Shown: positions 1-52,675 of the stretch, in pieces | How the letters are laid out: every line of letters begins with the position of its first letter | Numbering within the stretch: position 1 is the first letter of the stretch | Virus record (IMG/VR): IMGVR_UViG_3300009506_000045 | Span: 1 to 52,675 of that record | DNA length: 52,675 nucleotides | Direction: 5' to 3' (one strand) | Source: a virus | Translations under genes and position numbers: made by a program | The notes under the pieces: model-generated | The model's database searches: none | Told to the model about the DNA's origin: nothing | What the model saw: only the letters and a program-made list of their open reading frames with translations

Positions 1-1
1 C

Positions 2-211
2 GGGTGGGCCCTCGCCCTCACGAAGACCGATCCCCTGACGGCCGGGTGGGCCCTCGCCCTCACGAAGACCGATCCCCTGACGGCCGGGTGGGCCCTCGCC
101 CTCACGAAGACCGATCCCCTGACGGCCGGGTGGGCCCTCGCCCTCACGGGGACCGACGACCTGACGGCCGGCTGGGCCCTCGCCCTCACGAAGACCGATC
201 CCCTGACGGCC
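2..211 (+). repeat. 42-bp tandem repeat, five copies, then decayed copies to about 355
   Basis: Units start at 2, 44, 86, 128 and 170. They are nearly identical at the base level; the differences lie in the lysine/glycine codon, the next Asp/Pro codon, and the third base of the first glycine codon. Each encodes GWALALT(K/G)TD(P/D)LTA. Decayed units continue to about 355. The same unit occurs at 52463-52602, so this is one array split by the window boundary. Near-identity suggests recent expansion, and the true copy number cannot be known from this assembly. Confidence 0.95.
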
Positions 212-805
212 GGGTGGGCCCTGTCGCTTTCCGGGACGTATTCCCGTTTGGCAGGGTGGGCGCTGGCGGTTCCAGGTGTTACATTGTTAGACGCGGCCTG
301 GGCCCTGGCCCGAACGGCGTCCGCGGCGCTTTCCGCGGGGTGGGTGGTAGCTTTGGGCGCCTCCGTCAAAGAGCAGATCCTGGCGAACCTCGAGACGACC
401 CTCCAAGGGGTCACGACCGGGAGCGGATACGATACCGACGTGGCGCGGGTCTATCGGCGTCCGATCCCCCTCCCGAACGTGAGGGAGAAGCCGGCGATCA
501 TGTTCGGAACCACCTCGACGGAGAAGACCCAGGTTCCGATCACGGCCTCGACGGTGCAGCTCACGGTACCCTTGATCCTGATCATCGACGACGATCATAG
601 CGGGGAGACCGCGGACCTGACGGCCTTCCTCAAGGACGTCGAGAACGCGCTCCAGGTGGACCACACCCGGGGCGGGTACGCGGTGGATACGATCGACGAG
701 GGGGAGGAGGATTACACCGAGGAGACCGACGCCCTGCTCGTGACGGTGAAGCGCTACCGGATCCACTATCGGCACCAGGTGCTCGACGCGGAGACGAAGG
801 TATGA
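2..805 (+). CDS. Tandem-repeat region fused in frame to a tail terminator (3' part of a gene crossing the window ends)
   Basis: The frame is open from base 2 to the stop at 803-805. Residues from about 120 onward form a tail-terminator-like domain (lambda U type): a basic N-terminal helix (KEQILANLETTLQGV), a mixed alpha/beta core, and the pattern DVENALQVD-x4-GGYAVDT followed by a YRIHYRH strand. Such proteins cap the tail tube and join it to the head. The order terminator, minor tail protein, tail tube fits this role. Upstream are five near-identical 14-residue units and then decayed ones (AGWALSLSGTYSR, AGWALAVPGVTLLD, AAWALARTASAALS) running straight into the terminator domain with no stop codon. 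Internal starts at GTG 344 or TTG 353 could give a normal-sized terminator of about 150 residues. The repeat half begins at 52391. The domain call rests on pattern and position; the fusion is what the sequence shows. Confidence 0.72.
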   Translation, partial: GWALALTKTDPLTAGWALALTKTDPLTAGWALALTKTDPLTAGWALALTGTDDLTAGWALALTKTDPLTAGWALSLSGTYSRLAGWALAVPGVTLLDAAWALARTASAALSAGWVVALGASVKEQILANLETTLQGVTTGSGYDTDVARVYRRPIPLPNVREKPAIMFGTTSTEKTQVPITASTVQLTVPLILIIDDDHSGETADLTAFLKDVENALQVDHTRGGYAVDTIDEGEEDYTEETDALLVTVKRYRIHYRHQVLDAETKV

Positions 806-1149
806 CGATCCCGACCCAGGAGCTCCCGATCCAGGAGGAGCGAATCTGGGACGTCTTGACGACGGACGACCCCTGGGCCCCGAGGCAGCGCCGGCTCCGG
901 CAGCCGGATCGGCTTCGTCGGTGGCGGTTGACCTGGGAGTTGGCGACGGCGACGGAGAAGGACCAGCTCGTCTCGGAGTTTGAAGCTGCGCTCGGGGCGG
1001 CGGGAACGTTCTCGATGACCCCGGCGGACGTCGGATCACCGGTAACGGTACGTTTTACGACGGATACGCTCGACTGGACGCTGGTCGAGCCTACGCGCTA
1101 TCGGGTGCAGATCGAGGTCGAGGAGATCCTGTTCGGCATCACGACCTAG
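802..1149 (+). CDS. Minor tail protein, M-like domain
   Basis: A 115-residue protein whose ATG overlaps the previous stop (ATGA). It has the layout of the small minor tail/distal tail family (lambda M-like or DUF2460-like): RRWRLTWELATATEKDQL, then a GTFSMTP turn, a VRF strand, and WTLVEPTRYRVQIEVEEI at the C terminus. The same pattern occurs in the last ~100 residues of the protein at 5190-6782, so the phage has two copies of this domain. It lies between the terminator and the tail tube. An alternative is a tail-completion protein of another family. The family call is by pattern only. Confidence 0.6.
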   Translation: MTIPTQELPIQEERIWDVLTTDDPWAPRQRRLRQPDRLRRWRLTWELATATEKDQLVSEFEAALGAAGTFSMTPADVGSPVTVRFTTDTLDWTLVEPTRYRVQIEVEEILFGITT

Positions 1150-1161
1150 GGAGGAGAAACC

Positions 1162-2337
1162 ATGGGTCTAATGCGGGTGCGCCAGGTGGTGCGCAAGGTA
1201 GAGAGCACGGAGGGAACCGCCGTTAGCGTGGCGGCGGCCAACGCGGGGATCCTGGTCTACGAACCGTCGACCACGCACTCCGTGAACATGTTCAAACGGA
1301 CGCCGGCACGGGCGGCGATGTCACCCCTGGTCCAGATCCCCGGGATCCGTACGGGGACCACGGCCTACCGGGTCGAGCTCAAGGGCTCCGGAACCACGGG
1401 GACGTCTCCCTCCTGGGGGACCGACCTACAGGGTTGCGGGATGCGTGAGCTGGAGCTCTGGAAGGTCGGCATCTCTGGTGGGTCGGGGACCTTTTCGCAC
1501 GGGACCACGGTCCTGCAGGCAACGTCTCTCGCCACCGGGGTCGTGCTCAAGGACACCGACGCGAGCTCGGCGAGCTTTCTCTACGTGGGGGTGACGTCGG
1601 GCACGTTCGACGGGACCCATGTCGTCGACGACGACTACTCCTCGGCCACCTTTACGGCGAGCTCGGCGGTGGACGCGGGCGTCTCCTATTGGCCGGACTC
1701 CTCGGCTGGCGCTGGCGACGGGACGAGCTACACGGTCGGGACGTACGAAGACGGGATCCGGAAGATCATACGTGGATCCCGTGGGACCTGGGGCATCGAA
1801 ACCAACGTTGGCGAGCCGGCCTTCCTTACCTTCTCCTGGCAGGGGGTCGAGGAGGAGGTGGCAGACGCGCCCCTGCTCACGGGGATCACGTTCGAGGAGG
1901 TGACGCCCCCAAAGTTCCAGAACGTCGCCTTCGCGATCGACGATGGCTCGAGCTACTCGCCGGTCTTCGGAGCCTTTTCGTTCGCCATGAACAACCAGCT
2001 TGGGGTGAGAACGGACGCTAACTCGGCCGAGGGGGCCCTCTCGGTGCGGATCACGGACCGTGACCCTAACGGGTCGTTTGACCCGGAGACGGTGCTCGTG
2101 GCCTCGCACGACTTCTACAACAACTGGTTCGCCGGAACCACGTACTCGATGGACTTTACGCTTGGCACGGTCGCGGGGAACAAGATCGAGGTCTTCGCGC
2201 CGCGGGCGCAGTCAACCGACGTCGGGGACGGGGACCGAACGGGCCTCGCGCTCTCGCCGGTGAGCTACGGGGTGTCGGTGGACTCCATCAACACACCGGG
2301 GGACGACGAGATCGTGATCGTGCAGTGGGACGTGTAG
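1162..2337 (+). CDS. Major tail tube protein
   Basis: A 391-residue protein with a clear Shine-Dalgarno sequence (GGAGGAG) before the ATG. The segment VELKGSGTTGTSPSWGTD followed by LQGCGMRE is typical of tail tube subunits in lambda/HK97-type siphophages, which have an L-x-G-x-G-x-x-G-T-A-P-x-W-G motif. The rest is rich in Thr, Ser, Gly and Asp, as expected of an all-beta structural protein. It is longer than a minimal tube protein (about 150-250 residues), so it probably carries extra surface domains. It sits directly before the two chaperone frames and the tape measure, the conserved position of the tube gene. Confidence 0.8.
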   Translation: MGLMRVRQVVRKVESTEGTAVSVAAANAGILVYEPSTTHSVNMFKRTPARAAMSPLVQIPGIRTGTTAYRVELKGSGTTGTSPSWGTDLQGCGMRELELWKVGISGGSGTFSHGTTVLQATSLATGVVLKDTDASSASFLYVGVTSGTFDGTHVVDDDYSSATFTASSAVDAGVSYWPDSSAGAGDGTSYTVGTYEDGIRKIIRGSRGTWGIETNVGEPAFLTFSWQGVEEEVADAPLLTGITFEEVTPPKFQNVAFAIDDGSSYSPVFGAFSFAMNNQLGVRTDANSAEGALSVRITDRDPNGSFDPETVLVASHDFYNNWFAGTTYSMDFTLGTVAGNKIEVFAPRAQSTDVGDGDRTGLALSPVSYGVSVDSINTPGDDEIVIVQWDV

Positions 2338-2347
2338 GAGGTGATGT

Positions 2348-2734
2348 TTGATCGTTGTCAGCAACGCGGAGCGGATCCCTTACGTGCTCAAGCGGGAGCG
2401 TGAACTTTCGAAGGAGCGGCGGAGCATCTTCTTCTTGCGCCCACTCAAGACGAGCGTCGTGGCCCGGATCCAGGACTCGCAAGCGACCATGACCCAAGAT
2501 GGGGTCTTCGGCTTCCGAACGGCGCAGGCGACGCTCGAGATCCTGAAAGAAGGCCTGGTCGGCTGGGAGAACGTCGTTGACGAGCGGGGCGAGCAGGTTC
2601 CGTTCCGGACGCAAGGTGCGTCGGATAAACCCGCCCAGGTGACCATCGATCAGATCCCGATCGAGGAGGCCAAGGAGCTGGCGCTCGCGATCGAGGCGGG
2701 TGCACGGCTGACGGAGGACGAGGAAAAAAACTGA
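2348..2734 (+). CDS. Tail assembly chaperone, short product (lambda G-like)
   Basis: A 128-residue product read from TTG 2348, placed just after AGGAGGTGA (2336-2344). No ATG or GTG in this frame fits better. It has the features of tail chaperones: FFLRPLKTSVVARIQDS near the N terminus, then LEILKEGLVGWENVVDERG. It ends in an acidic tail and the codons GAA AAA AAC TGA, which form a slippery site. Most ribosomes stop at 2734; a fraction should shift -1 into the next frame and make the longer chaperone. The short form normally coats the tape measure during tail assembly. Confidence 0.8.
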   Translation: MIVVSNAERIPYVLKRERELSKERRSIFFLRPLKTSVVARIQDSQATMTQDGVFGFRTAQATLEILKEGLVGWENVVDERGEQVPFRTQGASDKPAQVTIDQIPIEEAKELALAIEAGARLTEDEEKN

Positions 2735-2769
2735 GGTTGGCGGTAGGGCTGGCGGACGGGGTCCTACCG
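2725..2769 (+). promoter_or_regulatory. Programmed -1 ribosomal frameshift signal
   Basis: The heptamer A AAA AAC lies at 2725-2731 in the correct phase for the zero frame (codons AAA 2726, AAC 2729). Nine bases downstream there is a stem: CGGTAGG (2741-2747) pairs perfectly with CCTACCG (2763-2769). Three inner pairs, two of them G-U, extend it to about 10 bp with a 9-base loop (2751-2759). Slippery heptamer, 5-9 base spacer and stem-loop is the classical -1 frameshift arrangement. A -1 shift joins 2348-2731 to the frame that ends at 3069. Confidence 0.87.
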
Positions 2770-3069
2770 ATGTCGTGCGATCGGTGCGAGCAGAGCCCCG
2801 AGCTTCGCCGGTCGTGGGGTTGCGACGAGCCGACCCCGTATCCGTTCGCGGTGTTTGAGATGCGAGGCAAGCGCTACCCGTTGACGCGGTGCCCGCTGAA
2901 GGAGCTCCGGAAGGAGCCCCGCATCGGGCAGGTGCTCACGGCCTACCGGTGGCTGGTGTCCTACGGCATCCCTCCGAACGAGGGGGGCCACGGGAACCAG
3001 CCGGCGGCCTTCGTGGCGGCGGTGCAGGTGATCGAGGACGAGCGGGCGAGGATCGACCGACAGCGCTGA
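2737..3069 (+). CDS. Tail assembly chaperone, frameshift extension (lambda T-like)
   Basis: This frame lies -1 relative to the chaperone and is entered from the slippery site at 2725-2731. The fusion product would run from 2348 to 3069, about 240 residues. The only nearby start is a TTG with no good ribosome-binding site, so separate translation is unlikely. The extension contains CDRC, WGCD, a short beta stretch, TRCPLKELRKEP, then LTAYRWLVSYGIPPNEGG and QPAAFVAAVQVIEDE. This resembles the second chaperone frame of siphophages. The four cysteines could bind zinc. It should recruit tail tube subunits to the tape measure. Confidence 0.72.
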   Translation: MAVGLADGVLPMSCDRCEQSPELRRSWGCDEPTPYPFAVFEMRGKRYPLTRCPLKELRKEPRIGQVLTAYRWLVSYGIPPNEGGHGNQPAAFVAAVQVIEDERARIDRQR

Positions 3070-3094
3070 TCCCAGCCTACGTAGAGGTAACGAC

Positions 3095-5188
3095 GTGGCG
3101 GACGCAAGCCTGCAGGTAGAGCTCCGGGCGAAGGACGAGGCGACCCAGGCCGTCAAGAACCTCGGGGTGGAGGGAGACAAGACCTCTAAGAGCTTGAAGA
3201 GCGGTCTGATCCCGGCCCTGCTCAAGACGGCGATCGTGCTCGAGGGTTTGAAGCTCGCGGCACGGACGGTGGGAGGGCTTATCAAGAGCCTAACCACCGG
3301 TTTCATCGACTCGGGCGACGAGATGATAAAGACGGCCCGAGCGTTCGGGGTCTCGGTCGAGCAGCTCTCAACGCTCCGGGCCGAGGCGGCGCTCGCGTCG
3401 GTGGACTTTCACGCCATGCTGATGTCGACCCGAAAGCTCGCTCAAGGGGTCGATGACCTGCGCCGGGGGACCGGAGAGTCGATCGATTCGTGGCGGTACT
3501 TTGGGATCACGATCGAGGACATCGATAAGAGCGGAGGCTCGTTGACCGACGTTATGGAGCTCCTGGCCGACCGGGTCTCGCAGCTTCCGGACAGCCTCGC
3601 GAAGGCGAACGCAGCGGGGGACATCTTCGGGCAGCGGGTCGGGAGCAAGCTGATCCCACTCCTCGACCAGGGCTCGGAGGCGCTCCGGAAGCAGAAGGAG
3701 CGGTTCATCGAGCTCGGGGTTATCATGTCGCAGGATCAAGCTCGAGCGGCGGAGAAGGCGGCCGATGCGATGACGCTCCTTCGACTCACGGCCGAGGGGG
3801 TACGGAACGAGATCGGAGCACAGGTGGCGCCCGTGCTCGAGGACCTGATCCTTCGCTTCCTGGCCTTCTTCCAGGAGGTCCGCCCCAAGCTCGTGATCTT
3901 TCTGCACGCGGTGCCGTTGACCTTCCGGGCCGTCTTCATGACCGTCCGGAAGATCATCCAGGAGGGCTTCGGCGGAGAGCTCTTCTCCGAGCTCCTGGCG
4001 AAGTTTGGGCTCCTCGGGGCGGGGATCCTGAAGATCACCGCACGTTTCGCCCTAACCATGTGGGAGCCCCTGTTCACCGAGTTCAAGATCATCGGCTATC
4101 GAATTGTCAACTTCTGGGCGGATCAGGTCGGGAACAAGCTTGTTGAGGACCTCGCCAACCTGCCCCAGAACCTAGCCCGGGTGCTCCCGAAGGGGTTGCG
4201 TGATCTGTTGGGGTTGAGCGGGTTCGCGCGAAGCACGGTCCGGGTCAAGCTCTTTCCCACCCTCGATGAGTCGGAGCTAACCTCCTTAGCAACGAAGATG
4301 CGGGCCGAGACGACCAGCATCGGGGAGGGGTTCCGCAAGGCCGGGGCCGAGGCGGTAGCGCAGTTCTCGGTGCTTTTTGACAAGCTCAAGACCACGGACG
4401 CGAGCTTCCCCCAGCTCAAGAGGGTCTTCGTCGGGGTCGCGGCAGCGTTGAAGCAGGCGCAGCGCGAGGCGGAGAAATTCAATAAGGAGGCGGACCCTAC
4501 CGGCAAGCCGACGATCACGGCCTGGCAACGGTTCCTCGGTCTTGACGAAAAGGGAGACATCCAGGCGGATCAGGGCTTCCTCGGGGCCCTGCAAAAGATC
4601 AAAGCCGACCTAGACGACGTGGGGATGCGCGGGGTCAAGGTCGGGCAGGACCTGGCGGCAGCGCTGACCAGCGCGCTCGACAACGGGTTCTTCAAGGTTA
4701 TCGAGGGAGGCTTCGAGTCGACCCGACGGTTGTTCAAGGATCTGCTGGCGGACATCCTCAAAGGGCTCGCTCAGATCGCGGCGCGGCAGGTGACCTCGAG
4801 CATCGTCTCGAACGCGATAGGGTTGTTGCCTGGCCTAGCAAAGGGGGGCGTGGTTCCAGGTGAGCTCCTTCGTACGGTCCCCGTCCAGGCGTACCAGCAC
4901 GGCGGGATCGCGACCTCGCCCCAGCTCGCGCTCTTCGGCGAGGGGAGCAGCCCCGGCGAGGCCTTCGTGCCGCTCGGCCCTAACCGTAAGATCCCGGTCG
5001 AGCTGGACGGGAAGGGAGCGACCCCGGGACGAACGACCAACCTCACGCTGAACGTCCAGGCGATCGACGCGGCCTCGTTCGCGACCTTCCTCGATCGACC
5101 GAGCAACCGGGCGCTGCTGAAGAACCTCCTCGTGGACGAGGTAAACATCGACGACGGGTTCCGTCGTACCTTGAACCGGAGGCGGTGA
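3095..5188 (+). CDS. Tape measure protein
   Basis: A 697-residue protein read from GTG 3095 with GAGGTAA upstream. The N terminus (VELRAKDEATQAVKNLG) is typical of tape measure proteins. It is followed by hydrophobic helices near residues 45-75 and 265-330, coiled-coil-like stretches, and a glycine-rich C-terminal part (LFGEGSSPGEAFVPLG) also common in this family. It is the longest gene between the chaperones and the tail tip. By the usual rule of about 0.15 nm per residue the tail would be near 100 nm. It controls tail length and probably reaches the host membrane during DNA injection. Confidence 0.9.
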   Translation: MADASLQVELRAKDEATQAVKNLGVEGDKTSKSLKSGLIPALLKTAIVLEGLKLAARTVGGLIKSLTTGFIDSGDEMIKTARAFGVSVEQLSTLRAEAALASVDFHAMLMSTRKLAQGVDDLRRGTGESIDSWRYFGITIEDIDKSGGSLTDVMELLADRVSQLPDSLAKANAAGDIFGQRVGSKLIPLLDQGSEALRKQKERFIELGVIMSQDQARAAEKAADAMTLLRLTAEGVRNEIGAQVAPVLEDLILRFLAFFQEVRPKLVIFLHAVPLTFRAVFMTVRKIIQEGFGGELFSELLAKFGLLGAGILKITARFALTMWEPLFTEFKIIGYRIVNFWADQVGNKLVEDLANLPQNLARVLPKGLRDLLGLSGFARSTVRVKLFPTLDESELTSLATKMRAETTSIGEGFRKAGAEAVAQFSVLFDKLKTTDASFPQLKRVFVGVAAALKQAQREAEKFNKEADPTGKPTITAWQRFLGLDEKGDIQADQGFLGALQKIKADLDDVGMRGVKVGQDLAAALTSALDNGFFKVIEGGFESTRRLFKDLLADILKGLAQIAARQVTSSIVSNAIGLLPGLAKGGVVPGELLRTVPVQAYQHGGIATSPQLALFGEGSSPGEAFVPLGPNRKIPVELDGKGATPGRTTNLTLNVQAIDAASFATFLDRPSNRALLKNLLVDEVNIDDGFRRTLNRRR

Positions 5189-5189
5189 C

Positions 5190-6782
5190 GTGGCCGATAC
5201 CGCCGATCGGTTCCAGATCACGCCTCCTAGCGGAGCCGCTAGCGGCCCGCAGGCTGGACGTTCGGCCTCGCTCCATATCGGAGGCGGCCAGCTCTTCGCC
5301 CTCTTTGAGAAGAGCGACTCCTCGCAGACCCTCATGACGTCGATCGACTCCGGGGCTACGTGGGCGGTCGACGGCTCGAGCGGCGATTGGCCCTGCCCGA
5401 TCTTCAACGCGCAGTGCCTGGCCTGGAACCCGAGCACGGAGGAGCTCTATATCTTCCGCGTCGTCTCGGGAATCATCGGCTGGCGACACCGAACGGCGGC
5501 CGGAACCTGGTCGAGCCTCGAGATCATGGACAGCTCGGCCTCGGACAGCTTGGCCAGCATCCTCGACGCCCGGATCGGGTCGGACGGGAACGGGAGGGCT
5601 TGTTACTACTCCGCGGCCGGCGGAACGCACCACCTATGGTACTGGGCGGACGGTGGGGTAGAGACCAACGAGACGATCGCCACCGACGGGGGAGCCTACG
5701 GAACCTCGGGCTTCGGTTCGATCGCGATCGTGCTCGCGAGCGACGACACCCCGCACGTGCTCTTCTACGGGGTGGCCTCCTCGGCCCGGTCCGGTCTAAA
5801 CACGATCTGGCATAGCTACCGAACGGGGGGTGCGTGGACGACGCCGGTGGCGATCAAGACCGACGTCTCCGACGACCACAGCAGCGTTGACTTCCGGCCG
5901 GTCATGGGGCCTAGCGGAAACCTCCTGGTGCCGTTCGTCGCGAAGGACGGGAGCGGGGTCAACCGGCTCTACCTGGCGGAGTGGACCGGCTCCTGGACCG
6001 ACTACCTCGTTGACAGCGAGTGGGAGCCGCGAAACACGAACGGCGTGGTCGCGGGGGTGGACCAGGACGGCGTCTGCTGGATCGCTACGAACGGCGAGGT
6101 TGACAGCGTGCTCCTGAACCAGGCGCAGGTCTACGTTTGGAAGCGGCTTCCCGGCTCGAGCTCGTTCACCCGGGAGAGGGTCGGCACGGAGAACCGAAAC
6201 GTTGGATCCTCGGCTACGACGGTCTGGTCATCGGGGGCGGACGTCGCTGGGAGCTCCTCGCTGCAACCGTTGACCGGGGCCTTCTGGTTCTTCTACGGAG
6301 ACTGGGACGACTCGACCGGAAAGTACTGGTTCGTGCGCTCCCCTAACCTGACGTGGGACACCCCGGAGCCGCAGCCGGTCTGCGAGGCGGAGCCGACCCG
6401 GACCTCCGTGATCTTCGACGACGAGGGGACGAGCGAGGTTACCTTCGGCTACACCCCCGACCTGGCCTTCACGGTACGTGGGAGCTTTTCGACCAACGAG
6501 CTCCGGACCGAACGGGGCTACGTTATCACGCACCCGAAGCAGCCGGCGACGAGGCGGACCTGGCGGCTGCTCTTCCAGCACCGGGACCAGACCGATCGGG
6601 ACGGAATCCTCGCGGACGTCGAGACGCTCGACGCTGCGCGCGGCACCTTCACCTTTACCGAGCCGGTGTCCGGAGCCTCGATCGTCGCGTCCTTGGTGTC
6701 GGGCTCGGTCACCTCGACGAAGGTCAACCCCGGGGTCTACACGGTATCGTTCGACGCGGTCGAGCTGGTGAACACGACGTGA
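5190..6782 (+). CDS. Minor tail protein: sialidase-like beta-propeller plus C-terminal M-like domain
   Basis: A 530-residue protein read from GTG. Residues 51-58 (SIDSGATW) are a perfect Asp-box (S/T-x-D-x-G-x-T-W), the mark of sialidase-type beta-propellers. The next ~350 residues are repeated beta strands rich in Trp, Gly and Ser, as in a propeller. The last ~100 residues (TRRTWRLLFQHRD, then GTFTFTEP and YTVSFDAVELV) match the layout of the small tail protein at 802-1149. A propeller in a tail-tip protein suggests glycan binding or cleavage during adsorption; I cannot identify sialidase catalytic residues. The gene lies between the tape measure and the L-like protein. Confidence 0.72.
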   Translation: MADTADRFQITPPSGAASGPQAGRSASLHIGGGQLFALFEKSDSSQTLMTSIDSGATWAVDGSSGDWPCPIFNAQCLAWNPSTEELYIFRVVSGIIGWRHRTAAGTWSSLEIMDSSASDSLASILDARIGSDGNGRACYYSAAGGTHHLWYWADGGVETNETIATDGGAYGTSGFGSIAIVLASDDTPHVLFYGVASSARSGLNTIWHSYRTGGAWTTPVAIKTDVSDDHSSVDFRPVMGPSGNLLVPFVAKDGSGVNRLYLAEWTGSWTDYLVDSEWEPRNTNGVVAGVDQDGVCWIATNGEVDSVLLNQAQVYVWKRLPGSSSFTRERVGTENRNVGSSATTVWSSGADVAGSSSLQPLTGAFWFFYGDWDDSTGKYWFVRSPNLTWDTPEPQPVCEAEPTRTSVIFDDEGTSEVTFGYTPDLAFTVRGSFSTNELRTERGYVITHPKQPATRRTWRLLFQHRDQTDRDGILADVETLDAARGTFTFTEPVSGASIVASLVSGSVTSTKVNPGVYTVSFDAVELVNTT

Positions 6783-6789
6783 GGCGGAC

Positions 6790-7440
6790 GTGGCGCGCAC
6801 CCTAACTACCGACCTGGTCACGGAGAAGAACAAGCTCCATCAGACCTCCCCGTGGATCTGGCTCCTCGAGGTCGCGATCTCGGATAGCTCGTCGATCCGG
6901 ATCGCTTCCTACCAGCAGAACGTGGCCTTCAACGGGGACACCTACTACGCGTTTCCCTTCACGGTCGGGGCTTTCCGGCAGAGCGGGGAGGGGCAGACCC
7001 CGACCCTCAGCCTGACCGTGCCGAACGTAACGCGGGAGATCCAGGTGCTCCTCGACGCGAACGACGGCCTGAGTCGGCGTAAGGTCTGGGTGCGGCTCGT
7101 GCACGCGGACTACCTCGCGGACGGGGACGCCAAGATCGAGGACCGCTTCACGGTCCAGCAGGCGGTCGCGACGGCGGAGGCGGTCTCGTTCACGCTCGGC
7201 CGGACCGACCTCACCACGGCGCAGGTCCCGAAGCGGCGTTACGTGAGGAGCTACTGCACCTTGGTCTACGAGGGAGAGGCCTGCGGGTACTCGACGGGTC
7301 TCTTGTCCAGTTGTGACCATACCTTGAATGGTAAGCGGGGGTGCATCGTGCACGGGGACACGGACGTCGCGGCGGGCTACACGAGGAAGCACCCCCGGAG
7401 GTTCGGGGGCTGCCCCAACATCGCGAAACAACGTAACTGA
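6790..7440 (+). CDS. Minor tail protein L-like (tail tip, probable Fe-S)
   Basis: A 216-residue protein read from GTG 6790 behind GAGGCGG. The N-terminal part (a short lead, then ISDSSSIRIASYQQNVAFNG and YYAFPF) and the C-terminal cysteine pattern (C-x8-C-x9-C-x8-C-x~20-C) are like lambda gpL, which carries an iron-sulfur cluster near its C terminus. The order tape measure, minor tail protein, L, K, J supports this. It should form part of the tail tip between the tube and the central fibre. Confidence 0.8.
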   Translation: MARTLTTDLVTEKNKLHQTSPWIWLLEVAISDSSSIRIASYQQNVAFNGDTYYAFPFTVGAFRQSGEGQTPTLSLTVPNVTREIQVLLDANDGLSRRKVWVRLVHADYLADGDAKIEDRFTVQQAVATAEAVSFTLGRTDLTTAQVPKRRYVRSYCTLVYEGEACGYSTGLLSSCDHTLNGKRGCIVHGDTDVAAGYTRKHPRRFGGCPNIAKQRN

Positions 7441-7458
7441 CGGTGAGGTTTGGGTATC

Positions 7459-7878
7459 GTGGGTTGCCTAAATTTAGGCCTTGACCTGGAGGCGCTAAAC
7501 GCTCGGATGAACGGTCTGCTCGGCACCCCCTTCGAGGACAACGGGCGCGGAGCGACCCTCGACTGCACCGGGCTCGCGCTCGAGCTCTGGCGAGCCGGAG
7601 GGGTCGAGCTCCCGGACCCGGTTGACGCGGACCGAGCGGCCGACGCCCTGATCCCCGGATGCGTCCGGGAGCTCCCCGGGCCCGAGCTCGGTTGTTTGGT
7701 GATCGTGGAGCACCCGACCGGTCCCGTGGACCACGTGGGCGTGCTGCTGGCTCCAGGGATCGTAGGACACGCCACCCGGGGCGCTGGGGTGGTGAGGACG
7801 ACCCTCCGGACGCTGATCGGTCGCTGCGACGGCCGGCGGAGAACCGTGCGCTACTATGGGCCGAGCCATGGAACGTAG
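7459..7878 (+). CDS. NlpC/P60 peptidase, tail tip (lambda K-like)
   Basis: About 139 residues. I prefer GTG 7459, ten bases after GAGG; TTG 7450 would be almost on top of the ribosome-binding site. The NlpC/P60 core is visible: TLDCTGLALELW holds the catalytic Cys, DHVGVLLAPG the catalytic His, and GHATRGAGVV the third polar position. These enzymes cleave cell-wall peptides, so this is a tail-borne peptidase for local wall digestion on entry. It is the only recognisable cell-wall enzyme in the window. It overlaps the start of the next gene by about 20 bases. Confidence 0.82.
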   Translation: MGCLNLGLDLEALNARMNGLLGTPFEDNGRGATLDCTGLALELWRAGGVELPDPVDADRAADALIPGCVRELPGPELGCLVIVEHPTGPVDHVGVLLAPGIVGHATRGAGVVRTTLRTLIGRCDGRRRTVRYYGPSHGT

Positions 7879-10800
7879 ACCAACGATCAAGCGGATCACC
7901 GTCCCGAACCTCTTCGCCCCGGGCGAGGGTCGTCGGATCGATCGGCTTTCGTGGCGACCCGACCTGACGCTCGCTGACCTCGTGCCGGAGGGCTGGCGGC
8001 GAGATCGTACCTGGGCCCTGCACCACGGGAAACGGGTCAACCCCCGAGCGTGGCCGGAGCGCGAGGTCGGCCCAGGGGACGAGGTGCTCTTCGTAGCCGA
8101 CCCTCGAGGGGTCGAGGCCGCGTTGATCGGAATCGGGGTCTCGGCCTGGCTCGCGGCAACGGTCGCGTTCGTCGTCAACCTGGGCCTCTCGGTCGGTCTA
8201 TCGCTGCTCGCGCAGAAGCTCCTCGCGACGGACGACCCCGGGGAGGAGGCTTCGCCGACCTACTCCTTCGGCAACCTGACCATGACCACGAGGTCGGGGC
8301 AGACGATCCCCGTGGTCTACGGGGAGCACCGGGTGGCGGGGCAGGTGCTACAGGCGGTGCCGACGAAGGACGAGGGCGGGAACGACGTGCTCCAGCTCCT
8401 CGTCGGCCTATGCGAGGGGCCGATCCAGTCGATCGGGGGGCTGACCTCGGACCAGAACGCGCTCACGGGCTCCAGCATCCCTGACGGGATCCGGGTGAAC
8501 GGGAACGCGGCGAGCGACCTGGAGGGGGTCAAGGTCTGGACGCGGCTCGGCACGAAGGACCAGGAGCCGATCCCCGGCTTCGAGGCCCTGTCGTCGGTGG
8601 TCCCGATCGACGTTACCCTCGAGAAGGACGTAGCGGTCGAGAACACCACCGAGACGGCGGTGACGGCCTTTACGGTCGTGCTGCTTCACCCTGACGGCCT
8701 CTACCGCCAGACCTCGAAGGGTAAGATCCGGTCGGAGTCGGTCTGGTACCAGGTGCGCTGGAGGAAGAACGGCGAGGCTGCGTGGTACGGTAGCGAGACC
8801 GTCGAGTACCGGGACACGAAGACGGCCCCGTTTACGAGTCACTACCGAAACGACGAGCCGGGGCAGGTCTACGGGGAGGCGGTCACGATCGACGTGGAGG
8901 TGACCAGGCTCAGCGACGACTCGGACTACCGGCACCACCGGAGCCTCAACTGGAACGCGACGATCGAACGACAAGGGGATCTCGACCTGTCCTACACGCA
9001 CATAGCGTTGGTTGGGATCTCGATCCCGGCGCAGGCCCAGGCGAACAGCGACACCCCCACGGTGACCTCCAACCTCGAGGGGAAGAAGGTTTGGCAGTGG
9101 GACCCGACCGACCTGGAGCCCACGACGACGACCTGGTCCTTCGCCTACTCAGCTAACCCGGCTCACTGCCTCGCGGACCTGGCGCTCAACGAGCGTTACG
9201 GGGCAGGGAACATCTTCACGGCGTGCGACCTGGACCTAGACGCCCTGGACGCATGGCGGCAGTACTGCGACGAGCTGGTAGACGACCTCTCGGGTACCAG
9301 CACCATGGCCAAGCGCTGGGAGCTCGCGCTCGTGCTCGACAGCCCGATGAGCTTCTGGTCGGCGGCCGGCTTGATCTCCGCGGCAGGTCGGGCCCAGCTC
9401 CTGCTCGCCGGCCAGAAGCTCCGGGTCAAGATCGAGCGCGCGGTCGACCCGGTGCAGCTCTTCACCGTCGGCAACATCGAGCGGGACTCCCTCCGGATCC
9501 AGTACACCTCGGTCGAGGATCGACCGAACCTCGTCGAGGTCCAGATCCTCAACGCGGCGACCAACTACGAGCACGACTACGCCTCCCTGCAGGACGAGGA
9601 ACGGCTCGCGGCCACGGGGGCCGAGGTCCGAAAGGAGGAGGTGACCCTCTACGGCGTCACCGCGAAGTGGCGGGCGCTACGCCAGGCGCAGTACCTGCTC
9701 AACGTAGCAAAGCTCATGCTGACCGGGATCGAGTTTCGAGCGGGCGTGGACGCGGTGGCGCTCGAGCCGGGGGACGTCTTTGCCTTCCAGCACGACGTCC
9801 CGGACTGGGACAGCAGCTTCGGGGGTCGTTGCTACGCGGCGGCGGGCAACGCGACCGTGACGCTCGACCGTGAGCTGACCGTGACGTCGACGGACGAGGA
9901 GTGGCGGGTCTGGGCGCGCACCTCCGGGACCGGAGCCGACGTGCTGCAGGACCGTCGGATCGTGGCGGACGTCGGGACCTACGCGGCCGGAACCGAGCTG
10001 ACCCTGACGTCGGACTGGGACCCCGGGGACCGGCCGGCCCAGGGAGACGTCTACGCGGTGCTGAACGCGGCGGGCTCGTCTACGATCCGGTACTACCGGG
10101 CGGTGGAGGTCGAGCTCGCGGAGAGCCTTACGCGGCGGATCTCGGGTCTCGAGTACACGGCCGACCTGTACGACGACACCCCGGACCTCGTGGTGGACGA
10201 CGAGGCGGACGATCCGATCAACCGTGGAGCGATCCCGCCGAACCCCTCCAGCCTGACCCTGACCGAGGGGGGTGACTCGACCGGCTCGACGTTGACGGTG
10301 GCGGTGGTGCCGGCGGAGTGGCCCTGGCGTTACCCGCTCCGGGTCTACATGCGGGACGCGACGGAGGGGGAGACGGAGCTCGGCCTCGAGGCCGAGATCA
10401 CGAGCCGAAAACCGCACGTCACGCTCGACACGGTCGAGAACGGGCACACGTATGTCGTCGCGGTCGCTCCGGGGGCGGCGGACGGGTCGGTCTTCCGTGC
10501 CCCGGATCGAGGCATCACCGGGTCGATCACGCTCGAGGGGCCGGTCAACTTCCCCGACGACGTGACCGGGGTGGCGGTGACCCAGAACGAGACCTTCGTC
10601 GAGGTTACCTGGACGGGGATCGACGCGGACGTGAACGATTTCCGGGAGTACGTGGTTTGGCGCGGCCAGTCCTGGGCCCTGCGTCGTGAGCTTGCCCGGA
10701 TCGCGGACCCGTACACCACACGGCTGCAAACGACGGACTGGGCGGTCGGAGACGATTTCTTCGGGGTCCGGGTGCTCTCGAACACGAGCCTCTACAGCGA

Positions 10801-11353
10801 GGCCCCGGGGCTCACGACGGCGACCCTGGCGGTGCCCTCCGGGGAGTCGACCGACACGTCCCGGGACGAGGTAAGCCTGGGCTGGACCGGCACCAAGACC
10901 AACGTCACGGTCAACGGGAACGGGGAGCTCGAGCTCTCGGCCAGTCAGACCTCGGGGACCTACGTGTCGGGCACGGTGGACGAGGGATCGAGCGCGGCCC
11001 GTCGGGTCGGACTCAACGCGCAGGCCTGGCAGGACGACGCGACGGCCTGGGACGATCTCACCTCTACCTGGTCCGAGCTGACGACGACCTGGGACGCGGA
11101 GACGGGAACGTGGGCCTCTTATGATTCGATCTGGGACTCCCGGGCGGCGAAGCTCAGGTCATGGGAGGGATCGATCCCGAGCCAGCTCTGCACCCTGGAC
11201 CTGGCGATCTCACTCGACGGCGGGGACTACCAGGCTTACGTCCCCGGGGTGTACACTTATCAGACGGTCGCGTTTAGGCTGACCCTGGCGCGGGACGACG
11301 CCACCAACCGACAGGTACGGGTCGACGCGTGCCTGCTGACGACGAGCAGCTAG
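7856..11353 (+). CDS. Tail tip attachment protein: I-like N terminus fused to J-like central fibre
   Basis: A 1165-residue protein; ATG 7856 or ATG 7868 could be the start, neither with a good ribosome-binding site. Residues 1-85 look like the beta-grasp domain of lambda gpI (ending EVLFVADPRG). A hydrophobic stretch at about 90-125 (AWLAATVAFVVNLGLSVGLS) follows, typical of the I-to-J link. The remainder has J landmarks: SGQTIPVVYGEHRVAGQVL, VLQLLVGLCEGPI, NPAHCLADLALNERYGAG. Fibronectin-like strands lie near 895-985, and near 1065-1105 there is a short run of Trp every seven residues. It forms the tail tip and probably decides host range; the C terminus is the usual receptor-facing end. Confidence 0.87.
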   Translation: MGRAMERRPTIKRITVPNLFAPGEGRRIDRLSWRPDLTLADLVPEGWRRDRTWALHHGKRVNPRAWPEREVGPGDEVLFVADPRGVEAALIGIGVSAWLAATVAFVVNLGLSVGLSLLAQKLLATDDPGEEASPTYSFGNLTMTTRSGQTIPVVYGEHRVAGQVLQAVPTKDEGGNDVLQLLVGLCEGPIQSIGGLTSDQNALTGSSIPDGIRVNGNAASDLEGVKVWTRLGTKDQEPIPGFEALSSVVPIDVTLEKDVAVENTTETAVTAFTVVLLHPDGLYRQTSKGKIRSESVWYQVRWRKNGEAAWYGSETVEYRDTKTAPFTSHYRNDEPGQVYGEAVTIDVEVTRLSDDSDYRHHRSLNWNATIERQGDLDLSYTHIALVGISIPAQAQANSDTPTVTSNLEGKKVWQWDPTDLEPTTTTWSFAYSANPAHCLADLALNERYGAGNIFTACDLDLDALDAWRQYCDELVDDLSGTSTMAKRWELALVLDSPMSFWSAAGLISAAGRAQLLLAGQKLRVKIERAVDPVQLFTVGNIERDSLRIQYTSVEDRPNLVEVQILNAATNYEHDYASLQDEERLAATGAEVRKEEVTLYGVTAKWRALRQAQYLLNVAKLMLTGIEFRAGVDAVALEPGDVFAFQHDVPDWDSSFGGRCYAAAGNATVTLDRELTVTSTDEEWRVWARTSGTGADVLQDRRIVADVGTYAAGTELTLTSDWDPGDRPAQGDVYAVLNAAGSSTIRYYRAVEVELAESLTRRISGLEYTADLYDDTPDLVVDDEADDPINRGAIPPNPSSLTLTEGGDSTGSTLTVAVVPAEWPWRYPLRVYMRDATEGETELGLEAEITSRKPHVTLDTVENGHTYVVAVAPGAADGSVFRAPDRGITGSITLEGPVNFPDDVTGVAVTQNETFVEVTWTGIDADVNDFREYVVWRGQSWALRRELARIADPYTTRLQTTDWAVGDDFFGVRVLSNTSLYSEAPGLTTATLAVPSGESTDTSRDEVSLGWTGTKTNVTVNGNGELELSASQTSGTYVSGTVDEGSSAARRVGLNAQAWQDDATAWDDLTSTWSELTTTWDAETGTWASYDSIWDSRAAKLRSWEGSIPSQLCTLDLAISLDGGDYQAYVPGVYTYQTVAFRLTLARDDATNRQVRVDACLLTTSS

Positions 11354-11366
11354 AGGAGCTTGACCT

Positions 11367-12134
11367 ATGGCCCAGACCTGGAACCTACCGATGGCCGGCG
11401 GGGACTCGATCTCCAGCAGCCGGGCGGTGCTGAACGACGGCCTGGAAGCGCTGCGAACGCTCCACTCCGGGACCTCGGCGCCGTCGAGCACGGTCGCCTA
11501 CATGCTGTGGGCCGACACGACGAACACGCTCTTGAAGATGCGCGACAGCGGGGACGCCTCCTGGCTCACGCTCGGGACCCTCGCGGCGAACCTGGGGCTG
11601 CTCCGGATCGACGGATCCAACGCCATGACCGGGGACCTCGACCTAGGGGGTAACTCGCTCGTTTTCGGGACGGCGGACGCCGACTCCTACCTGGCGGAGA
11701 CCGCGGACGACGTCGTGGCCATGAAGGTCGGGACAAGCTCGACGACGGTCATGGAGTGGGACGGGACCCTCGGTACCCCCATGGCGACGATCCGCGGTGG
11801 CCGGCTCGGGATCGATGCTGATAATGATACCTATCTCGACGGGGCGACCGGCAACGTGCTCGGGATCGTGACCGGGGGGACGGCGAGGGTCTACATCGGG
11901 AGCTATGGGCTCCGCGCGGCCGGAACGGCGAGCGCCCTCATGGCCAACGGCTCCGCGGTCTCCGCCGGGGACGCGTCCTACCTGACCCTGGTGAACCAGA
12001 ACGACACGACGGTGACCGGCACGACCTGCACCCTGGCCGGGGACACCACCCCGACGAACACGGCGCAGGACGGGTGGTTGATCGCGTGGCTCGGTACGCA
12101 GAAGATCCTGATCCCCTACTGGGTGACCACCTAG
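11367..12134 (+). CDS. Tail fibre-like protein
   Basis: A 255-residue protein following the J-like gene. The N-terminal part (residues 1-60) resembles the common fibre stem motif in which a short helix is followed by YMLWADTTNTLLKMRD. Next come DGSNAMTGDLDLGGNSL (the widespread 'M-x-G-D-L-D-M-G-G-N' fibre repeat) and Gly/Thr-rich beta strands. These proteins form trimeric fibres or decorate the tip. No enzymatic motif or chaperone domain is visible. It closes the main tail operon before the small overlapping genes. Confidence 0.72.
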   Translation: MAQTWNLPMAGGDSISSSRAVLNDGLEALRTLHSGTSAPSSTVAYMLWADTTNTLLKMRDSGDASWLTLGTLAANLGLLRIDGSNAMTGDLDLGGNSLVFGTADADSYLAETADDVVAMKVGTSSTTVMEWDGTLGTPMATIRGGRLGIDADNDTYLDGATGNVLGIVTGGTARVYIGSYGLRAAGTASALMANGSAVSAGDASYLTLVNQNDTTVTGTTCTLAGDTTPTNTAQDGWLIAWLGTQKILIPYWVTT

Positions 12135-12146
12135 GACGGAGGCCTC

Positions 12147-12458
12147 ATGCCCAGTGACTTCTACCCGCTCCCGGCGCAGGCCTACGCGAAGCTCCAGAAG
12201 CTCCGCTCGGCGGCCGAGGAGGCTACCCGCCGAGCGTGGTACTTCCTCGAGGCGGCGGCCAACGTGCTCGAGGTTCCGGAGGGTTACGTCTATGACCCCG
12301 AACGACGAGGGTTCAAACGGCCTGCAGGAGCGGGTCCGGAACCTCCTGACGGAGGTGGCGGACCTCCGTCGCTGGCGGGTAACCCAGGAGACGGCGCTCA
12401 CGAGGACGACGACGGAGCTCCGGGTGACGCGGGAGGAGGTCGAGAGGATGCGAGCTAA
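12147..12458 (+). CDS. Small hypothetical protein with disordered acidic tail
   Basis: A 103-residue protein with GGAGG before the ATG. Residues 1-50 form an amphipathic helix-rich part (YAKLQKLRSAAEEATRRAWYFLEAAANVL) and a short PEGYVYDPERRGFKRP segment. The rest is Gly, Pro, Asp and Glu rich and overlaps the next gene in another frame for 167 bases. The first half looks like a real protein; the low-complexity tail may simply reflect the other frame's constraints. Function unknown. Confidence 0.5.
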   Translation: MPSDFYPLPAQAYAKLQKLRSAAEEATRRAWYFLEAAANVLEVPEGYVYDPERRGFKRPAGAGPEPPDGGGGPPSLAGNPGDGAHEDDDGAPGDAGGGREDAS

Positions 12459-12597
12459 GCTCGAAGGCCTCGAGAGGACGGCCCAGCGGCTCGCCCTCGG
12501 GGTAGCGGAGTCGAAGGCCAAGCTCGCGGCGCTCGTCGTGATCGTGACGACCGTCGGTAGCGTGCTCGGTAACCTACTGATCCAGCTCCTGCGCTAG
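12292..12597 (+). CDS. Small coiled-coil protein with C-terminal membrane segment (holin/XhlA-like candidate)
   Basis: A 101-residue protein from ATG 12292, eight bases after GGAGGG. Residues 10-75 form a long charged helix predicted as a coiled coil (LRVTREEVERMRAKLEGLER). The last ~25 residues are hydrophobic (LAALVVIVTTVGSVLGNLL), one membrane segment. Coiled coil plus C-terminal membrane helix is typical of XhlA-like or other holin-accessory proteins, often found after tail genes. This is an inference from topology and place only. The first third overlaps the preceding gene in another frame. Confidence 0.6.
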   Translation: MTPNDEGSNGLQERVRNLLTEVADLRRWRVTQETALTRTTTELRVTREEVERMRAKLEGLERTAQRLALGVAESKAKLAALVVIVTTVGSVLGNLLIQLLR

Positions 12598-12634
12598 GGC
12601 CTCCAGCTCCCGTCTGAGGATCCCTAATTCGGCT

Positions 12635-15313
12635 CTACGGCGGGGGCTCGCTGATGATGAGCCGGCGACCACCGCTCGGGGACCGTACCAGGCGTGGCTT
12701 CTCGGGAAGCCCCTCACGGGCGGTCTCCTTGAGCACGAGGTTCCCCACGTGGAAGCGCCCCGAGGTGCCGTAGCGGCCCTTGACCAGGTGAGGCGGCAGC
12801 TCACGGATGAAACGGTGGCGGGTCCATCCGCTCCGGTCGTCCGGTTCGAGCCAAGCTAGAAAGGCCTGATGCAGCTCCTGGGTCTCGATCGCGTAGCCGA
12901 CGGCCTCGCAGGTCTCCTCCTCCAGGAATAGCTCGATGTCGGAGGCCATGAGGTCCGCCCGGGCGAGCTTCTCGAGCGTGGCGATCGCGGGGATCCGCAG
13001 GCGCTCCTCGGCTGGGGGAAGCTCCAGCTCGAGCGAGGTCCGCAGGAACGCCCCCGCCTCCGCCTCGAGCTGGGAGCGGAGCACCCGGCGAGGGATCAAC
13101 GTCTCGGGTGGCGTGACCCGGATCAGCACGATCCGGGTGTCCCCGGGGAGCACTGGCACGTGGGAGGGATCGTTCGTCGCGTGGACCCAGTGGGTCGTGT
13201 TACGCACGGGGTAGGGGGTCCCGCCCTTCGGGTGGACCAGCAAGGTCGGGGACGTCACCCAGTCCTTCAACCGGTCGTAGGCGCCTTTGGCTCGAGCGAC
13301 GTTGACCTCCTCCACCACGCAGAGCACGGCGGACGCGAGCTCCCCGTTGAAGGCCCCCTGGGAGCGTAGGGCCACGTCGGCCTTTATGTAGCCACGCCCG
13401 TCCGCGAAAAGCAGCCCCAGGGCCTCGTGGAACGTGGACTTACCTCCCAGCTCGGGTCCAAAGAAGGCGAGGTAGGGGAGCGGCTCGGTAGGGTCCTGCA
13501 GCAGCGACGCGACCCAGCAGCGTAGGTAGTCCCCGCCGGTCGTGACCGCGTGCCGCTGGCACCACGAGGAAGCCAGCACACCCTCGGTCAGCAGGTGGCC
13601 GACGTGGTCGAGCATGAGGTCCCAGGTCGGACAGCCCCCCGCGGCCGGCGTGACCGCGAGCTGGGCAGCTCGATGATTCCAGCGGCGGTTACCTGGGTAC
13701 TCGGAGGCGAACGGTTCATTGACGAGCACCCACGGGCGAAGGATCGCCTTGCCGAGCAGGAGCTCGCTCTCGGCCCGCTGGTAGCTCAGAGCGTGGAGGG
13801 CCGAGCGAAGGTTATCCTTCGGCTCCCGGGACCAGCCGGAGCGGCAACGTACGTACCAGCCCGCGTCCTGGTCCTGCGCTACCACGTGCCGCACGACCTC
13901 CTCGGTCTCGGGATCCAGCAGGGCTGGGGTTACCTCCTCGACGAGGCGAACGACCCGCTCCCAGAAACGCCCGGTGTTGCTCCGTAGCCAACCCTCCGGA
14001 CCGCCCGGATCCTCGGGCTGCCGAGGGATCCTCACCACGTACCGGTGACGGCGTTTGACCGGCTCGATCGTGGCGGGCCGGTCTAGGTAGCCGTCCGGGG
14101 ACGGATAGTCGGTGACCCCGAGCAGCTTGAGAGCCTCCTCAACGAGATCGGCCCGCTCGAACGTGTAGCCTCCGGCCGCGGTCTCGGTGCCCAAGGAGGC
14201 GAGGCAGGCTTCTTCGAAGGTCGGCAGACGATTGTAGACGCAACGGGTCCACCCGCTGGCGTCTCGCGTCCACGTCGGGGCCTCCTGTACGCCTCGCCCG
14301 TGGCGGCGAACGATCCAGGCACCATCTCCCACGGGGAACGCGAAGCAGTTCTGCTCGGTGCTCCCGGACGAGACGGTGCGGAAGATCCCGCGGAGGCCGA
14401 GCTGACGGTGCGCCTCCGCGAGCTGGGACGTGTGGCAGACCAGCATATGCCGGTCAGGGTCCCACCACCACGTGACGTCCCGCTTGGCGAACCAGCCCAG
14501 GAGCAGGCGGTGCGTGGCGTCGAGGGGCACGTGCCGGGTCCCGGCGGCGACCTCCTCGAAGGCTCCCGCCTCCGGCTCCTTGAGGACGGGGGCCGAGATC
14601 ATCGCACGGCGTTTGCCGACCGCTCGGAGGTGGAGGCGCCAGCCGGGGGGCTCACCTTCGAGAGGTGCCCCCTGACGAAGCAGCTCGTAACCTCGGGCGT
14701 CGGCGTCCCGGTGCGCGATCCAAAGCACCTGCCCGCACGTGTCGACCTTGGTCTGCAGCGGGAACGAGCAGTGCGTCTCCGCGAGCGCTAGGATGCCTCG
14801 AGCGAGAGCAGCGTGCTCCCGGTGGTTTACGGTCTCGATCGGGGTACCCGGGACCACGTAGACGTGAAGGCCAAGCCCTGACGTCGAACGGCGAAGGGTG
14901 GCCCACGGGATCGCGGCGATCTCCTCGCGGAGCTGGTCAAGCTCCTCGGGGGTCAGGCCGGCCGCGTGGTTGACGATCGAGTCGAAGTCGAAGCCGACCC
15001 AACGCGAAACCCGAGCCTGCCAGTCCCATCCGGTGAGACCGATCCCCTCGAAGTGCTCCGCGAGGTCGTAGTCCATCGGGGTCGGCACGTAGCGAGGGTC
15101 GCTCCAAGCGTGCCACGGGACGCGAAACGGACGCCAGGTCGAGGTGCCGTCCGTCCACCCGTGGCTCCGTCGACCTCGGTAGGTGCCGTCGACGCGGTGT
15201 CCTCCGTCAGCGGCGACGGTAACCTGCACCTCCATCCCTGGATGGTACAACGCGGCGAGGTCGGGGCGAGCGCGCTCGTGCAGCAGCGCAGCGATAGCGT
15301 CGGTCTGGAGCAT
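12635..15313 (-). CDS. Primase-helicase: AEP-type prim-pol fused to SF3/D5-like helicase
   Basis: An 892-residue protein and the only convincing minus-strand gene. Residues ~75-235 carry archaeo-eukaryotic primase signs: GFDFDS (acidic metal-binding pair at about 109/111) and STSGLGLHVYV (the s-x-H motif, His150). Residues ~600-740 are the helicase: Walker A GPELGGKST (619-627), Walker B SAVLCVVEEVN, and a sensor region HATNDPSHVPVLPGDTR, as in D5/DUF5906 helicases. It should prime and unwind phage DNA for the family A polymerase encoded at 18911. The start has no obvious ribosome-binding site, so translation may be leaderless or use another start. It is divergent from the kinase-like gene across an iteron region. 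Confidence 0.85.
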   Translation of the reverse strand: MLQTDAIAALLHERARPDLAALYHPGMEVQVTVAADGGHRVDGTYRGRRSHGWTDGTSTWRPFRVPWHAWSDPRYVPTPMDYDLAEHFEGIGLTGWDWQARVSRWVGFDFDSIVNHAAGLTPEELDQLREEIAAIPWATLRRSTSGLGLHVYVVPGTPIETVNHREHAALARGILALAETHCSFPLQTKVDTCGQVLWIAHRDADARGYELLRQGAPLEGEPPGWRLHLRAVGKRRAMISAPVLKEPEAGAFEEVAAGTRHVPLDATHRLLLGWFAKRDVTWWWDPDRHMLVCHTSQLAEAHRQLGLRGIFRTVSSGSTEQNCFAFPVGDGAWIVRRHGRGVQEAPTWTRDASGWTRCVYNRLPTFEEACLASLGTETAAGGYTFERADLVEEALKLLGVTDYPSPDGYLDRPATIEPVKRRHRYVVRIPRQPEDPGGPEGWLRSNTGRFWERVVRLVEEVTPALLDPETEEVVRHVVAQDQDAGWYVRCRSGWSREPKDNLRSALHALSYQRAESELLLGKAILRPWVLVNEPFASEYPGNRRWNHRAAQLAVTPAAGGCPTWDLMLDHVGHLLTEGVLASSWCQRHAVTTGGDYLRCWVASLLQDPTEPLPYLAFFGPELGGKSTFHEALGLLFADGRGYIKADVALRSQGAFNGELASAVLCVVEEVNVARAKGAYDRLKDWVTSPTLLVHPKGGTPYPVRNTTHWVHATNDPSHVPVLPGDTRIVLIRVTPPETLIPRRVLRSQLEAEAGAFLRTSLELELPPAEERLRIPAIATLEKLARADLMASDIELFLEEETCEAVGYAIETQELHQAFLAWLEPDDRSGWTRHRFIRELPPHLVKGRYGTSGRFHVGNLVLKETAREGLPEKPRLVRSPSGGRRLIISEPPP

Positions 15314-15359
15314 GATGAAGAGAGCATACCCTGCTTTACACGCGAGGGCATCGTCGAAA

Positions 15360-15476
15360 CCGAACCTGGGAACCTAGGAACCTACGTTTTTGCCTCCCCC
15401 TCTACAGTTTGGTTGACCCTTGACCTTGTTCCTGACGGGGGATAGAAAACGGAGGTTCCTAGGTTCCAAGGTTCGT
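15360..15476. promoter_or_regulatory. Divergent control region with 3 + 3 inverted 8-bp iterons
   Basis: Three contiguous units lie at 15360-15383: CCGAACCT, GGGAACCT, AGGAACCT. Three contiguous units in the opposite direction lie at 15453-15476: AGGTTCCT, AGGTTCCA, AGGTTCGT. The two arrays are about 70 bp apart and flank a stretch with overlapping TTGACC boxes (15413 and 15420) and a weak TAGAAA -10 match at 15443 for rightward transcription. One array lies about 47 bp before the primase start, the other about 25 bp before the kinase-like start. This looks like operators for one regulator acting on both divergent promoters, or part of an origin. The same iterons recur at 38990-39243. Confidence 0.72.
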
Positions 15477-15500
15477 CCGTTTTGAGACGGTGGTCCCGCT

Positions 15501-16436
15501 ATGATACGGTTCGTGATCCTGGAGGGCTGGGACGAGGTCGGTAAGACCACGCTGGCCCGCTACCTGTGCAACGCGCTCCGCTACCCCTACGTGCATATCG
15601 GTGCACCGAACGGGGACCGGCGAGACGAGGAGGAGCACCACCAGGCCGTCAACCTACCCTGCGCGGTGATCGATCGAGGCTGGTGGTCCAACCGTATCTA
15701 CGCCCCCTTGGAGGCCGGTCGCAAACCGATGGCGCTCGAGACGGTGCGGTGGTTGGAGCTCGCGGCGGCGGACTGCGCGATGGTGCTGGTCGACTGTGAT
15801 CCCGCTACATTGGCGGCGCGGTTGCGGCACGCGGACGCGTGGTCGGACCTGCTTCCCCCCGCGAGAGCTCTCGCGCACGTACGACGCACGCTCGCGGGAA
15901 CCAGGGTTCCGCCACGACGGCGGTTCGTCTACTGGACGGGGAGCGAGGCCTTACTCCCCGCGCAGGCCTGGGGTACGGTGCTCTCGCACCCGGCGGAGCT
16001 CGTGGCGGAGCTACGTCTCCTCTCGGCCGCGTACCCTGGTTGGCGCACGCACGGCGTCGGTAACCCGTACCTCGCGCAGGCGGCGCTCGTCGGGGATCGG
16101 CATCCGCGCGGAGGTCGCCCGTTCGAGCGGTCTCGTTCCGGGACGTACCTGCTGCGCGCGCTCGAGGAGCGCGCATGGACGACGGACGACCTGTACATCA
16201 CGAACGCGTGGCACAACCCAGCCCTAGCGGACGAGCTCCGCTTCATCGGCCGCAACGGCCGACCGATCGTCGCGCTCGGGGAGGAGGCGCAGAACGTGTG
16301 CCAGTTCGAGGCGTTTACGTCCGACCCGCTACGGCACCCGCAGTTCTGGTCCCGGTTCCGCCATCATCGTATAGGCGACTACGCCGCCCGCCTCGGAGCG
16401 GCGCTGGGCTTCGGCCCGCGGATCGATCCTGAATGA
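15501..16436 (+). CDS. Thymidylate-kinase-like P-loop domain fused to a UDG-superfamily-like domain
   Basis: A 311-residue protein. The N-terminal half has a P-loop, LEGWDEVGKTTLARYL, and the kinase pattern IDRGWWSNRIY and MVLVDCDPATLAARL, as in deoxynucleotide monophosphate kinases. Residues ~195-311 look different and resemble uracil-DNA glycosylase-superfamily proteins: ALVGDRHPRGGRPF, then LLRALEERAWTTDDLYITNA, RPIVALGEEAQ, and a late HPQFWSRF. The family's usual catalytic GxAPG is not intact (GDRHPRG), so activity is uncertain. It may phosphorylate a nucleotide or act on modified or damaged DNA. It is the first gene rightward from the divergent control region. Confidence 0.65.
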   Translation: MIRFVILEGWDEVGKTTLARYLCNALRYPYVHIGAPNGDRRDEEEHHQAVNLPCAVIDRGWWSNRIYAPLEAGRKPMALETVRWLELAAADCAMVLVDCDPATLAARLRHADAWSDLLPPARALAHVRRTLAGTRVPPRRRFVYWTGSEALLPAQAWGTVLSHPAELVAELRLLSAAYPGWRTHGVGNPYLAQAALVGDRHPRGGRPFERSRSGTYLLRALEERAWTTDDLYITNAWHNPALADELRFIGRNGRPIVALGEEAQNVCQFEAFTSDPLRHPQFWSRFRHHRIGDYAARLGAALGFGPRIDPE

Positions 16437-16454
16437 GACGCCGACGAAAACGGC

Positions 16455-16483
16455 TTGACGGTCACGGTATCCTGGGTTACGCT
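16455..16483 (+). promoter_or_regulatory. Candidate sigma-70-type promoter
   Basis: TTGACG (16455-16460), a 17-base spacer and TACGCT (16478-16483) form a reasonable -35/-10 pair in the 150-base gap before the gene at 16587. The -35 is strong, the -10 weak. Nothing else in the gap looks coding. Confidence 0.45.
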
Positions 16484-16586
16484 TGCGTTGGTTCGCTCCT
16501 GAGCAGGGCCCCATCCATGGCGTCGGTCGTCGGGTGGGGCTCGCCTTTATCGATACAGATCCACACCCTACTAAGGACCCCCGACC

Positions 16587-17303
16587 ATGAGCAACGTTCC
16601 GAAGCCCAGCACCGGCGGCCTTCCCGCCATGTTTACCCAGAAGCAGGACCCGGCCTTCTTCGCGGAAACGATGTCGCGAGGACCGACGACGAACCTGCTC
16701 CAGTACATCCTCCTCCAGAGCCACCAGTCGAAGCTCGTCCGGGATCCAAACAGCCCGATCAAGGCAGGTACGTTTACGATCGGCCCGAAGGCCACCGACC
16801 TGGGCCCGTCGTTCATGGCGGTCGTCGGCCCGTTCAAGCCTCACGCGCGTTACACGGTACGGGGCGCGGTGCAGCGCGAGTCGTTCGACGCTGGTTCGGC
16901 GGACTTCGAGTGGATCATCCAGAAGGAGCTCGAGCTACACGCGGCCAACCAGAGCGGTCACATAGCTCGGACGGGCGTCGACGTGCTCCTCTGGGTGCCC
17001 AAGGTGCAGGCCTTCGGCTCCTACTTCATCACCGGCACGGCCAAGGACGAAGCCAAGGACGTCCCGAACCTGCTCGGGAAGGTCGTGCTGATCGGCTGCC
17101 GAGAGATCGTGACGAAGGTCTCGCAGTGGCACGTCCCGAGCTTCGAGGAGGTCAAGGAGGTTCCGCCCGACCTGGCGGTACCGACCGAGGACGCCCTCCA
17201 GAAGGCCGCGCGGGCGTTCACGCAGGGTGTGCGGGCCGCTGCTGACCCGGGTGCTGATTCGAGTGCCGATCCGGGTGCCGAGCGAAACGCCCGCCCCCGA
17301 TGA
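16587..17303 (+). CDS. Hypothetical replication-region protein (possible ssDNA-binding)
   Basis: A 238-residue protein preceded by its own promoter-like sequence. The middle (residues ~60-190) is beta-rich with an aromatic content that would suit an OB-like fold (SFMAVVGPFKPHARYTVRG, VDVLLWVPKVQAFGSYFITG). The last 30 residues are disordered and repetitive (AADPGADSSADPGAE), like the acidic tails of some single-stranded DNA-binding proteins. No diagnostic motif is visible. The place between nucleotide kinase and helicase genes fits a replication accessory. The SSB suggestion is inference. It overlaps the helicase gene by four bases. Confidence 0.45.
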   Translation: MSNVPKPSTGGLPAMFTQKQDPAFFAETMSRGPTTNLLQYILLQSHQSKLVRDPNSPIKAGTFTIGPKATDLGPSFMAVVGPFKPHARYTVRGAVQRESFDAGSADFEWIIQKELELHAANQSGHIARTGVDVLLWVPKVQAFGSYFITGTAKDEAKDVPNLLGKVVLIGCREIVTKVSQWHVPSFEEVKEVPPDLAVPTEDALQKAARAFTQGVRAAADPGADSSADPGAERNARPR

Positions 17304-18886
17304 CCACGTTGTACGTGGACGGTCGGGCCTTCGGGACGGACCTATGGGTCGAGGGCGGTTGGATTTACCTCCGATCGCCCTACGACCCGGCCCTCCTCGA
17401 GGAGATCCGATCGCTGCAGCGGAGGCGCTGGGACGGGGAGCGGAAGGTCTGGCGCTGCGCCATGACCGCCAGGAACCGCTTCGCGCTCCGCCTCCTGGCT
17501 CGGGACCCTACCGTGACCGAGCGGTACGACGAGCCGCTGGTGCCGATCGAGAGCGAGCGCCCCCTTTGGGAGGCCCAACGGGTCGCGACCGTGCCTCACC
17601 TCGTGCAGCGGCGGCAGTGCATGCTCGCGGCGGATATGCGGGCGGGCAAGACGCTCTCCGTGATCGAGGCGATGGAGCGGTTGACGCACGTCCGGCGGTG
17701 GTTCTGGGTCGGTCCTCCGAAGACCCTCGCCGCGATTCGTCGGGAGTTCGACCGGTGGGACGCCGGGGTCCGTCCGGTCGAGTGGCTCTCCCCCGACCGG
17801 CTCCGGCTGCACCGGATCGGGATCGACGACCCCCCGGACGGCTTGATCGTGGACGAGAGCGTCGCGTACAAAAACCCGTCGGCCGGTCAGACCCAGGTGG
17901 CGCTCGAGCTCCGGGAACGGATGGACGAGGTCCACGGGGACGCGGCCTGCGTGTTCCTGCTGTCAGGCTACCCGGCCCCGCAGGACGCGTGCGACTGGTG
18001 GGCCCAGGCCGAGCTCGCCCGACCCGGGTTCCTGCGGGAGGGCTCGTGGTGGCAGCTCCGGGAGCGGCTCGCGGAGCTCGCGGACTCCGATGAGGGGGGT
18101 CATCGGCACAAGGTCGTCGCTGGCTGGCGAGAGGACGAGGTCAAGCTTCTGGGGCGGCGGCTCGAGGGGCTGGTCCTGCGGATCGATCGGTCGGCCTGCT
18201 ACACGATCCCCGGGACCGTGCACGAGCGGATCGTGGTCGAGCCACCCGAGGAGATGCGACGGGTCGCGCAGGCGCTGCTCTCCCTGGCCGGGAGCCCGGG
18301 CAAGGCCCAGCGACAGCTCCGAGAGCTCTCGGACGGGTTCCAGTACCGTACGGGCATGGACGGGGTCCGCGAGACACTCGAGGGGCCCACCCCGAAGGAC
18401 GACGTCGTCCGGGAGCAGCTCGGCCGCTTCGCGGCGTACCGGCGTCTCCTGTTCTTCGCCGGCTACCAGGCCTCGGTCGATAGGGTGGTGCGGCTCTGCC
18501 TCGAGGAGGGTTGGTCGGCGATCCGGCTCGACGGCCGTGGCTGGCGCTACACGCCCGCGGACGAACAACCGATCCGGGAGGCCTCTGAACGTACGTTCCT
18601 CGACCTCGAGGGGGTCCCGGAGCGGGTCGCCCTGGTCGCGCACCCCGGTTCCGGAGGCGCGGGTCTCAACTTCTCGACGAGCCCGGCGGCGATTTTCTTC
18701 TCGAACGATTTCAACGGCTCGTCACGACGTCAGGCGGTCGATAGGATCCTCGGACCTGTCCCCACGGGTACCCTAGTCGTCGACGTGCTCTGCCTCGGCA
18801 CGGACGCCCGGGTGCTCGACCGGCTCGAGGAGAAGGACGGACAGGTTCAGCTAACGCTCGACGAGCTTCGTGAGGCGCTGGGATGA
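17300..18886 (+). CDS. SNF2-like superfamily 2 helicase with HARP-like N terminus
   Basis: A 528-residue protein whose ATG overlaps the previous stop. Residues ~1-60 have a HARP-like beta layout (VEGGWIYLRSPYD, RRWDGERKVWRC). Motif I is ADMRAGKT (111-118), motif II VDES (184-187), motif III LSGYP (221-225) in place of the usual SGTP. The C-terminal lobe has LLFFAGYQASVDRV, LNFSTSPAAIFFSND and RRQAVDRILGP, matching motifs IV-VI. This family works as annealing helicases or DNA translocases in phage replication. It sits between the accessory protein and the DNA polymerase, so replication or recombination is the likely job. Confidence 0.82.
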   Translation: MTTLYVDGRAFGTDLWVEGGWIYLRSPYDPALLEEIRSLQRRRWDGERKVWRCAMTARNRFALRLLARDPTVTERYDEPLVPIESERPLWEAQRVATVPHLVQRRQCMLAADMRAGKTLSVIEAMERLTHVRRWFWVGPPKTLAAIRREFDRWDAGVRPVEWLSPDRLRLHRIGIDDPPDGLIVDESVAYKNPSAGQTQVALELRERMDEVHGDAACVFLLSGYPAPQDACDWWAQAELARPGFLREGSWWQLRERLAELADSDEGGHRHKVVAGWREDEVKLLGRRLEGLVLRIDRSACYTIPGTVHERIVVEPPEEMRRVAQALLSLAGSPGKAQRQLRELSDGFQYRTGMDGVRETLEGPTPKDDVVREQLGRFAAYRRLLFFAGYQASVDRVVRLCLEEGWSAIRLDGRGWRYTPADEQPIREASERTFLDLEGVPERVALVAHPGSGGAGLNFSTSPAAIFFSNDFNGSSRRQAVDRILGPVPTGTLVVDVLCLGTDARVLDRLEEKDGQVQLTLDELREALG

Positions 18887-18910
18887 CGCTATGAGGCGAT
18901 CGAGGCCGGG

Positions 18911-21055
18911 ATGGACTACCCCGTGATCACCTTCCTCGACACCGAGACGGTCGGGCTCGTGGGGCCGGTCATGCGGCTCCAGGTCGCCGGGGAGGAGGGA
19001 CCGGTCGAGGTATACGATCCCTGGACCCACCCCGTCTCCGAGACGCTGATCCGGCTCGAGACGCTCGCGGAGGGGGACGTCGTCGGCTTCAACCTGGCGT
19101 TCGACTGGTTCCACCTAACCAAGCTCTACGACACGCTCCGACGGTCCGACTGCTACGACCGGCCCCCGAGCGTGGCCGAGTACGCGCTCCGCGAGACCGT
19201 GACGCACGACGCCGACTGCCTCAAGCCGAGGCGGGCCTGCGACCTCATGCTGCACGCTCGCCGGGGCCCTTACCAGGCGACCATGGCCCGGGACGACGTG
19301 CGGGTGCGGCGAGTGCCCCGGGTCCTGGCGGCGGACCTGGCGGCCGAGCTCGAGCGGCGCGTCGAGCTCCCGGACGTCTACTTCCACCGCTCGACGGGGG
19401 AGCGCTGGAAGGTCGAGGAGCTCGACCCGATCGAGCCGGACCTGGTCAACGTGGTGCTGCGGTTCGGGGGCTCGACGTCGCTCGCGGCCCTGGCCCACGA
19501 CGCCCTCGGGGCCACGAAGCTCGGGGAGCCCTGGCTCGACGACCCGGACCTCTACCCGCAGGACCTGGAGCTCCCCTACCGCCCGCACTCGGGGCGTTGG
19601 CCCGCGATCTGGGGCCTCCACCAACGGCTCTGGACGACCGAGAGGGCCCAGGCCTACGCCCGGCGGGACGTGGAGCTGACCCGCGATCTCTGGCGCAGCT
19701 TCGGCCGGCCGGAGCCCGGGGACGACGACTCCGAGCTGGCCTGCTCCGTGGGGGCCTGCCGCTGGCGGGGCTGGCGGCTCGATCGCGCTCCGCTCGAGGA
19801 GGCCAGGGACGCGGCCCTCCAGGAGATGGAGGTAGCGCCCCGCGCCCCCGTCGCGGCTCGGGCCTACCTGGAGGCCCCGGCCAGCGACCTCGAGAAGCTC
19901 GCGATCCCGGACACGGCGAAGGCGACGCTCCACGCCCTCGCGGCCTGGCCTGGCGAGGTCGGTCGCCGGGCCCGGCTCGTAGCCCAGGCCCGGGCGGCCG
20001 AGAAGGTAGCCAACCTTTGCGGAAAGCTCCTCGAGGCGGGACGCTGTCACTTTGATTTCAAGGTCCTGGGCACCCTCTCGGGCCGCATGGCGGGCGCGGG
20101 CGGCATCAACCCCCAGGGGATCAACAGGACCCTCCGGAACGCGTTCCCGCTGGCCGACCCCGACGAGCGGCTGGACGGCGGGGACTTCGCCGGCTTCGAG
20201 GTGGCGATCGCGGCGGCGGCCTACGGGGACGCGACGCTGACGGCGGACCTCCAGGCCGGCCGGAGCCTGCACGCGCTCCTCGGAGCGGCGCTCTACGATC
20301 AACCTTACGAAGCTATCGTGGCGACCAAGGGGGGCGGAGGCGAGGGGGACCTCTATGGCAAGGCGAAAAACAGCATGTTCGCCATGCTCTACGGGGCGCA
20401 CGACGAGAAGGTGGCGGCGACGGCCGGGGTACCCCCGGAGACCGCCTCGGCCGCCCTGGCCCGGTTCTTCGCCCGCTACCCCGGGGTCCAGGAGGCCCGG
20501 AAGCGGGTGCACGACGCGTTCTGCTCGATGCGCCAACCAGGGGGCCTCGGAACGGCGGTCGAGTGGCACGAGCCGGCGGAGCACGTCGAGAGCCTGCTCG
20601 GCTTCCGGCGATACTACCACGTCGAGAACGCGATCTGCCGGACGTTGTTCGACCTGGCCCAGCAGCCCACGGGAGCCCTGCAACGGCACCGGGACGTCAA
20701 GGTCCGGCGGCGCGACCGGGTCCAGACCCCGGGCGGAGCGACCCGGTCGGCGCTCTACGCGGCGGCCTTCCAGATCCAGGCCCGGGCCATGCGAAGCGCG
20801 GCCAACCACGTGATCCAGTCCACCGGGGCCGAGATCACGAAGGCCCTCCAGCGGCGGATCTGGGACCGGCAGCCGGTCGGGGTGAGCCCGTTCGTCGTCC
20901 GCCCGCTCAACGTGCACGACGAGGTCATGGTAGCCCGCGCTCCGGGTGTCTCGCTCCGGGACGTGGTCAACGAGGTGCTGGAGCGGTACCGGGCGACGGT
21001 GCCACTGCTGGCGATGGACTGGCACGAGGAGATGACGACGTGGGCCGAGAAGTAG
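18911..21055 (+). CDS. DNA polymerase, family A, with 3'-5' exonuclease domain
   Basis: A 714-residue protein. The exonuclease motifs are FLDTET (Asp10, Glu12), GFNLAFD (Asp65) and YARRDVELT (Asp253). Polymerase motif A is GGDFAGFEVAIAA (Asp425, Glu430), motif B LYGKAKNSMFAMLYG (481-495), motif C NVHDEVMV (His669-Asp670-Glu671). All catalytic acidic residues are present, so the enzyme should be active and proofreading. The size is close to T7-like polymerases. It is the main replicative polymerase of the phage, working with the primase-helicase and perhaps the clamp-like protein at 21921. It overlaps the next small gene by 16 bases. Confidence 0.93.
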   Translation: MDYPVITFLDTETVGLVGPVMRLQVAGEEGPVEVYDPWTHPVSETLIRLETLAEGDVVGFNLAFDWFHLTKLYDTLRRSDCYDRPPSVAEYALRETVTHDADCLKPRRACDLMLHARRGPYQATMARDDVRVRRVPRVLAADLAAELERRVELPDVYFHRSTGERWKVEELDPIEPDLVNVVLRFGGSTSLAALAHDALGATKLGEPWLDDPDLYPQDLELPYRPHSGRWPAIWGLHQRLWTTERAQAYARRDVELTRDLWRSFGRPEPGDDDSELACSVGACRWRGWRLDRAPLEEARDAALQEMEVAPRAPVAARAYLEAPASDLEKLAIPDTAKATLHALAAWPGEVGRRARLVAQARAAEKVANLCGKLLEAGRCHFDFKVLGTLSGRMAGAGGINPQGINRTLRNAFPLADPDERLDGGDFAGFEVAIAAAAYGDATLTADLQAGRSLHALLGAALYDQPYEAIVATKGGGGEGDLYGKAKNSMFAMLYGAHDEKVAATAGVPPETASAALARFFARYPGVQEARKRVHDAFCSMRQPGGLGTAVEWHEPAEHVESLLGFRRYYHVENAICRTLFDLAQQPTGALQRHRDVKVRRRDRVQTPGGATRSALYAAAFQIQARAMRSAANHVIQSTGAEITKALQRRIWDRQPVGVSPFVVRPLNVHDEVMVARAPGVSLRDVVNEVLERYRATVPLLAMDWHEEMTTWAEK

Positions 21056-21342
21056 ACGGGCTACCTCGATCAGACCTGCGGATCCCGACGCCTCCGGTCG
21101 GGCGACCGGATGCTGGGTACCGGGTCAAGGCGGCTACTACGTACCGGATCGAGACGACCGACCCCCTGGTGCACGAGCGGAGCCTCCGGGGGCTCGACGC
21201 CCTGCTGGCGCTCTTCGTGATCCGGGAGCACGCGCACGAGGTGGCCCGGGGCAAGCGCGAGGGCACGGTGGCGTCGATCTACCGGACGATCGTGGCCGAG
21301 CTCGAGGAGCGGGGGATCGACCTCGACCGGCTGCTGACGTAG
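21040..21342 (+). CDS. Hypothetical protein downstream of the polymerase
   Basis: A 100-residue protein from GTG 21040, eight bases after GAGGAGA inside the polymerase gene's 3' end. The C-terminal half is helical and charged (LRGLDALLALFVIREHAHEVARG, then a short basic loop and a final acidic helix). No known domain is seen. The tight coupling to the polymerase suggests co-expression in the replication operon. Confidence 0.6.
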   Translation: MGREVDGLPRSDLRIPTPPVGRPDAGYRVKAATTYRIETTDPLVHERSLRGLDALLALFVIREHAHEVARGKREGTVASIYRTIVAELEERGIDLDRLLT

Positions 21343-21351
21343 ACTCGGGGC

Positions 21352-21705
21352 ATGGTCCAGCGTGAGAAGCTCACGGTCTCCGACCCGCTCCGCCGGCTCC
21401 TAAGGGCGGACGGGTGGCTCGTTGAGAAGAGCCACGGTAACCTGTATCAAGCTGGCTGGCCGGACCTGTACTGCTTTCATCTAGCGCACGGCCACCGGTG
21501 GGTCGAGACGAAGACCCCGAACGGGCGCCTCACCCCGGCCCAGTTCGAGACGTTCTCCCGGTGGGTCGAGGCGGGCGTCCCGATCTGGATCCTGACCGAG
21601 CCACGTCCCGACCTGCTCCTCGACCCGCCGAACGCCCGGGCCTGGCTCGACCGCTACCGGCCGGCGGAGCGGCGGACGGTTGGTCGGTACTTCGAGTCAG
21701 CGTAG
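21352..21705 (+). CDS. VRR-NUC-type nuclease (PD-(D/E)xK fold)
   Basis: A 117-residue protein with the compact VRR-NUC layout: LVEKSHGNLYQAGWPDLYCF (catalytic Asp in GWPDL), then RWVETKTPNGRLTPAQ (E-x-K pair), then a C-terminal helix. Phage VRR-NUC proteins act on branched DNA or structured ends, like Holliday junction resolvases. It follows the polymerase operon by ten bases and probably belongs to replication or recombination. Confidence 0.78.
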   Translation: MVQREKLTVSDPLRRLLRADGWLVEKSHGNLYQAGWPDLYCFHLAHGHRWVETKTPNGRLTPAQFETFSRWVEAGVPIWILTEPRPDLLLDPPNARAWLDRYRPAERRTVGRYFESA

Positions 21706-21713
21706 CGCATGGT

Positions 21714-21761
21714 CTAACTTACGACCTAACTTACGACCTAACTTACGACCTAGCTTACGAC
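21714..21761. repeat. 12-bp tandem repeat, four copies
   Basis: CTAACTTACGAC is repeated at 21714, 21726 and 21738, with a fourth copy CTAGCTTACGAC at 21750. It lies in a 215-base non-coding gap, just after the nuclease gene and before a hairpin and a promoter cassette. The spacing of 12 bp (little more than one helix turn) would suit cooperative protein binding, but no function is shown. Confidence 0.85.
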
Positions 21762-21815
21762 AACCTGACCCCGTGGTGCGTCCCGCCTTGGCTCACGTGC
21801 AGGCAACCTTCCCCC

Positions 21816-21846
21816 AACCACGCGCCGCGGGGTTCTTCCATCGTTT
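21816..21846 (+). terminator. Possible intrinsic terminator after the replication operon
   Basis: AACC-A-CGC (21816-21823) pairs with GCG-G-GGTT (21827-21834) around a GCC loop, with one A-G mismatch. A pyrimidine-rich stretch ending in TTTT (21843-21846) follows. It stands between the nuclease gene and the first promoter cassette, where a terminator is expected. The stem is imperfect, so this is a moderate call. Confidence 0.45.
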
Positions 21847-21851
21847 TACCT

Positions 21852-21890
21852 CAAGCCCCGTCCTCCGACGGCCGATAAGGGTCTTAGACG
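21852..21890 (+). promoter_or_regulatory. Repeated promoter/leader cassette, copy 1
   Basis: CAAG (21852) lies 22 bases before GATAA of CGATAAGGGTCTTAGACG (21873-21890). A short leader with an ACCCACCCCACGGAAAGGAG-like ribosome-binding stretch leads to ATG 21921. The core contains the inverted repeat TAAG-GGT-CTTA. Four such cassettes precede four separate genes with the same spacing (22533, 23586, 24606). It is not a standard sigma-70 promoter; a middle-gene promoter for a phage-modified polymerase is a fair guess. Confidence 0.65.
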
Positions 21891-21920
21891 CGACACCCAC
21901 CCCACGGAAAGGAGTCTTCC

Positions 21921-22559
21921 ATGGCTCGTCTGCTCTCGAAGGCCAACCTGACGGCGCACGTGGCGCCGGACGAAAACGGGCGCTACGCGACCGCTGGTCT
22001 AATCCTCGCTGAGGACGGCGTCTGGTCGACGGACGGTCGTATCCTCGTCCGGACCCCCTACCCCCGGGACGAGCCGACGGAGCACCCGCAGGCCGACGAC
22101 GAGGCGGGGCCGACCGACGTGGTGGTCCCGCTCCAAGCTGCCCAGAAGGTGGTCAAGAACCTACCTCGGGGCCGTCAAGCTCGGCCGGCGCTGGAGCACG
22201 CGGCCGTGACGCTCGTGGAGGGCAAGCTCAAGCTGGGCCTCGGGCTCCGGGACGAGGGCGTCACCGTGACCGATCGACCCGGTCTGACCTTCCCTTCCCT
22301 GGATAAGATCCGTCTCAAGTTCGGGCGCACCGGTACGCACGCGCGGTTCGACCTCCACCTGCTCAAGCAGCTCGTGACCGTGCTGGAGAAGGCCGGGGCC
22401 TCCTTCGTGGACCTGGACCTGGAGGCCGACGGCCCGCTCCTGGTCTTCGGCCAGGGGGTGGACAACCTGGGTGACCCGGTCGGGGAGGTCGCGCGAGGAA
22501 TGATCGTGCCGATAAGATTCTCGACGAGGCCTAAAGCCCCGCCCCCCGACGGCCGATAA
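21921..22559 (+). CDS. Diverged DNA sliding clamp-like protein
   Basis: A 212-residue protein that resembles a shortened beta clamp: VWSTDGRILVRTPYP early on, DVVVPLQAAQKVVKNLP, a VTVTDRPGLTFPSLDKI stretch, LLKQLVTVLEKAGASFVDLDLE, and a C-terminal GMIVPIRF, which recalls the VMPMRL end of bacterial clamps. Bacterial clamps have three domains (~370 residues); this has room for about two. A phage-borne processivity factor for the polymerase at 18911 would fit. No catalytic function is expected. Its stop codon lies within promoter cassette copy 2. Confidence 0.55.
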   Translation: MARLLSKANLTAHVAPDENGRYATAGLILAEDGVWSTDGRILVRTPYPRDEPTEHPQADDEAGPTDVVVPLQAAQKVVKNLPRGRQARPALEHAAVTLVEGKLKLGLGLRDEGVTVTDRPGLTFPSLDKIRLKFGRTGTHARFDLHLLKQLVTVLEKAGASFVDLDLEADGPLLVFGQGVDNLGDPVGEVARGMIVPIRFSTRPKAPPPDGR

Positions 22560-22571
22560 GAGTCTTAGACG
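22533..22571 (+). promoter_or_regulatory. Repeated promoter/leader cassette, copy 2
   Basis: AAAG (22533) lies 22 bases before GATAA of CGATAAGAGTCTTAGACG (22554-22571); the leader AAACCCACCCCGCAGGAGA leads to ATG 22600. The TAA of the motif is also the stop codon of the clamp-like gene. The one change in the core (A for G) keeps the TAAG/CTTA inverted repeat. Confidence 0.65.
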
Positions 22572-22599
22572 AGAAACCCACCCCGCAGGAGATCGAACG

Positions 22600-22722
22600 A
22601 TGAAGCTCACCGACCTACCCTGGAAGCTCGCGACCTGGACGACCGTTGCCTGCCTCGGTACCTGGTTCGTGCTCCGCGCCGCTCTCTGGGCTGCCGACGT
22701 CGCGCAGTACCTGGTTCGCTGA
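22600..22722 (+). CDS. Small membrane protein (40 residues)
   Basis: ATG 22600 to TGA 22722, with GGAGA eight bases upstream and a promoter cassette immediately before. After a short polar start (MKLTDLPWKL) it is a single hydrophobic helix (ATWTTVACLGTWFVLRAALW) and a short tail. It is too short for domain detection. The dedicated promoter and good ribosome-binding site argue that it is real. Confidence 0.65.
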   Translation: MKLTDLPWKLATWTTVACLGTWFVLRAALWAADVAQYLVR

Positions 22723-22757
22723 GCGTCCTACAACCCAACCCCGCAGGAGCATCCATC

Positions 22758-23522
22758 ATGAGCGGAACCCTGATAACTCACCGTGACAGCCGAGAGGTCT
22801 CGCGATCCGAGATCTTCTCCATGGACGTTCCCCCACCCTTCGGGCCCCGACACCGTCCGGTGCATCACGCGGAGGTCGTGCTCGCGCTCGAGAAGGGGCT
22901 CGAGGAACGAGGCCTCAGGATCGATCGCTGGCGCTACGCGGTCGGGGGCTCGGTGACGCATCCCCTCGACCACAAGGTCTACCCCGATGTGAAGCTCTTC
23001 GGGGTCGCGGACCTGCAGACGGGGACCGGGACCTTCGGCTCCTCGATTGGCTTCCGGTCGAGCAACGCGCAGGATTTCGCGATCTCGATCATCGCCGGGG
23101 CGAGGGTCTTCGTGTGTGACAACCTGTGCTTCGACGGGGCGAACCTGGTGCTCAACCGCAAGCACACCACCGGCCTTGACCTGTACCAGGAGGTACGCGA
23201 GGGGCTCGACCGCTGGCAAGGGGCGGACGACCGCCTCCGTGAGCGGATCGCGCGGATGGAGCACCAGGAGCTCCCGGACGTGCTCGCCCGGGCCGGTCTG
23301 TTCCGGCTCTTCGAGCGCAAGGCTCTCCCGCATCGGCTGCTGCCTCACGTGGCGACCACCTACTTCCAGCCGGAGGACGGTTGGAGCGACGTTCGGCCCC
23401 GTACCGTGTGGGGGCTCCACAACGCGGTGACGCGGACCATCCGAGACGAGCCCCTGCACCTCCGAGGCCGCTACTCGCAGGCCACCACCCGCGAGCTCGC
23501 AGCCTTCTACAAGCTCAACTAG
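22758..23522 (+). CDS. DUF932-family protein
   Basis: A 254-residue protein with the leader AACCCCGCAGGAG before its ATG. The centre has the typical DUF932 pattern: FGSSIGFRSSNAQDFAISII, GARVFVCDNLCFDGA and NRKHTTG. DUF932 proteins are common in phages and plasmids; their role is unknown, with links to early takeover and recombination suggested in some systems. It shares the leader of the cassette genes but lacks the CGATAAG core, so it may be co-transcribed with the 40-residue gene. A strong terminator follows. Confidence 0.8.
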   Translation: MSGTLITHRDSREVSRSEIFSMDVPPPFGPRHRPVHHAEVVLALEKGLEERGLRIDRWRYAVGGSVTHPLDHKVYPDVKLFGVADLQTGTGTFGSSIGFRSSNAQDFAISIIAGARVFVCDNLCFDGANLVLNRKHTTGLDLYQEVREGLDRWQGADDRLRERIARMEHQELPDVLARAGLFRLFERKALPHRLLPHVATTYFQPEDGWSDVRPRTVWGLHNAVTRTIRDEPLHLRGRYSQATTRELAAFYKLN

Positions 23523-23551
23523 GATCCCGCAACCCCGCCAGAGCCCCGCCA

Positions 23552-23586
23552 GAGCCCCGGCCCGCCCCGGGGCTCAACCTTTTCTC
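23552..23586 (+). terminator. Intrinsic terminator
   Basis: GAGCCCCGG (23552-23560) pairs perfectly with CCGGGGCTC (23567-23575) around a six-base loop, followed by AACCTTTTCTC. It ends the DUF932 transcript and stands directly before promoter cassette copy 3. Confidence 0.75.
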
Positions 23587-23624
23587 AAGGTCGTCCCTCC
23601 GCCGACCGATAAGGGTCTTAGATG
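23586..23624 (+). promoter_or_regulatory. Repeated promoter/leader cassette, copy 3
   Basis: CAAG (23586) lies 22 bases before GATAA of CGATAAGGGTCTTAGATG (23607-23624); the leader AAACCTAACCCCGCAGGAGA leads to ATG 23653. It follows a strong terminator, which supports its being a transcription start region. Confidence 0.68.
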
Positions 23625-23652
23625 AAACCTAACCCCGCAGGAGACCCAAACC

Positions 23653-24183
23653 ATGCTGTTCAACGGAACCTACACGGTCGAGAACGCGGAGACCGGAGAG
23701 CACCGAACGTTCCAGATCAAGACGGTGCAGTCGAGCCCCGAGAGGCCAAACCCGCTCGCGGGGAAGCGGATCCTCTCGCTGCTCTCGGGCTCGGACAACG
23801 AGAACGACTACCAGAGCTTCGGCTTTGTGTTCGAGGCCAGCGACCGGCTCCGGGTCGCGGTCTGGAAGCGCTGCCTGACCCCCGCGTTCACGGCCTACGC
23901 GAGCCTGTTCGAGAAGCTCGCCCGCGTGCTGCCCGATGAGGCACTTCCCGAGAGCGAGCTCCTGGACCTGCCTTATGGCTCGAAACGATACAACGTCCGG
24001 CTGGCGAAGCGCTGCTCACGCTGCAACCGCAAGCTCACGCACCCCGACTCCCTCGTGACGGGGATCGGGCCCGAGTGCTCCGAGAAGCTCGGCCTACCCT
24101 ACGGGCGGGACGTGCTCAACGGGTGGGACGTCAACCGACCGGACAACGTACAGGCCCGGCGGGCCGAGGCCAGGCTCAAATGA
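23653..24183 (+). CDS. DUF6011-like zinc-ribbon protein
   Basis: A 176-residue protein. Residues ~117-145 are the characteristic CSRCNRKLTHPDSLVTGIGP followed by ECSEKLG, a cysteine motif seen in many phage and actinobacterial proteins (DUF6011 type). The N-terminal ~90 residues are beta-rich (YTVENAETGEHRTFQI, YQSFGFVF). Zinc binding is likely; the target is unknown. Its stop overlaps the start of the next gene (ATGA), so the two are translationally coupled. Confidence 0.75.
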   Translation: MLFNGTYTVENAETGEHRTFQIKTVQSSPERPNPLAGKRILSLLSGSDNENDYQSFGFVFEASDRLRVAVWKRCLTPAFTAYASLFEKLARVLPDEALPESELLDLPYGSKRYNVRLAKRCSRCNRKLTHPDSLVTGIGPECSEKLGLPYGRDVLNGWDVNRPDNVQARRAEARLK

Positions 24184-24632
24184 ACACCTTTCTGCCCTAC
24201 CCCCACTTTGCGCGCTCGGCCCGGTGCCTCGATCGGCAGCGGCTCGGGAAGCAACGGCTCGAGGTAATCCAGATCCTGCGTACCCTCCTCGGGCACTCGG
24301 TCGGCTGGCGGCACCACCCGGCCGTCCGTATGTGGGCCGGGCACGAGCGCGCCCTGGTCCGCTACGGGGTAGCCGTGTGCCAGGAGTGGAGGGCTCGAGG
24401 CTACCGGGACGCTCAGCTCGTGACGCTGTGGCGGCTTGAGCAGGCCTACCTGCGCCGAAGCTTCACGGTCTTCCCGCCCTGGCTCGGGAATCCTACGTTC
24501 CACGCGTCTCACCGCTCGAACCTGTTGAACAAGAACCCGGTCTGGTACGGTCGCTTCGGCTGGACCGAGCCTTCGAACCTTCCGTACGTGTGGCCGGTTT
24601 CCCCTTCAGTTCCGCCGGAGAAGGGACGATAA
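24180..24632 (+). CDS. Pyrimidine dimer DNA glycosylase-like protein (MSMEG_6728 family)
   Basis: A 150-residue protein from ATG 24180. It opens with MNTFLPYPHFARSARCLDRQ then RLGKQRLEVIQIL, and continues GWRHHPAVRMWAGHERALVRYG; both are hallmarks of the MSMEG_6728 family, related to T4 endonuclease V (Pyr_excise). T4 EndoV uses its N-terminal amine (Thr2) as the nucleophile; here residue 2 is Asn, so chemistry may differ. The enzyme would remove UV dimers or related damage and leave abasic sites. The stop codon lies within promoter cassette copy 4. Confidence 0.75.
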   Translation: MNTFLPYPHFARSARCLDRQRLGKQRLEVIQILRTLLGHSVGWRHHPAVRMWAGHERALVRYGVAVCQEWRARGYRDAQLVTLWRLEQAYLRRSFTVFPPWLGNPTFHASHRSNLLNKNPVWYGRFGWTEPSNLPYVWPVSPSVPPEKGR

Positions 24633-24644
24633 GGGTCTTAGACG
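24606..24644 (+). promoter_or_regulatory. Repeated promoter/leader cassette, copy 4
   Basis: TCAG (24606) stands at the -22 position from GATAA of CGATAAGGGTCTTAGACG (24627-24644), followed by a leader with AAACCTAACCCCGCGGGAGA and ATG 24679. Here too the TAA of the motif is the stop codon of the upstream gene. Confidence 0.65.
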
Positions 24645-24678
24645 AGGAGCGAAACCTAACCCCGCGGGAGATGCAACG

Positions 24679-24993
24679 ATGACGAACAACGAGATGGTCG
24701 AAGCGGCGGTGGCGATGCACGAGGGTCGGAGCGGGTACCACTACGACCGGAAGCGCATCGAGGCGGCGGTGGAGGGAGGCCTCCAGGAGGGGGACGACGT
24801 CCCCATCGGGAACAACGCTCACGTGAAGATTCAGGGCGGGACGGTAGTCGTCCGGCAATGGGATAGAGCGCAGCAGCAGTACCGGGAGATAACCCGGGTG
24901 CTCTTGGAGGACCTCTCGGACGTGCAGCGTGAGAAAACCTTGATCTGCAAGGCCTATCAGGCGGGACGGCTGGGCTCCGAGGTAGGACCCTGA
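24679..24993 (+). CDS. Hypothetical protein
   Basis: A 104-residue protein behind a promoter cassette. It has a helical first third (EMVEAAVAMHEGRSGYHYDR), then short beta strands (AHVKIQGGTVVVRQW) and a helical end. No known family is recognised. Strong expression is expected from the cassette. Confidence 0.65.
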   Translation: MTNNEMVEAAVAMHEGRSGYHYDRKRIEAAVEGGLQEGDDVPIGNNAHVKIQGGTVVVRQWDRAQQQYREITRVLLEDLSDVQREKTLICKAYQAGRLGSEVGP

Positions 24994-25049
24994 GCCAATT
25001 TTCCAACCCCGCCATGTTCCAACCGTGATACCATAGGGGAGGTCACGAC

Positions 25050-25316
25050 GTGAGCAGACGACCGCTACGCAACCTGGACGAGGCGATCGCGAGGGTTGAC
25101 CGGATCCTGGACGACGTCCAAGCCGGACGCACCCCCGCCTCCGAGGAGCTCTGGGCCGAGCTTGGGAAGGTGATCGACGTGCTGGAGCGCCAGGTCACGA
25201 ACGTCTTCCAGCGGGTCCCGCCCCGCTACGCGAGGACCGCGGCGAAGGCCGACCAGGTGCTCAACGATTTCTTCCCGAAGGCCCTCATGACCACGCTGTT
25301 GGGGGACGACGTATGA
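25050..25316 (+). CDS. Hypothetical helical protein
   Basis: An 88-residue protein from GTG 25050 behind GGGGAGGTCA. It is almost entirely helical, with amphipathic stretches (DEAIARVDRILDDVQAG, LGKVIDVLERQVTNVF). No family is recognised. Its stop overlaps the start of the next gene (ATGA). Confidence 0.62.
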   Translation: MSRRPLRNLDEAIARVDRILDDVQAGRTPASEELWAELGKVIDVLERQVTNVFQRVPPRYARTAAKADQVLNDFFPKALMTTLLGDDV

Positions 25317-26017
25317 ACACCAACCGACCCAGGAGGTCGATGCTCCTCGAGGGGCTGCTTCTGCTTCTCGTCGCGCTCGCCGGCGCGGCCCTGCTCGACG
25401 GGGCTACGCGGCTCGTGGTGCACCCGGCGGCACCGGTGGCGCACCCGGCGGCACCGGTGGCGCACCCGATCGAGCGTCCCAACCTGACGCAGCCCCAGCT
25501 AGCGCAGCCCGGCTCATCGCCCCGGCTCGTGCTGCTCACGGGCCACTGGCTCCCGGAGCGTGACGGTTATCCGAGCGGCCCCTTGCTCGACCTGCGCCAC
25601 CAAACGGCGACCCTTTGGGCGTTCCCGGTGGACGTGGCCCCGGCTGGGGACCTGAACGTGATCCCAGCCTGGCACCTCGAGGTGCAGGAGGGCGACGGCT
25701 CCGGGGGCACCGTGTGGAGGCGCTTCGAGCCCCCGAACCTGCTCTACGGCGTGACCATCACGCACCGAGGCTCCCTGCCGTGGGAGCTCTACGACCTGTT
25801 GACCCGCTATCCGCTCTTCCTGTTACTCGGGGTACGGCCCCCTCCGGGCGAGGAGCTACGGACCGTCTGGACCTGGACGGAGGGACGCACCCCGAACCCC
25901 CAAGGCTGGGTGCTGCGAGGCGGGTCTCGGATCGGGCGGATCACGCAGGCGACGCTCCGTCTCGTGGCCCCGGGAGGCGAGATCACCCCGCCGGTCTCGC
26001 TCTGGGTGCTGCGATGA
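25313..26017 (+). CDS. Membrane-anchored hypothetical protein
   Basis: A 234-residue protein. After a basic start (MNTNRPRRS) residues 10-28 form a hydrophobic anchor ([18 protein letters not shown]), which should hold the protein in the inner membrane with the rest outside. A Pro/Ala linker contains two copies of a 21-bp repeat (HPAAPVA, 25421-25462). The remainder is beta-rich with many Trp residues and no recognised motif. It may act in the periplasm, for example in superinfection exclusion or lysis; this is conjecture. Confidence 0.6.
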
Positions 26018-26036
26018 GAAGAGGGAGGAGGGCCTC

Positions 26037-26684
26037 ATGAACATCGTACAGGAGTATACGTCGGGTCGACGTAATTTCAACGAGGCCAACCTGCGCTGGG
26101 CCGACCTGTCCGGGGCCGACCTGCGCTGGGCCAACCTGTCCGGGGCCAACCTGCACAGGGCCAACCTGCACAGGGCCAACCTGCGCGGGGCCAACCTGTC
26201 CGGGGCCAACCTGCGTAGGGCCGACCTGCGCTGGGCCAACCTGTCCGGGGCCGACCTGCGCTGGGCCAACCTGTCCGGGGCCAACCTGTCTGGGGCCGAC
26301 CTGTCCGAGGCCGACCTGTCCGGGGCCAACCTGTCCGGGGCCGACCTGCGCTGGGCCAACCTGTCCGGGGCCGACCTGTCTCATACACGTTTACCTGCCC
26401 CAACGGCGGTACTGTCGGCCAATTGGGGCCAGGTCCCGGAGGACCTGTGTCTTGATCTCATGCGATACGACGCCTCCAACCACCCAGCGGGCGTAGCGGC
26501 GTTTGATCGTTGGGCTCTCGATGGCCCATGTCCCTATGCTGTCGTGGAGACGCAACGATGCGCCAACTTCCAGGAGTCCCGATCGATCTGGCAGAACCGA
26601 CCAACGACCGACGCTCCCGTCCCCACGGCGCTCGAGCTGGTACGACGGCTGCTCGCAGCCTCTTGCCGGGGGAGCACCCTATGA
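26037..26684 (+). CDS. Pentapeptide-repeat protein
   Basis: A 215-residue protein. Residues ~14-118 are about 21 pentapeptides of the form A(N/D)L-x-x ([20 protein letters not shown] and so on), enough for roughly five turns of a right-handed beta helix. The repeats are also 15-bp repeats in DNA. The last ~80 residues are a separate domain common in phage members of this family ([10 protein letters not shown], then DLMRYDA and [12 protein letters not shown]). Some pentapeptide proteins (MfpA, Qnr) imitate DNA and protect gyrase; that role is possible here but not shown. Confidence 0.82.
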
Positions 26685-26893
26685 CAGGCACCCGTCGCTG
26701 GGTCTGGGCCTACGTAGACGGGGCCTGGCGCCCCGCGGTCTTGGTCCGGAGGGTCGAGCGAGGGCGGCGGAAGGGGAGCTACTGGGTCGAGACCGAGGAG
26801 CTCCGAGGGGGAGCGTGGACCCGGAAGAGCTACGTCGTTTCGCCGGACGCGGTCCGCGAGGACCTGCCGGTCGTGACCAAGCATCGAGCCTAG
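26681..26893 (+). CDS. Small SH3-like hypothetical protein
   Basis: A 70-residue protein from ATG 26681 that overlaps the previous stop (ATGA). It is rich in Trp, Arg and Val with alternating short strands ([30 protein letters not shown]), which would suit a small beta-barrel. Function unknown. Confidence 0.6.
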
Positions 26894-26903
26894 GGGGCGT
26901 AAG

Positions 26904-27614
26904 GTGCAATACTTCGGCGGCAAAGCTCGCGTCGGGCCGAGGATCGTGGTCGAGCTCGAACGGGTTCGCAACGGTCGTCCGTTCGTGGAGCCCTTCTGCG
27001 GGGGCCTCTGGATCACGCATCGGATGGCCGGTGAACGGTACGCCTCGGATCTCTGCCGACCGCTCATCACGCTCTACGAGGCCTTGCAGGATGGGTGGGA
27101 TCCGCCGTCGGTCGTGACCGAGGAGACCTACCACCGGATCAAGCAGGTCCAGGACCCGTTCGACCCGATGACGGCCTTCGTGGGCTTCGGCTGCTCGTTC
27201 GCGGGGAAGTTCTTCGGGGGCTACGCCCGGAATCTATCCGTCCGTAACTACGCTGCGACCGCTCGGAGCTCGCTCCTCCGGAAGATGAAGACCTGCCAGG
27301 ATGTGCGCTTCTCCTGTGTTGACTACCGGAAGATCGCCCCCAGGGGTACCCTCGTTTACCTGGACCCGCCCTACCTGAACTGCACCCCGGCAGGCGGGCT
27401 CAACTCGATCGATACCGAGGAGCTCTGGGCGGTAGTCCGTTCGTGGAGCGACCGTAACCTGGTCGTGGTCTCGGAGTACGTGGCCCCGCCCGACTTCCTC
27501 GAGCTGGCGGCCTTCCCAACGACGACCCGCATCCGTAACGCTCGGAACGAACAGGAACCCCGGCTCGAAAAGCTCTTCGTTCACGCATCCTTAGCACGAG
27601 AGGTAAACCTATGA
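26904..27614 (+). CDS. DNA adenine N6-methyltransferase, Dam/D12 class
   Basis: A 236-residue protein from GTG 26904. Motifs: YFGGKAR at the very N terminus (SAM-binding side), FVEPFCGG near residue 30, and the catalytic LDPPYLN at about 153-159. Order and size match the D12 (Dam-like) class, which methylates the N6 of adenine. There is no adjacent restriction enzyme, so it probably protects phage DNA from host restriction or helps regulation. Target sequence unknown. It overlaps the next gene by four bases. Confidence 0.85.
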   Translation: MQYFGGKARVGPRIVVELERVRNGRPFVEPFCGGLWITHRMAGERYASDLCRPLITLYEALQDGWDPPSVVTEETYHRIKQVQDPFDPMTAFVGFGCSFAGKFFGGYARNLSVRNYAATARSSLLRKMKTCQDVRFSCVDYRKIAPRGTLVYLDPPYLNCTPAGGLNSIDTEELWAVVRSWSDRNLVVVSEYVAPPDFLELAAFPTTTRIRNARNEQEPRLEKLFVHASLAREVNL

Positions 27615-29641
27615 ACCTGCGCCTCGGAGCCTCGAACCTGAAGGCCGTCGACTTCGTCCAGGAGCTCACCGGGCTCGACCTGCTGATCGGCCCGAACGGG
27701 GTCGGCAAAAGCTCGCGGCTCGACGCCCTCAAGCTCCTCCTCCTCGGCTACGTGCCGATCCGGGGCAACCGCTCCGCCGGCTCGACCTACGCGGCCCTCG
27801 CCCGTGACCTGGAGCAGCCGATCGAGGTCTGGCTCTCGTGGACCGAGGAACTTCCCGACGCTCCGGAGGTTACCGAGCGGACCGTCCGTCGGATCGTCGA
27901 ACCAGCCCGAAACGACAAGCCGGGCAAGCAGATCCTCGTCGTCGACGACGTGAGGGCTCCGACCCTAAAGGAGGGGCAAGCCCGTCTCGAGGCCCTGCTC
28001 GGCCGGCACCTCGCGACCCTCGACCTGGCGAAGGCCCTCGGGGGCTCGGACGCGGATCGGCGGGCCTGGCTCCTGGAGACGTTCCCCCCGGACGCGGTGA
28101 CGCTGCCCGAGGATCTGCGGTACGAGGGCGCCCCGACGGACCCAGCCGAGCTCAAGCAGGACGTGACCGGGCACGTGACCGAGGTACGCGCGAGGCTCCG
28201 GGCCGCGGAGCAGGCCCACGAGGCCGCGAAGGCCGAGGCTCGGACGTGCCCCGACCCCCCGAACCTGGTCGACCTCGAGGAGCTTCTGGCGACCCTTCGA
28301 CGAGAGGTCGAGCAACGGGCCCGGCTCGAGGGTCGGCTCGAGACGCTCCGCTTCGATCCACCGCTGCGCGTCGATCCGCCCGGTGACGAGCCGGCCAAGC
28401 CGACCCGATCGGTGGCCGAGCTCGACGAGGAGGTCCGGCAGCTCACGCCGCGGCTCAAGGCGCTCGAGACGGCGAACGAGGCCCACCGGGCCCGGGAGGA
28501 GGAGCGGACCGCGTGGGCCCAGCAGGAGGCCCCGACCCGCGAGGCCTTCCTGGTGGCCTGCCGTAACCTCGGCTGGGAGGAGGCCGACCCTACGGACGCT
28601 CGGCAGCGTTTGGCGGCCGAGCTGGCTAACCTCGACGAGGCCATCGATCGGGCCGGCGTCACGGAGGCCCCGACCATCTGCCCGATCAGCGAGATGGTGA
28701 CCTGTCCCGTGCGGTGGGAGCCGCACCTCGAGGACCTAGCGGCGAGACGCGACCAGCTCCGAGGGGAGCGGGCCAAGCTCCAGAGCGTCTCCGACCTGGC
28801 GACCGCGTGGTCGGTGCTCGGCACCGCCCCGCCCGCGCTCCCTGACGTAGGGGAGGAGCTCCAGCGGGTCCGGGACAAGCTCGCGGAGATCCGGGACACC
28901 GCCCGGACGTCCCGGGAGGCAGAGGCCGCGTGGAGCACCTGGGAGGCCGCGCGGCAGGCTTACGAGGCCTACCAGGCCGAGCTCGCTCGGCACGAGGCGG
29001 CCGTCCGGGAGCTCGATCGGCTCGAGGGCGAGCTCGCCAAGCTGACGGTCGTGGACCCCCAGCCCACCGAGGACCGCCTCAAGGAGGGGCGCGAGAGGGC
29101 TTCGCGCAAGCGGCACGTGACCGAGCAGGTCGAGCGCACGCTCCGGGCCCTCGAGGCGGCCCGGGCGGCCTACGAGCGCTGGACGGCCCGGCAGGAGCTG
29201 GTCGCCCAGGTAGAGCGGCAGGCCCTCGGCCAGGCCTCGGGGATCGACGTCCCCGGGCTCGGTCGGCTCGAGGTCGACGCGGAGGCGGCCCGGATCTCGG
29301 TCGGCGGCCGGACGCTCGACGCTCTGTCGGCGGGCGAGCAGGTCCTGGCCCTAACCTACCTGACCCTGTACGCGCTCGGAGGGACAGGCTCGACCGACGA
29401 GAAGCGTTCGACCGACGAGAAGCGTTCGACCGACGAGAAGCGTTCGACCGACGAGAAGCGTTCGACCGACGAGAAGCGTTTTCTCGTGGTTGAAGCAGCC
29501 GAGCTCCACCCGACCCTCTTCGCGGACCTCCTGGCTCACCTGGTCAAGCTCGACGGGCTCTACGTGATCGTCTGCCGACCGGAGGGCCTGGCCCGTCCGA
29601 TCGACGGGGTTACGGTCTGGAACCTGGGGGGTGCATCATGA
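27611..29641 (+). CDS. SbcC/Rad50-like ATPase
   Basis: A 676-residue protein. Walker A is GPNGVGKSS (27-35). A long coiled coil fills residues ~180-560, interrupted near 357-366 by CPISEMVTCP, which looks like a zinc-hook variant. The ABC signature is DALSAGEQVLAL (~571). Just after it, residues 594-623 are five exact STDEKR repeats, followed directly by FLVVEAAELHP where Walker B should be; the expected Asp is replaced by Glu or missing. With its nuclease partner it would process DNA ends; no SbcD-like gene is adjacent, though a DnaQ-like exonuclease lies two genes downstream. Confidence 0.8.
   Translation: MNLRLGASNLKAVDFVQELTGLDLLIGPNGVGKSSRLDALKLLLLGYVPIRGNRSAGSTYAALARDLEQPIEVWLSWTEELPDAPEVTERTVRRIVEPARNDKPGKQILVVDDVRAPTLKEGQARLEALLGRHLATLDLAKALGGSDADRRAWLLETFPPDAVTLPEDLRYEGAPTDPAELKQDVTGHVTEVRARLRAAEQAHEAAKAEARTCPDPPNLVDLEELLATLRREVEQRARLEGRLETLRFDPPLRVDPPGDEPAKPTRSVAELDEEVRQLTPRLKALETANEAHRAREEERTAWAQQEAPTREAFLVACRNLGWEEADPTDARQRLAAELANLDEAIDRAGVTEAPTICPISEMVTCPVRWEPHLEDLAARRDQLRGERAKLQSVSDLATAWSVLGTAPPALPDVGEELQRVRDKLAEIRDTARTSREAEAAWSTWEAARQAYEAYQAELARHEAAVRELDRLEGELAKLTVVDPQPTEDRLKEGRERASRKRHVTEQVERTLRALEAARAAYERWTARQELVAQVERQALGQASGIDVPGLGRLEVDAEAARISVGGRTLDALSAGEQVLALTYLTLYALGGTGSTDEKRSTDEKRSTDEKRSTDEKRSTDEKRFLVVEAAELHPTLFADLLAHLVKLDGLYVIVCRPEGLARPIDGVTVWNLGGAS
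29390..29479 (+). repeat. 18-bp tandem repeat, five exact copies, inside the SbcC-like gene
   Basis: TCGACCGACGAGAAGCGT is repeated at 29390, 29408, 29426, 29444 and 29462 with no differences. It stays in frame (STDEKR) and sits between the ABC signature and the Walker B region. Exact identity points to recent slippage or expansion. Confidence 0.97.
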
Positions 29642-30441
29642 AGCGCTGGTTCCTGCTGGACGGCCCCGGGGTCGAGGCCCTCGCGAGCACGGAGGGGACC
29701 TACCTCAGGGCCTACCTCACGCAGGACGCCGACCCCAACGGCGTCGAGGTGGTGCGCGTGCTTCCGCCCTGCGGGGAACCGCTGCAGGCGTCCGAGGTCC
29801 CACCGGTCGATCACGGCGAGGCTGAGCCCAACGTCAAGACCGAACCGGACGATGCCTGGGTAGCCGAGACGGAACGGATCCGGGGCCTCCTCCAGGGGCG
29901 CGCGAGCGTTGGGAACGATGAGGATCACCACCTCTATGAGTCCCTGCTCGACCTGGTGAACCACGCGTGGGCGCACCTCGGGGTGCGCTGCGCGAACCTA
30001 GAGCGGGAGGCCGAGGCCGGAACAGCCTACACCTCCTCCTTCGGCGCGGACCTGGCGGCCCTCGCTGAGCGGGTCCACGGGCTGGACCAGGAGCTCACGA
30101 GCCTCGACCAAGAGGTGCTCGACCTCCGATCGCTCGTCGAGCAGCGCACGTCGGCGGTCGGACCACCGCCGCTCGTGCACGACCCGGAGGCCTCGTCGGG
30201 TTCAACCCCCTGGCCGGGGCCCGGCATCCAGCCCCCGCACCTTTGGCCGAAGCCCAGCTTCGAGACCACGCGTGACCTCAAGACCACGCGTGGCCTCAAG
30301 ACGAAACCTGGTTCCACCGAGGAGCTTGACCTCTTGCGCGAGATTCGAGCGCTTTCGATCCAGCACCTGGCCTCCGAGCCCTTCGGTCGATCCGACCTCC
30401 GGGACGCTTTGCGCCGCTACGAGAAGGAGTACCTATCATGA
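29638..30441 (+). CDS. Hypothetical coiled-coil protein
   Basis: A 267-residue protein, start overlapping the previous stop. Residues ~100-180 are helical and likely coiled coil (ALAERVHGLDQELTSLDQEV). A Pro-rich linker follows, with the short duplication TTRDLKTTRGLKT, and then a helical C terminus. No known domain. Its place between SbcC-like and DnaQ-like genes suggests a structural or adaptor part of a DNA-processing set. Confidence 0.6.
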   Translation: MKRWFLLDGPGVEALASTEGTYLRAYLTQDADPNGVEVVRVLPPCGEPLQASEVPPVDHGEAEPNVKTEPDDAWVAETERIRGLLQGRASVGNDEDHHLYESLLDLVNHAWAHLGVRCANLEREAEAGTAYTSSFGADLAALAERVHGLDQELTSLDQEVLDLRSLVEQRTSAVGPPPLVHDPEASSGSTPWPGPGIQPPHLWPKPSFETTRDLKTTRGLKTKPGSTEELDLLREIRALSIQHLASEPFGRSDLRDALRRYEKEYLS

Positions 30442-31211
30442 CCGAGCAGCTCGCCTTGATCGACGTCGAGACGACCGGGCTCGACCCCGCTACCTGCCGG
30501 GTGGTCGAGGTCGCGGTCCGGGTGATCGAGCCCCGCCCCGGCGGGGACTCCCGCACGCTCGAGAGCCTCGACGTCACGATCGACGCCGACGTCGACGTGC
30601 CGCCGGGTGCCGCGGCGGTTCACGGGCTGACCCGGGGCCTCCTGGCCCGCACCGGGGCGCCCCCGGCGACGGTCTGGGCTCAGGTGGCGAAGATGCTGGT
30701 CGGTCGGACGATGGTCGCTCACAACGCGCCCTTTGACCGGGACTTCGTGGCCTCCGAGCTCTACCGGCTCGGGGCCGACCGGGACGCTGAGTACGTGAGC
30801 GACCCCGACCGCTGGCTCGACACGCTCAACCTGTCTCGGCACCTGCTCCCGGACCTCGAGGCGCACGGCCTGCCGGCACTCTACTACGCGATGTTTCCCG
30901 ACCCTCCGACCAGACCGACTTTTCACCGGGCGGGGGAGGACGTGCAGATCCTGCAGCGGGTGCTCGACCAGCTCCTCGGCGCCTACGCACTCAAGAACCC
31001 TGGCGGGGTCGATGGGGACGTTATCGGGGGCCTGCTAGAGCTCGCCCAGACCCCGGCTATCGGCTTCCGGATGCCCACGGGCAAGCACAAGGGCATGGCC
31101 CTCTCCCGGCTCCCGACGGACTACCTGCGCTGGGTCGAGCGGTCGGGGGCGTTCCCGGGCTCGCTCCGGGACTCCCTTCTAGCCGTGCTCGCCCACCGAC
31201 GGGAGGCCTGA
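30438..31211 (+). CDS. DnaQ-like 3'-5' exonuclease (DEDDh) with C-terminal DUF3820-like domain
   Basis: A 257-residue protein. Exonuclease motifs: LIDVETTGLD (Asp9, Glu11), MVAHNAPFDRDF, and HRAGEDVQI near residue 160 (His and Asp of DEDDh). The last ~55 residues have the DUF3820 pattern (RMPTGKHKGMALSRLPTDYL then RWVERSG). Such proteins trim DNA or RNA 3' ends. A separate exonuclease beside a proofreading polymerase suggests recombination, host DNA degradation or nucleotide recycling. Confidence 0.85.
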   Translation: MTEQLALIDVETTGLDPATCRVVEVAVRVIEPRPGGDSRTLESLDVTIDADVDVPPGAAAVHGLTRGLLARTGAPPATVWAQVAKMLVGRTMVAHNAPFDRDFVASELYRLGADRDAEYVSDPDRWLDTLNLSRHLLPDLEAHGLPALYYAMFPDPPTRPTFHRAGEDVQILQRVLDQLLGAYALKNPGGVDGDVIGGLLELAQTPAIGFRMPTGKHKGMALSRLPTDYLRWVERSGAFPGSLRDSLLAVLAHRREA

Positions 31212-31213
31212 CC

Positions 31214-31402
31214 GTGGACAGGCACCAGGTCAGGCTCCAGGCGCGGGTGGAGCAGCTCGAGGCGTTTCAAGCTGAGGCGATCCGCCTCCTGGTGCGGGTC
31301 TACCTCGCGCTAGCCTTCAACCCGGAACCGTATGAACGAGATGAGGTTCGACATTCGGTCACGGATCTGTTACAACGAACCGCCAAGGAGGCTCAAAGAT
31401 GA
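31214..31402 (+). CDS. Small hypothetical helical protein
   Basis: A 62-residue protein from GTG 31214, two bases after the exonuclease stop. Helical throughout (ARVEQLEAFQAEAIRLLVRV). It overlaps the next gene start by four bases. No family is recognised; the coupling supports a real gene. Confidence 0.5.
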   Translation: MDRHQVRLQARVEQLEAFQAEAIRLLVRVYLALAFNPEPYERDEVRHSVTDLLQRTAKEAQR

Positions 31403-31629
31403 CGGCGTCAAACGAGACCAAGACCCCTATACCCTACCTCGGCGTGGCCTACGTGTTCGAGGGTGATGAGGCCCGGCTGGTCGAGCACCTCAAGTTCCCG
31501 CTGATCGTCTTCGCGACCAGCCCGCAGGAAGCTCGAGAAAGGGTCGTCAAGATCGTCGCGAGAGATCGTCTCGTGCCCTCGGGCGACATCGACGCGGCCG
31601 AGGTGCGCGTGCTCCCTTTTTCGAACTGA
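31399..31629 (+). CDS. Small hypothetical protein
   Basis: A 76-residue alpha/beta protein: strands YLGVAYVFEG and PLIVFATS, helix PQEARERVVKIVAR, ending in VRVLPFSN. The layout is like small phage proteins of unknown role. AAGGAGG lies upstream within the preceding gene. Confidence 0.58.
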   Translation: MTASNETKTPIPYLGVAYVFEGDEARLVEHLKFPLIVFATSPQEARERVVKIVARDRLVPSGDIDAAEVRVLPFSN

Positions 31630-31646
31630 CGGCGCTCCTCTTTGGC

Positions 31647-31826
31647 ATGGCCGTCGAGTCGGTACCAGGTACCCCCGTCGGAGACGCTGGCGGGCTCCTC
31701 GTGCCGTCTAGCCTGGCGCGGGGCTTGTGCGACCGCGCCGCCACGGGGGGCATCATCAAGGACCCCATCCCGTACACCACCATCACGTGGACCGGTAACA
31801 CGAATAACCAGACCTACACCACCTAG
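31647..31826 (+). CDS. Possible small protein (59 residues)
   Basis: An open frame from ATG 31647 to TAG 31824-31826 in an otherwise empty 208-base gap. No clear ribosome-binding site is seen. The end (IKDPIPYTTITWTGNTNNQT) is protein-like, with a composition different from noise in a GC-rich genome. Weak call. Confidence 0.3.
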   Translation: MAVESVPGTPVGDAGGLLVPSSLARGLCDRAATGGIIKDPIPYTTITWTGNTNNQTYTT

Positions 31827-31837
31827 AAGGAGGGCCG

Positions 31838-32116
31838 ATGTCAAAGTCCTGGAGAACCACGCTCGCCGGCTGGCTCGGCGGGGTCGGCCTGCTGGCCACC
31901 CAGCTCCGGAGCCTGCTGACCGACGGTACGATCGACTGGGAGGTGGTGCTCGCGGCCCTCGCGCTCTTCGGCCTCGGGCTGCAGGCCCGGGACCGCAAGG
32001 TTTCGAGCGAGGACGAGGGGATCAAGCCGGCCACGCCCTCGGTAGCGACCAAGGAGGCGATCGACAAGGCGATCGCCGACGTCCTGACCCAACCCAAGAC
32101 GGAGGTGCAACCGTGA
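31838..32116 (+). CDS. Small membrane protein, holin-like candidate
   Basis: A 92-residue protein behind AGAAGGAGG. Two hydrophobic stretches, LAGWLGGVGLLATQL and VLAALALFGLGLQA, are followed by a charged tail beginning RDRKVSSEDEG. The type TxxGxLxGxGxLLxxL...AALAxxGLGLxAxDxxVS is common in phage lysis regions and is often annotated as a holin. The neighbouring lipoprotein at 32361 supports a lysis cassette, but no endolysin is visible. Confidence 0.55.
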   Translation: MSKSWRTTLAGWLGGVGLLATQLRSLLTDGTIDWEVVLAALALFGLGLQARDRKVSSEDEGIKPATPSVATKEAIDKAIADVLTQPKTEVQP

Positions 32117-32361
32117 CGCTCGCCAACACCGTAACCTCGGCCCTGACGGCCCTCGAGGCGGGGGCGGCGGAGGACGTAGCCCGCTACGCGGCGGCGATCT
32201 CCGCGGACCTGGCCCGGGCGGCCGGCCGGCCGGAGCTCTACGCGGAGGTCCTGGCGCAGGCTCACCTCCTAGCCGAGAAGCACCGGCTGACCGTGGCCCG
32301 CGCTACCCTCGACGTGGCCCTGACGACCCTTCTCTCGACCCTGACCCCGGAGGCTACCTGA
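32113..32361 (+). CDS. Small helical hypothetical protein
   Basis: An 82-residue protein from GTG 32113 that overlaps the previous stop (GTGA). It is Ala/Leu-rich and helical (VTSALTALEAGAAEDVARYA, AQAHLLAEKHRLTVARA). Function unknown. Its stop touches the start of the next gene. Confidence 0.55.
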   Translation: MTLANTVTSALTALEAGAAEDVARYAAAISADLARAAGRPELYAEVLAQAHLLAEKHRLTVARATLDVALTTLLSTLTPEAT

Positions 32362-32633
32362 TGCGTTCCAACCTGGGACAACGTTCCCGCCTAAGGCGGT
32401 ATGCTCGCGCGTTCCTGGTCAGCTCGGCCCTGCTGGTCTGCACCTCGTGCGTCGGCCCGGTCGGCGTCCAGCCGGAGGCCCTGCAGGGGGTGCTCGGCCC
32501 CGTGCTCGACCGCCACGACGCCTACGTGCGCGCCGACGCGGCGCTCGACCCGCTCGACAAGGCGACCTACCTCCGCTCCTCGGCCCTGATCCGGGAGACC
32601 GTGCAGGCTGCCGTGGGGACGCCGGTCCGATGA
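32361..32633 (+). CDS. Small lipoprotein (possible outer-membrane spanin)
   Basis: A 90-residue protein with a basic start, hydrophobic segment AFLVSSALLVC and a lipobox-like CTSC, so Cys30 is the likely lipidated residue. The mature part is short and helical (LDRHDAYVRADAALDPLDKATY). Size, lipid anchor and place after a holin-like gene are what one expects of an Rz1-like spanin; there is no proline-rich stretch, so this is tentative. Confidence 0.6.
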   Translation: MRSNLGQRSRLRRYARAFLVSSALLVCTSCVGPVGVQPEALQGVLGPVLDRHDAYVRADAALDPLDKATYLRSSALIRETVQAAVGTPVR

Positions 32634-32851
32634 AGCCGACCGCCGAAGCGACCCGACGGATCGTCCGGGCGATCCTCGACCGGGGGCGTGAGCTCGGGCT
32701 TACGGCGACCGAGCTCGGCCGTCGGGCGGGGGTTTCCCGGACGACCCTCTGGCGCCTCAAGCAGGGCCAGGGAGGGCGGCTCCACGTGATCCTGACCCTG
32801 GCCCACGAGGTCGGGTATGACCTGGTCCTTGGCCGAAAGGGGGGACCATGA
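32630..32851 (+). CDS. Helix-turn-helix DNA-binding protein (Xre/Cro type)
   Basis: A 73-residue protein whose ATG overlaps the previous stop. Residues ~22-45 form a clear helix-turn-helix: LTATELGRRAGVSRTTLWRL. It is the only obvious small transcription factor in the window, so it is a candidate for binding the AGGAACCT iterons or the promoter cassettes, though nothing links it to either directly. Confidence 0.78.
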   Translation: MKPTAEATRRIVRAILDRGRELGLTATELGRRAGVSRTTLWRLKQGQGGRLHVILTLAHEVGYDLVLGRKGGP

Positions 32852-33048
32852 TCGAGCTCGGAACCGCGCTCCTGCTCATCGGGCTGGTCCTGGCGAGCGG
32901 GGGGACAGGCGCGTTGCTGATCTGGCCGTTCGCGTTCCGACGCGGGCTGTTGGCCGGGCTGATGGAGGCAGGGGGGCTATACGCTCGATCCGTGGACCCG
33001 GACGAGGGTTACCTCGGCCCCCCTGCCGCTTCCTCGATAGGAGGCTAA
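32848..33048 (+). CDS. Small membrane protein
   Basis: A 66-residue protein overlapping the HTH gene's stop. One strong hydrophobic helix (LGTALLLIGLVLASGGTGAL then LIWPFAF) makes up the first half; the rest is polar. No family is recognised. Confidence 0.6.
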   Translation: MIELGTALLLIGLVLASGGTGALLIWPFAFRRGLLAGLMEAGGLYARSVDPDEGYLGPPAASSIGG

Positions 33049-33051
33049 CCG

Positions 33052-33192
33052 ATGTCCTGGTGGATGATCCTGGCGCTGACGTTCTGGTTCAACTGGGGCC
33101 CCTGCGCCCCCATCCGATGGTGGCACGACCTGCACCGGATCCCGCACGTCGAGCGCCTCCACCGACCGATCCCGAGGCCGATCGAGCTCTAA
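33052..33192 (+). CDS. Small Trp-rich membrane-associated protein (46 residues)
   Basis: ATG 33052 to TAA 33192, with a strong AGGAGG just upstream. MSWWMILALTFWFNWGPC is a Trp-rich hydrophobic start; the rest is basic (HDLHRIPHVERLHRPIPRP). Topology suggests a short membrane protein with a cytoplasmic tail. The strong ribosome-binding site is the main support. Confidence 0.55.
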   Translation: MSWWMILALTFWFNWGPCAPIRWWHDLHRIPHVERLHRPIPRPIEL

Positions 33193-33252
33193 CGGGCTAA
33201 CAGCCTGACGGCTCGTCTGCTTGCGAAGGGCGGCGCTACCGAAAGGAAACCC

Positions 33253-33789
33253 ATGGCTCAAAGCAAGACAACCCGCACGAAGAAGGCGGGGGTGAAGACC
33301 AACCGGAGGACCAGCCGGAAGACCAACCGGAGGACCAGGCAACCGGCCAAGACCTACCAGCGGATCCGGTGCCGGACCTGCGGGCAGGAGACCACCCGGA
33401 AGGGCTTCCCGAAGCACCCGCGGGAGCGGTTGGAGGATTTTCGGATCTGCAATACCTGCCTCCGAGCGGGACGGGACTACCAGGAGCTCGGGGAGAAGCC
33501 CAACAACTGGGTGCCCCGGCCTGGCGTTCGGGGCTACGTGCCGGGGAGGGCGAACCAGCAGGGGTCCCAGGCGAACCCAACGGACTATCCGACGGGCTAT
33601 CCGACGGGCTACCCGACGGGCTACCCGTCGGCTACCGTGGGCTCCCTGCCACCGATCTCGACCCCAGGTGAGGCCCGGGTGCAAAGGCTCACCTACGGTG
33701 CGACGCCAGCGATCCAGACCGAGACGGTGAAGGAGCTTCTCCGGTCGGTCCTGCGCGAGCTCCTGGACGAGGAGAGCTACCCGAGGTAG
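33253..33789 (+). CDS. Basic protein with a four-cysteine zinc-finger-like centre
   Basis: A 178-residue protein. Residues 1-36 are strongly basic with a repeated KTNRRTSRKTNRRT. A CRTC-x~25-CNTC pair of CxxC motifs (about residues 40-73) should bind zinc; it recalls small zinc-finger proteins that carry intron- or phage-encoded nuclease functions, but no catalytic motif is seen. A 12-bp repeat (33577-33624) encodes four TGY-type units. The C terminus is a helix (VKELLRSVLRELLDEES). Nucleic-acid binding is likely. Confidence 0.65.
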   Translation: MAQSKTTRTKKAGVKTNRRTSRKTNRRTRQPAKTYQRIRCRTCGQETTRKGFPKHPRERLEDFRICNTCLRAGRDYQELGEKPNNWVPRPGVRGYVPGRANQQGSQANPTDYPTGYPTGYPTGYPSATVGSLPPISTPGEARVQRLTYGATPAIQTETVKELLRSVLRELLDEESYPR

Positions 33790-33819
33790 ACTAGCCCCAG
33801 ATCCCAGGAGGTACGCCCG

Positions 33820-34074
33820 ATGGCCCGCGTTCGTCACCCTTACTGGCTCTTCGGTGGGCGAGACGACCGGGCCAAGGGCGGGATCGACGACCTCCTGGCG
33901 ACGTTCGCCAACCTGGACGCGGCCCTCGCCTACCTGGCCGAGCAGGAGCAGGGGTCCCGGGCTAACGGGGACTGGTACCAGCTCGTCGACGTTACCACGG
34001 CCTACGCGGTCCGCTCCCGCTACTACCTCGCGCGGGAGGGCTGGTTCGACTACCGAGAGGAGACGCGCCGATGA
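33820..34074 (+). CDS. Hypothetical protein
   Basis: An 84-residue protein behind GGAGG. Aromatic-rich N terminus (HPYWLFGGRDDRAKGG), a helical middle (NLDAALAYLAEQEQG), and an ending with a short beta part. The pattern of a short strand, an Ala-rich helix and a WYQLVDV strand occurs in many small phage proteins of unknown role. It overlaps the next gene by four bases. Confidence 0.62.
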   Translation: MARVRHPYWLFGGRDDRAKGGIDDLLATFANLDAALAYLAEQEQGSRANGDWYQLVDVTTAYAVRSRYYLAREGWFDYREETRR

Positions 34075-34487
34075 ACGTAGGGTTTTCGAGCGACCGCTCT
34101 TCTTTTTTCGCTCGATGGTTCCAAAAACGATACACCGAGGCAAGGCCAAACGAGAGGGTGCTCTGCCTGGACTTCGACGGGGTGCTGCACCGGTTCGAGA
34201 CACCTTTCGCCGACCCCGCGGTGATCCCAGACCCGCCCGTACCTCTCGCAGGAGCGTTCGTCCGGGCGGCCCTCCTGGCCTACGACCGCGTGGTGATCTG
34301 CTCGTGCCGGGCGCGGGTTCGACGAGGACGCCGAGCGATCCGACGCTGGCTCGAGGTCTGGGGTTTTCCTCAAGGTCTCGAGGTGACCTGCCGAAAACCC
34401 TTCGCGGAGGCCTACCTCGACGACCGGGGGATCCGGTTCGAGGGGAGCTGGCCGTGGGACCTGGTTCGGGGGGATCATCATGCTTGA
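34071..34487 (+). CDS. HAD-superfamily phosphatase
   Basis: A 138-residue protein. Motif I is CLDFDGVLH (nucleophile Asp), motif II VVICSCRAR (Ser), motif III the Lys in VTCRKPFAEAY, and motif IV YLDDRGIRF. It lacks a large cap domain, so its substrate may be a nucleotide or a DNA/RNA 3' phosphate. It belongs to a run of tightly overlapping middle genes. Confidence 0.78.
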   Translation: MNVGFSSDRSSFFARWFQKRYTEARPNERVLCLDFDGVLHRFETPFADPAVIPDPPVPLAGAFVRAALLAYDRVVICSCRARVRRGRRAIRRWLEVWGFPQGLEVTCRKPFAEAYLDDRGIRFEGSWPWDLVRGDHHA

Positions 34488-34674
34488 CGTGTTCGCGGTG
34501 TTGCTCGTGTCGGTCGGCGGAGCCTGGCTCTTCGGCCTGGTGCTCTCGGCGATCCAGAAGCGCCCCCAGCTCCTGCCGCCCGACGTCACCTACCAGGGGC
34601 TCGCGCTCTACACGATCGTTCACGCGGTCTTCTACCTCCTCGTCGGGGCGGCCCTGACGAGGCTGCTCAACTAA
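34480..34674 (+). CDS. Small two-helix membrane protein
   Basis: A 64-residue protein from ATG 34480 that overlaps the phosphatase end by eight bases. Two hydrophobic helices (VFAVLLVSVGGAWLFGLVL and YTIVHAVFYLLVGAALT) are joined by a polar loop. No family is recognised. Confidence 0.6.
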   Translation: MLDVFAVLLVSVGGAWLFGLVLSAIQKRPQLLPPDVTYQGLALYTIVHAVFYLLVGAALTRLLN

Positions 34675-34688
34675 CCGGAGGCCTAACC

Positions 34689-35699
34689 ATGACGTCCGAC
34701 GCCCCGCGCGAGCCTTTGCATAGGTCCGGCACCTGGACACCCCCGCCCCTCTCGTCGACCGTGCTCCGGGACCACGAGCGCTGCCCGCTGAGGCCGCGGC
34801 TGCTGGAGTATGGGAAGGACCAGATCGGCTCCCTGCCCGCGGCGGCCGGGGTGATCTTCGACGACCTGCTCCGGAGGCGCCTACGGCTTGACCTCTCCCT
34901 GCCGGAGCGGGACGAGGACGTGGCCTGGATCTCACCCCTGATCCTGCCCCAGGCGCGCGTGCTCGGGAAGCGCCTCTACCAGGCCTACCTCCGGTCCGGG
35001 GCCTACGACGCCCTCCTCAGCGAGGACGTGAGGGACCCCGACCCCCCGCGAGCCTGGCGGGCGCTGAGAAGGGCGGGCCCCGCGGTCGCGCTCGGCTGGT
35101 CGGGGACCGAGGAGGAGGTGCGCGAGCAGGTGCGGGCTGCCCGAGACGAGGGAGCCGAGGCCTACGTGCTCTCCGCCCGGCTCGACGGGCTGCTGGACGG
35201 GCCAGGGGTACCGCCAAAGGGCGAGGGTCCACCTCGCGTGATCGACTACAAGACGACCGGGGTGCTCCGCGGGGCCTCGGTGCCGGGCGGCTACGTGCGC
35301 CGGTGGCGCGGCGGGGTGAACCTCGGAGGGGACCAGCTCCCCGGCCCGCCGGTCGGGAGGCCCGGCTGGCACGACCAGCTCGGCTTCTACGCGGCCATGA
35401 GCAGCACCCACCACGTCGGCGTGGAGGCGGTCGTCGTGGGCCGAGGCTGGCGGACCGTCGACGTCGCGTCCTACCGCTGGGACGTCGCCTCGGCGGAGCT
35501 CCTGGTGATCGTGCGGCGCTACCTCGAGGCGGCCCGCTCCCTGGCCGGCCCGTGCCCGACCGTCGAGGCCGGGGCGCGATGCTGGGCCTACAACCGGCTC
35601 TGCCGGGCCGCGGACCGCTGCCCGGCCAGAGGAGGTGAACCAGGAGGTGAACCAGGAGGCAAACCAGGAGGTGAACCAGAAGGTGAACCGTGTGCCTGA
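34689..35699 (+). CDS. RecB/Cas4-like PD-(D/E)xK nuclease, probable Fe-S protein (paralogue 1)
   Basis: A 336-residue protein. LSSTVLRDHERCPLR near the N terminus holds the first cysteine; SARLDGLLDG and RVIDYKTTG (~184-190) supply the catalytic Asp and D-x-K; and ARCWAYNRLCRAADRC near 296-312 holds three more cysteines, as in the iron-staple cluster of AddB/Cas4 enzymes. It has a paralogue at 37013 with the same layout. The C-terminal tail (GGEPGGEPGGKPGGEP) is encoded by a run of Shine-Dalgarno-like repeats serving the next gene, which it overlaps by ten bases. Confidence 0.82.
   Translation: MTSDAPREPLHRSGTWTPPPLSSTVLRDHERCPLRPRLLEYGKDQIGSLPAAAGVIFDDLLRRRLRLDLSLPERDEDVAWISPLILPQARVLGKRLYQAYLRSGAYDALLSEDVRDPDPPRAWRALRRAGPAVALGWSGTEEEVREQVRAARDEGAEAYVLSARLDGLLDGPGVPPKGEGPPRVIDYKTTGVLRGASVPGGYVRRWRGGVNLGGDQLPGPPVGRPGWHDQLGFYAAMSSTHHVGVEAVVVGRGWRTVDVASYRWDVASAELLVIVRRYLEAARSLAGPCPTVEAGARCWAYNRLCRAADRCPARGGEPGGEPGGKPGGEPEGEPCA
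35630..35689 (+). repeat. 12-bp repeat: five tandem Shine-Dalgarno-like units before an MCL gene
   Basis: Units AGGAGGTGAACC, AGGAGGTGAACC, AGGAGGCAAACC, AGGAGGTGAACC and AGAAGGTGAACC end right at GTG 35690. Each carries an anti-16S-like AGGAGGTGA. They also encode the Gly-Glu-Pro tail of the nuclease. Whether they act as a ribosome loading array or only show repeat expansion is open. Confidence 0.9.
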
Positions 35700-36133
35700 G
35701 CCTGGTCGACGAGATCCACGACCCGCCCCTCGAGGAGGAGCGGACCGGCTGGAAGGTCTTCGCGCGCGGAGGCTACCCGGTGATAACGGGGCTCCGCAGG
35801 GAGGTCCCTACGCGGGTCTGGGTCGATGAACACGGTTACCGGATCCGTGCGCGTTTGGAAGCGATCCGCATCACCAACGACGTATCGTACCCGACCGGGT
35901 GGCACGTTTTCACCAACCTTGACGGAGCGAAGGCCCTTCACGCGCAGCTTCAGTCGGCCTGGAACCCCTGCCCCATCCACCGGGTTCGTTACCGCAGGAT
36001 CGTCGCGGAGGGTCTACAGGGCTCCCGGCGGGTCGACGTAGCGAAGGAGATCTACCTCGAGGGGCGATACAGCTTCGAGGACGGGACCGTCGAGGAGGTC
36101 GGAGATAGCTCAGGGGGTGAACCGTGTGCCTGA
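35690..36133 (+). CDS. MCL-family protein, paralogue 1
   Basis: A 147-residue protein of a family with four members here. All begin GTG-TGC-CT(N) or TTG, giving Met-Cys-Leu. Shared blocks are EER-x-GWKVF, VW(L/V)-x-E-x-GYR, YPTGWHVF, VRYRRIVA and VDVA-x-E. After Met removal Cys2 would be the free N terminus, as in SRAP and Ntn enzymes; the conserved His in GWHVF could assist. Function unknown; members of this kind occur in other phages. The C terminus GGEPCA overlaps the next gene's start by ten bases. Confidence 0.7.
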   Translation: MCLSLVDEIHDPPLEEERTGWKVFARGGYPVITGLRREVPTRVWVDEHGYRIRARLEAIRITNDVSYPTGWHVFTNLDGAKALHAQLQSAWNPCPIHRVRYRRIVAEGLQGSRRVDVAKEIYLEGRYSFEDGTVEEVGDSSGGEPCA

Positions 36134-36585
36134 CCAGCTTGCAACGGCTGTACGCTCAGCCGGTCATGGAGGAACGGGTCGGCTGGAAGGTGGTAGCCCG
36201 AAGGGGCGACACCTACACCCTGGCGATGCAAGGTCGGCGCGACGAGGCCCTCCCAGCTCGGGTCTGGCTCCACGAGGCAGGCTACCGTAGCTACGCGGAC
36301 CTCTCCGTGCTGAACGCCGGGGATACCATCCCCGCCGTCGGCCCAGAGTACCCAACCGGGTGGCACGTCTTCCGGGAGCTCCGAGCGGCACTAGCCTACC
36401 GCCAGGACCTAGCATATTTTTACGTGAACCTTACCCCCGTGGTCGTCCGGGTGCGCTACCGACGAACGGTCGCGACGGGATGGCAGGTCAACCCGGCCTT
36501 TGGCAGGGCGGTGGTCGAGGTGGCGGAGGAGCTTCTCCTCGAGGGGACCTTCGAGGAGCTGACCGGAGGTGAGCCGTGTGCTTGA
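36124..36585 (+). CDS. MCL-family protein, paralogue 2
   Basis: A 153-residue protein with MCLTSLQRLY at the start, EERVGWKVVARRGDTY, ARVWLHEAGYRSY, YPTGWHVF, RVRYRRTVATG and a VEVAEELLLEG end. The first and last ~60 residues align with paralogue 1; the middle differs in length. It ends GGEPCA like paralogue 1 and overlaps the next member by ten bases, so the boundary sequence itself is conserved. Function unknown. Confidence 0.7.
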   Translation: MCLTSLQRLYAQPVMEERVGWKVVARRGDTYTLAMQGRRDEALPARVWLHEAGYRSYADLSVLNAGDTIPAVGPEYPTGWHVFRELRAALAYRQDLAYFYVNLTPVVVRVRYRRTVATGWQVNPAFGRAVVEVAEELLLEGTFEELTGGEPCA

Positions 36586-37061
36586 GCAAGGTGCTCGCCG
36601 CCTACCCCGAGCCCGAGGAGCGGGAGCTTAGCGGCTGGAAGGTCTTCTACAGGGAGCCGAACGGCTCGCTGCAATCGCTGTTTTACGGCGCGGTACGTTG
36701 GCCCGCCGGGCTGCCGATCGGTACCTGGGTCCACGAACGCGCGGGGCGCATCGACCCTTCAGAGAGGGTCGGGCCCCCCCGTTTTGGCACCCGGGTCAGC
36801 CGCCAGCCAACCTACCACCTCGGCTGGCACGTCTTTCGGACCCGCCGAGCGGCCGAGGCCTACCGCTGCGCGGAGCATGAAGCGGAGGTGGTCCGGCGGG
36901 TCCGGTACCGGAAAATGGTCGTCCGCGGCCGGCAGGAGGGCTACCGGGTCGACGTCGCCCTGGAGCTATTCATCGAGCCTGAACCACATATCAGCGAACG
37001 AGGAGACACCCGATGCCTGAGACCCGCGAGCCGGTCGTCGCCGACGCGATCGACGCCCTGA
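36576..37061 (+). CDS. MCL-family protein, paralogue 3, with altered 3' end
   Basis: A 161-residue protein: MCLSKVLAAYPEPEERELSG, GTWVHERAGRID, YHLGWHVF, RVRYRKMVVRG and VDVALELFIEPEP. After about residue 140 it continues as ERGDTRCLRPASRSSPTRST, which does not resemble the family and overlaps the next gene by 49 bases, so its original stop was probably lost when the second nuclease gene joined. The 35 bases at 36948-36982 recur downstream of that nuclease. Function unknown. Confidence 0.65.
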   Translation: MCLSKVLAAYPEPEERELSGWKVFYREPNGSLQSLFYGAVRWPAGLPIGTWVHERAGRIDPSERVGPPRFGTRVSRQPTYHLGWHVFRTRRAAEAYRCAEHEAEVVRRVRYRKMVVRGRQEGYRVDVALELFIEPEPHISERGDTRCLRPASRSSPTRSTP

Positions 37062-38092
37062 GCTCGAGCAAGCTCGCCGCGTGCGAACGCTGCCCCGAGC
37101 GCTGCCGGCGCCTCTACTGCCGGGGGCCCCGCGAGCACGTCCACTCGGTCTACCAGGCCGCCGGCGCCGTGCTCGGCGGCCGCGCGAAGCGCTGGCTCGC
37201 GGAACGGCTCGATCTGCCCTGCCCGAGCCTCAAGGAGCTCACGGGCTGGGTCTCGCGGCTCAACGTGCGCGGCTGGAGCCTCGGGGGCCAGCTCTGGGAG
37301 GGCCACCGGCGGACGGGCGGCCTCAAGGCGCTCGCGCGCGAGGTGACGGCCGTGGAGCCGACCCGGCTGCTGCCGGGCGCCGAGCCCGACCCCAAGGACG
37401 CGCACGGCAGCGGCTGGCGCGTGCGGGGCGAGCTCGAGGGGCGCCCGCTGACGATGCGGCCCGACGTGCTCGGCCTCTCGGGCCTGCCCGGGCCGTGGAT
37501 CGGGATCAGTCTGGGCCCGGCAATGACGCACAACACGATCCAGAGTCGGAGCCCCCTCGAGGCTGCACGGCTCCAGTTCGACACGGTCCTCGACCTCAAG
37601 ACCGCGGGCGTCGTGCGCGGGGCGAGCGGGCATCCGCTCTACCTGCGGCGCTGGAAGGGCGGCGTCGACGTCGGGATGCACCCCGACCTCGCAGCGCGCG
37701 CCCGGGAGGCCGCGGTGGACCGGGAGGGCCGCCCGGTCCCGGCCGGGGCGCGTGACCCCTACTCGCTCCTCGCGATCGAGGAGCTCCCGCCCGAGTGGGC
37801 GCTCCAGCTCGGCCTCTACGCGCTCGGGCTCGGCGTGCGTCGGGTCGGAATTGACCTCGTCTACGCCCGGCCGGGCTGGCGGGCGGTCGAGTGCGTGCAG
37901 TATCGGGCCCACCTGACGGGGCGCTTCGAGGACGAGCTCCGGGCGCGCGTGCGGCGCTTCTGGGCGTGGGCGGACGCGACGCCGGCCGCGGAGCCGGCCG
38001 AGGCGCGGCCGGGGCGCGAGACCTGCTGGGCCTACAACAGCCTCTGCGAGGTCGGGGAGGACTGCGCGGCACGCCTCGAGGCGGGTCTCTGA
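37013..38092 (+). CDS. RecB/Cas4-like PD-(D/E)xK nuclease, probable Fe-S protein (paralogue 2)
   Basis: A 359-residue protein. CERCPERC (24-31) lies near the N terminus, MRPDVLGL and VLDLKTAG (~191-198) form the PD-(D/E)xK active site, and CWAYNSLCEVGEDC lies near the C terminus. The layout matches paralogue 1, with longer linkers. Base use is visibly richer in CGC, GCG and GCC codons than its neighbours. It is flanked by fragments of an MCL gene, which suggests insertion by recombination. These enzymes trim or resect DNA ends; two in one phage is unusual. Confidence 0.82.
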   Translation: MPETREPVVADAIDALSSSKLAACERCPERCRRLYCRGPREHVHSVYQAAGAVLGGRAKRWLAERLDLPCPSLKELTGWVSRLNVRGWSLGGQLWEGHRRTGGLKALAREVTAVEPTRLLPGAEPDPKDAHGSGWRVRGELEGRPLTMRPDVLGLSGLPGPWIGISLGPAMTHNTIQSRSPLEAARLQFDTVLDLKTAGVVRGASGHPLYLRRWKGGVDVGMHPDLAARAREAAVDREGRPVPAGARDPYSLLAIEELPPEWALQLGLYALGLGVRRVGIDLVYARPGWRAVECVQYRAHLTGRFEDELRARVRRFWAWADATPAAEPAEARPGRETCWAYNSLCEVGEDCAARLEAGL

Positions 38093-38094
38093 GC

Positions 38095-38160
38095 CCCGGG
38101 GTTATCTCGATCTGACCGTCGACGTCGCCCTGGAGCCTGTTCATCGAGCCTGGGGTCACC
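38095..38160 (+). pseudogene. Relic of an MCL-family gene
   Basis: CCCGGGGTTATCTCGATCTG at 38096 matches 38470-38489 of paralogue 4, and 38118-38152 matches the 3' ends of paralogues 3 (36948-36982) and 4 (38652-38686). The two parts are joined by a deletion of the sequence between them, and one extra base shifts the frame (VDVALEPVHRAW instead of VDVALELFIEP). It is a decayed fifth copy in the 97-base gap after nuclease 2. Confidence 0.75.
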
Positions 38161-38189
38161 GAGCCGGGTAACGCCCAGGAGGGTCTACC

Positions 38190-38732
38190 GTGTGCCTCAA
38201 CGTGATCGAACGAACCTACGATCCTCCGCTCCAGGAGGAACGCGTCGGCTGGAAGCTCTTTCAGACGAAGGGCGGGAAGCTCTATCCCGCGGCCCGCGGG
38301 ATCGGACCCTACCGAAGCGGAGCCTGGCTCGATGAGGTCGAGCATCGTGAGCGTCCTCCCTGCCCGGAATCTAGCTATATCGCCAGCCGTAGCCTCAAGA
38401 TCTACCGGACCGGCTGGCACGTGTTCCAGACCAGGAAGGACGCTGAGGAGGCTCTTCGATGCTTCTCGGCCCGGGGTTACCCCGATCTGACCGTCCGGAA
38501 GGTCCGCTACAAGGGGATCGTGGTATCGGGGCGAGAGGAGCATCCTCTACCCGGCTACCGTGGTCTTACGCGGGGAACGTGTGGCGGTCACCCGGTGCCG
38601 CGGGGCGTCACCACCGACCTCACCGTTTCGATCCCTACGATCGCTCTGAACGTCGACGTCGCCCTGGATCTGTTCATCGAGCCTGACCCACGGAGCCCGG
38701 AGCCTGACCCACGTCCCAACCTTACGAGGTGA
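38190..38732 (+). CDS. MCL-family protein, paralogue 4
   Basis: A 180-residue protein: MCLNVIERTYDPPLQEERVG, GAWLDEVEHRER, YRTGWHVFQTRKDA, KVRYKGIVVSGRE and VDVALDLFIEPDP. It carries an extra ~35 residues between KGIVVSG and VDVA (a Gly/Pro/Thr-rich stretch), absent from the other three. It is read from GTG with AGGAGGG upstream. Function unknown. Confidence 0.68.
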   Translation: MCLNVIERTYDPPLQEERVGWKLFQTKGGKLYPAARGIGPYRSGAWLDEVEHRERPPCPESSYIASRSLKIYRTGWHVFQTRKDAEEALRCFSARGYPDLTVRKVRYKGIVVSGREEHPLPGYRGLTRGTCGGHPVPRGVTTDLTVSIPTIALNVDVALDLFIEPDPRSPEPDPRPNLTR

Positions 38733-38736
38733 CGTC

Positions 38737-38958
38737 ATGCAAGAGATCCGGACACGAGACGCCACGGTTTACGGTTCACCCCGCGTGGTGGTCGCGGAGA
38801 CGAAGCACCGGATCCTCGGCCACTGCCCAGCTTGCCAGGTGGCGGTCGTGATCATGGTCGAGGAGAAGGTCGGCCGAGCCGGCTGGGTGCTGACTCGAAA
38901 CGAGACATATTGGGACCCGGACCAAAGCGAGACCGGCTTGGTCCCGCATACCTGCTAG
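38737..38958 (+). CDS. Small zinc-ribbon-like hypothetical protein
   Basis: A 73-residue protein with GAGGTGA before the ATG. It contains HCPACQVAVVIMVEEK, a CxxC pair, and a last Cys at the C terminus (PHTC), perhaps with a His ligand, so it may bind zinc. It is the last gene before the iteron region. Confidence 0.6.
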   Translation: MQEIRTRDATVYGSPRVVVAETKHRILGHCPACQVAVVIMVEEKVGRAGWVLTRNETYWDPDQSETGLVPHTC

Positions 38959-38989
38959 GTGCCAAAAGTGGACCCTTCTAGGCTCCGGC

Positions 38990-39243
38990 AGGAACCTAGG
39001 AACCTTCGCCGAACCTAACCAAAAGGCTAGGTTCGGTTGGAAGTCAGGGTGGGGTAAGAGTTTACGTGGGTCAGGAACCTAGGAACCTAGGAAGGTGTAT
39101 ATCCTCTATACACGTAGAGATACAAGACAAATCTTCTCTGTATTTTCCAGGTGGTTTTTCTTAGGTTCCTAGGTTCCTGCGAAGCATCAAGATAGGTCAG
39201 GATAAGGGATTACAACGGAACCTAGCTCCGAACCTAGGAACCT
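38990..39243. promoter_or_regulatory. Iteron region between early and late genes (candidate origin or master control region)
   Basis: The non-coding gap 38959-39335 holds about 12 copies of the 8-bp unit AGGAACCT. Forward units lie at 38990, 38998, 39009 (CCGAACCT), 39073, 39081, 39089 (degenerate), 39216, 39228 (CCGAACCT) and 39236; reverse units at 39029 (AGGTTCGG), 39163 and 39171. Many are head-to-tail at exact 8-bp steps. CCGAACCTA/TAGGTTCGG (39009-39036) and GTGTATA/TATACAC (39095-39113) form inverted repeats, and 39097-39160 is AT-rich for this genome. Iterons plus an AT-rich segment suits an origin or a cooperative operator. The same units flank the divergent promoters at 15.4 kb. Confidence 0.75.
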
Positions 39244-39335
39244 GTAAGGAAATCTTACGTATCAGAATGAGACACTCCCCTCCCTCCCCGAATTAGCCCT
39301 TGTGTCAACCTGGATCAGCGGGTAGACCTGCAGGT

Positions 39336-39818
39336 ATGGGCATCAACGAGGAGCTCCGCGCGTCCCCTGAGCCGACCCCGCGGGATCTCTCCGACTTCAT
39401 CGCTGACCGATCCTTCATCTGCGAGCGGCAGTTCCAGCGTCTTATCGGGGCGATCGAAAAGTACGAGCAAGACCACGGTGTCTCGTTCTGGGGCCACGTC
39501 GTCGCCCGGGCGATGGCGGACGACGTCATGCTCCGTCACCTGCTCTCCAAGGTCCTGCCCTACCAGCACCAGCTCCAGGCCATCCCCTCACCTACCAACA
39601 GATCGACCTGGTCCGAGGAGCAGCGGATCCGGGAGCTCCGGGCGAAGTTCTACCGTGAGGTCGAGGGGGTAGGTGCCCAGGTCCCACCCCTCGAGGCGGC
39701 GCCCCTCCCCCCGACCGACGAGGTCCTGGAGGGGGAGGTCGTGTCCAGCGAGCCGGCGGAGGAGCCTGGTGGGGTTGACGTTCCCGGTGGCGACCCTGGA
39801 GGTGGGCCTGGTGGGTGA
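39336..39818 (+). CDS. Putative terminase small subunit
   Basis: A 160-residue protein from ATG 39336; TTG 39300 could extend it but would begin in the iteron gap's tail. It is helical in the middle (FICERQFQRLIGAIEKYEQD, WGHVVARAMADDVMLRHLL) with an acidic Gly/Pro-rich C terminus. No clear helix-turn-helix is seen. The call rests on its place directly before the large subunit and its size. It may recognise the packaging site, which could lie in the adjacent iteron region. Confidence 0.5.
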   Translation: MGINEELRASPEPTPRDLSDFIADRSFICERQFQRLIGAIEKYEQDHGVSFWGHVVARAMADDVMLRHLLSKVLPYQHQLQAIPSPTNRSTWSEEQRIRELRAKFYREVEGVGAQVPPLEAAPLPPTDEVLEGEVVSSEPAEEPGGVDVPGGDPGGGPGG

Positions 39819-39897
39819 CTTCCTCGTGGGCTTGTTGCTAGGCATCCTGATCGGGGCTCTCTGGGCGCACGTGTTCCAAGATGAGACGCGGGGGTAG
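39811..39897 (+). CDS. Very small membrane peptide (28 residues)
   Basis: GTG 39811 to TAG 39895-39897 with GGAGGTG about seven bases upstream. MGDFLVGLLLGILIGALWAH is a single hydrophobic helix, then a charged end. It sits between the two terminase genes and overlaps the first by eight bases. It may be a real small membrane protein or chance coding; the ribosome-binding site favours the former. Confidence 0.42.
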   Translation: MGDFLVGLLLGILIGALWAHVFQDETRG

Positions 39898-39899
39898 AG

Positions 39900-41441
39900 G
39901 TGCTCGAACCGTACACCTCCCCTACGTGGGAGGAGACCTGGCTCTGGATCCGGGACAAGAGCGGCCGGCTGATCCCCTTCGTTGAGAACCCGATCCAACG
40001 AGCCTACGACCGAGCCCTCGAGGACGCGTTCCGGCTGACCCCGCGGCGCCACGCCCTCGTGCTCAAGTATCGCCGGGGAGGGATCACGACCCGGGAGCAG
40101 GCTCGCTCGTACCGGGCGGTGGCGACCCAGCGGTACCAGTCCGTCGTGACCGTGGCCCAGGAGGCGGACGCCACGACCCAGATCTTCGAGATCGCGCGAA
40201 CCTTCGACGAGCTCTACCGTGGCCCCTCGAAGCGGGGCAACAAGCGTGAGATCCGTTTCGACGACCACAGCTCCGCGTTCCGGATCGGGACGGCGGGCAA
40301 GACGGCGTTCGGTCGTGGGGCCACCTACCAGCGGGCGCACCTCTCGGAGGTCGCCTTCTGGCCGGCTCGGGTGGACGTGCCTCGCATGGTCGCGGCGATC
40401 ACCGAGGCCGCCTCGCACGGGGAGGTGATCGCGGAGACCACGCCGGGTGCGGTCGGTGACTGGTTCTACACCACCTGGAAGGATGCCCGGGAGGGGCGAA
40501 ACGACTGGGCTACCGTCTTCCTCCCCTGGTGGCACGACCCGACGCTACGGGTGCCGCTGACCCCGGACGCGGAGGCGGGGCTCCTGGAGACGCTCACGGA
40601 GCGGGAGGCGCACCTCCGGGACCACGAACACCTGGACGCGAGGCAGCTCGCGTGGAGGCGGCTCAAGAAGAGGCAGCTCCGGAACCTGTTCGGGAGCGAG
40701 TACCCCGAGGACCCGATCACGTGCTTCCTGCGCTCGGGCCTCTCGTTCTTCGACGTGCCGCGGTTGTCGGAGCTCATCGGTCGGTGCCGACCTTTCGTGG
40801 CGGAGGAGCGCTACCCCGGCGGGAAGCTCCGTATCTGGCACCCGCCCGAGGAGGGGGAGGCCTACTCGATCGGGGTCGACGCCTCGGATGGGATCGACGG
40901 GGGTGACTACTCCTGCGCGGGGGTGCTCCGGGACCGGGACGGGGAGCAGGTGGCCGAGCTCCACGGCCTGTTCCGGCCGCGAGACCTGGCGCACCACGTG
41001 GCAACCCTCGGCCGCCGATACCACACGGCCCGGCTGGCCGTCGAGAAGAACGAGCATGGCCACGCGGTCCTGCTCTCGCTCACCGACCCCCGGCACGAAG
41101 ACTATCCCCGGGGGCGCCTCTATCGAGCCTGGACCCGGACCGCCAAGGGGGCCCTGTCTCGATCGTCTCGTTTTGGGTGGACGACGAACGCGGAAACGCG
41201 TACCGTGTTGCTGGGTGACCTGGCGCGGGCCCTCGAGGGCGACGTGCTCCCGGACGGTTACGGGGACCCCGGGATGAAGGTCAACTCCCCCGAGCTCCTC
41301 GAGGAGTGCTTCTCGTTTCGATCCACCAGAGCCGGTAGGTACGAAGCGGAGGCCGGACGCTACGACGACCGGGTCATGGCGTGGGGCATCGCATGGCAGC
41401 AGCGACAGGATCGGATCACGACCCCCGGGCTCGTGACGTGA
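39900..41441 (+). CDS. Terminase large subunit
   Basis: A 513-residue protein from GTG 39900. The ATPase half has LVLKYRRGGITT in the Walker A place, VVTVAQEADATTQIF, RAHLSEVAFWP in the Walker B place (Glu in SEVAF) and VIAETTPGAVGDW as the coupling motif. The nuclease half has IGVDASDGIDGGDYSC, LAVEKNEHGHAV and YDDRVMAWGIA, the RNaseH-like acidic residues. It packages DNA into the prohead. The stop overlaps the portal start (GTGA). Confidence 0.88.
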   Translation: MLEPYTSPTWEETWLWIRDKSGRLIPFVENPIQRAYDRALEDAFRLTPRRHALVLKYRRGGITTREQARSYRAVATQRYQSVVTVAQEADATTQIFEIARTFDELYRGPSKRGNKREIRFDDHSSAFRIGTAGKTAFGRGATYQRAHLSEVAFWPARVDVPRMVAAITEAASHGEVIAETTPGAVGDWFYTTWKDAREGRNDWATVFLPWWHDPTLRVPLTPDAEAGLLETLTEREAHLRDHEHLDARQLAWRRLKKRQLRNLFGSEYPEDPITCFLRSGLSFFDVPRLSELIGRCRPFVAEERYPGGKLRIWHPPEEGEAYSIGVDASDGIDGGDYSCAGVLRDRDGEQVAELHGLFRPRDLAHHVATLGRRYHTARLAVEKNEHGHAVLLSLTDPRHEDYPRGRLYRAWTRTAKGALSRSSRFGWTTNAETRTVLLGDLARALEGDVLPDGYGDPGMKVNSPELLEECFSFRSTRAGRYEAEAGRYDDRVMAWGIAWQQRQDRITTPGLVT

Positions 41442-43723
41442 GGCCGGGCGTGTTCACGGTGGAGAAGGGGGTTCCGGACCTGGACCCTGACTTCAGGCTC
41501 TCGGAGCGGCTTCGCGAGGCTCGGGGCGACAGGGTCAAGGACCCGTTCGAGAACCACGTTTGGGTCTACGCGGCGCTGCATCGGATCGCCACCAACCTCT
41601 CGCAGGTTCCGGTCGAGGTCTACGTAGAGCAGGCTCCGAGCGTGCAGAACGAGGCAGCGCACGTCGTTCAACGCCAGGTCTGGGTCCGGGGGCAGGGGAT
41701 GCAACCGGTCGCGGTTCGCCGGCGCCCCCGGGTGACGCGCTATATCAACGCGCAGCCGGCCCACCGGGTGGCTCGCGCGGTCTACCTCAAGGACCTCGTT
41801 GAGGTCGAGGGCTCTCCGTGGACCGAGCTCTTCGATCGGCCGAACCCGTATACGACGGGAATCGGGCTCTGGTACCTGACGCTCGTGCACATGTACGCGA
41901 ACCGGGGAGCGTTCTGGGTGCTCCTCGGGAAGAGCGGAGCACCTCGGGACAAGGGGGAGATGCCGGCGGAGATCTGGGTCCAGCCGGCGACCGCGTACAC
42001 GGCCGCCATCGACCAGAACCGACAGGCGCTCCTCTACTGGAAGCGTTCAGATCGGCAAGGTGCGAACCTGGACCCGCACCAGGTGGTCCGCTTCGGGTTC
42101 CCCAACCCGTCTGACCCGTTGAAGTTCTCGACGCCCCTCGGGCCGCTCGAGAGCGACCTGCGCCAGGACCTCAAGGCGAGTCGGTACAACGAGGCCTTCT
42201 TTGACAACTCGGGCGAGCTCTCGGTGATCCTCTCGACCGACCAGACCCTCAACGAGGAGGAGGCGAAACGGATCCAGAGGCAGTTCGACGACCGACACAG
42301 CGGCCCTGGACACCGAAGCCGGACGGCGGTTGCTCACTCGGGGCTTCATGCGGAGGTCGTCGGGGTCTCGCAGAAGGACATGGACTTCATGGAACAGCGA
42401 CGGTGGAACCGTTCCGCCGTGCTCGCGACGACCGGGACCCCCGAGGCTGAGCTCTCTATCTATGAGAACCTGATCGAGTCGAACGCGATCAGCCAGAACC
42501 GAGCCTTCTGGGAGAAGACCTTGATCCCCGTGGTGAGGTTCGTGGAGGCGGCGCTCTATGCTCAGCTCCTTCCTGGCCCCGAGTTTGCCTTGTTCGACCT
42601 GGGCGGGGTGCGAGCCCTGCAGGCGATCTTCACCGAGCAGGTGGACCAGGCGCAGAAGCTCTTCGCGATCGGAGTGCCCCTGAACGAGATCCATGAGAGG
42701 TTGGAGACGGGGCTCGAGCCCCACCCGTGGGGTGAGGTCGGCTACCTGCCCTTGAACCTCGTGCCGGCTGATACGCTGGGGGGCCCAACGGGGGACAACC
42801 CTCCGCCGGGTAACCCTCCGCCGGAAGCGCCACCGAGCGATGCCCCGTCGGATGCCCCGTCGGATGCCCCGTCGGATGCCCCGTCAGATACCCCGTCGAA
42901 AGCCCGACGCGCGGTCCGGTTGGGCGGGCCGACGTGGGGTCGGATCGTGGAGCGGGTCTTCGCTCCGACCGAGCGGGCCTTCGGGAAGGTCTACCGTCGC
43001 TGGGCGGTGGCGCTACGTCGAGCCCAGCTCGACCTCCTGGAGCAGGCCGCCCGGGACGGGCTCCTCGGGGCGGCGGCCGAGGTGCCGGAGCTCAAGACCG
43101 GTCGAAAGGTGCTCACCTCGACGTCGGTCGAGGCGATCCTGTTTGCTCTCGACGATTGGGGCCGGCGTCTTACCGAGGTCACGCGGCCGGAGTACGAGCG
43201 GATCGCGAGCCTCTCGCTGGAGCAGGTCGCGGCCGAGCTCGGGGGCGTGTTCACCTTTGACCTCACCGACCCCCGGTTGTTGACCTATCTCGGGGACAAG
43301 GAGATCAAGATCCAGCGGGTCGCGCAGACGATCCGTGAGAACGTCCGGAACGAGATCATCCAAGGGCTCGCGGCGGGCGAGGCTCCCGGAGCGATCCAGG
43401 ATCGGGTCAAGCGGGCGTTCAACTTCGCGACGAGCCCGCGGCGCGCGCTTATGATCGCGCGTACGGAGGTCGGGCAGACCCAGGGTGGGGTACGGAACAT
43501 GACCTTCGAGGCGGAGGGGGTCAAACAGCACCAGTGGGTGACGGCTGGGGACGAGGCGGTTCGGGACGACCATATTACCCTGGGCGGCACCCCCGAGGTG
43601 CCTCTGGGGCACAACTTCATGGAGGACCTGGGGGAGGACGGGGTCTTGACGTTCCCGTCCGATCCGCAGGGACCTCCGGGACAGATCATCAACTGCCGGT
43701 GCGTGGCGATCGCGGTCCGGTGA
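41438..43723 (+). CDS. Portal protein fused to MuF-like minor head protein
   Basis: A 761-residue protein from GTG 41438. Residues ~1-440 are an HK97-type portal (HVWVYAALHRIATNLSQVPV, LIESNAISQNRAFWEKTL then IPVVRFVE). A repetitive linker (SDAP units, 42839-42898) follows, and then a MuF-like domain: RALMIARTEVGQTQGG, QWVTAGDEAVRDDH, PLGHNF, INCRC near the end. MuF domains ride into the capsid and can carry cargo. Fusions of portal and MuF are known but less common than separate genes. There is no toxin domain after the MuF part. Confidence 0.85.
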   Translation: MRPGVFTVEKGVPDLDPDFRLSERLREARGDRVKDPFENHVWVYAALHRIATNLSQVPVEVYVEQAPSVQNEAAHVVQRQVWVRGQGMQPVAVRRRPRVTRYINAQPAHRVARAVYLKDLVEVEGSPWTELFDRPNPYTTGIGLWYLTLVHMYANRGAFWVLLGKSGAPRDKGEMPAEIWVQPATAYTAAIDQNRQALLYWKRSDRQGANLDPHQVVRFGFPNPSDPLKFSTPLGPLESDLRQDLKASRYNEAFFDNSGELSVILSTDQTLNEEEAKRIQRQFDDRHSGPGHRSRTAVAHSGLHAEVVGVSQKDMDFMEQRRWNRSAVLATTGTPEAELSIYENLIESNAISQNRAFWEKTLIPVVRFVEAALYAQLLPGPEFALFDLGGVRALQAIFTEQVDQAQKLFAIGVPLNEIHERLETGLEPHPWGEVGYLPLNLVPADTLGGPTGDNPPPGNPPPEAPPSDAPSDAPSDAPSDAPSDTPSKARRAVRLGGPTWGRIVERVFAPTERAFGKVYRRWAVALRRAQLDLLEQAARDGLLGAAAEVPELKTGRKVLTSTSVEAILFALDDWGRRLTEVTRPEYERIASLSLEQVAAELGGVFTFDLTDPRLLTYLGDKEIKIQRVAQTIRENVRNEIIQGLAAGEAPGAIQDRVKRAFNFATSPRRALMIARTEVGQTQGGVRNMTFEAEGVKQHQWVTAGDEAVRDDHITLGGTPEVPLGHNFMEDLGEDGVLTFPSDPQGPPGQIINCRCVAIAVR
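42839..42898 (+). repeat. 12-bp tandem repeat in the portal-MuF linker
   Basis: GATGCCCCGTCG is repeated from 42839 to 42874, then GATGCCCCGTCA and GATACCCCGTCG, giving five in-frame units (SDAP type). It makes a flexible linker between portal and MuF-like parts. Confidence 0.93.
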
Positions 43724-43738
43724 AGCGGAGGTTCGGAG

Positions 43739-45115
43739 ATGACGACAACGCAGGCCCTCATGGCGGCTATCGCGGAGCAGGACCCGAGGCGGGTGCACCG
43801 GGACGTGCACGGCCGGCTTCATCTCCGCGAGGACGCGGGGGTTTATTGCCGGGGTCGCTCGGTCCTGGAGGCGGCCGACGTGAAGCGGCTCCTCGAGGCT
43901 CAGCACCTCGAGTACCGGAAGGGGATGGAGGACCGGGTCCTGGACTTCGTCGGCTCGGACGAGACGGTCGACCGGGCGGGGGATATCATCCGGGTCGACG
44001 GATGGCAGCTCGACGAGTTCAAGCGTAACCCGATCATCCTCGAGAACCATGACTACCTGGGCCTGGCGGTTGGCCAGGCGCTCGAGGTGAAGGCCGAGAA
44101 GCAGGACGGAAAGCCCGTGCTGAGGTTCTCGATCCTGTTCGCGGACGCGGAGACCTACCCCCGGGCGGACCACGTCTTCCGGCTCTACGCGGGTGGTTAC
44201 ATGCGGGCTACGTCGGTGGGCTTCATCCCGCTGGGGGAGGAGGAGGTCGACGACGCCAAGCGAGCCGAGCTGGGCATGCCCCCGCACGGTCGGGTCTTCA
44301 ACCGGCAGACCCTGCTCGAGCTTTCCATGGTAACGGTACCGGCGAACCCTAACGCGGTCCGAGAGGCCTACGCGGCGAAGGCTCTCACGGCGCAGGAGGC
44401 GCTCCCGATCGTGTGCGCCTCGTTGGCCTACGACGATGACGAGCAGCTCCTGGACCTCTTTACGGAGCTCCGGGCTACGCTCGTCAAGGCGGTGTCCTTG
44501 AACCGACCCGGGGTTAGCCGGGCGAAGGCGCTGATCTCGGGGGGCCACGTCGACCAGACGAGCGACTGGAGCTTTAGCGCGGCGGATGGAAACAAGCTCC
44601 TGGGGAGCTCAGATAGCCCCGACTGGGCACGGTACGGGAAGCACCACCTGGGGATCGACATGGAGGCTGCTGAGGAGACGCGGGCCCGGTACAAGTACCC
44701 GTTCGCCAAGTTCGTCGACGGGGAGATCGTGCTCTTCCGGTCGGCCCTCCGGGCGATCCGAAGCCGGGCGGCGCAGCAGAACGAGGACGCGATCTTCAAC
44801 GCGGCGGGGAACCTGCTCGAGCAGCTCGGCGCGCCCGAGGGCTCGGGGCTCCCGACCGACAAGGTGACCAACAAGGCCGGGGAATCTGTACCAGATCGGG
44901 ACCTATGTGATAGACTGGCGGACGCTGAGGTCGAGCTCGAGACGCTGCGGGACAGCCTAGCGGCGCTCGAGGACCGCCTCGAGAGGACCTTGTCCGGCGC
45001 GGTTGCCCCTCCGGCACCGGAGCCCGAGAAGGACGAGGGCCAGATCTACGACCTGCTGCTTGGTATGCAGGCGAGCCTCAAAGGAGGCGACACGAAGCAT
45101 CAGAACGAGACATAA
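43739..45115 (+). CDS. Prohead protease (S78 family) with long C-terminal scaffold-like extension
   Basis: A 458-residue protein. Residues ~55-205 are the protease: VLDFVGSDETVDRAGDII, FKRNPIILENHDY (catalytic His in ENHDY), YMRATSVGF (catalytic Ser) and LLELSMVTVPANPNA. The C-terminal ~250 residues include DWSFSAADGNKLLGSSDSPD, a RYKYPFAKFVDGEI domain found in other phage head proteins, and a coiled coil near the end (LADAEVELETLRDSLAALED), so it may also act as scaffold. It cleaves head proteins during maturation. Confidence 0.85.
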   Translation: MTTTQALMAAIAEQDPRRVHRDVHGRLHLREDAGVYCRGRSVLEAADVKRLLEAQHLEYRKGMEDRVLDFVGSDETVDRAGDIIRVDGWQLDEFKRNPIILENHDYLGLAVGQALEVKAEKQDGKPVLRFSILFADAETYPRADHVFRLYAGGYMRATSVGFIPLGEEEVDDAKRAELGMPPHGRVFNRQTLLELSMVTVPANPNAVREAYAAKALTAQEALPIVCASLAYDDDEQLLDLFTELRATLVKAVSLNRPGVSRAKALISGGHVDQTSDWSFSAADGNKLLGSSDSPDWARYGKHHLGIDMEAAEETRARYKYPFAKFVDGEIVLFRSALRAIRSRAAQQNEDAIFNAAGNLLEQLGAPEGSGLPTDKVTNKAGESVPDRDLCDRLADAEVELETLRDSLAALEDRLERTLSGAVAPPAPEPEKDEGQIYDLLLGMQASLKGGDTKHQNET

Positions 45116-45144
45116 GCTCTCGGCTACGGGAGGAGGAGAACCCC

Positions 45145-46422
45145 ATGGCCATCGAGAAGATCGAGACGATCATCGAGGAGATGAAGACGAGCCTCAAGGA
45201 ACGGCTCGACGCGTGCGACGGACAGAACACCGAGCTTCGGTCCGAGATCGAGGCGCTGCAGAAGCAGGTCACCGACCTCGAGGCCGGCATCAAGGAACGT
45301 CCCTCGGGCCTCCTGCCCGGGCTCGAGGACGAGGTCAAGAACCGGAAGCCCTCCTGGGTGCGGATCCTGAAGGGCCTCCGCTGGAACGACTGGGGCGACG
45401 GCTACGAGAAGCGGATCCTCCAGGAGGCAACCGAGCGCTACCACTCCGTGGTCGGTCGGTACCCTGGCGAGGCGAAGGCGGCCTCCACGGAGCTTGACGC
45501 TTCGGGTGGCTACCTGGTTCCGTCGGAGCTGATGACGGACCTGATCGAGAAGCTCGACGAGCGGGCGGTGACGCTCCAGGCTGGCGCCCGGATCCTGCCG
45601 GGTATGACGTCGAGCCCCGTACAGTGGCCCAAGATCACCGGCGGTGCGAAGGCCTACTGGGAAGGTGAGACCGAGGCGATCACCGATTCGACCATGACCG
45701 TCGGGATGCTGAGCCTCGTCCCGCACCGGCTGGGTGCGATGTCGATCTTCCCCGAGAGACTGATCCGTCTCGCGAGCCAGCCGGTCGAGCAGATCATCGA
45801 GGCCGACTTCGCGAAACGTCTCGCCTTGAAGCTCGACCAGGGCGTCCTGATCGGCGACGGTGCGGGCGTGGCCCCGGTGGTCGGGATCGCCAACCTGGCG
45901 AGCGTCAACGATCACACCATCGACACCAACGGCGGGCTGCTGGACTTCGACGAGGTGGTCGACATGGCCGGGCTGGTCGAGGACTCCTACGCCGACGTGG
46001 AAGACCCTTCGGCGGCCTGGATCTCTAACCGGGTGGTTTGGCGGTTGCTCCGCAAGACGCGGGTAGCTGCGGACTCCGGCGACGTGGCCCCGTACAACGG
46101 CCCCTATGTCGTGCCTCCGATCATGAGCGAGGCTCGGCTCCGTGACATGCTGGGTTACCCGTTCTTCGGGACCAACCAGCTCGTCAAGACCCTGACCAAG
46201 GGAACCAGTTCGGCCTTGACCTACGCGTTCTTCGGCGTGTGGAGCGAGGTCCTGATCCCACAGTGGTACGGCATGACCGTGCGGGCGAGCACCGAGACCA
46301 GCAACGCGTTCGCCAAGAGCCAGGTCTACATCAAGGCCGAGCTCGAGGTCGACGTGGGCGTGCGCCACGACGAGTCCTTCGCGAAGTGCGACGAGGTCGC
46401 GACCACGAACCCGGTTAGCTAA
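45145..46422 (+). CDS. Major capsid protein (HK97 fold)
   Basis: A 425-residue protein with a strong GGAGGAG. Residues 1-60 are a coiled-coil delta domain (ETIIEEMKTSLKERLDACDG) probably removed by the protease. The shell part begins near ATERYHSVVGRY and includes ASGGYLVPSELM, VQWPKITGGAKAYW, MLSLVPHRLGAMSIFPERLI and DQGVLIGDGAGVAPVVGI, all typical of HK97-type capsid proteins. Directly downstream is a hairpin and then a likely decoration protein. Confidence 0.9.
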   Translation: MAIEKIETIIEEMKTSLKERLDACDGQNTELRSEIEALQKQVTDLEAGIKERPSGLLPGLEDEVKNRKPSWVRILKGLRWNDWGDGYEKRILQEATERYHSVVGRYPGEAKAASTELDASGGYLVPSELMTDLIEKLDERAVTLQAGARILPGMTSSPVQWPKITGGAKAYWEGETEAITDSTMTVGMLSLVPHRLGAMSIFPERLIRLASQPVEQIIEADFAKRLALKLDQGVLIGDGAGVAPVVGIANLASVNDHTIDTNGGLLDFDEVVDMAGLVEDSYADVEDPSAAWISNRVVWRLLRKTRVAADSGDVAPYNGPYVVPPIMSEARLRDMLGYPFFGTNQLVKTLTKGTSSALTYAFFGVWSEVLIPQWYGMTVRASTETSNAFAKSQVYIKAELEVDVGVRHDESFAKCDEVATTNPVS

Positions 46423-46430
46423 GACCATAC

Positions 46431-46446
46431 CTGGCCGGGAGGCCAG
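46431..46446 (+). other. RNA hairpin with GNRA-like loop after the capsid gene
   Basis: CTGGCC (46431-46436) pairs with GGCCAG (46441-46446) around GGGA, a GNRA-type tetraloop. There is no T run after it, so it is more likely an mRNA-stabilising or partial attenuating element than a full terminator. Confidence 0.55.
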
Positions 46447-46460
46447 AAGGAGCAGAGGCG

Positions 46461-46913
46461 ATGAAGTTTCAGGGCGAGAAGTTCATCGAGGTCGTGGACG
46501 GGATCGAACCCGACGCCTACGCGGCGGGCTCGACCTACTACAGCTCGACCATCGACATCAACGGCTACAACGAGCTCCTGGTGGGCGTGCAGATGGGCGA
46601 CATGGTCGCGACCAGCGCGGTAACGGTGCTCGTGCAGGAGGACGATAACACCTCGTTCTCTTCGGCCACGACCGTCACCGACGGTACCAACACGGCGACC
46701 ACGGGAGCGCTGGCGGCTGGCACGGCCGATAACCTGACCTACCTGTTGTCGGTCAACCTGACGAACCCGAACCGTGAGCGCTACATGCGCGTAGCGGCGA
46801 CGGTGGCTACGGCTAACTCCGACCTCGGGGTGTTCGTGCTGCTGCTCGGGGCGAAGGATCTGCCGGTTACCCAGGACTCGACCTACATCACGGTCTCGGC
46901 GCGCGTCGAGTAA
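46461..46913 (+). CDS. Putative head decoration protein
   Basis: A 150-residue protein, beta-rich with high Thr, Ser, Asn and Val (YYSSTIDINGYNELLVGVQM, YMRVAATVATANSDLGVFVL). Small beta proteins just after the capsid gene usually decorate the head. No specific family is recognised; the role is inferred from place and composition. Confidence 0.6.
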   Translation: MKFQGEKFIEVVDGIEPDAYAAGSTYYSSTIDINGYNELLVGVQMGDMVATSAVTVLVQEDDNTSFSSATTVTDGTNTATTGALAAGTADNLTYLLSVNLTNPNRERYMRVAATVATANSDLGVFVLLLGAKDLPVTQDSTYITVSARVE

Positions 46914-46922
46914 GGAGGAACC

Positions 46923-47723
46923 ATGGCCCTCGAAGGCTGGGCGGCGATGGCGCTAGGGGCGGCCGGGGCGGTGCCCTCGGATGCGACTCCCTTCGTCTCG
47001 GCGAACACGACGGACATCACGAGCACGACGCCGGTGACCATCAAGGCGGCAACGGCGTTGAAATCGATCTACGTGACGAAACTCCTTTTCTTCAACAAGA
47101 CCCCTGCGGAGGCGGCGATCCTGAGCATCGAGGACAACACGGGGACGCCGATCGTTCACCTCGACAACGTGGAGCTGACCACGGCCGCGGGGAATGAGGG
47201 TTACCTCGAGTACAACTTCGACCCCCCGATGCAGATCGCGGTTGGCAAGGCCCTCATGGGCAAGGCGAGCGGGTCCTTCGGCGACACGATCGTCTTTGCC
47301 TCGGGCTTCGTCGGCACGCCGGGGACGACCCTCGACGGGGTGGCGGCTATCGCGCTCCGAAAGGTCGGCTCCGTGCCGGATGACGCGGCGGCGATGAACG
47401 GGTACAACTCGACCCTCGTGACCAGCACCACCGCTCGAGAGGTCGTGGCGGCCTCGGCCTCCAAGTCGCACTACATTCAGCGGCTCAAGGTGACCAACGC
47501 AACGCCCGCGGAGACGGCGCAGATCCTGATCCAGGACGGAGCGGGTACCCCGGTCAACTACGCTGGGGTGGTTACGTGCACGGCGGCGAGCAACGCAGCC
47601 GGGGTCGAGCTGGTCTTTGAGCCACCGCTCCAGGTGGCCGTGGGCGAGCCGATCAACGCGGTTGCGACCGGTGCTTTCGGTGACGTGCTGGTCGAGGTGT
47701 CTGGCTTTACCGGGACCCCGTAA
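46923..47723 (+). CDS. Structural protein with two copies of a beta domain (head decoration or fibre)
   Basis: A 266-residue protein built as a duplication. LLFFNKTPAEAAILSIEDNT of the first half corresponds to LKVTNATPAETAQILIQDGA of the second, and QIAVGKALMGKASGSFGDTI to QVAVGEPINAVATGAFGDVL. Both halves end in SGFVGTPG or SGFTGTP. Head-surface proteins of this type bind capsid hexamers or host glycans. No signal peptide. Downstream of the putative decoration protein and in the same operon. Confidence 0.65.
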   Translation: MALEGWAAMALGAAGAVPSDATPFVSANTTDITSTTPVTIKAATALKSIYVTKLLFFNKTPAEAAILSIEDNTGTPIVHLDNVELTTAAGNEGYLEYNFDPPMQIAVGKALMGKASGSFGDTIVFASGFVGTPGTTLDGVAAIALRKVGSVPDDAAAMNGYNSTLVTSTTAREVVAASASKSHYIQRLKVTNATPAETAQILIQDGAGTPVNYAGVVTCTAASNAAGVELVFEPPLQVAVGEPINAVATGAFGDVLVEVSGFTGTP

Positions 47724-47726
47724 ACC

Positions 47727-47921
47727 ATGCGATGGTACCGGGTGAAACCTGGTCGAACCTACGAGACCCCCGACGGGAGGATCTACCCGTCGGGGACTCT
47801 CCTCCGATTGGCTGACGACGTCGAGGACGAGGCGCTCGTACCGTGGCGGCCGTTGCGTGCCCCGTCACACCGGATGATGCCGCCTCCGTGGAGCCCTACC
47901 CGTGGACCTGACGACCGCTGA
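47727..47921 (+). CDS. Small hypothetical head-region protein
   Basis: A 64-residue protein: MRWYRVKPGRTYETPDGRIY, then PSGTLLRLADDVEDEALVPW and a Pro-rich end. Small proteins with a 'YRVxPGxxxxxxGxxYxxGxxxxL' layout often sit between capsid and connector genes. It overlaps the next gene by 20 bases. No function assigned. Confidence 0.6.
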   Translation: MRWYRVKPGRTYETPDGRIYPSGTLLRLADDVEDEALVPWRPLRAPSHRMMPPPWSPTRGPDDR

Positions 47922-48480
47922 TCGACTGAAGACCTTTCTCGACGTGTCGGGCTCGGGCGAGGACACCTTGCTCGGGTACCTGGTGACGGCGATCTCGGCC
48001 CAGGTCGAGGCCTACCTCGATCGGTACGTGGAGAGCACCTCCCGGACGGCCTACCTGGACGTGGAGGAAGGACAGCGGGTCTTCGGCCTGCGAGGCTACC
48101 CGGTAACCTCGGTGAGCTCGCTCCGGCACGACATCGACTGGACCTTCGCGTCGACGGACGAGCTCGCCACGACGGACTACACGGTGCTCGGGGACGACGG
48201 TCTGCTCCAGATCCCGGCCTACGACCTCGCGGCAGGTCCCCGCGCCCTCAAGATCACCTACACCGGTGGCATGGCGGCGAGCGCGGCGGCCTTCTACGCG
48301 GCCTATCCGGACGCGGAGCTCGCGGTCTGGTACCAGGCGGGCTACGCGTTCGAGCGGCGCAAGTTCCTGATCGACGGCTCCGCGGCGGTGGCCGGCTCGT
48401 CCGTGGGCTTCCAGGCCCCCGAGCTCCTGGCCGAGGTGAAGGAGCTTCTTCGTCCGTATCGGCGTTTGGTGGTGGTGTAG
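47902..48480 (+). CDS. Head-tail connector protein, HK97 gp6-like (adaptor Ad1)
   Basis: A 192-residue protein from GTG 47902. It begins with LTTADRLKTFLDVSGSGEDT then LLGYLVTAISAQVEAYLDRY, the classical start of the gp6/Ad1 connector family. A beta middle (GYPVTSVSSLRHD, PRALKITYTGG) and a helical end (LLAEVKELLRPYRR) follow. These form a ring beneath the portal to which the tail attaches. Confidence 0.82.
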   Translation: MDLTTADRLKTFLDVSGSGEDTLLGYLVTAISAQVEAYLDRYVESTSRTAYLDVEEGQRVFGLRGYPVTSVSSLRHDIDWTFASTDELATTDYTVLGDDGLLQIPAYDLAAGPRALKITYTGGMAASAAAFYAAYPDAELAVWYQAGYAFERRKFLIDGSAAVAGSSVGFQAPELLAEVKELLRPYRRLVVV

Positions 48481-48483
48481 ACC

Positions 48484-49065
48484 ATGGCGGGCAACCGGGT
48501 CGACGACGCGCAGTTCCGCAAGGCGATCCGAGAGGTCCCGGGCCGTCTGTACTCGGAGTGGCGTCGTGAGTTTGGGGGGTTGCTCGGGGACTTCGACGCT
48601 CGGATGCAGCTCAAGAGGCTCCGGGGTCGCCCTGGGGTCTTCGTCCGGACGGGTGGGTTGCGGAACAGCTTCAACCACGTCGTGCGAGGCGGGAGCCTGG
48701 GCAACCTGGTCGGGCGGTACTACACCAACAAGATTTACGCCCCGGTCCAGGAACGCGGTGCTCGGATCAGCCCCAGGCGGGCACGCTACCTGACGATCCC
48801 GCTCGAGGCGGCCAAGACCCAGGCCGGGGTAGCTCGCGGTCGGGCCCGGGACTTCTCGGACACGTTCATCATTCGGTCGAAGGGCGGGAACCTCTTCATC
48901 ATGCAACGGCGACCCGGCCAGAAGGCGGTCCCGTTGTTCCTGCTCCGGAAGCAGGTGCGGATTCCTCCGCGGTTGGGCTTGGTGGCGGAGTGGCGGGCCT
49001 TTCGTCCCAAGGTGGTACAAGGTCTCCGGCAGGCAACCCGGCGAGCGTTGAAGGGGTCGAGATGA
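48484..49065 (+). CDS. Head-tail joining/tail completion protein, gp10-like
   Basis: A 193-residue protein, three bases after the connector stop. Basic and with a TGGLRNSF and YYTNKIYAPVQERGARISPR pattern seen in HK97 gp10/Z-like minor tail proteins (an early 'T-G-x-L-R-x-S' motif). The C terminus is strongly basic. Position between the Ad1-like connector and the tail structural run supports a role at the neck. Confidence 0.62.
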   Translation: MAGNRVDDAQFRKAIREVPGRLYSEWRREFGGLLGDFDARMQLKRLRGRPGVFVRTGGLRNSFNHVVRGGSLGNLVGRYYTNKIYAPVQERGARISPRRARYLTIPLEAAKTQAGVARGRARDFSDTFIIRSKGGNLFIMQRRPGQKAVPLFLLRKQVRIPPRLGLVAEWRAFRPKVVQGLRQATRRALKGSR

Positions 49066-49358
49066 CCGACCGTCTGGCCTGGCCCGGGCGCCACGTGCAG
49101 CGCTATTTCTTCGCGGTGTACGTGTACGATGGTGGACGCAAGGGCGGGGCTCCGAAGGGCGCGACCGGCGGGGTCTGGCGACAGTGGACCTCGGGCTTCT
49201 ACCCGAGGTTACCGATGGGTATGCAGCAGGTGGCTCAGGACGTGGCGGATCGATTTGAGACCCAGGCAAAGATCCTCCGGGTCGACCTCGACGCTGAGGA
49301 GGTCCGGACGGTGAAGGTGGTGGCGCATGGCAGCGACGGTGCAGATCAACGAGTATAA
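49062..49358 (+). CDS. Small hypothetical neck/tail protein
   Basis: A 98-residue protein from ATG 49062 overlapping the previous stop by four bases. Aromatic-rich N-terminal half (VQRYFFAVYVYDGGRKG, WRQWTSGFYPRL), then an amphipathic helix (QQVAQDVADRFETQAKI) and a short strand. It overlaps the next gene by 32 bases. Function unknown. Confidence 0.55.
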   Translation: MTDRLAWPGRHVQRYFFAVYVYDGGRKGGAPKGATGGVWRQWTSGFYPRLPMGMQQVAQDVADRFETQAKILRVDLDAEEVRTVKVVAHGSDGADQRV

Positions 49359-49821
49359 CAGCGCCTTGGAGACGAAGACGGCGAACATCTCGACCGGCCA
49401 CTTCCGGGGGGCAACGGATAGCCCAAACCTTGCGGACCCGGTGGACGATCCGATCGCAGCCGGGGCCAACAGCTATGAGAAGTGGTGGAAGGCTGAGGTG
49501 ACCGCCCTAGGTGGGAGCTCCAAGCTCGACACCTGGCGGATTTATCTCTCCGCGGGCTCGGTGCCAGGAAGCACGAGCCTCTTGACGTCGGCGGATACCA
49601 GCACCCCGTCTAACCCAGCGTACACGACCCCGACCACGAGCGCGTCCTCGGTGGCGATCTACGCCATGCCGACCTCGGATCCTGGGGTAGCGACGATCAC
49701 GGGTAGCCTTACCGCCACGGGAGAGACGTCCTACGTGACCCAGCAGGTACAGATCGGCGGAGGTGAGACCTCGAGCAACCAGAGCGGTCAGCTCACCTTC
49801 GTATGGCGGGAGATTGTTTGA
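49327..49821 (+). CDS. Hypothetical structural protein
   Basis: A 164-residue protein. Beta-rich with many Thr and Ser (NEYNSALETKTANISTGHFR, SSVAIYAMPTSDPGVATITG) and a conserved-looking WWKAEVTALGG helix. The VTQQVQIGGGETSSNQ end resembles small virion proteins of unknown role. Located in the late structural operon. Confidence 0.55.
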   Translation: MAATVQINEYNSALETKTANISTGHFRGATDSPNLADPVDDPIAAGANSYEKWWKAEVTALGGSSKLDTWRIYLSAGSVPGSTSLLTSADTSTPSNPAYTTPTTSASSVAIYAMPTSDPGVATITGSLTATGETSYVTQQVQIGGGETSSNQSGQLTFVWREIV

Positions 49822-50249
49822 TGGTTCCGCGTACCCTTCCAGAGCCGGGTACCCGGCCCTACTACTTCACCTGGGCGGCGATGCTCAGGTCCGGAGAGCG
49901 GGTCCCGCAGTACGACGACCGAGGGCGCGCGTGGCAGCTCTCGTCGACGCCGGAGGGGTTCTTCGACGAGGTGGTGGGGGTCGAGATCTACCTGCACCCA
50001 GCGTTCGCGGCAGGCGCTCCCCCGGTGCAGGTCCATCGGTCCGGGTGGTTCGAGGTGGCTTACAGGGCGCGAAAGGACCTCTCTCTCGACGGCCGGAGGC
50101 TACCCGACTACCTCAAGCAGGTTATCGAGGTCCGTTGGCCGGGCCTCACGTTGGTAGGTACTCCGGATGACTTCGAGCCTGGATCGCCACCGGCCGCGGG
50201 CTGGAGGTTCGATTTGCTGGCGGGTGCTTCGGTGGATAGCGAGGCTTAG
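49821..50249 (+). CDS. Hypothetical structural protein
   Basis: A 142-residue protein from ATG 49821 that shares one base with the previous stop. It contains GTRPYYFTWAAMLRSGERVP and DEVVGVEIYLHPAFAAGAPP, with mixed alpha/beta features. No known family is recognised. It belongs to the same translationally coupled set of virion genes. Confidence 0.5.
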   Translation: MVPRTLPEPGTRPYYFTWAAMLRSGERVPQYDDRGRAWQLSSTPEGFFDEVVGVEIYLHPAFAAGAPPVQVHRSGWFEVAYRARKDLSLDGRRLPDYLKQVIEVRWPGLTLVGTPDDFEPGSPPAAGWRFDLLAGASVDSEA

Positions 50250-50262
50250 GAGGGTTCGACGC

Positions 50263-50748
50263 ATGGCGGTGACGACGTTCGGGTACCTGGGAGGGTTGCA
50301 GCGGATCTGCAACGGAAACATCGACTGGGACTCCACGGCCCTGAAGATGATGTTGGTGGACGCTAGCTACGTTCCGAGCGTCACCGACACCTTCGTTAGC
50401 GACGGGCCCGGAGCGGCGGAGATCGTGGTCGACGGGTACGCGGGAGGCTTCGGGGGCGCGGGTAGAAGGTTGTTGACCGGGAAGACCGTGACCCGTTCAA
50501 ACGCGACGAAGGAGATCGTGTTAGACGCGGACGACGTCGACTTTGGGATCCTGGGAGGGGGAGCGGTCGAGGTGCCGGTGTCGGCGGGGGTGATCGTGCG
50601 GGAGAACACGGACGACACCAACTCTCCGCTGATGTTCTACGTCCAGTTCGCGGATCGAACGACCGACGGCACCAACTTCACGGTGATCTTCAACACCGAC
50701 GGCGTGTGGCGGCTGCTGACCAGCGAAGAGGAGATCGTGCTAGCGTGA
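50263..50748 (+). CDS. Hypothetical structural protein
   Basis: A 161-residue protein behind TAGGAGGG. It is beta-rich with IDWDSTALKMMLVDASYVPS near the N terminus, a pattern found in phage proteins between neck and tail genes, and a later VSAGVIVRENTDDTNSPLMF. The role is probably virion surface or tail tip; no motif fixes it. Confidence 0.55.
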   Translation: MAVTTFGYLGGLQRICNGNIDWDSTALKMMLVDASYVPSVTDTFVSDGPGAAEIVVDGYAGGFGGAGRRLLTGKTVTRSNATKEIVLDADDVDFGILGGGAVEVPVSAGVIVRENTDDTNSPLMFYVQFADRTTDGTNFTVIFNTDGVWRLLTSEEEIVLA

Positions 50749-51206
50749 GCGCTGACCTTGGGTGGAGCGTCGGGATTGGTCTACGAGCTCGAGCCTACGA
50801 GCCCGGACCGGCCGTACGTGGGCGCGCGATCGGGCGTGGCTTGAGGGCGGCGGCAACTTACCATGCGGAGCGAGGCCGGGCGATCGGGCGCGGGCTGGCA
50901 GCGTTCGCGGAGCGGTGGTTCGTGGTCTACGAAGACACGACCGGGGAGCTCCAGAGCGTCGGGACGATCGTCGGGACGCTGCCCCCGGGGTTCACCTCGG
51001 AGGAGGTCGTCGGCCCTCCCGACAATGACGAGGTATGGGATCAGGTGACCCGGGCGTTCGTCCCACGTGAGAAGGCCGGCCGGGTGGACCTGCTCGACGA
51101 GATCATGAGCGACGGGGCCTTTCCAACGACGGTCACGGTGCCGGAGCGGATCGAGGTTAGAGACGTGCTTGAGGACCACGTCGAGGACGCGTGGAGGTAT
51201 AGCTAG
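50745..51206 (+). CDS. Hypothetical protein with an internal GRAIGRGL duplication
   Basis: A 153-residue protein from GTG 50745 overlapping the previous stop. Residues ~20-52 contain GRAIGRGLRAAA and GRAIGRGLAAFA, a short basic duplicated helix. The rest is acidic alpha/beta (WFVVYEDTTGELQSVGTIVG, VDLLDEIMSDG). Unknown function; its stop touches the next start. Confidence 0.5.
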   Translation: MSADLGWSVGIGLRARAYEPGPAVRGRAIGRGLRAAATYHAERGRAIGRGLAAFAERWFVVYEDTTGELQSVGTIVGTLPPGFTSEEVVGPPDNDEVWDQVTRAFVPREKAGRVDLLDEIMSDGAFPTTVTVPERIEVRDVLEDHVEDAWRYS

Positions 51207-52030
51207 TGTCGGACCTTCCGATCTTTGAGCCAGGACAGATGGAGGTTACGGGCATCGGTGGCTCGACCTCGTACGGTACCGCCCTAGCTCGAGGGACGGT
51301 CGCCAACTCGAAGGGAGCCTGGTCGACGCTCCTCACGGCGACGCACCATATCCGGCACCTCAGCCTCACGATCTCGAAGTACGTGGTGTCTGGGGTCGCG
51401 AACCCGATCCAGTTCCTGCTGGACGTGGGGCACGAGTCGACCGTCTACGTGCCGAACGTGCTGATCTACATGAACCCTCAGTCCCACGCGCGGACGATCG
51501 AGCTCCCGTGCTTCTTTGCCTCGGGGACGAACATCAAGGCACGGATGCAAGCTGGTACGCACGGGTTTTCGGGCCCGTCGCTCTACGTGAGCGGGCACGC
51601 CTACTCGCAGGGTTTTGCGAACCTCCCGACCTATCAGAGCGCGTACGCCTACGGGATCACCACCAGCACGACCTCGGGAACGCAGATCGACCCGGGAGGG
51701 ACCGCGGACACGAAGGGAAGTTGGACCCAGATCACCAGCTCCACGTCGGCACGGCATACCTCCCTGATCTTGTGCGTGCAGGTCAACAACAACGCCATGA
51801 CGGCGTGTGACTGGCGGGTAGACGTCGGGGTCGGGGGCAGCGGATCAGAAACGGCGATTTGGTCAGACCGGGTGCTTCGTGCGTCAGCAGGTGAAGACGA
51901 CATCTCCCCTAACTACATTCCGATCCCGATGGTGGTCCCGTCGGGGACCCGCCTCGCGGTGCGGGCGCAGTGTTCGATCACGGACGCGACGGACCGGCTG
52001 TTCGATTGTTCGATCATCGGCTTAGGGTGA
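51206..52030 (+). CDS. Structural protein with two related beta domains
   Basis: A 274-residue protein from GTG 51206. Both halves share a layout: NSKGAWSTLLTATHHIRHLS and DTKGSWTQITSSTSARHTSL, then a long strand run and a closing GTNIKARMQA or GTRLAVRAQC. A duplicated jelly-roll-like virion protein is likely, perhaps decorating head or tail. A similar duplication is seen in the protein at 46923. Confidence 0.6.
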   Translation: MSDLPIFEPGQMEVTGIGGSTSYGTALARGTVANSKGAWSTLLTATHHIRHLSLTISKYVVSGVANPIQFLLDVGHESTVYVPNVLIYMNPQSHARTIELPCFFASGTNIKARMQAGTHGFSGPSLYVSGHAYSQGFANLPTYQSAYAYGITTSTTSGTQIDPGGTADTKGSWTQITSSTSARHTSLILCVQVNNNAMTACDWRVDVGVGGSGSETAIWSDRVLRASAGEDDISPNYIPIPMVVPSGTRLAVRAQCSITDATDRLFDCSIIGLG

Positions 52031-52033
52031 CGT

Positions 52034-52375
52034 ATGAGCCTGGTACAAGAGAGCGAAGGAACCTTGCCCGCGGACGGAACCGAGCAGACCGTCTATGCGA
52101 ACACGGCGGACTACGCGGTCTTCCAGGTGACGATCTCGTTGACGAACATGGCGGCAGGAGACGTGACGACGGTCCGGGTCTACACGAAGGTGAAGACCAC
52201 CGGCAGCTACGAGGAGATCTTCTCGGGGACGTATGCAAACGCGCAGGGGGCGGCGGCCGTGATCCGTACCCCGGCGGACGAGGCACAGAATGACTGGAAG
52301 GTGACCCTCCAGCAGAGCGCGGGCACCAACCGCAACTACGATTGGCACGCGGCAACCTATCAGAAGAACGTGTAA
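52034..52375 (+). CDS. Small beta-rich structural protein
   Basis: A 113-residue protein: EGTLPADGTEQTVYANTADY, VFQVTISLTNMAAGDVTTV, YEEIFSGTYANAQG and an end NRNYDWHAATYQKNV. The composition and length fit small phage virion proteins. It ends 15 bases before the repeat-protein start. Confidence 0.58.
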   Translation: MSLVQESEGTLPADGTEQTVYANTADYAVFQVTISLTNMAAGDVTTVRVYTKVKTTGSYEEIFSGTYANAQGAAAVIRTPADEAQNDWKVTLQQSAGTNRNYDWHAATYQKNV

Positions 52376-52390
52376 CGTGTGAGGTGAACC

Positions 52391-52602
52391 GTGTGGGCCT
52401 CCTGGTCGATCCCCCGGTACCTCGAGCCTCCGTTTTCGAGCGAAACGAAGGCGCTCGGGGCCGGCTGGGCCCTCGCCCTCACGGGGACCGACGACCTGAC
52501 GGCCGGGTGGGCCCTCGCCCTCACGGGGACCGACCCCCTGACGGCCGGCTGGGCCCTCGCCCTCACGGGGACCGATCCCCTGACGGCCGGGTGGGCCCTC
52601 GC
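52391..52602 (+). CDS. Tandem-repeat protein, 5' part (continues at the window start)
   Basis: Read from GTG 52391 with GAGGTGAACC upstream, the same leader as the MCL genes. A 24-residue start (VWASWSIPRYLEPPFSSETK then ALGA) leads into units GWALALTGTD(D/P)LTA at 52463, 52505, 52547 and a partial one at 52589. The repeat is interrupted at 52603. The matching array at bases 2-211 and its in-frame link to a tail terminator show that this is the 5' end of that gene. The Trp/Leu/Thr pattern suggests a beta repeat fold; no known family. Confidence 0.7.
52463..52602 (+). repeat. 42-bp tandem repeat, three full copies and a partial one
   Basis: Same unit as at 2-211. Together with the start of the window it makes one array whose true length is unresolved. 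Confidence 0.95.
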
Positions 52603-52675
52603 TGGCGTAGTGCTGCGCCAGTCTGGACAGTTCGCTGTGTTCGGTATAGTTCAGCGCCAGGTCGGAAAAGATCGC
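52603..52675. other. Probable chimeric tail, not part of the phage genome
   Basis: At 52603 the sequence leaves the repeat abruptly. The last 73 bases have lower GC and different codon flavour; on the minus strand they read as ordinary protein (AIFSDLALNYTEHSELSRLA). It is most likely an assembly artefact or read-through into unrelated DNA. Confidence 0.6.

Follow-up and report, generated by a model that had tools for sequence, protein, structure and literature searches.

A phage tail terminator gene with an N-terminal tandem-repeat extension, found in two related IMG/VR contigs

The repeat-terminator gene and its surroundings

The stretch of DNA analysed here (hereafter the window), environmental DNA of a bacterial virus, comprises all 52,675 bases of an IMG/VR virus record, which is linear and in which end repeats were not found. 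At its left end, an ORF of 267 aa (2..805, + strand) is open from the first bases of the contig and encodes 14-residue repeat units (GWALALTKTDPLTA and close variants), followed by degenerate units (209-361) and a tail terminator core (~362-802), with zero stop codons between the repeats and the terminator. Tandem Repeats Finder (TRF) placed this left array at 1-222, with a period of 42 bp, 5.3 copies and 93% matches, and the 24-nt core of the unit was matched seven times in the window compared to zero times in 100 dinucleotide-preserving shuffles. At the right end, an ORF with a GTG start at 52391 and its own Shine-Dalgarno-like sequence encodes a leader and then continues into the same 42-bp repeat up to 52602 (TRF: 52459-52602, period 42 bp, 3.4 copies, 94% matches). 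At least eight units are visible in the window (one cut and seven intact), and further units may lie in the gap. The features of the locus are collected in Table 1.

Table 1 Features of the repeat-terminator locus in the window
Feature	Coordinates	Strand	Evidence or remark
Left-hand repeat array	2..208	+	One cut unit (2-40) and 4 intact units; TRF, unit alignment
Degenerate terminal units	209..361	+	Last three conserved with L002, one codon length difference
Candidate internal start TTG	353..355	+	Aligned next to L002 GTG 6001 and the initiators of bare homologues L004 and L012
Tail terminator core and stop codon	362..805	+	PHROG 4204, 7e-11; model (248-802) resembles terminators including T5 p142 and lambda gpU
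Next gene, 115 aa	802..1149	+	ATG overlaps terminator stop; 74% identity in L002
Probable tail tube protein	1162..2337	+	Pfam Phage_tube_2, 6.2e-05, 23.2 bits (curated cut-off 27); 71% identical in L002
Gene immediately preceding the fused gene, 113 aa	52034..52375	+	78% identity in L002
Shine-Dalgarno-like GAGGTGA of the fused gene	52381..52387	+	Hybridisation energy -6.9 kcal/mol
GTG start and N-terminal leader, ~23 codons	52391..52459	+	Leader omega 0.17 vs L002 (24 codons)
Right-hand repeat array	52460..52602	+	3 intact units and first 17 nt of a fourth
Contig tail off the repeat	52603..52675	.	Not continuing the array; ~73 bp

Using the terminator as query, a second contig of 13.8 kb was found (IMGVR_UViG_3300009506_000299, hereafter L002), the terminator of which is 74% identical to that of the window. 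In L002 the leader, about 11 repeat units, the degenerate units and the terminator are all encoded by one 363-codon ORF (5365-6456) on one contig, and the array has the same 42-bp period (10.6 copies, TRF). The gene order is common to both contigs and consists of the 113-residue gene, the fused gene, the 115-residue gene and the tube-like gene (identities in Table 1). No stop or frameshift was seen, and the sole length difference between the window and L002 outside the array is one whole codon. The frame in L002 opens at codon 5362, GTG 5365 is its first start-type codon, and the Shine-Dalgarno-like sequence is strong (-11.5 kcal/mol), with L002 having AGGAGGTGA where the window has GAGGTGA.

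Since L002 carries the whole gene unbroken and with the same neighbours, the two ends of the window are the halves of one gene that was split by assembly failure in the repeat. The original prediction, that the repeat frame has no stop before the terminator and that decayed repeats run into the N terminus of the latter, was thus borne out, the frame being unbroken both in the left-end ORF of the window and in the single ORF of L002. The junction had been described as lying across genome ends; these are instead contig ends, the record being linear without end repeats and the array being internal in L002. It could also be imagined that the array was wrongly joined to the terminator during assembly, as the break in the contig does fall within the array, to which the final ~73 bp do not belong, but the same structure is found unbroken and with the same neighbours in the independent contig of another record, and an artefact of this kind is regarded as highly improbable. 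The last ~73 bp (52603-52675) are probably a chimeric or mis-assembled contig end, outside the gene. Searches with this segment against E. coli genomes, plasmids and phages were negative, as was a search of genome contigs with a pattern derived from the encoded peptide; one minus-strand frame is open throughout the segment. Repeats can in this way break metagenome assemblies and turn one gene into two open-ended fragments at opposite ends of a contig.

When the terminator, the next gene, the tube gene and the upstream gene were used as queries, the L002 contig was the only close relative; by these queries none was confirmed in genome contigs and no match was obtained in phages or plasmids, and the leader as query also gave no confirmed relative. 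A scan of viral contigs for four Gly-Trp pairs spaced 14 codons apart returned 105 stretches, all of which were translated, and the unit of the window was present in a single one of them, on the L002 contig. Within reach of these patterns, the repeat-armed variant appears to be rare in IMG/VR. The comparison of copy number among related phages that had been suggested as a check did reveal variation, though only between the two phages at hand.

Two further candidates were rejected. A repeat ORF in L058 gave a score with the L002 array that was equalled or exceeded by 7 of the 142 column-permuted controls that were scored (200 were made); this ORF (2384-5164, ~928 aa, at least 927) consists largely of a DNQPIYLxGK-type 14-residue repeat. 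The weak terminator-like match in L089 proved to be a bare ORF, separate from the Gly-Trp repeat protein of that contig. Acidic 14-residue repeats of the type GWDDPxEAxxWYxA, a different family of equal period, were observed in the viral contigs L014/L032, L028 and L050.

The window contains several other repeats. The segments 15361-15475 and 38988-39243 share GGAACCTAGGTTCC-like repeats, which are present in both direct and inverted orientation (longest arms 22-30 nt, 93-95% complementary), and may be operator or origin sites. A 12-bp repeat (CTAACTTACGAC) with four copies at 21714-21761 lies just past an ORF ending at 21705 and is iteron-like. Inside genes, a 15-bp / 45-bp array (26084-26380) is found in ORF 26037-26684, which strongly matches the pentapeptide repeats (PF00805, 6.4e-41), an 18-bp repeat (29390-29480) occurs in five perfect copies in ORF 27611-29641, which has weak AAA ATPase matches, and a 12-bp repeat (42839-42898; five copies, 93%) is found in the portal gene (41381-43723), the C-terminus of which matches head-morphogenesis families.

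The C-terminal tail terminator

The identification of the C-terminal part as a tail terminator is well supported by its match to PHROG 4204 ("tail terminator"; aa 121-264 of the window ORF; E 2.3e-08 for L002), by the gene order, and by a low-confidence structure model matching T5 p142 and lambda gpU. The Pfam family Phage_tail_terminator_7 also matched, at 13.5 bits and thus below its cut-off of 27. The model of 248-802 has a low mean pLDDT of 50.5; compared to the PDB using Foldseek, it gave 34 matches at E <= 1e-3, almost all of which were tail terminators or neck/cap structures (including 9j1j, 9ilv, 8bcu and 3fz2, and with the monocin cap, T5 p142 and lambda gpU among them). At this low confidence the core agrees with the terminator fold, comprising a sheet, two flanking helices and a hairpin, as in T5 p142 and gpU. 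The neighbouring genes encode proteins with head-tail adaptor and Neck1 matches upstream, and a tube-like protein and a tape measure downstream.

The similarity to the siphophage terminators lambda gpU, SPP1 gp17 and T5 p142 covers the C-terminal ~147 residues (PHROG 4204, the model and the position before the tube gene), but unlike in these proteins, 215 of the 363 residues in L002, more than half, make up an N-terminal leader and repeat array. The expectation that terminators are normally small and bare agrees with the nearest bare relatives that were found, L004 (149 aa, 34% identical to the query) and L012 (81% identical to L004), but is too narrow as a general statement, as terminators with additional domains have been published. 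Some are described as larger and carrying additional domains (PMC11784142), and gp99 of phage 812 has an extra beta-sandwich (PMC12886913). The enlarged terminators resemble the protein studied here in having a core with an extra domain outside of it. They differ in that the extra part here is N-terminal and made of tandem repeats, and in that no recognised sheath gene was found among the genes scanned here. With extra domains on terminators already known, the tandem-repeat arm is an uncommon form of a well-known component. In the open-access papers searched, terminators extended by tandem repeats were not encountered, and the papers joining the terms "tail terminator" and "tandem repeats" concern other proteins or cite software. 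To our knowledge, no such terminator has been described.

Sequence, selection and fold of the repeat

Alignment of the seven intact units of the window gave the pattern A-G-W-A-L-A-L-T-(G/K)-T-D-(P/D)-L-T, and alignment of the ten intact units of L002 gave A-G-W-A-T-A-L-T-(G/R)-T-D-(A/V)-(T/I)-L; units of the window that are cut (2-40) or broken (52586), and all degenerate ones in the two phages, were excluded from these statistics. At position 9, Gly alternates with a basic residue in both phages, which is Lys in the window and Arg in L002. In every intact unit, the two phages are distinguished by codons 4, 5, 12, 13 and 14, and only a few codons vary within either phage. Because the units are near-identical within a phage and differ between the phages at these five codons, the arrays are, on the evidence of the alignment, homologous and homogenised separately in the window and in L002. 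The last three units (AGWALAV.., AAWALAR.. and AGWVV..) are degenerate and conserved between the phages, with one codon of length difference.

In the comparison of the window with L002, the leader (24 codons) had an omega of 0.17, the cap units (38 codons) one of 0.60 and the terminator (147 codons) one of 0.33, where the values for leader and caps are rough owing to the small codon numbers; two neighbouring genes gave 0.16 and 0.30. These ratios point to purifying selection on the leader and the terminator, with the cap units evolving faster than the terminator. The array is open in other frames too, and the case for its translation therefore rests on the leader, the caps, and the first possible start with its strong Shine-Dalgarno-like sequence in L002.

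The AlphaFold2 model of the L002 protein has strands at residues ~41-120 (block-mean pLDDT 76-86; overall 50.7), and no PDB match was obtained with the full model at E <= 1e-3. The predicted strands count for little, since AlphaFold2 is described as inventing solenoids on perfect repeats, having turned 32 of 78 random sequences made of perfect repeats into beta-solenoids (PMC11795689). The Pfam family LbR_Ice_bind matched the L002 array at 30.2-32.7 bits, compared to a cut-off of 30, but did not match the array of the window. Of eight tiles built from shuffled units, three reached or passed the cut-off of some unrelated family, and none matched LbR. On account of these tiles the protein was not assigned to the beta-roll family; PDB sequence matches to 3ult and 3s6l were weak too (E 0.014 and 0.033). 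What is shared with the 14-residue left-handed beta-rolls (LbR_Ice_bind, and Hep_Hag, the repeat period of which is 14 residues) is the period, the LbR_Ice_bind profile match being specific to the L002 array. An alpha-helical 14-residue unit, with an Asp-Pro cap and a Gly end, is as arguable as a beta unit.

Internal start and proposed role of the extension

Where the bare homologues L004 and L012 start, the alignment has TTG 353 (window) and GTG 6001 (L002). A start-type codon followed by Gly is present at this site in both phages, and the bare homologues begin with ATG GGT (L004) and GTG GCT (L012). TTG and GTG are weaker starts than ATG. The Shine-Dalgarno energies at the internal candidates are -7.6 (TTG 353) and -7.0 kcal/mol (GTG 6001), compared to a median of -8.0 kcal/mol for 53 gene starts in the window, chosen from the ORF list, and a 10th percentile of -7.8 for 2000 random positions. 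Six orthologous gene pairs together provided 1651 aligned internal codons. At 43 of these, both phages have a start-type codon, and the combination of a start-type codon and an energy of <= -7 in both was found for one codon at the exact position and for two with one codon of slack, although this threshold was set after the values of the candidate had been seen. Taken as support for an internal start, the conserved codon and its energies are suggestive only.

In the reading that we favour, and to which we assign a probability of about 0.5, the protein is a terminator bearing an N-terminal repeat arm that points outward from the ring at the head-tail joint, similar to a collar or whisker. The ring protein capping the head-proximal end of the tail tube would carry at its N-terminus the leader, about ten 14-residue repeats and three degenerate units, and six such arms would extend away from this ring where head and tail meet, giving a decoration that resembles a collar or whiskers, the words "arm" and "whisker" being guesses at its shape. 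The arm would become longer or shorter as 42-bp units are added or deleted, and its charge would vary at repeat position 9 (G/K or G/R). A short, bare terminator is probably made too, from the internal start, which would be compatible with the armed reading.

That the protein is present in the virion, that its ring is hexameric, that the arm points outward and that it has any role in surface contact are inferences. Terminators are reported to form hexameric rings atop the tail tube (PMC12886913, PMC11784142). In that of phage 812, helices lie outside the channel-lining sheet (PMC12886913), and both the N- and C-terminal parts of the phage P1 terminator bind the sheath (PMC10304247). An outward arm is suggested by analogy with these two proteins, and by the model, in which a few residues separate the end of the repeat from the first core helix. 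The T5 terminator with an N-terminal His tag was soluble and monomeric, compared to a C-terminally tagged version that forms fibres (PMC11784142), and an N-terminal extension might for that reason hinder ring formation.

The T5 result also lends itself to a different interpretation, where the extension acts in assembly, either by keeping the terminator a soluble monomer until tail assembly has finished or by binding a neck protein, the length of the extension not being critical. About ten near-identical units would not be needed for such a function, however, and neither a cleavage site nor a partner was identified; we consider this role unlikely. We rate as similarly unlikely that the array is a neutral expansion, in which the 42-bp unit was multiplied in frame by slippage or recombination and tolerated in a flexible N-terminal region. 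Separate homogenisation of the units in each phage is what such an expansion would produce, and an array that is open in other frames offers no evidence of selection by its openness alone, but the leader and cap units flanking the array are conserved in the same frame and the array has been kept in both phages despite their clear divergence.

A stronger alternative, though one to which we give somewhat less than even odds, is that the gene has two products, a full-length repeat protein from the upstream GTG and a bare terminator from the internal start, resulting in a mixed or mostly bare ring with the long form as a minor decorating subunit. The aligned start-type codons followed by Gly, energies not far from the gene-start median, and the scarcity of comparable internal codons argue for it, while the energies are ordinary when compared to random positions, the threshold was post hoc, and the codons could be remnants of an ancestral initiation site that predates the fusion. 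The original prediction had offered an internal start separating two products as the alternative to an extended terminator; the aligned codons and their energies lend this some support, with a relic of the pre-fusion start being equally possible. Use of the internal start could leave most ring subunits bare, which would count against an armed ring. Armed and bare forms may also be combined, such that one gene yields a bare terminator and a tandem-repeat-armed long form of evolvable length, and hence a neck ring whose outward arms could be tuned in number or length, but this we regard as doubtful. If the internal start is used, a parallel exists in the extended major tail proteins of SPP1 and of 936 phages (TpeX; PMC6669499), where one gene likewise gives core and decorated forms of a ring protein. 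Their extension is C-terminal, produced by a programmed frameshift and located on the tube, compared to an N-terminal extension, a candidate internal start and a location on the terminator here.

For the armed terminator, a counterpart in proposed place and role is the neck passage structure or collar of lactococcal 936 phages, which decorates the head-tail joint (PMC6669499). The neck passage structure (936/TP901-1) is encoded by a separate gene and has a BppU-like domain and carbohydrate-binding modules, whereas the extension described here is fused to the terminator, and Pfam and PHROG scans of it revealed neither a BppU-like nor a carbohydrate-binding domain. Terminators are a widely conserved part of long-tailed phages that fix the end of the tail and the point of head joining. 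If the armed reading is true, a conserved, length-variable arm on their ring would be a new site for virion decoration, and the copy number of the 42-bp unit would provide a simple genetic handle on the effects of neck decoration on assembly or attachment.

What the first reader, a model, noticed from the sequence alone, without database searches (positions are those of the whole stretch)
34689..38732. Interleaved array of four Met-Cys-Leu paralogues and two RecB/Cas4-like nucleases
Seen: nuclease, MCL1, MCL2, MCL3, nuclease 2, a relic, MCL4, nearly all overlapping. All four small proteins start GTG-TGC-(CTN/TTG), so Cys2 becomes N-terminal after Met removal, and all keep GWHVF. Known: SRAP proteins (HMCES/YedK) and Ntn enzymes use such an N-terminal Cys as nucleophile. 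Inferred: the MCL proteins may be N-terminal-Cys enzymes or DNA-reactive proteins working with Fe-S nucleases, and the array may diversify like an anti-defence or DNA-processing module.
Basis: partly seen in the sequence, partly recalled or inferred. Interest (0 to 1): 0.85.

Follow-up and report, generated by a model that had tools for sequence, protein, structure and literature searches.

The report
Phage protein family with N-terminal cysteine
Four look-alike small genes in this uncultured phage belong to a phage protein family absent from the databases checked, whose members all start with an exposed cysteine and share a lysine and a histidine on a predicted ADP-ribosyltransferase-like fold; the two DNA-cutting enzymes beside them here are mostly not neighbours in other phages.

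Summary
In detail: two PD-(D/E)xK nucleases, four MCL paralogues and a relic lie at 34689-38732, with 10-base overlaps. Database scans find no named family for MCL. Pattern and profile scans of IMG/VR gave 27 further viral contigs with relatives and an alignment of 40 proteins at 19% mean column identity. Invariant in it are Met1, Cys2, one Lys, one Gly and one His. Cys2 held in all 12 copies found without asking for it, and starts are marked by Shine-Dalgarno sites. The family was not found in annotated phages (six queries) or in about 800 bacterial genomes. It expanded independently in several phages; the window's four copies form one clade. The nuclease link does not recur: one of 27 records has a nuclease within 2 kb. 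No SRAP or Ntn resemblance appeared. Two confident AlphaFold models match ADP-ribosyltransferase-like folds weakly in the PDB (BC2332, toxins, PARPs, Tpt1) and phage RIIB/DUF7666 domains in BFVD. My reading: stand-alone accessory proteins with an ART-like fold whose mature N-terminal Cys, with Lys and His, acts on or traps a small ligand. Fold likely; activity inferred; Cys-His distance could not be measured.

The parts
34689..35699 (+). Nuclease 1, RecB/Cas4-like PD-(D/E)xK, with a (GGEP)n C-terminal tail made by a 12-bp repeat
   Evidence: Pfam PDDEXK_1 E=7e-4; D186-x-K188, QLGxY, four Cys shared with nuclease 2
35630..35689 (+). Five tandem copies of AGGAGGTGAACC, each a Shine-Dalgarno core, ending at the MCL1 start
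   Evidence: Tandem Repeats Finder score 99; sequence
35690..36133 (+). MCL1, 147 aa; C2, K22, H72 are family invariants
   Evidence: AlphaFold pLDDT 89.5, pTM 0.85
36124..36585 (+). MCL2, 153 aa, sister of MCL1
36576..37061 (+). MCL3, 161 aa, sister of MCL4; last 49 nt overlap nuclease 2
37013..38092 (+). Nuclease 2, diverged paralogue of nuclease 1
   Evidence: 35% identity over shared motifs and four Cys; no Pfam match of its own
38095..38134 (+). Relic: two MCL4-like fragments joined by a deletion
   Evidence: 92% and 93% identity to MCL4 segments
38190..38732 (+). MCL4, 180 aa, with an insertion before its last strand

Best explanation
MCL1-4 are a lineage-specific tandem expansion of a phage protein family that the databases searched do not name. 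Each is a small single-domain protein of about 105-180 residues. After Met removal the mature chain begins with Cys (inferred from established MetAP specificity). The predicted fold is ART-like and closest to the RIIB/DUF7666 domains of other phages. Cys2, one Lys on an early strand (K22 in MCL1) and the His of GWH (H72) are the only invariant polar residues. I think they form one site that binds, and perhaps covalently captures or modifies, a small ligand such as a nucleotide-sugar or aldehyde-bearing sugar. The proteins act alone as accessory host-takeover or counter-defence factors; extra copies raise dose or widen specificity. The nucleases are incidental neighbours in one operon. Shown: family, invariant residues, expansion, lack of a recurrent nuclease link. 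Supported by prediction: fold. Inferred: site, ligand, accessory role.
For: 27 further viral contigs carry relatives. In 40 proteins at 19% mean column identity the invariants are M1, C2, K, G, H. All 12 copies found without an N-terminal requirement have MC. Starts carry Shine-Dalgarno sites and codons at positions 2 and 3 vary. Two AlphaFold models of distant members are confident (pLDDT 89.5 and 89.6). In the second, the top five by probability are ART folds (2aua, Tpt1/KptA). Literature places BC2332/2aua and DUF952 in the ART superfamily. BFVD gives DUF7666 and RIIB proteins at probability near 1.0. The four copies form a clade and other phages expanded independently. No recurrent neighbour. 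Purifying selection between orthologues L017/L018: dN 0.15, dS 1.05.
Against: No PDB fold match reaches E below 0.001. Profile-profile comparison with RIIB and DUF952 is not significant (P=0.15 and 0.09; column shuffles reach as high). The classical ART triads are absent. No ligand or activity is shown. No defence system or NAD-related gene was found linked to the family.
Confidence: 0.42

Rival explanations
1. The MCL proteins are non-enzymatic adaptors or inhibitors on an ART-like scaffold, as RIIB-type domains might be; Cys2, Lys and His hold the N-terminal hairpin together or bind a metal, and copy number follows different host targets.
For: Classical catalytic triads missing; Foldseek kinship with RIIB, a non-enzymatic protein as far as known; the N-terminus is modelled with high confidence (mean pLDDT 94 for residues 1-10), so it is packed rather than flexible; independent tandem expansions.
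Against: Exactly three polar residues, Cys2 among them, are invariant at 19% mean identity, and Cys2 is directly behind the initiator Met in every copy, which a merely structural Cys would not need.
Confidence: 0.3
2. One reading: N-terminal-Cys enzymes (SRAP- or Ntn-like) acting with the Fe-S nucleases as one DNA-processing module.
For: Translational coupling and overlaps with nuclease 1; a nuclease lies about 1.5 kb from the MCL gene in one other record, G001; invariant Cys2.
Against: In the other 26 relative-bearing records no PD-(D/E)xK nuclease was found within 9 kb on the linear contigs, and most records with a match have it 9-50 kb away. The G001 nuclease has no detectable blastp similarity to nuclease 1. 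No SRAP or Ntn fold among the listed matches. No MCGR or MCGI motif. The nuclease pair itself had no relative in viral contigs.
Confidence: 0.08
3. MCL proteins are active NAD-dependent mono-ADP-ribosyltransferases that modify host proteins, like T4 Alt or ModA.
For: ART-like fold signals; phage ARTs are known host-takeover enzymes (PMC7824862).
Against: Lys, not Arg or His, stands in the early-strand position; the late Glu of VAKEI is not invariant (VARRM, VVRQI, VAKWI, VCKQI); no ART family model matches.
Confidence: 0.07
4. Cys2 is only a by-product of the overlapping start/stop GTGTGCCTGA.
For: Three of the four window genes start inside that overlap.
Against: MCL4 and the relatives keep MC without such an overlap, with either Cys codon.
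Confidence: 0.01

Closest known systems
RIIB C-terminal region / DUF7666 domain proteins of phages
   Same: Foldseek probability near 1.0, TM about 0.45-0.5; some RIIBs share an aromatic-Lys (AWK) followed by G-L/F-H
   Different: RIIB is larger, has Cys at His+2 (GLHVC) instead of at residue 2; sequence profiles do not match significantly; 6 of the 13 RIIB sequences fetched lacked the GxHxC motif as searched
BC2332 (PDB 2aua; DUF2441), SCOP d.166.1.6 in the ART superfamily
   Same: Best PDB fold match, probability 0.87 and 0.38 in two models
   Different: No sequence match; larger; no N-terminal Cys reported; E-values 0.1 and 1.3
DUF952 (CC0527-like, ART superfamily)
   Same: Short proteins with YK(I/V) ... 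W ... GF(I)H order of motifs
   Different: hhalign P=0.09, not significant; no N-terminal Cys rule; bacterial, not phage
SRAP (YedK/HMCES)
   Same: Cys2 exposed after Met removal
   Different: No MCGR motif, no fold match among the listed hits
Class II glutamine amidotransferases (Ntn, MCGI start)
   Same: Catalytic Cys directly after Met1
   Different: No MCGI motif; predicted fold is not the alpha-beta-beta-alpha sandwich

Membership tests
SRAP (YedK/HMCES) | N-terminal M-C-G-R motif with Cys2 | tested here: not met
   Cys2 present, but residue 3 is L/I/V/M and residue 4 varies
SRAP (YedK/HMCES) | SRAP fold or family model | tested here: not met
   No Pfam match in 31 members; no SRAP structure among the 50 listed Foldseek matches of either model
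SRAP (YedK/HMCES) | Thiazolidine crosslink with abasic-site DNA | not testable with these tools
   needs purified protein
Ntn hydrolases / class II amidotransferases | alpha-beta-beta-alpha sandwich with N-terminal nucleophile | tested here: not met
   Models are beta-rich with one main helix; no Ntn structure among listed matches
ART superfamily (fold) | ART-like split beta fold | tested here: inconclusive
   ART structures dominate the higher-probability PDB matches of two models, but no E below 0.001
Canonical ARTs | R-S-E or H-Y-E catalytic triad | tested here: not met
   Invariant residues are C2, K, H; no invariant Arg or Glu
RIIB / DUF7666 | Sequence-profile homology | tested here: not met
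   hhalign P=0.15-0.17, within the range of shuffled columns
RIIB / DUF7666 | Shared fold | tested here: met
   BFVD Foldseek probability about 1.0, TMq 0.45-0.57 for the top ten or so; E-values 8e-4 to 2e-2
RecB/Cas4-like PD-(D/E)xK nuclease (neighbouring genes) | D...D-x-K plus QxxxY motifs and family model | tested here: met
   Motifs in both; PDDEXK_1 E=7e-4 for nuclease 1 only
RecB/Cas4-like PD-(D/E)xK nuclease (neighbouring genes) | 4Fe-4S cluster by four Cys | not testable with these tools
   Four conserved Cys in plausible spacing; metal content needs experiment
MCL family (defined here) | Met-Cys start with invariant Lys and His | tested here: met
   40 of 40 aligned; 12 of 12 copies found without N-terminal requirement

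The most novel reading that the evidence does not exclude
A phage-only family in which an ART-like pocket has been turned into a covalent trap: the mature N-terminal Cys (a 1,2-aminothiol, which reacts with aldehydes to give thiazolidines) captures the open-chain aldehyde of ADP-ribose or a related sugar-nucleotide signal of bacterial immunity. Tandem copies would be diversified sponges.
Probability: 0.08. Interest if true: 0.9.

Novelty: new variant of a known kind. Interest (0 to 1): 0.55.

Why it matters
A widespread phage protein family that Pfam, PHROGs, NCBIfam and PADLOC do not recognise, with an N-terminal Cys, a Lys and a His held through extreme divergence, is a good candidate for new chemistry. 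Its structural likeness to the RIIB region would also tie a small, testable protein to RIIB, whose biochemical activity is, as far as I know, still open. Recurrent tandem expansion suggests selection for dose or specificity in the phage-host conflict.

Tried and rejected
Pfam, PHROGs, NCBIfam and PADLOC scans of MCL proteins: nothing above noise; phrog_30118 (unknown function) matched three members at best E=0.002. PDB sequence searches: noise. tblastn of six members against 50,697 phage records: no convincing match. GTDB contig scans: 16 and 23 candidate stretches, none in the family; profile search of about 800 bacterial genomes of two phyla plus a few others: none, while the same kind of search hit 26 of 32 viral records. 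Reciprocal search from the nucleases: no relatives in viral contigs, so that test is empty rather than negative. hhalign with RIIB and DUF952: not significant. Caulobacter phage Seuss gp116, a weak tblastn hit, was looked at and dropped. Overlap artefact as the source of Cys2: rejected. Paper searches for the family, DUF7666, RIIB as ART: nothing direct. Bias noted: three of the DNA scans required TGY at codon 2, so only the 12 copies found otherwise count as evidence for Cys2.
Full report
OBSERVATION. The window is a complete IMG/VR record of 52,675 bases with tail, portal, DNA polymerase A and methyltransferase genes, so it is a tailed phage; its host is unknown. The four MCL genes start GTG-TGC-CTG/CTG/TTG/CTC. 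MCL1-3 each overlap the preceding stop by 10 nt in the string GTGTGCCTGA or GTGTGCTTGA, and MCL3 overlaps nuclease 2 by 49 nt. All have coding-like codon-position GC. The relic upstream of MCL4 is two fused MCL4-like fragments. The two nucleases are 35% identical to each other, with RecB-type motifs and four conserved Cys; only nuclease 1 is recognised by Pfam, just under the curated cut-off.

FAMILY. Searches with the four proteins gave one distant phage relative (L005), then another (L007), and degenerate DNA patterns gave many more. A profile search of the parent records confirmed relatives in 26 of 32 records and found additional copies, and one more record came from a search with the N-terminus removed (L089). 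In the final alignment of 40 proteins the mean column identity is 19%, and the only invariant columns are Met1, Cys2, a Lys, a Gly and a His. Because the pattern scans demanded TGY at codon 2, I counted separately the copies found without that demand: L005, L007, L089, two in L077, L078, L079, two in L080, L081, L085 and L086; all 12 begin Met-Cys. In two further records the reading frame is broken, but the start still reads MCL. Most starts have a clear Shine-Dalgarno site at the right distance, Cys2 is encoded by both TGT and TGC, and residue 3 by nine codons. The constraint is therefore on the protein, not on the DNA or on gene overlap.

DISTRIBUTION AND EXPANSION. Six family members used as tblastn queries found no convincing match in 50,697 annotated phage records, and profile search of about 800 bacterial genomes found none. 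The family thus looks phage-specific and so far known only from metagenomes; the bacterial sample covered mainly two phyla. Several phages carry arrays: six copies in G012, about six or seven in the 241-kb G022, three in G019, four here. A maximum-likelihood tree puts the window's four in one clade (99/93) as (MCL1,MCL2) and (MCL3,MCL4), the three of G019 in another (100/99), with separate expansions in G012 and G022. MCL3 and MCL4 share a 40-nt block at 93% DNA identity near their 3' ends although the proteins are about 41% identical, which suggests recombination within the array. Between the orthologues L017 and L018, dN is 0.15 and dS 1.05, purifying selection; paralogue pairs give ratios of roughly 0.3-0.6, constrained but looser, with dS near saturation in the window.

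NUCLEASE LINK. PDDEXK_1 or phrog_2139 matches were found in 12 of the 27 relative-bearing records, but only in G001 does one lie near an MCL gene (about 1.5 kb); elsewhere the distance is 9-50 kb or more on the linear contig. The G001 nuclease shows no blastp similarity to nuclease 1. Clustering of all ORFs within up to 8 kb in 25 loci found no gene family other than MCL in more than three records. The nucleases are best seen as neighbours in this operon. The reciprocal search from the nucleases returned no relatives, so it is uninformative.

FOLD. AlphaFold models of MCL1 (pLDDT 89.5, pTM 0.85) and of the minimal relative L011 (89.6, 0.83) are confident and beta-rich. The PDB has no match below E=0.001. 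Yet the higher-probability matches of both models are nearly all ADP-ribosyltransferase folds: for MCL1 BC2332/2aua (0.87), LT-IIb, cholera A1 and PARPs; for L011 BC2332 (0.38) and several Tpt1/KptA structures. BC2332 is classed with the ART superfamily (SCOP d.166.1.6, PMC3000352; toxin-like active-site match, PMC3024214), and Pfam's ART clan includes DUF2441 and DUF952 (PMC7955679). In viral structures the best matches are unnamed small phage proteins, a DUF7666 protein and many RIIB proteins (probability near 1.0). Sequence profiles do not confirm this: hhalign P is 0.15 for RIIB and 0.09 for DUF952, and column-shuffled controls score as high. I therefore call the fold 'ART-like, RIIB/DUF7666-type' as likely but not proven.

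MECHANISM. Shown: an invariant Cys at position 2, an invariant Lys and an invariant His. From established knowledge of methionine aminopeptidase, Met before Cys is removed, so the mature N-terminus should be Cys. Inferred: the three residues form one site. In the shortest members a tight hairpin between the N-terminal strand and the GYK strand would place Cys2 opposite the Lys, but the hairpin length varies and the tool gives no coordinates, so this is only a suggestion. The absence of an invariant Arg or Glu argues against ordinary NAD-dependent transfer. The most economical reading is an accessory phage protein whose ART-like pocket binds a nucleotide- or sugar-like ligand, with Cys catalysing or forming a covalent bond. 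The main rival is a non-enzymatic adaptor.

VERDICT. The N-terminal-Cys idea survives and is strengthened. The SRAP/Ntn and nuclease-partner ideas are not supported. The family is not named in the libraries searched and is structurally a variant of a known fold group, with unknown chemistry.

Noticed in passing
window 35630-35689: Five tandem 12-bp units AGGAGGTGAACC, each a Shine-Dalgarno core, directly upstream of MCL1; they also encode the Gly-Glu-Pro tail of nuclease 1.
   Followed up: partly
window 36948-36987 and 38652-38691: MCL3 and MCL4 share 40 nt at 93% near their 3' ends despite low protein identity, suggesting gene conversion within the array.
   Followed up: partly
L083 and L084 (records G030, G031): A family member reads MCLDSVKFFAPRKK and continues as AGVGYKVF only after a -1 shift at A_AAA_AAG: programmed frameshift or a homopolymer error.
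   Followed up: partly
L085:440-940 (record G013): A very distant member (AWKIL ... GFHAY) that may bridge this family to other phage MCL-starting proteins.
   Followed up: partly
T4 RIIB (L115:466-1404) and Seuss RIIB (L116:20534-21661): The C-terminal region of RIIB has an AWK ... GLHxC pattern reminiscent of MCL GWK ... GWHVF, raising the question whether RIIB carries an ART-like domain.
   Followed up: partly
window 34071-34487: Small HAD-like phosphatase/kinase-type protein (phrog_1238 and HAD_SAK_2 weak match) just upstream of the array.
   Followed up: no

Follow-up and report, generated by a model that had tools for sequence, protein, structure and literature searches.

Tandem 8-bp boxes as a candidate control element at the replication and late gene starts of a phage genome

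Introduction

The alpha protein of phage P4 is a multifunctional primase-helicase, and this phage carries two separate repeat-bearing sites, ori and crr. The met boxes recognized by MetJ are 8-bp, near-palindromic, tandem units on which the protein stacks cooperatively. The winged helix and the repeats of P4 have been described (PMC4234260), as has the origin of pRN1, which comprises a 21-nt stem and a 58-nt loop (PMC4234260). The SaPI Rep and SCCmec Cch2 systems use short iterons that are bound by the C-terminal domain of the initiator (PMC7581432). For published relatives of the primase-helicase class considered below, the origins that the protein binds are iterons or stem-loops (PMC7581432, PMC4234260).

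Here we analyse two gaps with arrays of short boxes in a 52,675-bp stretch of DNA (the window), which is an entire IMG/VR virus record. The arrays are compared with the corresponding regions of about 60 distant uncultured phages that carry the PrimPol/SF3/winged-helix primase.

Results

Genome layout

Every gene of the window is on the + strand except that for the primase-helicase, and two gaps are conspicuous in the gene map (sites 1 and 2; Table 1). The gene on the left of site 2 spans 38737-38958 and that on its right 39336-39818; portal and capsid genes, like the terminase large subunit gene, lie downstream. A weak Xre-like HTH gene (32630-32851) is the only candidate for a cognate regulator of the boxes. 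Rfam and tRNA searches gave no matches.

Both ends of the record (1-600 and 52393-52675) hold the same tandem repeat (GGCCGGGTGGGCCCTCGCCCTCACG...), so the record may be nearly complete, as an opened circle; the ends suggest that the assembly of a closed or permuted genome was broken within a repeat gene. Four similar, clustered genes (35690, 36124, 36576 and 38190, within 35690-38732) share the pattern MCL...GWKVF...GWHVF...VRYR, and the one member that was scanned has no family match, with Colicin_D at E 0.13 only. A pentapeptide-repeat-like protein (ADLSGANL...) is encoded at 26037-26684 by DNA that repeats in 15-bp steps.

Table 1. Features of the window. Numbers under Remarks that refer to boxes are start positions.
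Feature	Coordinates	Strand	Remarks
PrimPol-SF3(DUF5906)-winged-helix primase-helicase	12635..15313	-	892 aa
Site 1, divergent gap between primase-helicase and replication operons	15314..15500	.	
Site 1 left array	15360..15383	+	3 boxes, 8-bp steps
Site 1 right array	15453..15476	-	3 boxes, 8-bp steps
Replication/middle genes	15501..38958	+	thymidylate kinase-like, helicase, DNA polymerase A, clamp-like, others
Site 2, non-coding gap before terminase genes	38959..39335	.	377 bp, 49% GC
Outer left array	38990..39016	+	38990, 38998 (exact), 39009 (CCGAACCT)
Single inverted box	39029..39036	-	CCGAACCT
Inner left array	39072..39096	+	39073, 39081 (exact), 39089 (degenerate)
AT-rich core of site 2	39097..39162	.	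66 bp, 34.8% GC
Inner right array	39163..39178	-	two exact boxes
Outer right boxes	39216..39243	+	39216, 39228, 39236
Putative terminase small subunit	39336..39818	+	by position alone; no family match
Terminase large subunit	39900..41441	+	phrog_2, 5e-19

The two box-bearing sites

Seven exact copies of AGGAACCT are present within 254 bp of site 2 (38990-39243). When up to two mismatches are allowed there are 12 boxes, nine on the + strand and three on the - strand (39029, 39163 and 39171), and the count and coordinates given in the initial annotation, about twelve boxes in a 377-base gap before the terminase genes, are thereby confirmed. Its further claim that the boxes follow one another at exact 8-bp steps holds for most of them (38990/38998, 39073/39081/39089, 39163/39171 and 39228/39236) and fails for 39009, 39029 and 39216, which are out of register. 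Box 39029 pairs with box 39009 to give a short hairpin with arms at 39009-39020 and 39025-39036.

Boxes in both orientations do surround an AT-rich core, as had been proposed from the sequence at the outset. The genome has a GC content of 67.6%, the core contains its lowest 60-bp value, and no other place falls to 40% or below. Within the core lies GTGTATA-TCCTC-TATACAC. The inner left and inner right arrays together constitute an inverted repeat with 22-nt arms (95%) and a 64-nt loop, for which DNA folding yields a z value of -7.2.

The arrays of site 1 likewise form an inverted repeat, with 30-nt arms that are 93% complementary around 55 nt (z -7.65 when folded as DNA). The core here has 52% GC and is less AT-rich than that of site 2.

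Exact AGGAACCT occurs 10 times in the 52,675 bp, where 1.24 occurrences are expected, and this number was reached by none of 100 shuffles. Pairs of boxes in 8-bp register (at most two mismatches in total) are found only at site 2 and at 15360-15476. A genome-wide count, the check proposed in the initial annotation, confines the exact word to the two gaps with one exception, a coding copy at 52057; frequent copies scattered in genes, the outcome that would speak against the proposal, are not seen. The box word recurs at the starts of three transcription units and is rare elsewhere.

The primase-helicase, promoters and strand skew

The only gene on the - strand encodes a protein with PrimPol motifs and a DUF5906/SF3 domain, and its C-terminus is predicted to adopt a winged-helix-like fold (AlphaFold model, pLDDT 83, pTM 0.50, the latter value making domain placement uncertain). 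The closest solved folds are those of NrS-1, of D5/E5 (the poxvirus and ASFV primase-helicases) and of SaPI5 PriRep1. An element-encoded primase-helicase with a predicted DNA-binding domain, one of the features expected of the origin class, is present in this phage.

Neither gap of the window yielded a consensus sigma-70 promoter, and the -10-like arm ends of the relatives (see below) are not evident in its arms. GC skew at 4-fold sites of + strand genes changes at site 2 (+0.17 on the right versus -0.04 on the left). The initial annotation had looked to such a shift as a sign of origin activity, but the control in relatives failed, with the corresponding pattern at the primase gap in 5 of 14, and we dropped skew as origin evidence for site 2. 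A skew that is higher in late than in early genes is common in the relatives, and gene class may therefore explain the change in the window.

Inverted repeats in the primase gaps of relatives

Relatives of the DNA polymerase (35-51%) led to 37 loci where the same primase is encoded upstream of the polymerase and on the other strand, leaving a divergent gap as in the window. Open reading frames of the relatives were called mechanically. Inverted repeats beyond those of dinucleotide shuffles are present in 22 of 31 non-duplicate primase gaps, and a second primase scan produced 29 new divergent gaps, 21 of them with a long inverted repeat (hand count from the table). Control gaps of the same genomes, with site 2 of the window left out, contain an inverted repeat in 10 of 98 cases, or 4 of 17 when divergent controls are taken by themselves. 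The primase gaps of relatives are also among the lowest-GC places.

The word that builds the inverted repeat differs in each phage; examples are ACTN tetramers flanking 63-73 bp cores (six phages), GGAT, AGGT and AACTTAAG, among others. Because the words vary while shape and position persist, it is the layout that is conserved and not the letters, and the equivalence of the elements is accordingly judged by position, geometry and intragenomic repetition. An outward -10-like hexamer such as TATAGT/TATAAT is a frequent end of the arms in relatives; 40 outward hexamers lie no more than about 10 bp from an arm end, compared with 34 in the inward control, a modest excess. Covariation of the word with the winged helix was rejected as proof of recognition, since every domain shows different identities inside a word group and across groups (49 versus 40% for the winged helix, 65 versus 58% for SF3). 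The winged helix is conserved less than the PrimPol and SF3 domains.

No close relative at the DNA level was found in the phage collection. Searches for terminase and capsid relatives recovered one fragment, which lacks the upstream region, and no terminase was found in genome contigs. Three matches to the exact 16-mer were obtained from IMG/VR, one inside a gene and two upstream of terminase genes, and 14-mer matches are mostly inside genes; the word alone therefore does not mark a family.

Other arrangements were also observed. The primase gap of one relative (L031 2939-3340) holds long AACTTAAGTTAAGGCC arrays with 16-bp steps. Sigma-70-like promoters flanked by GATTTGATT-type words are seen at L017 14807-15116, G001 42461, G012 47991 and G025 46531. 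Words of this type lie upstream of sigma-factor-like genes in L017, G001, G003 and G025, the first of which matches Sigma70_r4 (E 2.5e-4) while the other three were labelled by eye.

Recurrence of arms before the terminase genes

A generic ranking of 10-mers common to the primase gap and a second site, relative to other gaps, was not clear-cut and was replaced by a search for arms directed at the terminase small subunit gene (TerS). Since a phrog_2 search for the terminases of relatives returned the wrong family, tblastn was used instead, and the TerS label in the G-records comes from tblastn matches to the gene that precedes TerL in L064.

In G007, G008, G012, G015 and G019, TerS is preceded by one arm of the primase-gap repeat at a distance of 39, 56, 78, 68 and 85 bp, respectively, and all five arms point toward TerS; in G010 the distance is 815 bp. 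For 9 of 11 genomes, the best match across the 6 kb that precede TerS is equalled in none of 17-27 control windows, and the weak genomes are G012 and G005, for which 3 of 25 and 3 of 24 control windows are equal. The best match in G015 and G019 is another copy 3-5 kb away, not the TerS-proximal arm. The window follows a two-site layout that is also seen in several relatives. A cis-element common to the replication promoters and to the start of the late/packaging genes is thus conserved in its layout and not in its letters. The window is a variant that carries, at its late site, an enlarged and complete copy of the element.

Further part-copies of the primase gap were noted at G001 59000, G003 68002, G015 50491, G019 65522 and G002 11726 (records L005, L007, L023, L028 and L006, respectively; coordinates with the primase gap turned to +). 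They are mostly non-coding, lie 3-5.6 kb upstream of terminase genes and extend to 102 bp at 89% (G019); a second origin, a promoter or an RNA gene is possible. Separately, AGGAACCTAGGAACCTAGGAAC, the word of the window, is present at L065 572-597 between a primase-helicase (VapE-like by eye) and TerS, and no homology of the L065 primase to that of the window was detectable.

Discussion

There is perhaps an even chance that the boxes are sites at which one phage regulator, common to three operons, exerts cooperative control. A single phage-encoded DNA-binding protein would bind them cooperatively, with its units stacked side by side through the tandem 8-bp spacing, and a bridge between the two inward-facing arrays may span the AT-rich core (64-74 bp), where the late promoter would lie. 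The control element would serve two divergent replication promoters and, enlarged, would be used again at the start of the late packaging and structural genes, so that one regulator could couple replication-gene expression to the late-transcription switch. Protein binding, its encoding by the phage, an action on transcription and the sign of that action (repressor or activator) are all points that we infer. Tandem boxes sit only at the starts of three transcription units, which is in favour of a shared regulator, as are the -10-like arm ends and the word-flanked sigma-70-like promoters of relatives and the recurrence of the word before TerS in L065. The differing words, the modest hexamer excess and the failure to find a consensus sigma-70 promoter in either gap of the window are against it, as is the retention of an inverted left array at site 2, where no gene runs leftward.

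That same array is more easily accommodated if site 2 is an iteron origin, the main alternative, which we consider less likely. The PrimPol-SF3 primase-helicase would contact the boxes with its C-terminal winged helix, melt the core of site 2 and prime there, and site 1 would act as a second site, origin-like or autoregulatory, as with P4 ori/crr, SaPI, SCCmec Cch2 and pRN1. An AT-rich core and an initiator of this type favour an origin: the protein combines PrimPol, SF3 and C-terminal winged-helix-like folds, the repeats flank the AT-rich minimum of the genome, and low GC recurs at the primase gaps of relatives. Loops of 55-64 nt resemble the pRN1 origin stem-loop (PMC4234260), and short iterons bound by a C-terminal domain have precedent in SaPI and Cch2 (PMC7581432). 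The skew change at site 2 points the same way, but its counterpart at the primase gap is limited to the 5 of 14 relatives mentioned, and the single arms at their terminase starts all face the same way, a feature that is not required of an origin. The initial annotation had offered either an iteron origin or a cooperative operator at the border of middle and late genes. Both survive, and the comparative data favour transcription control because the arms recur directionally at operon starts. It is unlikely that the primase-helicase binds the arrays as both initiator and transcription regulator, an estimate that overlaps those for the two separate roles; if it does, the origin at site 2 would fire and the late genes open in one event, and word and winged helix would co-diverge between phages.

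A packaging initiation site (pac or cos) bound by the terminase small subunit would fit the location of site 2 directly before the terminase genes and the arms or arrays that precede the TerS genes of several further phages. The same boxes, however, stand 24 kb away beside the primase, a frequent position of the element in relatives, and the record ends elsewhere than at site 2, though it may be incomplete; we regard this explanation as quite improbable. Even less probable is an element of the leader RNA, for example in antitermination or translation control, in place of a DNA site. The strong hairpin potential of both sites, computed for DNA, would suit it, but the inverted arrays themselves account for the folding, Rfam has no match, and the short unit occurs in both orientations. 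A LexA-type operator (GAAC repeats) was also considered and set aside, since direct arrays of three 8-bp units are at odds with such an operator.

The comparison points to a cis-control layout, at the replication start and again at the late/packaging start, that many uncultured phages of a large group retain even as its words are exchanged. Such a layout offers a simple way to find origins or promoters and their cognate proteins in phages that have no cultured relative, and through it the link between replication and late transcription becomes testable.

Among described systems, SaPI Rep and SCCmec Cch2 are alike in that short, element-specific tandem words are paired with a D5/SF3-type primase-helicase bearing a C-terminal DNA-binding domain, which in the window is predicted. 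Their iterons, of 5 nt in SCCmec, are short and lie at one site downstream of the helicase gene, whereas the window has 8-bp boxes, as candidate binding sites, at two sites, one of them far from the primase. The pRN1 system shares a PrimPol-SF3-winged-helix protein and an inverted repeat with a loop of about 60 nt, conserved in shape and not in sequence; its stem-loop is downstream of the gene and not iterated, while the arms in the window are built of iterons, lie upstream in a divergent gap and have a second copy at the late genes. P4 also combines two repeat-bearing sites with one multifunctional primase-helicase, but its primase is of the TOPRIM type and the repeats are not alike. Although a ribbon-helix-helix protein was not identified in the window, the 8-bp near-palindromic tandem boxes themselves resemble operators of the MetJ type in size, symmetry and tandem arrangement, and could likewise allow cooperative stacking.
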